Origin: Priapulus caudatus
Lineage: Eukaryota > Priapulida > Priapulimorpha > Priapulimorphida > Priapulidae
Direction: 5' to 3'
Length of the DNA stretch: 24,365 bases
Assembly: GCF_000485595.1 (NCBI RefSeq)
Contig: NW_014577100.1
Coordinates: 435,681 to 460,045, forward strand
Each line of letters begins with the position of its first letter. Within the stretch, counting starts at the first letter, position 1. Of this stretch, positions 1 to 24,365 are shown piece by piece. The notes beneath the pieces are model-generated. The model saw nothing but the letters and a program-made list of their open reading frames with translations. It ran no database searches and was not told the origin of the DNA. The position numbers were made by a program, and so were the translations under genes.

Positions 1-124
1 TTGTTCCCGTTTTCGCAAATGTCCATGTGATTGGGCAACCGGAGTAGTCACCACGACAGCAGGTCGAGTCCAGTGAATCGCCCATACAGGGCAACGACAA
101 AAGCAAAATCCTGCACAATGTTCT
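1..124. other. Left flank outside the palindrome
   Basis: This short stretch has no reverse-complement partner at the right end of the window, so it lies outside the giant inverted repeat. I see no splice-bounded reading frame, RNA gene or repeat in it. The boundary is approximate because both sides become CA-rich near 120-150. Confidence 0.5.
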
Positions 125-686
125 TTACTACAAACCACACACAGCTAATATGAACCACACACGTGCAAAAAATTGCAGTGAAAGGAACGCGTTAATTCTA
201 GCAGGCAGAGCAGCGCGTGTGAGCATGCAAGCACGGGCACACACGCGTTTCTGTTTCCGCACGCAGACAACGCGCTACAGCATACACGCCGTATTTCTCT
301 CCGCCGCAACGCGAAACAAGATCAACTTGTGCTGCGCGACCCCGGACTGCAAAAAGCACGCGAAACTAGCCTGCCGTGAGCGGGGACGGCTACGCACGGT
401 TAACAAATGGGCCCGTCGGTATCTACCGTCCCCAGGGGCTAATACTTTGACATACAGCAAGTGTGTGGACATTGCACAGCCTCGAGCGCAGTTTATGGCG
501 GGACGGCTTGGTCCGCATTCGCCGGCGATTAAAGCTAAAAAATAGCAAACGGGGATTCGCGCCGGCTCATCCAATGCCCGGATCCGCTGCGTCCGTGAAA
601 CGGTGGCGGCGTTCACTATTTTTTAATTCCGTCCATTCGAGAAGTTCATATGACCGCAAAAAAATACAACGGACTACACACCACAA

Positions 687-742
687 CACACACACTACAC
701 ACACACACACACACCATCAACACACACACACCCACACCGCGG
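687..742 (+). repeat. (CA)n microsatellite
   Basis: Interrupted CA repeat (CACACACACACACACCATCAA, then CACACACACACCCACACC). The mirrored tract at 23303-23347 is a nearly pure GT run, so the two arms differ in length and interruptions. Confidence 0.9.
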
Positions 743-1076
743 CATGTTTAGTAGCTTTATTTGAACTACGCGCGAAGTAGAAAGCAAAACTTTGGCTCCG
801 CATGCCGGGTTTTCATACCTGAACACGGGGGAACGTGATTAATAGCAGGCGGCTGCCAGATGACTGCTTAGAGCGCTGACTAAAACAATGGTAATCGAAC
901 GTGAGCACGCTATTGTTCTTACGCGCGCAGCGAACAACGAACGATTAATCCGGCTTCTTTCCATCGCACTTCTCTAATTCTCTATATGGCTACTATGGCC
1001 CTATGTTACAATGCTGTACATAAGCTTTATGTAGCATATAAAGATCAGCGATCGCACTCTACCCGTCCGTGCGAAT

Positions 1077-1094
1077 TCCCCCCCCCCCCCCCCT
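1077..1094 (+). repeat. Poly-C homopolymer
   Basis: Run of about 17-18 C after GAATT. The mirrored position near 22975-22985 has only GGGAAGGGAG, so the homopolymer is essentially absent in the right arm. Confidence 0.85.
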
Positions 1095-1334
1095 TCCGCA
1101 ATCCTATAATCCCTCGGTGATTTTAATGCGGAATAATATTAAGACGACGCGAGATGGCGTGATGGGGGAAAACAGTTGGTAGGCAAATACGAGTCAACAC
1201 GAAACAAAAATTAAAGATGTCCATTAACGCGTAGAAATCAATGCGAACAAGCTGGAATTACGAGAGTAAGCTATTACAGGGGGTCCGCGGCGCGGGATAA
1301 GGAACGTAGTAGTAGGCAACAAACGAGCAGCGGC

Positions 1335-1720
1335 ATCATCATCACTCATACATGCAAATTCATTCATCATCATCACTCACATCATCATCATCATCAGCAG
1401 CAGCAGGCAGCAGCAGCAGCACAGCAGTAGGAGGAGGGAAGAGGAGGCCAGAGGAGGAAGAGGAAGAGGAGGAAGAGGAGGAGGAGGAGGAGGAGGAGGA
1501 GGAAGAGGCAGAGAAGAGGAGGGGAGGAAGAGGAGGAGGAGGAAGAGGAGGAGAAGGAGGAGGAGAGGAGGCAGGAGAAGAGGATGCAGGCAGGCAGCAA
1601 CAGCAGTAGGAGGAGGAAGAGGAAGGCAGAGGAGAAGAGGAAGAGGAGAGGAAGGAGGGGAGGAGGAGGAGGCAGAGGAGCAGGAGGAGGAGGAGGAGGA
1701 GAGCAAGGGCAGCAGCAAGG
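1335..1720 (+). repeat. CAT/CAG tract then GAG-rich purine tract
   Basis: (CAT)n and CAGCAG at 1335-1425, then almost pure purine GAG/GGA sequence to 1700. It produces poly-glutamate on one strand and poly-serine/leucine/proline on the other in all frames, which is expected of a triplet microsatellite and is not treated as coding. A purine tract this long can form triplex DNA. Confidence 0.85.
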
Positions 1721-1919
1721 CAACCAAGCAAGACACAGCAACAATCGTATGTAAGTAGTAGTACTACCATCAAGCCGTAGCAGGGCAGCAGCTGCTGCAG
1801 CAACTCCCTGCGTATAAATGCGCGCGGGAGAATTATTTCTCCGTTCATATCATTAATTTCTCTTCGCGCGACTAAGATATGTGAGAAAAAGCCAGCGACG
1901 CGACACCTGCTGTGTGGCA

Positions 1920-2155
1920 GTTTTCTCTCGCCTCCCTATACCTCGCGCGCTCTTCTCTCGCTCTTCTTCTCTCTCGTTCTCTCTCTCTCCTCGGTAGGCT
2001 TCCTCTCTCTCGCTCTCTCTCGTCTCTCTGCTCGTTCTCTCTCTCTTGCTTCTCCGCTCTCGTCCTCTCTTCTCTCTCCTCTCGTCTCTCTCTCTCTCGC
2101 TCTCCCCTTCTCTCTCTCCTTGGAGAGCTAATCGTAGCTGCGCGCGAGAGAGTGA
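1920..2155 (+). repeat. CT-rich microsatellite tract
   Basis: Interrupted CTCTCT/CTCGCT repeat, mirrored as GA-rich 21960-22140. No supported gene. Confidence 0.85.
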
Positions 2156-2159
2156 ATTA

Positions 2160-3372
2160 ACCCAGGAAATTCTACCATCAATATCTGCTCCTGGGCATTT
2201 AAACAAAATGAATTGATGTCATTTTATTGGGAGAACGTAATGACATTATTATCGTATTCTGCCGAACGTTTGTTATTTTATGATTTTATTTCGGATCTTT
2301 TTCGATTTTTTGGCTCGATTGCGTCTTCATTAAACTGTATCCTGACTACGTACACAATGTTTACAAGCGCTTATTGTAAGATATTATTATTATTATTAGC
2401 CTTCTGATTGTATTTTATGGTGGGCGTGATGGCGCGCGCGAGAAGACACACTTGGCGTACAGAAATAGATTGCATACATAGACTAGCAGCCCAGCGGATT
2501 GTGTCCAAGCTATATAACCTCTTAAGCTCGTTACGTGCTTCCGCGCCACATTAACTTAAGACAAGCTGACAGCGTCGTGGTGGGGGAGCCGACATACAGA
2601 GAATGTCCGTCTTGCTGCTATCCTGGTGGCACGGCCGCAAGCTCTTCACACCACACACAGCATAACATAATAACATGTTGTGTGCGTGCGTTGCGTGCGT
2701 GCCGTGCTGCGTGCGCGCCGTTCATAGAATACCCTGACGCGTTTGTTAACACACCGACATAATATTTACTGCAGTATTCACACAATAAGCGATCCGTTAC
2801 AGAACCAATATCTGTTCCGGAACGCCATTGCGCAATATCAAAGGACCATAGCTCCAGCATAACACTAATGATCGCCCGCTTTATCAGGACAAGAGACCAG
2901 GGAAAATGTACATGATTGTTTTTTTCAAAGACACATGTCGGTTAAGCGTGCGCCGTTTATCGCCGAGGCCAGATAAAGCGGGACGACAGTGGTATCCCAG
3001 AATATGTATCCAACACACATTTCCGGTAGAATATTAATAGGGCAATATATCCATGGGCAATATCGCAGTGAGCTATTTGCAACTGCAAGCAAATCGGTCA
3101 TCATCCTCCAGTGTTCATATGATATAGTTGACTAATGTACAAGGCTGTATTCGTTGTAGGGGGGAATATTGCTCCAGGAAATGACATTCACATTTTGTAG
3201 CAATTGGGGTTGGGGTTAGCTTTTTCGCAAATATTATCGTTCCGCTGAAACCTTAAATAATTTTTTTTTATTGGGCCGTAGAAGAGTTGTTGTCAAGGAT
3301 GGGTTGTTGTCTGGTGGGAAACCGCAGAAGGGGCTATACTGTTGTTCACTGCAAGGAGGTAGGAGATCATAT
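2160..3372. other. Flank block B, no supported gene
   Basis: AT-rich sequence with an (ATT)5 run near 2383-2398, GTGCGTGC repeats near 2685-2715, the 108-bp MITE, and (3180-3370) the flank that recurs in the loop. Two overlapping frames of 75 and 80 codons near 2535-2860 lie on opposite strands and resemble nothing known; they are preserved in the mirror only because the DNA is identical. Confidence 0.5.
2875..2982. mobile_element. 108-bp MITE-like element
   Basis: Terminal inverted repeats CCCGCTTTATCAGG and CCAGATAAAGCGGG (14 bp, one mismatch) enclose 80 bp with no reading frame. No clear target duplication was found (left flank GATCG, right flank ACGAC). The loop copy of this region stops at its inner terminus (12612-12618). 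Confidence 0.5.
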
Positions 3373-3379
3373 GTTCAAT
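3373..3379 (+). repeat. Target-site duplication GTTCAAT, outer side of left element
   Basis: GTTCAAT lies between the flank shared with the loop and the element start ACGGTTTACAG. Its partner is at 8627-8633, and the unfilled single copy is ATTGAAC at 12234-12240. Confidence 0.75.
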
Positions 3380-3401
3380 ACGGTTTACAGTCGCTATAGA
3401 C

Positions 3402-4905
3402 ATGGTGTGACGATTTGTCAAATTAGTCAAACACATGTGTTTGTGGCGAATAACCAATATAAAATGCCAGAACAACATATTACTCTTCTCAAACAACATG
3501 TATATTCACAAAAACATATATACCTGTTTGCAAATAAACCATTATGAAATCCGCGGAAACCACTACCTGTTTTCCTCGCGGGCACAGATGATATATTCGC
3601 GTGCCGGCGACATGCTTTATCTCAAAGCTTGCTTTTCTGAAAGTTGCTTTTCCACGGCCGCTGTGCTTTTTCCCCTTAAGCACTGGTCCCCGCCGCCAGC
3701 GCCTCTCACAAGCTCTCTGCCTAGATAGCACCTGACGGTTTTTGCTGTGCGCCCGAGACAGTGGGGCCGCGACTCCGTCTATAGACCTTCTCCACGTGAC
3801 GTCATAGGCATTAATGCTCAGCTGCTTAGACTGGTAAGAGCCGGTGCGGCACCATCCTCGTCCAGAGACAGGTACACGTCCAGAGCCAGTCTACCAGCTT
3901 TGATCAACCATAGCATAGAATTAGCTGCAAGTAATGCTTTCCCCTTCTTCTATCTATATGCAAACAAACTATAGATTCTCGTGCTAAACGCAAGTAGAAG
4001 CTAAAGCAGAAACTCGTAGAGAGAAGATTGCATTGTGTGCGGTGCTGATTCCCTTATGCCATATGTAGGTCGCGTTTAAATCTGTCCTGGATTGTGAGAG
4101 TAAAGGTTTACCGGTGTCTGTCAAAGGTGAGTTTCTTTGGATGTACAATATCGTAAGACATTGAAATCGCGTGTCTACTGATAACTTACTTTACTTAAGT
4201 ATCCTACGCAGAACTGTTGAGTTGGCATTGGCAGCAAGCCATGTACAGTCGTGTAAAGCAGTACAAACAGAGCACTTTTCCTTGGGGTGAGCAGGAGCCG
4301 TGATACCAGTCATACACTATGTTGTACTTATTTCAACCATCACCCACCAGTAATAATAGCTAGTACGTATGTAGTGTGACGTAGGGTCATGTAACTATGC
4401 AGCATAAAACGTAGACCTCTGGCTATGAGACCATATTGATCTAATACAAAAGTGTTCCTGTAATTCTACTACTTATAAATAATTTACTGTAGTAGCATAT
4501 AATATCATTTTAATTTTAATTATTGTTGTTTCATCATTACGCAGCTATATTACAATGATCTCGCTGCTGTAGTTTATTCCCTTGATGCATTTTATTCTCC
4601 TAGGTGCTGCATTCCCAAAGGCTTTTGGAGGAACCGTTGCAAGTGTGGGTGATTTGTGAGAAGGATGGAGGTGTAACTGTTGTATACGGCCACTCTAACT
4701 GCATGGCAGGGCTTGGGGAGATATGCTCCCATGTAGCTGCGACACTCTTTGCCATTGACAGTGCATGGTAAGTATATATTTAACTGGAAAAAATCAGTGA
4801 GCAAACATGAAATAAACCCATCATAATAGTAACAATTCTTCCCTTCTTAGTAAGAATTTTTACCATGGTTTTAACTTGATTAATCATAGTTAACATTCTT
4901 TCTTT
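3402..4905 (+). repeat. Element inverted arm, left outer copy
   Basis: Starts ATGGTGTGACGATTTGTC and is the reverse complement of 6831-8332. It includes a GTGACGTCATAG site (3797-3808), donor-like GGTGAGTTTC near 4127-4136, the SWIM exon at 4604-4767 and its intron. Homology to the opposite arm ends near GTTAACAT (about 4890-4905). By eye it is identical to the mirrored arm at 19152-20670 except over ~4577-4820. Confidence 0.82.
4604..4767 (+). CDS. SWIM zinc-finger exon, open copy (YqaJ-associated type)
   Basis: This 164-nt exon is bounded by acceptor TTTATTCTCCTAG and donor ATG|GTAAGT, enters in phase 0 and leaves in phase 2. The 54 encoded residues run from VLHSQRLLEE to LFAIDSA. Residues 15-23 (WVICEKDGG) and 29-46 (GHSNCMAGLGEICSHVAA) match the SWIM signature found in many invertebrate proteins that also carry a YqaJ-like recombinase/nuclease domain. 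Zinc ligands C33, C41 and H43 are present. The first cysteine of the usual CxC is serine (S31), encoded by TCT in all four copies. SWIM domains are generally taken to bind DNA or protein. No YqaJ motif is seen nearby, so this is a partial gene model. It is one of four copies and the only undamaged one. Confidence 0.72.
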
Positions 4906-4920
4906 GTCAGCTGGTAGCAG

Positions 4921-5092
4921 CAAATATTTTCCGGTATCGCATTCTCGGCTAGTATTGTTACGGCAGATACGTGGCAGGGAGTGCAGTTTGCTTATAAAAG
5001 GCCTCAGAAAAAGCCATGGCTGCCACCAAATTTTAAGCTGTACTATCGCCATTACTGAAATCCTTGATCCTGTCGTCCCAACAATGCTAGTG
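4921..5092 (+). CDS. Candidate exon 2 of the outer-end SWIM gene
   Basis: The open stretch is flanked by a tandem acceptor TAGCAG (exon start 4918 or 4921) and donor GTG|GTAAGT. With phase 2 from the SWIM exon it completes a cysteine codon, then gives 57 codons beginning KYFPVSHSRLVLL and ending VVPTMLV, leaving in phase 0. The residues are not recognised as a family. The alternative acceptor TTTGTCAG at 4903-4910 would give TGG TAG, an immediate stop, so it is disfavoured. Another frame across the same DNA (WQGVQFAYKRPQKKPWLPPN) also looks protein-like, so the choice is uncertain. Confidence 0.4.
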
Positions 5093-5162
5093 GTAAGTAA
5101 CTTGACATTTAGGAATATAATCAGGTCTAAAATATACTATAATGTATGTTTTTTTCACTCAG

Positions 5163-5311
5163 GTGTTGCAGCAGCATAATCCCCTGTCACCAGATTATGT
5201 GCCATGCTGTATTCGCCCATGGCAAGATTCAACACGAAAAGAGCTCGTTTTACTGGCTGCAGAATCTCATGATGAGGGAGAACAGCATGAAATAGGAGAA
5301 AACATGAGAAA
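5163..5311 (+). CDS. Candidate exon 3 of the outer-end SWIM gene
   Basis: A strong acceptor (polypyrimidine run then CACTCAG) precedes GTGTTGCAGCAG. The frame is phase 0, agreeing with the exon 2 donor. It encodes VLQQHNPLSPDYVPCCIRPW followed by an acidic, glutamate-rich segment ending near ENMRK. A possible donor is AAA|GTATGT at 5311/5312; without it, the frame stays open to a stop at 5460-5462. The family is not recognised. Phase agreement over three successive exons is the main support. Confidence 0.42.
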
Positions 5312-5714
5312 GTATGTAGGTGTAGCATCATATATAGTCGTGTTCGGATACTTAAACTTGCCAGAATTTTCTGTGATAGAAAGTCAAACACTTAAGCATG
5401 CAGGGGTTCGGCTTATTTTTGTTATGTTTCTTGGGTTTTATTCACCTCATCGAAGAAACTGATCACTCATGTTGACAGGCCATGGCATATATATGTATTA
5501 ATTTCTATATATAATATAATATATATTGATATATAATATAATATATATTATCTAATACCATGTTATCATCCTGACCATTACGCTGACTAAAAATATTAAT
5601 GATTGAAACTATAAATTTCAGACTATAGAGATCAACAGCAGCAGCAGGCCTATTAAACCTGGCTGGAGCACCATGGGGCCCAGCCTCATCAGACACAATT
5701 TCCGAGCCAGCACT

Positions 5715-5972
5715 TCATAACACCACCGAACCACCCCAGCACATCAACGATACCCCACAAGAAAGCAGCTTCATCCGACAGCAATCTGACAGCGCGACAA
5801 ATGTCTCCTTGACTTTGTCGATTCGGGCAGCGAAGTTCAAATTGGCCATGCTGTGAACTGTACATTCTGTTAGACGGAGAAGCTTCTGTTGGGCGTTGGC
5901 CTGACTTCTCAAAGTGTTCTGTGCTCCAGGTACTGGCCGACAAGTATGACACTGTTTAACACGACCTGTCAT
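5715..5972 (-). CDS. Unrecognised 85-residue frame, left copy
   Basis: Identical in translation to 18085-18342, by mirroring. No independent support. Confidence 0.22.
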   Translation of the reverse strand: MTGRVKQCHTCRPVPGAQNTLRSQANAQQKLLRLTECTVHSMANLNFAARIDKVKETFVALSDCCRMKLLSCGVSLMCWGGSVVL

Positions 5973-6397
5973 GGAATATAAATTGTGACAGTTTTATTAT
6001 CATTATTATATGTGCATGTTTCACAATACCAAGACCAGCCAAATGTAAATTTGACAAGAGCCGCAGAGCGACTGTTTCAGCTGGAGGTCTGTTGCTACCT
6101 GTTTGTACTAGTATCCTGACTGACGTCAATCCCCCCCACGTCCAAAAATCAAGACCCTACGCGCTCGAGCGGTTAAAAGTTGTGACCATAACTGTTGACA
6201 CACGGACGACTGGACCAATCATCGCGATTCTACAAGCTGCATCTGACTTCGTCAAATAAAAGGATTTTGTCTCATGTCGAATGTTGCCTTTATCACCGAA
6301 GTAATGGCCAGAGCAAACAATAACAATGCACGGCTGGTAAGGCGGCATGTCTGTAACTGAGTACTTGTAGATTTAAAAATTTTAATAAAAACTTTCA

Positions 6398-6475
6398 TCA
6401 CCTGATGCTGCAATCCTTCGTAGAATGACTCCTTTCTCCGCCTTCTGTTTTGCAGGCTTTACACCTCATGGACAT
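6398..6475 (-). CDS. Zinc-knuckle-like short frame, left copy
   Basis: Reverse-complement duplicate of 17582-17659, with the same residues and the same doubts. Confidence 0.2.
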   Translation of the reverse strand: MSMRCKACKTEGGERSHSTKDCSIR

Positions 6476-6652
6476 CTCTAATTGTACAGCTCGTGTTCAC
6501 TCCCAACCACCTGAAACTATTTAGCCAATGTCACCCCTAGCCTTTTGATGGGCATTTTCTGCATTCCGCTCCTAAAATTATTTTGTATAATGATGGGTAG
6601 GTTTTGATACCCCTACATAAATTGTACATAAGGCACACCTGGCATCTTTTAC

Positions 6653-6777
6653 CTTGCGTTGGAGAAGTCCATGTTCTGAGGCTGGTGATGGTACTACATT
6701 GCAAGCTCGAGAATTTGACGGTGCCACCATGTATTGGGTAGGGAGGAGCAGGAAGCTGTCCCTTCTTCATCTTACAA
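6653..6777 (-). CDS. Candidate second exon of inner-end SWIM gene, left copy
   Basis: Mirror of 17280-17404, apparently identical, with the same CCCCAG acceptor and GTAAAA donor. It is preceded on the same strand by the disrupted SWIM exon at 6970-7151. Confidence 0.38.
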
Positions 6778-6830
6778 CTGGGGAAGATAAGAGAAAATTA
6801 TTGCGTCCTACATTAATCATAGCCAGTAAG

Positions 6831-8332
6831 AACAATGATGTTAACTTGATTTACACCCCGTTAAAAAACATGGATAAACATTTTACTACAGCAGGGGAAA
6901 ATTTTTACTATTATGATGGGTTATTTCATGATTTGGCTCGCTATTTTTTTCAGTTAAATATATACTTACCATGCTGTCCTGCAGCTGTCGGAGTACAAGC
7001 TGGCAAGGCTACATGAGGGGTATCTCGCGCAAGCCTGCCATGCAAGTTAGAGTGGCCGTATACAACAGTTACACCTCCGATTCCTTCTCGTACAAATCAC
7101 ACCACATCTTTGATCGGTTCCTCCAAAAGCGCTTTGCCTGGAATGCAGCACCTAGAAGAATAAAATGCATCAAACGGGATAACTAAGCAGAATCATATAG
7201 TAATATAGGCTGGTAATGATGGAAACAACATAATTCAGAAATTAAAATGATATATATGCTTACTAAGTACAGATTTTATAAGTCAGCTAGAATTACAGGA
7301 GAACCCTTTTGTTATTAGATCAATATGGTCTCATAGCCAGAGTCTACGTTTATGTGCAAGTTTAATAGCCTACTGTCACACTACTACGTACTAGTATTAT
7401 TACTGGTGAGTGATGTTTGACAATTAAGTACAACATAGTTATACTGGTATCACGCTGCTCTCACCCAAGGATAAGTGCTCTGTTCTGTACTGTACCACGA
7501 CTTACATGGCTTGGCTGCCGCAAGCACTCAACAGTCTGGTAGGTACTAAGTAAAAGTAAGTATCAGTGAGCAGCGATTCTAATCGGTCTTTACATATGTA
7601 CATCCCAAAGAACTCACCTTTGACAGACCAACCGGTAAACTCTTTACTCTCACAATCCACGGAGCAGATTTAAACGCTGACGTACATATGGCATTAAGGA
7701 TCAGCACCAACACAATCAACTTCTCGCTACATGCTTCTTGTTTAGTTCTCTGCTGTTTAGGCCACAGAAATCTATAGTTTGTTTGCATATAAATTCAGAG
7801 AAGGGAAAGCAATTCTTGCACAATCCTATGGATGATCAAGCTGTAGACTGGCTCTGGACGTGTACCTGTCTCTGGACGGAGTGACGGGTGTCCGACCGGG
7901 TACCAGTCTAAGGCCAGCCTGGAGCATAATGCTATGACGTCAGTGGAGAAAGGTCTATGAGACGGGTCGCCCCAGCCCACTGTTCTGGCGTGCGCCACAG
8001 CAACGCGTCAGGTGTATCTAGCTAGAGAGCTTTGTGAGAGGCGCTGGGGCGGGACCAGTCGTAAATCACAGCGGCCGTGGAAAAGCAACTTTCAGAAAGA
8101 ACTTTGAGAAAGGCAATGTCGCGGCGGCGATATATCATCTTTTGTGCGTTTCCGCGAGGAAAACAGGTAGGGTTTCGTTCGCGGATTTTCATAATGTTAT
8201 TTGCAAATCGGTATATATGTTTTGTGGAATATACATGTTGTTTTGAGAGAGTATATGTTGTTTGTGCATTTTATATTGGTTATTTCGCACAAACACATGT
8301 GTTTTTGAGCTATTTGACAAATCGTACACCAT
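6831..8332 (-). repeat. Element inverted arm, left inner copy
   Basis: Reverse complement of 3402-4905 with frequent short indels. It ends ACACCAT at 8326-8332. It keeps the inward-facing splice sites around a disrupted SWIM exon (6970-7151). Confidence 0.8.
6970..7151 (-). pseudogene. SWIM exon copy, disrupted (left inner arm)
   Basis: Same exon as 4604-4767 on the opposite strand, with acceptor CTAG and donor CATG|GTAAG retained. It is 182 nt instead of 164, and several insertions shift the frame, including around the AGLGEICSH segment. Whether the frame breaks are real or sequencing errors cannot be told here. Confidence 0.65.
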
Positions 8333-8626
8333 AATAGACCGAAGGTCCGATAGACGAAGGCCCGATAAGACCGAAGGTTTATTCGAATACGCAGTGGCTA
8401 CACGTCCGGAATGCGTCGCCTAGCCTCCAGTCTACCGCATCCGGACATCCACTGATGGCCGTATTCGAAACGTGAATATGTCGCACATCCACCGATGCCA
8501 CTATAAATCATAATGATGCCACTATAAACCGATATATATGCCCTAACCCTAACCTCCCCTTAACCCTAACCCTAACCTTTGCAACATTGTCGGTCTATCG
8601 AGACCTTCGGTCTATAGGGCTGCCCC
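8333..8626 (-). mobile_element. ~290-bp unit with inverted ends and telomere-like core
   Basis: The unit opens with TAGACCGAAGGTCCGATAGAC (near 8335-8355) and closes with GTCTATCGAGACCTTCGGTCTA (near 8594-8615), an inverted pair. Inside are repeated GACCGAAGGT/CGATAGAC words, a hairpin (8384-8468: ATTCGAATACG and CGTATTCGAA ends with CCGGA...TCCGG stems), two TGCCACTATAAA repeats, and the (CCCTAA)n-like run. It occurs only at one end of the 5.25-kb element and lies inside the target duplication. It may be the element's true terminus, lost at the other end, or a nested MITE. Confidence 0.55.
8541..8577 (+). repeat. Interstitial telomere-like (CCCTAA)n
   Basis: CCCTAACCCTAACC, a CTCCCCTT interruption, then AACCCTAACCCTAACC. 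This is about five to six units of the TTAGGG-type telomere repeat within the ~290-bp unit, near one end of the mobile element. Confidence 0.8.
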
Positions 8627-8633
8627 GTTCAAT
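8627..8633 (+). repeat. Target-site duplication GTTCAAT, inner side of left element
   Basis: GTTCAAT follows the element end GGGCTGCCCC and precedes GTTATAAC, which begins the flank shared with the loop and right arm. Confidence 0.75.
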
Positions 8634-8639
8634 GTTATA

Positions 8640-9125
8640 ACTTAGAAGGAATTTAATAAGATTTGGTCTAGTCAATTCAATTGACTATCAATACGGTACG
8701 CTGGTGAGATACTGCCCACATAGGAGCCATCCACGAATGCTTGTCCAGTAAAAGGGTATCCATGAGGTATGTAATAAGTTAAATATTATCTACGAGGGAG
8801 CTGAGATTTGTCATATAGTTCTAGTATCCACGAAACGTTAGTTAAACTGTCCCAGAGGGAATTTAAGAGGATTTTGTCCAGTAAGGTGAGTGTCCAGGAG
8901 ATATGTGCATGTTAAGTAAACTGTCCATTCTAAGAATTCCACTGTCCAGGGGATTTAAGAAGGTTTTGTCCAAGTAAGGTCATTGTCCAGGATGTATTTG
9001 CACGTTATTTAAACTGTCGCAGGGGCATTTAAGAGGATTTGTCCAGTGAGGCTAGTGACCATGAGATATGGCATGTGAACGGTTGTCCAGGGGCAGGCAT
9101 CTAAGAAGCCATTGTCGCAGTCCAG
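8640..9125 (-). repeat. ~72-bp minisatellite, left copy
   Basis: About five diverged units keyed on TTAAGAGGATTTTGTCCAGTA and ATGTCCAGGAGATATG-like words, with the heptad TGTCCAG recurring. The outermost units, near 8740-8840, are the most diverged. A near-palindrome TAGTCAATTCAATTGACTA lies at about 8669-8687. No coding potential. Confidence 0.78.
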
Positions 9126-9393
9126 GTTGTCCTTCCCGTGTTAGCGTGCCGCCCGTTCAGCTCGCTTGACGCAGCTGTGGCTACCACCAGCATTCGTTTA
9201 TCATGGTCGGCCCTCAGCACGCAGCAGCAGCAGCAGCACTAGCCAAGCAACCAGCAGCAGGCAGGCAGCAGCCAGCAGCAGCGGCAGCAGCGACGGCAGA
9301 AGCGGCGGCGGCGGCAGCGGGGGCAGCAGTAGCTGCAGACGCCCCGCTGCAGACAGATGGGGTTTGCACAGCGCTACTAATCCCACATGCTTA

Positions 9394-9438
<45 letters not shown>

Positions 9439-9445
9439 GCCATCG
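9126..9445 (+). repeat. CAG and CAT triplet repeats, left copy
   Basis: A spacer with ATTCGTTTATCATGG precedes interrupted CAG/GCAG repeats (9215-9340) and then about fourteen CAT units (9396-9438). The frames yield polyserine, polyisoleucine or polyalanine and are not accepted as genes. Mirror at 14600-14920. Confidence 0.85.
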
Positions 9446-9884
9446 TTGCCGTCATCACAGCGCTGCTTAATATCGCTTGTAATATCGCTTTAGGCGCATC
9501 TAGCGCGTAAGATGATCAGCGGTGATACGTTCGGATCTTATCATCTCTGGCCTCGACTATAGAGACGGCGATTTCTCACCTTGTTAAAATTTACCGTGGC
9601 GGGCATTTTTACATGTATTAAAGCTTGCACTGTGTGTCTTCTTATCTCACTCTCGCCAACTCACTTTCTCGTCGTTGTGCTAACCCGCTTTCTCATCTCT
9701 TGACCTCTGGTTCGCGGGCAAACAAAGAATGGCCACGAAGTGTCGCCTTTGTCAAAATAAGGTGCCCCCGCTAATATCATCACACTGACGGGGGCAAGCA
9801 CTACAAGCTAGGCAATTTCGCTCTCTCAGATCAAACACTGCGATAACGTTACATATACCACGCGAGTGTCAGACGTGAGAAATA

Positions 9885-10130
9885 GATGAGAGATCGAGAG
9901 CCGAAAGAGGGGAGATAACGCGCGCGCAGGGAGGGAAAGAGAGACAAAGCGAAAGAAAAGAGAGAGGGGTGGAGAGGCGAAAGACAGAGAGCAAGAAAAG
10001 AGAGAGTCTCAGGAAAGAGAGAGAGAGAGAGCGAGAGAAGAGAGAGAGAGAGAGATAATGCTCAAAGAAAAGAGAGAGAGAGAGAGAGACAGAAAGAGAA
10101 AGAGAGAGCGCGAGACAGAGTACACGGAGC
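9885..10130 (+). repeat. GA microsatellite tract
   Basis: GAGAGA repeats with AAAG interruptions, mirrored as CT at 13915-14165. Confidence 0.85.
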
Positions 10131-10391
10131 AGTCGACGCGCGAGGGCTGCCGACAGATTTAATACAATCGCCACGGCCGCGCACGCACAATGCCTGCATC
10201 CATGTACCGCAGCCAAGAAATGAACTACGTGCTCCCAACATAAAGCCGTCCTCTTACCTCTCCCGCATCGCCGGGAAACACTCGGCTCCTTTGGTCGGCG
10301 ACACCGCCGCTCTAACCCGGCTTCATAAACATTCAAATGAGAGCTTGTCGAGTGGGCATCTCCCACGCTCTCCGGCTCTCATCACTCTCAT

Positions 10392-10625
10392 GTCCCGCTA
10401 TCTCTCTCTTGCTCGCTCGCCTCGCTCTCTCTCTCTCTCCTCGCCCTGCTCTAGCTCTCGTTCTCACTCCTATCTCTCTCCTCTAATTCTCGCTCTCCTC
10501 ACCGTCTGTCTCTCACGATCACTCTCGCGTTCGCTTTTTTTTTCTCGCTCTGTCTCTTTCTTCTTTATCGGGCTCTCTCTCTCCCTCCTCTCTCTCTCGT
10601 CGCTCTTATCTATCTATCTCTTTTG
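10392..10625 (+). repeat. CT microsatellite tract
   Basis: CTCTCT repeats with CTCGCT, TTTTTT and TATCTATC interruptions, mirrored as GA/GATA at 13410-13640. Confidence 0.85.
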
Positions 10626-11459
10626 CCTCCGCGTCTTTTCCCCCTGATTTGTTACCTATTTCCTAATCCTACTAAATCGCATGTGACACGTGCAAAGACA
10701 TGTTACATTCGTTCTCTCGCTCTTTCTCTCTTCTCTATCCCTCTCTTTCATATCGCGTCTCTCCTCCCTTTCGCCTTCCCCTCTCTCTCTAAGCGCTGGC
10801 TAGGTATACACGACCTCGCCGCAGCATCTCTCCTACATCCTCTCAGCATGCCTTCCTCCTCTCCCTTTTCTCCCCGCCTGCCTTCTCCGCACGCCGAGCC
10901 GACACATATTGCCTCTCAGCCACCGCACTCCTGGCTTAACACCGACACGCGTAAAGTGACCCCTTTGCGAGCGACTTCTGAGCGCCGGCACATCAAAGGG
11001 CCGTGGCGACGGCGGCGGCGAGCGTAGCTGCCGCCCGCCACGCCGCTAGAGGTCGCTGTAGAGCACCCCTCTCCACGTCCTCTCCCTCTCCGTCGCTGGC
11101 GGCGGCCGGCCCGAGCACAAGCACCTCCGCGCCGCAGGACTGCGCAAACGCGGCGGCGCTCTTTGATGTCGCCTGCCGATGATTTCATTAGCGCGTATCC
11201 GCCGTGCCCCGGCATCCGCGCCGGAGCGCGGGCTTAGACTGCCGCCGTCACCCGGCGGTATGCGTAGGGTTCATGATTGGTGGCGGAGCCGCGGTGGAAG
11301 TTAACGGTGAGAAATTGCGGGAAGTTAGCGAATGCGAGCGATCGTGGCGAGCGAGAAAGGACGACCACGTATTAACTCATTCTTCCACGGACAAATAAGT
11401 AATCGCGAGGAGGCGGAGCAGCGACGACACGCGTCATAGGAGAGATATGATCCTTATAT

Positions 11460-11512
11460 CGTGTGTGCGTGCGTGCGTGTGCGTCGTTGTGTGTGTCTCT
11501 CTTGTGTGTGTG

Positions 11513-11547
<35 letters not shown>

Positions 11548-11558
11548 CGTGCAGTGGC

Positions 11559-11623
<65 letters not shown>

Positions 11624-11655
11624 TGTTGCTACTGCTGCTGCTGCTGCTGTGCTGA
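11460..11655 (+). repeat. (GT)n then (CTG)n, loop copy
   Basis: GT/GTGC repeat (11460-11550) followed by about thirty CTG-type units with TTG and CTA interruptions. It stands where the arms have interrupted CAG/CTG plus (CAT)n/(GAT)n, so the loop copy differs in repeat type as well as length. Confidence 0.9.
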
Positions 11656-11740
11656 GGTGCCGACCAATGATAAACGAATGTTGCGTGGTAGCACAGTGCG
11701 TCAGCGAGTGAACGAGGGCACGCTAACACGGGAAGGACAG

Positions 11741-12233
11741 TAACCTGACTGGACAATGGCCTTCTTAGATGCCTGCCGCCTGGACAACCGTTCACATGCA
11801 TATCTCATGGTCACTAGCCTCACTGGACAAAATCCTCTTAAATGCCCCTGGACAGTTTAAATAACGTGCAAATACATCCTGGACAATGACCTTACTGGAC
11901 AAAACCCTCTTAAATTCCCCTGGACAGTGGAATTCTTAAATGGACAGTTTACTTAACATGCACATATCTCCTGGACACTCACCTTACTGGACAAAATCCT
12001 CTTAAATTCCCTCTGGACAGTTTAACTAACGTTCGTGGATACTAGAACTATATGACAAAATCTCAGCTCCCTCGTAAATAATATTTAACTTATACATACC
12101 TCATGGATACCCTTTTTACTGGACAAGCATTCGTGGATGGCTCCGATGTGGGCAGTATCTCACCAGCGTACCGTATTGATAGTGTATTGAATCGACTAGA
12201 CCAAATCTTATTAAATTCTTTCTAAGTTGTAAC
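11741..12233 (+). repeat. ~72-bp minisatellite, loop copy
   Basis: Same array in reverse orientation: units begin CTGGACAAAATCCTCTTAAA and carry CTGGACAGTTTAAATAACGTG. One unit has a ~20-bp duplication around GGAATTCTTAAATGGACAGT. It is followed directly by the unoccupied ATTGAAC. Confidence 0.8.
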
Positions 12234-12240
12234 ATTGAAC
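12234..12240 (+). other. Unoccupied target site (single ATTGAAC)
   Basis: Here GTTGTAAC-ATTGAAC runs straight into sequence matching the opposite flank of the element (CCTACCTCC). In the two arms these two flanks are 5.25 kb apart and each carries its own heptamer. Confidence 0.8.
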
Positions 12241-12618
12241 AGTATATCCCCTACCTCCTTCGTGAACAGTAGCCCCTTTCTGGGTTCTCCCCCAGACAAC
12301 AACCCATCCTTGACAACAAGCTCTTCTAGGCAATAAAAAAATTATTTAAGGTTCAAGCGAACGATAATATTTCGAAAAGCTAACCCCAACCCCCAATTGT
12401 ACAAAATGTTGATGTCATTCCTGAGCAATATTCCCCCTTAACGAATACTGCCCTTGTACATTATCAACTATATCATATAACCCTGGAGGATATGACCGAT
12501 TTGTTGAGATTGCAAAGAGCTCACTGCGATATTGGCCCAAGGATATATTGCCCTATTAATATTCTACGGGAAATGTTGTGTTGGATACATATTCTGGGAT
12601 ACACTGTCGTCCCCGCTT

Positions 12619-13970
12619 ACGCGTGTCGCTCGCTGCTCCGCTCCGCGATATTATTTGTCTCGTGGAAGAATGAGTTAATACGTGTCGTTTTCTCGCTCGC
12701 AACCGATCGCTCGCATTTCGCTAACTTCCCCGCAATTTCGTCACCGTAGACTTCCACCCGCGCTCCGCCACCAAATGACCCTACGCATACCGCCCGGGTG
12801 ACGGCGGCAGTCTAAGCCGGCGCTCGGCCGGATGGCCGGGGCACGGCGGCGGCGTAATGAAATCATCGGCAGGCCGACATCAAAGAGCGCCGCCGCGTTT
12901 GCGCAGTCCTGCGGCGCGGAGGTGCTTGCTGCTCGGCCGGCCGCCGCCAGCGACGGAGAGGGAGAGGACGGGGGAGGGGGTGCTCCTACAGCGACCTCTA
13001 GCGGCGTGGCGGCCGGCAGCATACGCTGCGACGCTCGCCGCCGCCGCCGCCACGGCCCTTTGATGTGCCGGCGTCAGAAGTCGCTCGCAAAGGGTCACTT
13101 TGCCGCGTGTCGGTGTTAAGCCAGGAGTGCGTGGCTGAGAGGCAATATGTGTCGGCTCGGCGTGCGGGAGAGGAGAGGAGGAAGGATGCTGAGAGGATGA
13201 GGAGAGATGCTGCAGGAGGTCGTGTATACCTAGGCAGCGCTTAGAGAGAGAGGGGGAAGGCGAAAGGGAGGGAGAGACGGCGAATGAAAGAGAGGGATAG
13301 AGAAGAGAGAAAGAGCGAGAGAACGAATGTAACATGTCTTTTGCACGTGTCACATGGATTAGTAGGATTAGGGAAATAGGTAACAAATCAGGGGGAAAAG
13401 ACGGGAGGCAAAAGAGATAGATAGATAGAGAGCGAGAGAGAGAGAGAGGGAGAGAGAGAGCGCGATAGAGAAAGAAAGAGACAGAGCGAGAAAAAAAAAG
13501 CGAGCGAGAGTGATCGTGAGAGACAGACGGTAGGGAGAGCGAGAATTAGAGGGAGAGAGATAGCGAGTGAGAACGAGAGCTAGAGCAGGGGCGAGAGAGA
13601 GAGAGAGAGCGAGCGAGCGAGCAAGAGAGAGATAGCGGGAATGAGAGTGAGTGAGAGCCGGAGAGCGTGGGAGATGCCCACTCGACAGCTCTCATTTGAA
13701 TGTTTATTGAAAGCGGTTTAGAGCGGCGGTGTCGCCGACCAAAGGAGCGAGTGTTTCCCGGCGATGCGGGGAGGTAAGAGGACGGCTTTATGTTGGGGAG
13801 CACGTAGTTCATTTCTGGTGCGGTACATGGATGCAGGCATTGTGCGTGCGCGGCCGTGGCGATTGTATTAAATCTGTCGGCAAGCCCTCGCGCGTCGACT
13901 GCTCCGTGTACTCTGTCTCGCGCTCTCTTTTTCTCTTTCTGTCTCTCTCTCTCTCTTTTCTTGAGCATTA

Positions 13971-14029
<59 letters not shown>

Positions 14030-14590
14030 CTGAGACTCTCTCTCTTTTCTTGCTCTCTGTCTTTCGCTCTCCCACCCTCCCTCTCTCTCTTTCGCCTTGT
14101 CTCTCTTTCCCTCCCTTGCGCGCGCGTTATCTCTCCCCTCTTTCGCTCTCGATCTCTCATCTATTTCTCACGTCTGACACTCGGGTGTTATAGTTAACGT
14201 TATCGCAGTGTTTGATCTGAGAGCGAAATTGTCTAGCTGTAGTGCTTGCCCCCGCAGTGTGATGATATTAGCGGGGGCACCCTTATTTTGACAAAGGCGG
14301 ACACTTCGTGGCCTGTCTTTGTTTGCCGCGCGAGCCAGAGGTCAAGAGATGAGAAGCGGGGTTAGGCACAACGACGAGAAAGTGAGTTGGCGAGAGCTGA
14401 GATAAGAAGACACACAGTGCAAGCTTTAATACATGTAAAATGCCCGCACCGGTGAATTTTAACAAGGTGAGAAATCGCCGTCTCTATAGTCGAGACAGAG
14501 ATGATAAGATCCGAGGTGATCACCGCTGATCAGTCTTACGCGCTAGATGCGCCTGAAGCGATATTACAAGCGATATTAAGCAGCGCTGTC
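12619..14590. other. Inner arm block Y, mirrored copy, no supported gene
   Basis: Reverse complement of 9446-11434 with many short indels. It holds GC-rich sequence (12770-13080), GA tracts (13230-13640), the moderately complex 13660-13900 and CT tracts (13915-14165). No gene supported. Confidence 0.5.
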
Positions 14591-14605
14591 GATGACGACA
14601 ACGAT

Positions 14606-14608
14606 GGC

Positions 14609-14658
<50 letters not shown>
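14606..14658 (+). repeat. (GAT)n microsatellite, right copy
   Basis: About seventeen GAT units (about fourteen in the left mirror), followed by the CTG-rich interrupted repeat to ~14830. Confidence 0.85.
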
Positions 14659-14659
<1 letters not shown>

Positions 14660-14919
14660 TAAGCATGTGGGATTAGTAGCGCTGTGGCAAACCCCATCTG
14701 TCGCAGCGGGCGTCTGCAGCTACTGCTTGCCCCCGCGCGCCGCCGCCCTGTCTGCCGTCGCTGCTGCCGCTCTGCTGGCTGCTGCCTGTGCTGCTGGTTG
14801 CTTGGCTATGCTGCTGCTGCTGCTCGTGCTGAGGGCCGACCCAATGATAAACGAATGCTGCGTGGTAGCCACAGTGCGTCAAGCGATGAACGAGGGCAGC
14901 GCTAACACGGAAGGACAGT

Positions 14920-15417
14920 AACCTGACTGCCGACAAATGGCCTTCTTAGATGCCTGCCCCTGGACAACCGCTTCACATGCATATCTCATGTCGACTAGCC
15001 TCACTGGACAAAATCCTCTTAAATGCCCCTGGACAGTTTAAATAACGTGCAAATACATCCTGGACAATGACCTTACTTGGACAAAACCCTCTTAAATTCC
15101 CCTGGACAGTGGAATTCTTTAGATGGACAGTTTACTTAACATGCACATATCTCCTGGACACTCACCTTACTGGACAAATCCTCTTAAATTCCCTCTGGAC
15201 AGTTTAACTAACGTTCGTGGATACAGAACTATATGACAAATCTCAGCTCCCTCGTAGATAATATTTAACTTATACATACCTCATGGATACCCTTTTACTG
15301 GACCAAGCATTTCGTGGATGGCTCCTATGGTGGGCAGTATCTCACCAGCGTAACCGTATTGATAGGAATTGAATTGACTAGGACCAAATCTTATTAAAGT
15401 TCCTTCAAGGTTATAAC
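14920..15417 (+). repeat. ~72-bp minisatellite, right copy
   Basis: Direct repeat of the loop array and inverted repeat of the left array, including the same ~20-bp internal duplication, so all three derive from one array. Confidence 0.8.
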
Positions 15418-15425
15418 ATGAAAGC

Positions 15426-15729
15426 GGGGGCAGCCCTATAGACGCGAAGGTCTTGATAGACCGAAATGTTGCAGACATAGGGTTAGGGTAGCGGATTAAG
15501 GGGAGGTTAGGGTCAGGGCATCATATATGGTTTATAGTGCGCCATCATTATGATTTATAGTGCGCAATCTGGATGTGCGACATATTCACTTTCGAATACG
15601 GCCATCAGTGGATGTCCGGGATGCGGTAGACTGGAGGCTAGGCGACGCATCCGGACGCTGTTAGCCACTGGTGATTCGAATAAACCTTCGTCTATCGGGC
15701 CTTCGTCTAAATCGACCTTCGCGTCTATT
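15426..15729 (+). mobile_element. ~300-bp unit with telomere-like core, right copy
   Basis: Mirror of 8333-8626 with scattered indels. It starts GGGGGCAGCCCTATAGAC and contains the TTAGGG-like run, the TTTATAGTG repeats and the TTCGAATACGG...ATTCGAATAA hairpin. Confidence 0.55.
15478..15519 (-). repeat. Interstitial telomere-like repeat, right copy
   Basis: TAGGGTTAGGGTAGCGG...GGGGAGGTTAGGGTCAGGG, the mirror of 8541-8577 with more interruptions. Confidence 0.75.
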
Positions 15730-17228
15730 ATGGTGTACGATTTGTCAAAATAGCTCAAAAACACAGTGTGTTTGCTGCGAAATAACCAATATAAAATGCA
15801 CAAACGAACATATTACTCTGCTCAAAACAACATGTATATTCCACAAAACATATGATACCCGACTCCGTTGCAAATAAAACATTATTGAAAATCCGGAACG
15901 GGAAACGCGACTACCTGTTTTCCTCGCGGAAACGGCACAAAAGATGATATATCGCCGCCGCCGTACATGCCTTTCTCAAAGTTCTTTCTGAAAGTGCTTT
16001 TCCACGCAGCCGCTGTGATTTACGACTGCGTCCCGCCCCAGCGCCTCTGCACAGCTCTCTAGCTAGATACACCTGACCGTTGCTGTGCGCCACGCCAGAA
16101 CAGTGGGCTGGGGCGACCCGTCTCATAGACCTTTCTCCACTGACGTCATAGCATTATGCTCCAGCTGCCTTAGACTGGTACCCGGTCGACACTCCGTCAC
16201 TCCGTCCAGAGACAGGTACACGTCCAGAGCCAGTCTACAGCCTTGATCATCCATAGGATTGCTGCAAGAATTGCCTTTCCCTTCTCGAATTTATATGCAA
16301 ACAAACTATAGATTCTGTGGCTAAACAGCAGAGGAACTAAACAAAGAAGCATGTACGAGAAGTTGATTGTGTTGTGGCTGATCCTTATGCCATATGTAGT
16401 CAGCGTTTAAATCTGCTCCGTGGATTGTGAGAGTAAAGAGTTTTACCGGTCGTCGGTCAAAGGTGAGTTTCTTTGGGATGTACATATGTAAAGACCGATT
16501 GAATCGCTGTCACTGATAACTTACTTTACTTAAGTACCTACAGACTGTGAGGTCTGCGGCAGCCAAGCCGATGTAAGTCGTGCGTACAGTACAGAACAGA
16601 GCACTTTATCCTTGGGTGAGAGCAGCGTGATACCAGTATAACTATGTTGACTTATGTTCGAATATCATCACCAGCTAATAATACTAGTACGTGAGTAGTG
16701 TGGCACAGTAGGCTATTAAACTTGCACATACAACGTTAGACTCTGGCTATGAACCATCATTGATCTGAATCAACAAAAGTGGTTCTCCTGTAATTCTAGC
16801 TACTTATGAAAATCTGTACTTAGTAAGATATATATCATTTTAATTTCTTAATTATTGCTTGTTTCATTCATTACCAGCTATATTACAATGATTCTGCTGT
16901 AGTTTATTCCCTTGATGCATTTTATTCTCCTAGGTGCTGCATTCCCAAAGGCTTTTGGAGGAACCGATGCAAGTGTGGGTGATTTGTGAGAAGGATGGAG
17001 GTGTAACTGTTGTATACGGCCACTCTAACTGCAGGCAGGCTTGCGCGAGATATGCCTCCATGTAGCTGCCGAACACTTGCTTTGCCATTGACAGTGCATG
17101 GTAAGTATATATTTAACTGAAAAAAATAGTGAGCAAACATGAAATAACCCATCATAATAGTAAAATTTTTCCCTGCTTAGTAAAATGTTATCCATGTTTT
17201 TTAACTTAAATCAAGTTAACATTCATTG
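15730..17228 (+). repeat. Element inverted arm, right inner copy
   Basis: Begins ATGGTGTACGATTTGTC and matches the left inner arm by mirroring and the outer arms by internal inversion. It diverges from 3402-4905 by many short indels, but 16880-17160 follows the left outer arm closely, including the CTAG acceptor and the GTAAGT donor. Confidence 0.8.
16934..17100 (+). pseudogene. SWIM exon copy, disrupted (right inner arm)
   Basis: It starts after CTCCTAG and ends before GTAAGTATAT, with 167 nt. The frame agrees with the intact copy through GHSNC, then indels around 17030-17085 shift it and give a TAG stop. The 5' two thirds differ from the intact copy at one codon (CCGATG for CCGTTG, leucine to methionine). 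Confidence 0.68.
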
Positions 17229-17279
17229 TTTGTACTGGTATATTAATGTAGACGCAATATTTTCTCTTATCTTCCCCAG

Positions 17280-17404
17280 TTGTAAGATGAAGAAGGGACA
17301 GCTTCCTGCTCCTCCCTACCCAATACATGGTGGCACCGTCAAATTCTCGAGCTTGCAATGTAGTACCATCACCAGCCTCAGAACATGGACTTCTCCAACG
17401 CAAG
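17280..17404 (+). CDS. Candidate second exon of the inner-end SWIM gene
   Basis: Acceptor TATCTTCCCCAG precedes TTGTAAGATG, and donor ACGCAAG|GTAAAA follows. Joined in phase 2 to the SWIM exon at 16934-17100, it reads C-C-KMKKGQLPAPPYPIHGG and on to WTSPTQG. It differs completely from the exon reached from the other end of the element (4921-5092), so the two convergent genes share the SWIM exon but not the following one. The family is not recognised. If unspliced, the frame runs on to a TAG at 17518-17520. Confidence 0.4.
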
Positions 17405-17581
17405 GTAAAAGATGCCAGGTGTGCCTTATGTACAATTTATGTAGGGGTATCAAAACCTACCCATCATTATACAAAATAATTTTAGGAGCGGAATGCAGAA
17501 AATGCCCATCAAAAGGCTAGGGGTGACATTGGCTAAATAGTTTCAGGTGGTTGGGAGTGAACACGAGCTGTACAATTAGAG

Positions 17582-17659
17582 ATGTCCATGAGGTGTAAAG
17601 CCTGCAAAACAGAAGGCGGAGAAAGGAGTCATTCTACGAAGGATTGCAGCATCAGGTGA
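17582..17659 (+). CDS. Short frame with a zinc-knuckle-like C-x2-C-x9-H-x4-C
   Basis: The 25-residue frame from MSMRCKACK to CSIR, then TGA, holds two Cys-x2-Cys residues, a His nine residues later and a Cys four after that. CCHC knuckles are frequent near SWIM domains in transposase-like proteins, though their usual Cys-His spacing is shorter. It lies downstream of the exon at 17280-17404 on the same strand. No clear in-phase acceptor was found, so this may be chance. Confidence 0.2.
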   Translation: MSMRCKACKTEGGERSHSTKDCSIR

Positions 17660-17708
17660 TGAAAGTTTTTATTAAAATTTTTAAATCTACAAGTACTCAG
17701 TTACAGAC

Positions 17709-17900
17709 ATGCCGCCTTACCAGCCGTGCATTGTTATTGTTTGCTCTGGCCATTACTTCGGTGATAAAGGCAACATTCGACATGAGACAAAATCCTTTTA
17801 TTTGACGAAGTCAGATGCAGCTTGTAGAATCGCGATGATTGGTCCAGTCGTCCGTGTGTCAACAGTTATGGTCACAACTTTTAACCGCTCGAGCGCGTAG
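17709..17900 (+). CDS. Unrecognised 63-residue frame in element core
   Basis: The frame starts MPPYQPCIVIVCSGHYFGDK and ends TFNRSSA before a stop. It lies between the zinc-knuckle-like frame and the 85-residue frame on the same strand. No domain is recognised. An identical copy is at 6157-6348 on the minus strand. Confidence 0.2.
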   Translation: MPPYQPCIVIVCSGHYFGDKGNIRHETKSFYLTKSDAACRIAMIGPVVRVSTVMVTTFNRSSA

Positions 17901-18084
17901 GGTCTTGATTTTTGGACGTGGGGGGGATTGACGTCAGTCAGGATACTAGTACAAACAGGTAGCAACAGACCTCCAGCTGAAACAGTCGCTCTGCGGCTCT
18001 TGTCAAATTTACATTTGGCTGGTCTTGGTATTGTGAAACATGCACATATAATAATGATAATAAAACTGTCACAATTTATATTCC

Positions 18085-18342
18085 ATGACAGGTCGTGTTA
18101 AACAGTGTCATACTTGTCGGCCAGTACCTGGAGCACAGAACACTTTGAGAAGTCAGGCCAACGCCCAACAGAAGCTTCTCCGTCTAACAGAATGTACAGT
18201 TCACAGCATGGCCAATTTGAACTTCGCTGCCCGAATCGACAAAGTCAAGGAGACATTTGTCGCGCTGTCAGATTGCTGTCGGATGAAGCTGCTTTCTTGT
18301 GGGGTATCGTTGATGTGCTGGGGTGGTTCGGTGGTGTTATGA
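18085..18342 (+). CDS. Unrecognised 85-residue frame in element core
   Basis: ATG-to-stop frame with a CHTC near the N-terminus, then a stretch that would form an amphipathic helix (QANAQQKLLRLTE), then ARIDKVKETFVALSDCCR. It lies on the same strand as, and downstream of, the inner-end SWIM exon chain. A second 87-residue frame overlaps it one base off (18105-18368). The opposite strand also has a long open frame here (left-arm sense, about 5640-5854, with PWGPASSDTISEPALH), so strand and reality are unsettled. Confidence 0.25.
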   Translation: MTGRVKQCHTCRPVPGAQNTLRSQANAQQKLLRLTECTVHSMANLNFAARIDKVKETFVALSDCCRMKLLSCGVSLMCWGGSVVL

Positions 18343-18745
18343 AGTGCTGGCTCGGAAATTGTGTCTGATGAGGCTGGGCCCCATGGTGCTCCAGCCAGGT
18401 TTAATAGGCCTGCTGCTGCTGTTGATCTCTATAGTCTGAAATTTATAGTTTCAATCATTAATATTTTTAGTCAGCGTAATGGTCAGGATGATAACATGGT
18501 ATTAGATAATATATATTATATTATATATCAATATATATTATATTATATATAGAAATTAATACATATATATGCCATGGCCTGTCAACATGAGTGATCAGTT
18601 TCTTCGATGAGGTGAATAAAACCCAAGAAACATAACAAAAATAAGCCGAACCCCTGCATGCTTAAGTGTTTGACTTTCTATCACAGAAAATTCTGGCAAG
18701 TTTAAGTATCCGAACACGACTATATATGATGCTACACCTACATAC

Positions 18746-18894
18746 TTTCTCATGTTTTCTCCTATTTCATGCTGTTCTCCCTCATCATGAGATTCTGCAG
18801 CCAGTAAAACGAGCTCTTTTCGTGTTGAATCTTGCCATGGGCGAATACAGCATGGCACATAATCTGGTGACAGGGGATTATGCTGCTGCAACAC
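18746..18894 (-). CDS. Candidate exon 3, mirrored copy
   Basis: Reverse-complement duplicate of 5163-5311 with the same acceptor, frame and donor; the frame continues to a stop at about 18595 if unspliced. Confidence 0.4.
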
Positions 18895-18964
18895 CTGAGT
18901 GAAAAAAACATACATTATAGTATATTTTAGACCTGATTATATTCCTAAATGTCAAGTTACTTAC

Positions 18965-19136
18965 CACTAGCATTGTTGGGACGACAGGATCAAGGATTTC
19001 AGTAATGGCGATAGTACAGCTTAAAATTTGGTGGCAGCCATGGCTTTTTCTGAGGCCTTTTATAAGCAAACTGCACTCCCTGCCACGTATCTGCCGTAAC
19101 AATACTAGCCGAGAATGCGATACCGGAAAATATTTG
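18965..19136 (-). CDS. Candidate exon 2, mirrored copy
   Basis: Appears identical in sequence to 4921-5092. Here the upstream SWIM exon (19290-19464) is frame-broken, so in this arm the exon could not be translated as part of the same product unless the breaks are sequencing errors. Confidence 0.38.
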
Positions 19137-19151
19137 CTGCTACCAGCTGAC

Positions 19152-20670
19152 AAAGAAAGAATGTTAACTATGATTAATCAAGTTAAAACCATGGTAAAAA
19201 TTCTTACTAAGAAGGGAAGAATTGTTACTATTATGATGGGTTTATTTCATGTTTGCCTCACTGATTTTTTTAGTAAAATATATACTTACCATGCACTGTC
19301 AATTGGCAAAGAGTGTCGCCCGCCGCCTACATGGAGCATGCTCCCCAAGCCCTGCCATGCAGTGTAGAGTGCGCCGTATACAAACAGTTACACCTGCCAT
19401 CCTTCTCACAGAATCACCCACACTTGCATACGGTTCCTCCAAAAGCCTTTGGGAATGCGAGCACCTAGCCGAGAATAAAATGCATCAACGGGAAATAAAC
19501 TACAGCAGCGAGATCATTGTAATATAGCTGCGTAATGATGAAACAACAATAATTAAAATTAAAATGATATTATATGCTACTACAGTAAATTATTTATAAG
19601 TAGTAGAATTACAGGAACACTTTTGTATTAGATCAATATGGTCTCATAGCCAGAGGTCTACGTTTTATGCTGCATAGTTACATGACCCTACGTCACACTA
19701 CATACGTACTAGCTATTATTACTGGTGGGTGATGGTTGAAATAAGTACAACATAGTGTATGACTGGTATCACGGCTCCTGCTCACCCCAAGGAAAAGTGC
19801 TCTGTTTGTACTGCTTTACACGACTGTACATGGCTTGCTGCCAATGCCAACTCAACAGTTCTGCGTAGGATACTTAAGTAAAGTAAGTTATCAGTAGACA
19901 CGCGATTTCAATGTCTTACGATATTGTACATCCAAAGAAACTCACCTTTGACAGACACCGGTAAACCTTTACTCTCACAATCCAGGACAGATTTAAACGC
20001 GACCTACATATGGCATAAGGGAATCAGCACCGCACACAATGCAATCTTCTCTCTACGAGTTTCTGCTTTAGCTTCTACTTGCGTTTAGCACGAGAATCTA
20101 TAGTTTGTTTGCATATAGATAGAAGAAGGGGAAAGCATTACTTGCAGCTAATTCTATGCTATGGTTGATCAAAGCTGGTAGACTGGCTCTGGACGTGTAC
20201 CTGTCTCTGGACGAGGATGGTGCCGCACCGGCTCTTACCAGTCTAAGCAGCTGAGCATTAATGCCTATGACGTCACGTGGAGAAGGTCTATAGACGGAGT
20301 CGCGGCCCCACTGTCTCGGGCGCACAGCAAAAACCGTCAGGTGCTATCTAGGCAGAGAGCTTGTGAGAGGCGCTGGCGGCGGGGACCAGTGCTTAAGGGG
20401 AAAAAGCACAGCGGCCGTGGAAAAGCAACTTTCAGAAAAGCAAGCTTTGAGATAAAGCATGTCGCCGGCACGCGAATATATCATCTGTGCCCGCGAGGAA
20501 AACAGGTAGTGGTTTCCGCGGATTTCATAATGGTTTATTTGCAAACAGGTATATATGTTTTTGTGAATATACATGTTGTTTGAGAAGAGTAATATGTTGT
20601 TCTGGCATTTTATATTGGTTATTCGCCACAAACACATGTGTTTGACTAATTTGACAAATCGTCACACCAT
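19152..20670 (-). repeat. Element inverted arm, right outer copy
   Basis: Mirror of the left outer arm, ending CACACCAT. Sequence at 19496-20670 appears identical to its left partner. The interval 19237-19495, which contains the SWIM exon, has about ten or more one- to three-base insertions relative to the left copy. Confidence 0.82.
19290..19464 (-). pseudogene. SWIM exon copy, disrupted (right outer arm)
   Basis: Mirror of the intact exon, 175 nt, with added single bases through the whole exon and a GCGGGCGG-type insertion near the CSH ligands. Sequence on both sides appears identical to the left copy, which makes local uncorrected read error a strong alternative to decay. Confidence 0.68.
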
Positions 20671-20692
20671 GTCTATAGCGACTGTAAACCGT

Positions 20693-20699
20693 ATTGAAC
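20693..20699 (+). repeat. Target-site duplication ATTGAAC, right element
   Basis: Reverse complement of GTTCAAT, between the element end (GTAAACCGT) and the flank ATATGATCTCCTACC that is also found after ATTGAAC in the loop. Confidence 0.7.
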
Positions 20700-21089
20700 A
20701 TATGATCTCCTACCTCCTTGCAGTGAACAACAGTATAGCCCCTTCTGCGGTTTCCCACCAGACAACAACCCATCCTTGACAACAACTCTTCTACGGCCCA
20801 ATAAAAAAAAATTATTTAAGGTTTCAGCGGAACGATAATATTTGCGAAAAAGCTAACCCCAACCCCAATTGCTACAAAATGTGAATGTCATTTCCTGGAG
20901 CAATATTCCCCCCTACAACGAATACAGCCTTGTACATTAGTCAACTATATCATATGAACACTGGAGGATGATGACCGATTTGCTTGCAGTTGCAAATAGC
21001 TCACTGCGATATTGCCCATGGATATATTGCCCTATTAATATTCTACCGGAAATGTGTGTTGGATACATATTCTGGGATACCACTGTCGT

Positions 21090-21197
21090 CCCGCTTTATC
21101 TGGCCTCGGCGATAAACGGCGCACGCTTAACCGACATGTGTCTTTGAAAAAAACAATCATGTACATTTTCCCTGGTCTCTTGTCCTGATAAAGCGGG
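21090..21197. mobile_element. 108-bp MITE-like element, right copy
   Basis: Mirror of 2875-2982 with the same CCCGCTTTATCTGG and CCTGATAAAGCGGG ends. Confidence 0.5.
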
Positions 21198-21949
21198 CGA
21201 TCATTAGTGTTATGCTGGAGCTATGGTCCTTTGATATTGCGCAATGGCGTTCCGGAACAGATATTGGTTCTGTAACGGATCGCTTATTGTGTGAATACTG
21301 CAGTAAATATTATGTCGGTGTGTTAACAAACGCGTCAGGGTATTCTATGAACGGCGCGCACGCAGCACGGCACGCACGCAACGCACGCACACAACATGTT
21401 ATTATGTTATGCTGTGTGTGGTGTGAAGAGCTTGCGGCCGTGCCACCAGGATAGCAGCAAGACGGACATTCTCTGTATGTCGGCTCCCCCACCACGACGC
21501 TGTCAGCTTGTCTTAAGTTAATGTGGCGCGGAAGCACGTAACGAGCTTAAGAGGTTATATAGCTTGGACACAATCCGCTGGGCTGCTAGTCTATGTATGC
21601 AATCTATTTCTGTACGCCAAGTGTGTCTTCTCGCGCGCGCCATCACGCCCACCATAAAATACAATCAGAAGGCTAATAATAATAATAATATGCCTACAAT
21701 AAGGCGCTTGTAAACGTATGTGTACCGTAGTCAGGATTACAGTAATGAAGAGCGCAACAATCGAGCCAAAATCGAAAAAAAGATCGCGAAATAAAATCCA
21801 TAAAATAAACAAACGTTCGGCAGATACGATAATTAAATGTCATTACGTTCTCCCAATAAAACGACATACAATTCATTTTGTTTAAATGCCCAGGAGCAGA
21901 TTTGATGGTAGAATTTCCTCGGTTAATTCACTCTCTCGCGCGCAGCACG

Positions 21950-22735
21950 ATTAGCTCTCCAAGGGGGAGGAGAGGAGAGCGAGGAGAGAGAGAGACGAGA
22001 GGAGAGAGAAGAGAGGACGAGAGCGGAGAAGCAAGAGAGAGAGAACGAGCAGAGAGACGAGAGAGAGCGAGAGAGAGGAAGCCTACCGAGGAGAGAGAGA
22101 GAACGAGAGAGAAGAAGAGCGAGAGAAGAGCGCGCGAGGTATAGGGCAGCGAGAGCAAAACTGCACACGAGCAGGTGTCGCGTCGCTGGCTTTGTCTCAC
22201 ATATGCTTAGCTCGCGCGAAGAGAAATAATGATATGAACGGAGAAATAATTCTCCCGCGCGCATTTATACGCAGGGAGTTGGTGCAGCAGCTGCTGCCCT
22301 GCTACGGCTTGATGGTAGTACTACTACTTACATACGATTGTTGCTGTGTCTTGCTTGGTTGCCTTGCTGCTGCCCTTGCTCTCCTCCTCCTCCTCCTCCT
22401 GCTCCTCTGCCTCCTCCTCCTCCCCTCCTTCCTCTCCTCTTCCTCTTCTCCTCTGCCTTCCTCTTCCTCCTCCTACTGCTGTTGCTGCCTGCCTGCATCC
22501 TCTTCTCCTGCCTCCTCTCCTCCTCCTTCTCCTCCTCTTCCTCCTCCTCCTCTTCCTCCCCTCCTCTTCTCTGCCTCTTCCTCCTCCTCCTCCTCCTCCT
22601 CCTCCTCCTCCTCCTCTTCCTCTTCCTCCTCTGGCCTCCTCTTCCCTCCCCCTACTGCTGTGCTGCTGCTGCTGCCTGCTGCTGCTGATGATGATGATGA
22701 TGTGAGTGATGATGATGAATGAATTTGCATGTATG
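21950..22735 (-). repeat. GA tract and CTC/GAT triplet tract, right copy
   Basis: Mirror of 1335-2155. The CTC-rich part (22375-22690) is nearly identical to its partner, differing by a few bases. Polyserine/polyleucine frames here are not treated as genes. Confidence 0.85.
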
Positions 22736-22759
22736 AGTGATGATGATGCCGCTGCTGTT

Positions 22760-23301
22760 GTTGCTACTACTACTTCCTTATCCCGCGCCGGGACCCCCGT
22801 GGTAATACTTTACTCTCGTAATTCCAGCTTGTTCGCATTGATTTCTACGCCGTTAATGGACATTTTAATTTTTGTTTCGTTTGACTCGTATTTGTACAAC
22901 TGTTTCCCCCATCACCGCCTCTCGCGTCGTCTTAATATTATTCCGCATAAAATCACCGAGGGATATAGGATGCGGAAGGGAGATTGACTGGACGGGTAGT
23001 GCGATCGCTGATCTGTATATGCTAACATAAAGCATATATAAGCATAGTGAACATAGAGCATAGTTAGCATATAGAGATTAGAGAAGTGCGATGGAAAGAA
23101 GCCGGATATCGTTCCGTTGTTCGTGCGCACGTAAGAACAATGCGTGTCACGTTCGATTCCATTGTTTTGTCAGCGCCTGAAGCAGTCATGCGGCACCGGC
23201 CTGTATTAATGCACGTTGCCCCCGTGTTCATGAAACCCGGCATGCGACCAAAAGTTTGCTGTTCTACTTCGCGTAGTTCAAAATAAAGCTACTAAACATC
23301 C

Positions 23302-23348
<47 letters not shown>

Positions 23349-23880
23349 GTGTGTATTTTTTTGCGGTTATATGAACTTCTCGAATGACGGATTAAAAATA
23401 GTGAAACGCCGCCACCGTTTCACGGACGAGCGGATCCGGATTGGATTGAGCCGGCCGCGAATGCCCCGTTGCTATTTTTTTTTTAGCTTAATCCGGCGGG
23501 AATTGGACCAACCGTCCCGCCATAAGCGCTCCGAGGGTGCAATGTCCACACACTGCTGTATGTCAAAGCTATTAGCCCCTGAGACGGGTAAAGATACCGA
23601 CGGGCCATTGTACGTGCGTGCCGTCCCCGCTCACGGCAGCTAGTTTCGGTGCTTTCGCAGTCCGGGTCGCGCAGCACAAGTTGATCGTTGTTTCGTTCGT
23701 TGCGGGAGAAAAATACGGCGTTGTTTCTGTAGCGCGTGTGTGCGTGCGGAACAGAACGCGTGTGTGTGCCGTGCTGCGATGTCACACGCGCTGTGCTGCC
23801 TGCTAGAATGGTAACGCGTTCGTTTTCACTGCATTTTTTTGCACGTGTGTGTGGTTCATAGTGTGTGTGTGTGTTTGTGG
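22760..23880. other. Outer arm block, mirrored copy, no supported gene
   Basis: Reverse complement of about 125-1330 with frequent indels. It includes the GT tract at 23303-23347. No coding or RNA gene supported. Confidence 0.5.
23303..23347 (+). repeat. (GT)n microsatellite
   Basis: About twenty-two nearly uninterrupted GT units, mirror of the interrupted CA tract at 687-742. Confidence 0.9.
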
Positions 23881-24068
23881 TGTTTGTGGCGATTTGTGTC
23901 GCCTGCTGGAACAATCGGAAGTGTAAACGTACGGAAGAGTATATTTCAGTTTTCTCTTCTTCTCCCACCCCCAATATCCGCCTCTCTCTCTTTTCTCACT
24001 CTCACTCTCTCTCTATCAAAAGCTGAACGCTGACTTTATACGTTTGTCGTCGCTTGCTTTCGTCGCAG

Positions 24069-24255
24069 GTCATCGTGTAGACTGGCGCGCCTCTCTCCGC
24101 TGCTCGATCACTGGCAGGCATTCTTCGAGAACGTCTGCGATCTAAGATTCGTCATCGCCGAGGAGCGAAGCCGACTCGCGCCGCTGCTGGCGGAGGATGA
24201 GGATGAGGAGGCTGGGGATTCGTACGACACGCTGGATGCGCTGTCGGATGTGCAG
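24069..24255 (+). CDS. Internal exon of an unrecognised host gene
   Basis: This 187-nt exon lies between a CT-rich tract with acceptor TTTCGTCGCAG and donor GTGCAG|GTACGCG. It enters in phase 2 and leaves in phase 0. The 62 codons read SSCRLARLSPLLDHW, then QAFFENVCDLRFVIAEERSR, then an acidic loop (EDEDEEAGD) and SYDTLDALSDVQ. The other two frames are broken: one has a TAG at 24078 and the other a TAA at 24148-24150. The mix of hydrophobic helix-like segment and acidic linker, third-position GC bias and clean splice sites make it the most convincing host coding sequence in the window. I do not recognise the family. It lies just outside the palindrome, in single copy. Confidence 0.7.
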
Positions 24256-24310
24256 GTACGCGGGGCAGTTTTGCCTGCTGTCATGGCTTTAGCATTGCTA
24301 ATGTAACCGC

Positions 24311-24352
<42 letters not shown>

Positions 24353-24364
24353 AGGTACGCGGGG
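24250..24364 (+). repeat. 16-bp direct repeat around a (GTGC)n tract
   Basis: GTGCAGGTACGCGGGG occurs at 24250-24265, spanning the exon's donor, and again at 24349-24364 after a GCGT tetranucleotide repeat (about 24311-24352). The second copy supplies another AG and GT pair. Confidence 0.8.
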
Positions 24365-24365
24365 T

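Follow-up and report, generated by a model that had tools for sequence, protein, structure and literature searches.

A nested insertion, its empty site and a probable assembly palindrome in Priapulus caudatus

Introduction

Comparison with an empty site is an established kind of evidence, and nested insertions, MITEs and foldback elements are likewise known; the locus described here is read against them. Polintons (Mavericks) measure 15–20 kb, and their hallmarks are genes for a protein-primed polymerase, an integrase and a capsid. In IS3EU, complete families end in TA..TA and as a rule produce 6-bp target duplications (PMC10045372). Two kinds of sequencing product also bear on the locus: sequence inserted by PBJelly from simulated reads has a mean identity of 88.61–95.17% (PMC8848313), and in one study palindromic reads of Arabidopsis amounted to 0.5% without amplification and to 43.6–47.8% with it (PMC6218980).

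The outer of the two elements at this locus resembles MITEs in its length, its related ends, its 8-bp duplications and its dispersal in at least 14 copies, but it is unlike the usual MITE in that the copy considered here is interrupted by another element and that the family contains TTAGGG-like repeats. The inner element resembles foldback elements in its long TIRs, a likeness in architecture alone. It also shares with IS3EU/GingerRoot elements a TATGG start and a 6-bp duplication, but differs from them in a right end without the final A, in TIRs of ∼1.5 kb and in that no transposase was found; because of the right end and the transposase result the inner element is not placed in that group. 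The DDE transposase of the IS3EU lineage was specifically not found in a six-frame Pfam search of the inner element, and a non-autonomous member would lack one. The noise in the arms of the locus falls in the same range as the PBJelly figures for gap filling in hybrid assemblies, whereas mirror-image placement around a single seed is not described in the portions of that study used here (PMC8848313).

Results

The window is a stretch of 24,365 bp, positions 435681–460045 of contig NW_014577100.1 (C40 below), from a genome that was searched over 385,217,808 bases in 2,952 contigs. It occupies exactly the space between two runs of N (C40:411599–435680 and 460046 to at least 500045). Sampling of C40 at 20 places of 201 bp found N throughout in ten of them; the alternation of such runs with islands of sequence suggests that they are gaps, although they may instead be withheld stretches. 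Within the window lies an inverted repeat of two noisy 11.3-kb copies, arm 1 at 127–11434 (minus strand) and arm 2 at 12619–23881 (plus strand), on either side of a loop. The mirror image appears to end at 127, short of the left edge of the island; its continuation through window 1–126 was considered and dropped, as that segment aligned with the reverse of the stretch following 23881 (23882–24040) no better than shuffled sequence (as high a score arose in 84 of 500 shuffles). Outside the mirrored part, at 24070–24252 (plus strand), there is an exon-like open frame of 61 codons with an acceptor-like AG before it and GT after it, which had no match in Pfam or PDB. Neither Rfam families nor tRNA genes were found, positions 12619–20000 had no match in the phage records searched, one exact 20-base word of the minisatellite had no match in a viral collection, and one 22-base word had none in a bacterial and archaeal collection.

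A first-pass annotation of this DNA had proposed that the loop holds the empty site of a 5.25-kb insertion carried by both arms, and the presence and absence of an insertion at one site within a single window is indeed what is seen. The loop copy of both flanks (11575–12618, plus strand) is uninterrupted and joins them through a single ATTGAAC at 12234–12240 (plus strand), the 8-bp target probably being CATTGAAC at 12233–12240. In the window self-comparison, loop 11583–12240 matches 8627–9291 (minus) at 93.2% and loop 11583–12239 matches 14760–15422 (plus) at 92.9%, while loop 12234–12618 matches 20693–21096 (plus) and 2976–3379 (minus) at 87.9% each. The left- and right-flank segments of the loop share only the heptamer at 12234–12240, which is also where the gap in the multiple alignment opens, and the same flanks in the arms are separated by ∼5.25 kb and break at the heptamer. 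The flank alignments extend over 414–678 columns with E of 6e-128 or lower, and chance is therefore excluded. The loop flanks are not better matched elsewhere: a 1,036-bp loop query, run against the whole genome in a search that skips simple repeats, gave 29 matches, the five long ones all within the window and the remaining 24 short and confined to query 1–72, a TGC microsatellite.

Counting both strands, the window contains four intact copies of ATTGAAC, at 12234, 20693, 3373 and 8627. The heptamers said to bound the insert are thus intact as the right target-site copy of arm 2 (20693–20699, plus) and as the right and left copies of arm 1 (3373–3379 and 8627–8633, both minus), but the left copy of arm 2 (15418–15425, plus) is degraded to ATGAAAGC, which leaves three of the four filled-site copies intact. 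CATTGAAC is read at the left flank of arm 1 as it is at the empty site, and the right flank reads GTATTGAAC; the target duplication in the window is accordingly exact over 7 bp, with the preceding base C on the left and T on the right.

The 5.25-kb insert itself, which had been treated as one unit, proves to be two nested elements: its two portions, the first ∼306 bp and the remainder, match different sets of places, which rules out a single element. When the 5,270-bp insert was used as a query, with the best 40 of 980 first-look candidates scored so that counts are lower bounds, its first ∼306 bases matched at least 14 separate places as a ∼300-bp unit, and query 307–5248 matched, for example, C978, C1357, C2290, C1045, C1164, C84, C97 and C603.

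In arm 2 the left ∼300 bp of the outer element lie at 15426–15728 (plus), the last 6 bp, GTCTAT, being the left copy of the inner target duplication, and its right end at 20671–20690 (plus) begins with the right copy (GTCTAT, 20671–20676). The counterparts in arm 1 are 8334–8626 (minus) and 3382–3401 (minus), with GTCTAT at 3396–3401 and the limit at 3382 mirrored from arm 2. Among 14 fetched genomic copies, both ends were recognised in 11 (279–313 bp) by a script that takes the best of four start positions within the leading G run; an exact 8-bp target duplication was found in eight, agreement at six of eight positions in three, and the other three were without a recognised end pair. The ends are related and inverted, the left reading GGGG(G/T)CAGCCC... 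and the right ...GGCTGTAACC with variants. Intact units read through GGTCTATAGGGCTGTAACC, again with variants, and it is at this point that the copy in the window is broken, with GTCTAT on either side. Judged by these structural features, the outer element is a MITE, that is, a short non-autonomous DNA transposon with an 8-bp target duplication. The heptamer is 7 bp of this normally 8-bp duplication; the loop shows the MITE site empty, and the intact MITEs are in turn empty sites of the inner element. TTAGGG-like repeats also occur, as a variable run, in the MITE at 15426–15728 and the 14 genomic copies, which have a tail of short GGTCTATCGGACCTTC-like repeats as well.

The inner element (15729–20670, plus, in arm 2; 3402–8333, minus, in arm 1) is 4.94 kb long and sits near the right end of the MITE. 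Its ∼1.5-kb TIRs (∼15729–17240 and 19141–20670 in arm 2, ∼6838–8333 and 3402–4896 in arm 1) enclose a middle of ∼1.9 kb. Along arm 2 the order is GTCTAT (15723–15728), the inner element (15729–20670), GTCTAT (20671–20676), a short tail that ends at 20690 and, from 20693, the heptamer; the 6-bp duplication GTCTAT, as read at this one site, flanks the inner element and is single in intact MITEs. The start of the element, TATGGTGTACGA, recurs at C978, C2055 and C999, each time with unrelated flanks, and looser matches to it occur at C1357, C1164 and C84. TATGGTG forms the left end in the two arms as well as at C978, C2055 and C999; at the right end, the window has CACCAT and lacks a final A. In the genomic stretches examined, no foldback copy besides those of the window had both ends. 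A six-frame search of the arm 2 copy (X at stops) found no Pfam family at E≤1, where noise could hide weak matches. A transposase was sought inside the insert and none was found, the PalH match in one ORF (E = 0.045) being far below its cut-off; a Polinton/Maverick was ruled out by the six-frame Pfam result and by a length of 4.94 kb, far under 15–20 kb. The architecture argues for a non-autonomous foldback element. As it is nested inside the MITE, the MITE would therefore have been inserted first and the foldback element second.

The two arms are identical over long blocks, and they carry what looks like unpolished long-read error. A 1,997-bp block at 17259–19255 (plus) is exactly identical to arm 1 4802–6798, and a 2,198-bp block at 19494–21691 (plus) to arm 1 2381–4578; shorter exact blocks measure 163, 325 and 106 bp. 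BLAST alignments of arm 1 with arm 2 contain 224 mismatches (87 transitions and 137 transversions) and 356 indel events, of which 280 involve a single nucleotide; these counts supersede a MAFFT count (475 mismatches, 268 gaps) in which close indels had been forced into mismatches. A three-way count over the left flank gives private inserted/deleted bases of 4/3 for the loop, 17/4 for arm 2 and 12/6 for arm 1, 24 of the arms' 29 inserted bases being G or C, and private substitutions of 9, 11 and 18 for arm 2, arm 1 and the loop, respectively. The loop differs more from the right flank, which lies in an identical block, than from the left (12.2 against 5.9–6.4).

The noise extends into the identical sequence. 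Compared with the TIR copy on C978, the variable part of arm 2, the variable part of arm 1 and the second identical block show 52, 38 and 39 mismatches; events with an extra base number 55, 45 and 54 and those with a missing base 21, 23 and 22, which gives 11.1, 9.2 and 10.4 events per 100 aligned positions. The TIR part of the 2,198-bp block is about as noisy as the variable parts, with the same surplus of extra bases; on these rates, the view that the noise peaks in the identical blocks was given up. A four-row TIR count speaks for that view, with private substitutions, insertions and deletions numbering 106/48/13 in R, 44/35/3 in L1, 60/32/2 in L2 and 4/11/4 in C978, but R is overstated in it, as the vote treats changes common to L1 and L2 as ties and discards them. 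The ∼170-bp MITE core is a weaker control: arm 2 shows 16 private substitutions and five private insertions there, whereas arm 1, with no private substitution and two private insertions, hardly stands out from the 14 other copies, which have 0–5 private substitutions each and, in five cases, private insertions.

Extra bases outnumber missing ones in 22 of 28 rows that set the window against a genomic copy (16 loci outside C40, of which two on C978 overlap, as do two on C1045), with exceptions at C1357 (4), C603 (1) and C2055 (1). When the copies are compared with each other, five of the 14 listed pairs have few indels (mismatches/indel events 31/7, 35/17, 28/6, 29/2 and 24/5), and the nine that are indel-rich all involve C1357, C603 or C1164; a further listed pair, of overlapping loci on one contig, was set aside from the 14. 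The indel-rich foldback copies on C1357, C603 and C1164 may be further unpolished stretches of the assembly. The signature elsewhere is consistent with an assembly in which some stretches are clean and others unpolished, and could also reflect an older divergence of those copies. A mismatch-based age for the arms was discarded because the differences look like sequencing error.

Genome searches with the outer-arm stretches 12619–14600 and 21097–24365, for which the best 40 of 4,847 and the best 40 of 4,424 candidates were scored, gave long matches only in the window among the matches listed, the others being short. The neighbouring island, examined over 395681–411598, contains an inverted repeat of its own, C40:400171–404204 against 407497–411589, which is very gappy (mismatches/indel events of 102/166, 78/88 and 33/22 in the three best alignments) and stops 9 bp before the edge of the island and the N run. 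A direct repeat (395742–396789 and 398989–400114) adjoins it. The islands 506971–517687 (whole) and 535001–544129 (in part) are without a long inverted repeat, the sole one found spanning 226 columns at 73%.

Discussion

Over ∼590 bp of the left flank, 25 alignment columns set the loop apart from both arms. Four of these are isolated substitutions, all transitions (0.7%), and the rest comprise 14 clustered substitutions that are hard to tell from noise and seven indels. A divergence of one to three per cent at most is at an allelic level in many invertebrates, and the loop is most likely the other haplotype, an empty allele. The first-pass annotation had offered two readings, that the loop diverged from the arms before the insertion or that it represents another allele; the second is the likeliest, but the order of divergence is unsafe as genome history because the arrangement of arms and loop, which had been taken as genomic, is more likely a product of assembly, given the indel-rich differences and the identical noise. 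The loop is not a plain allele from end to end. Its left end does not match the sequence expected next to the arms: 11435–11574 consists of a short non-repetitive word and then GT- and TGC-rich repeats, at which point the arms differ, and 11444–11574 matched nothing in the rest of the window above about 32 bits besides GT-type simple repeats. In addition, both arms meet the loop where neither flank naturally continues.

The locus is probably one that exists in two haplotypes and was built into a single faulty contig, the palindrome being an artefact of assembly. On one haplotype a ∼300-bp MITE would have inserted at CATTGAAC and duplicated its target, and a 4.94-kb non-autonomous element with ∼1.5-kb TIRs would later have entered the MITE close to its right end, with GTCTAT as the duplicated target. 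On the second haplotype the site would have stayed empty, and this haplotype would have been assembled as a cleaner seed contig of ∼1.2 kb, the present loop. Gap filling or contig extension may then have added the filled haplotype, represented by noisy long reads, to both ends of the seed in mirror image, such that one sequence appears as two arms. The use of one sequence twice is suggested by the blocks of identical noise, which would be unexpected from separately read arms or from two passes of one molecule, and the second indel-rich inverted repeat at the edge of the neighbouring island also supports an artefact, as does the exact fit of the window between two runs of N. The end of the mirror image short of the left edge of the island, the two other islands with no long inverted repeat, the inconspicuous MITE core of arm 1, the six rows without a surplus of extra bases and the indel-rich pairs among other copies speak against this reading.

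It is unlikely that the palindrome is real, with near-identical 11-kb arms around a spacer in which part of the arm is present a third time, diverged and empty, and with long reads from indistinguishable arms having given both the same noisy consensus. Identical blocks could come from gene conversion in such a palindrome or from pooled reads, the tested outer-arm stretches match in full only within the window among the matches listed, and the assembly joins the loop to both arms without a break. However, the differences outside the identical blocks are mostly single-nucleotide indels with fewer transitions than transversions, unlike mutations, the tested identical block contains as much indel noise as the rest, and an inverted repeat of like quality lies at the edge of the neighbouring island. 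A genomic young inverted duplication, in which 11-kb arms were kept alike by gene conversion and the spacer retained an older empty copy, so that one chromosome would show the site before and after the nested insertion, appears quite improbable.

A palindromic read, arising from a missed SMRTbell adapter or from fold-back during amplification and built into the contig, is a very doubtful source of the arrangement. Such reads are documented (PMC6218980), but the two passes of such a molecule would give independent errors, and yet two blocks of ∼2 kb are identical, the second of them complete with its noise. A plain missed adapter would, moreover, presumably leave no unpaired 1.2-kb loop. That the loop is a deletion product, left with one target copy after a polymerase or repair process skipped the hairpin between two, is extremely improbable: inverted repeats of 1.5 kb that lie between short direct repeats are classically prone to precise deletion and would suit it, but the four isolated transitions that separate the loop from both arms are unexpected after a recent deletion.

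With the palindrome read as a probable assembly artefact, two empty/filled comparisons order two insertions, with the outer preceding the inner, and they fix the termini of two transposon families. Inverted repeats that have a high ratio of indels to substitutions, contain exact blocks and are bounded by runs of N are suspect as assembly products, and neither divergence times nor gene conversion should be inferred from them.
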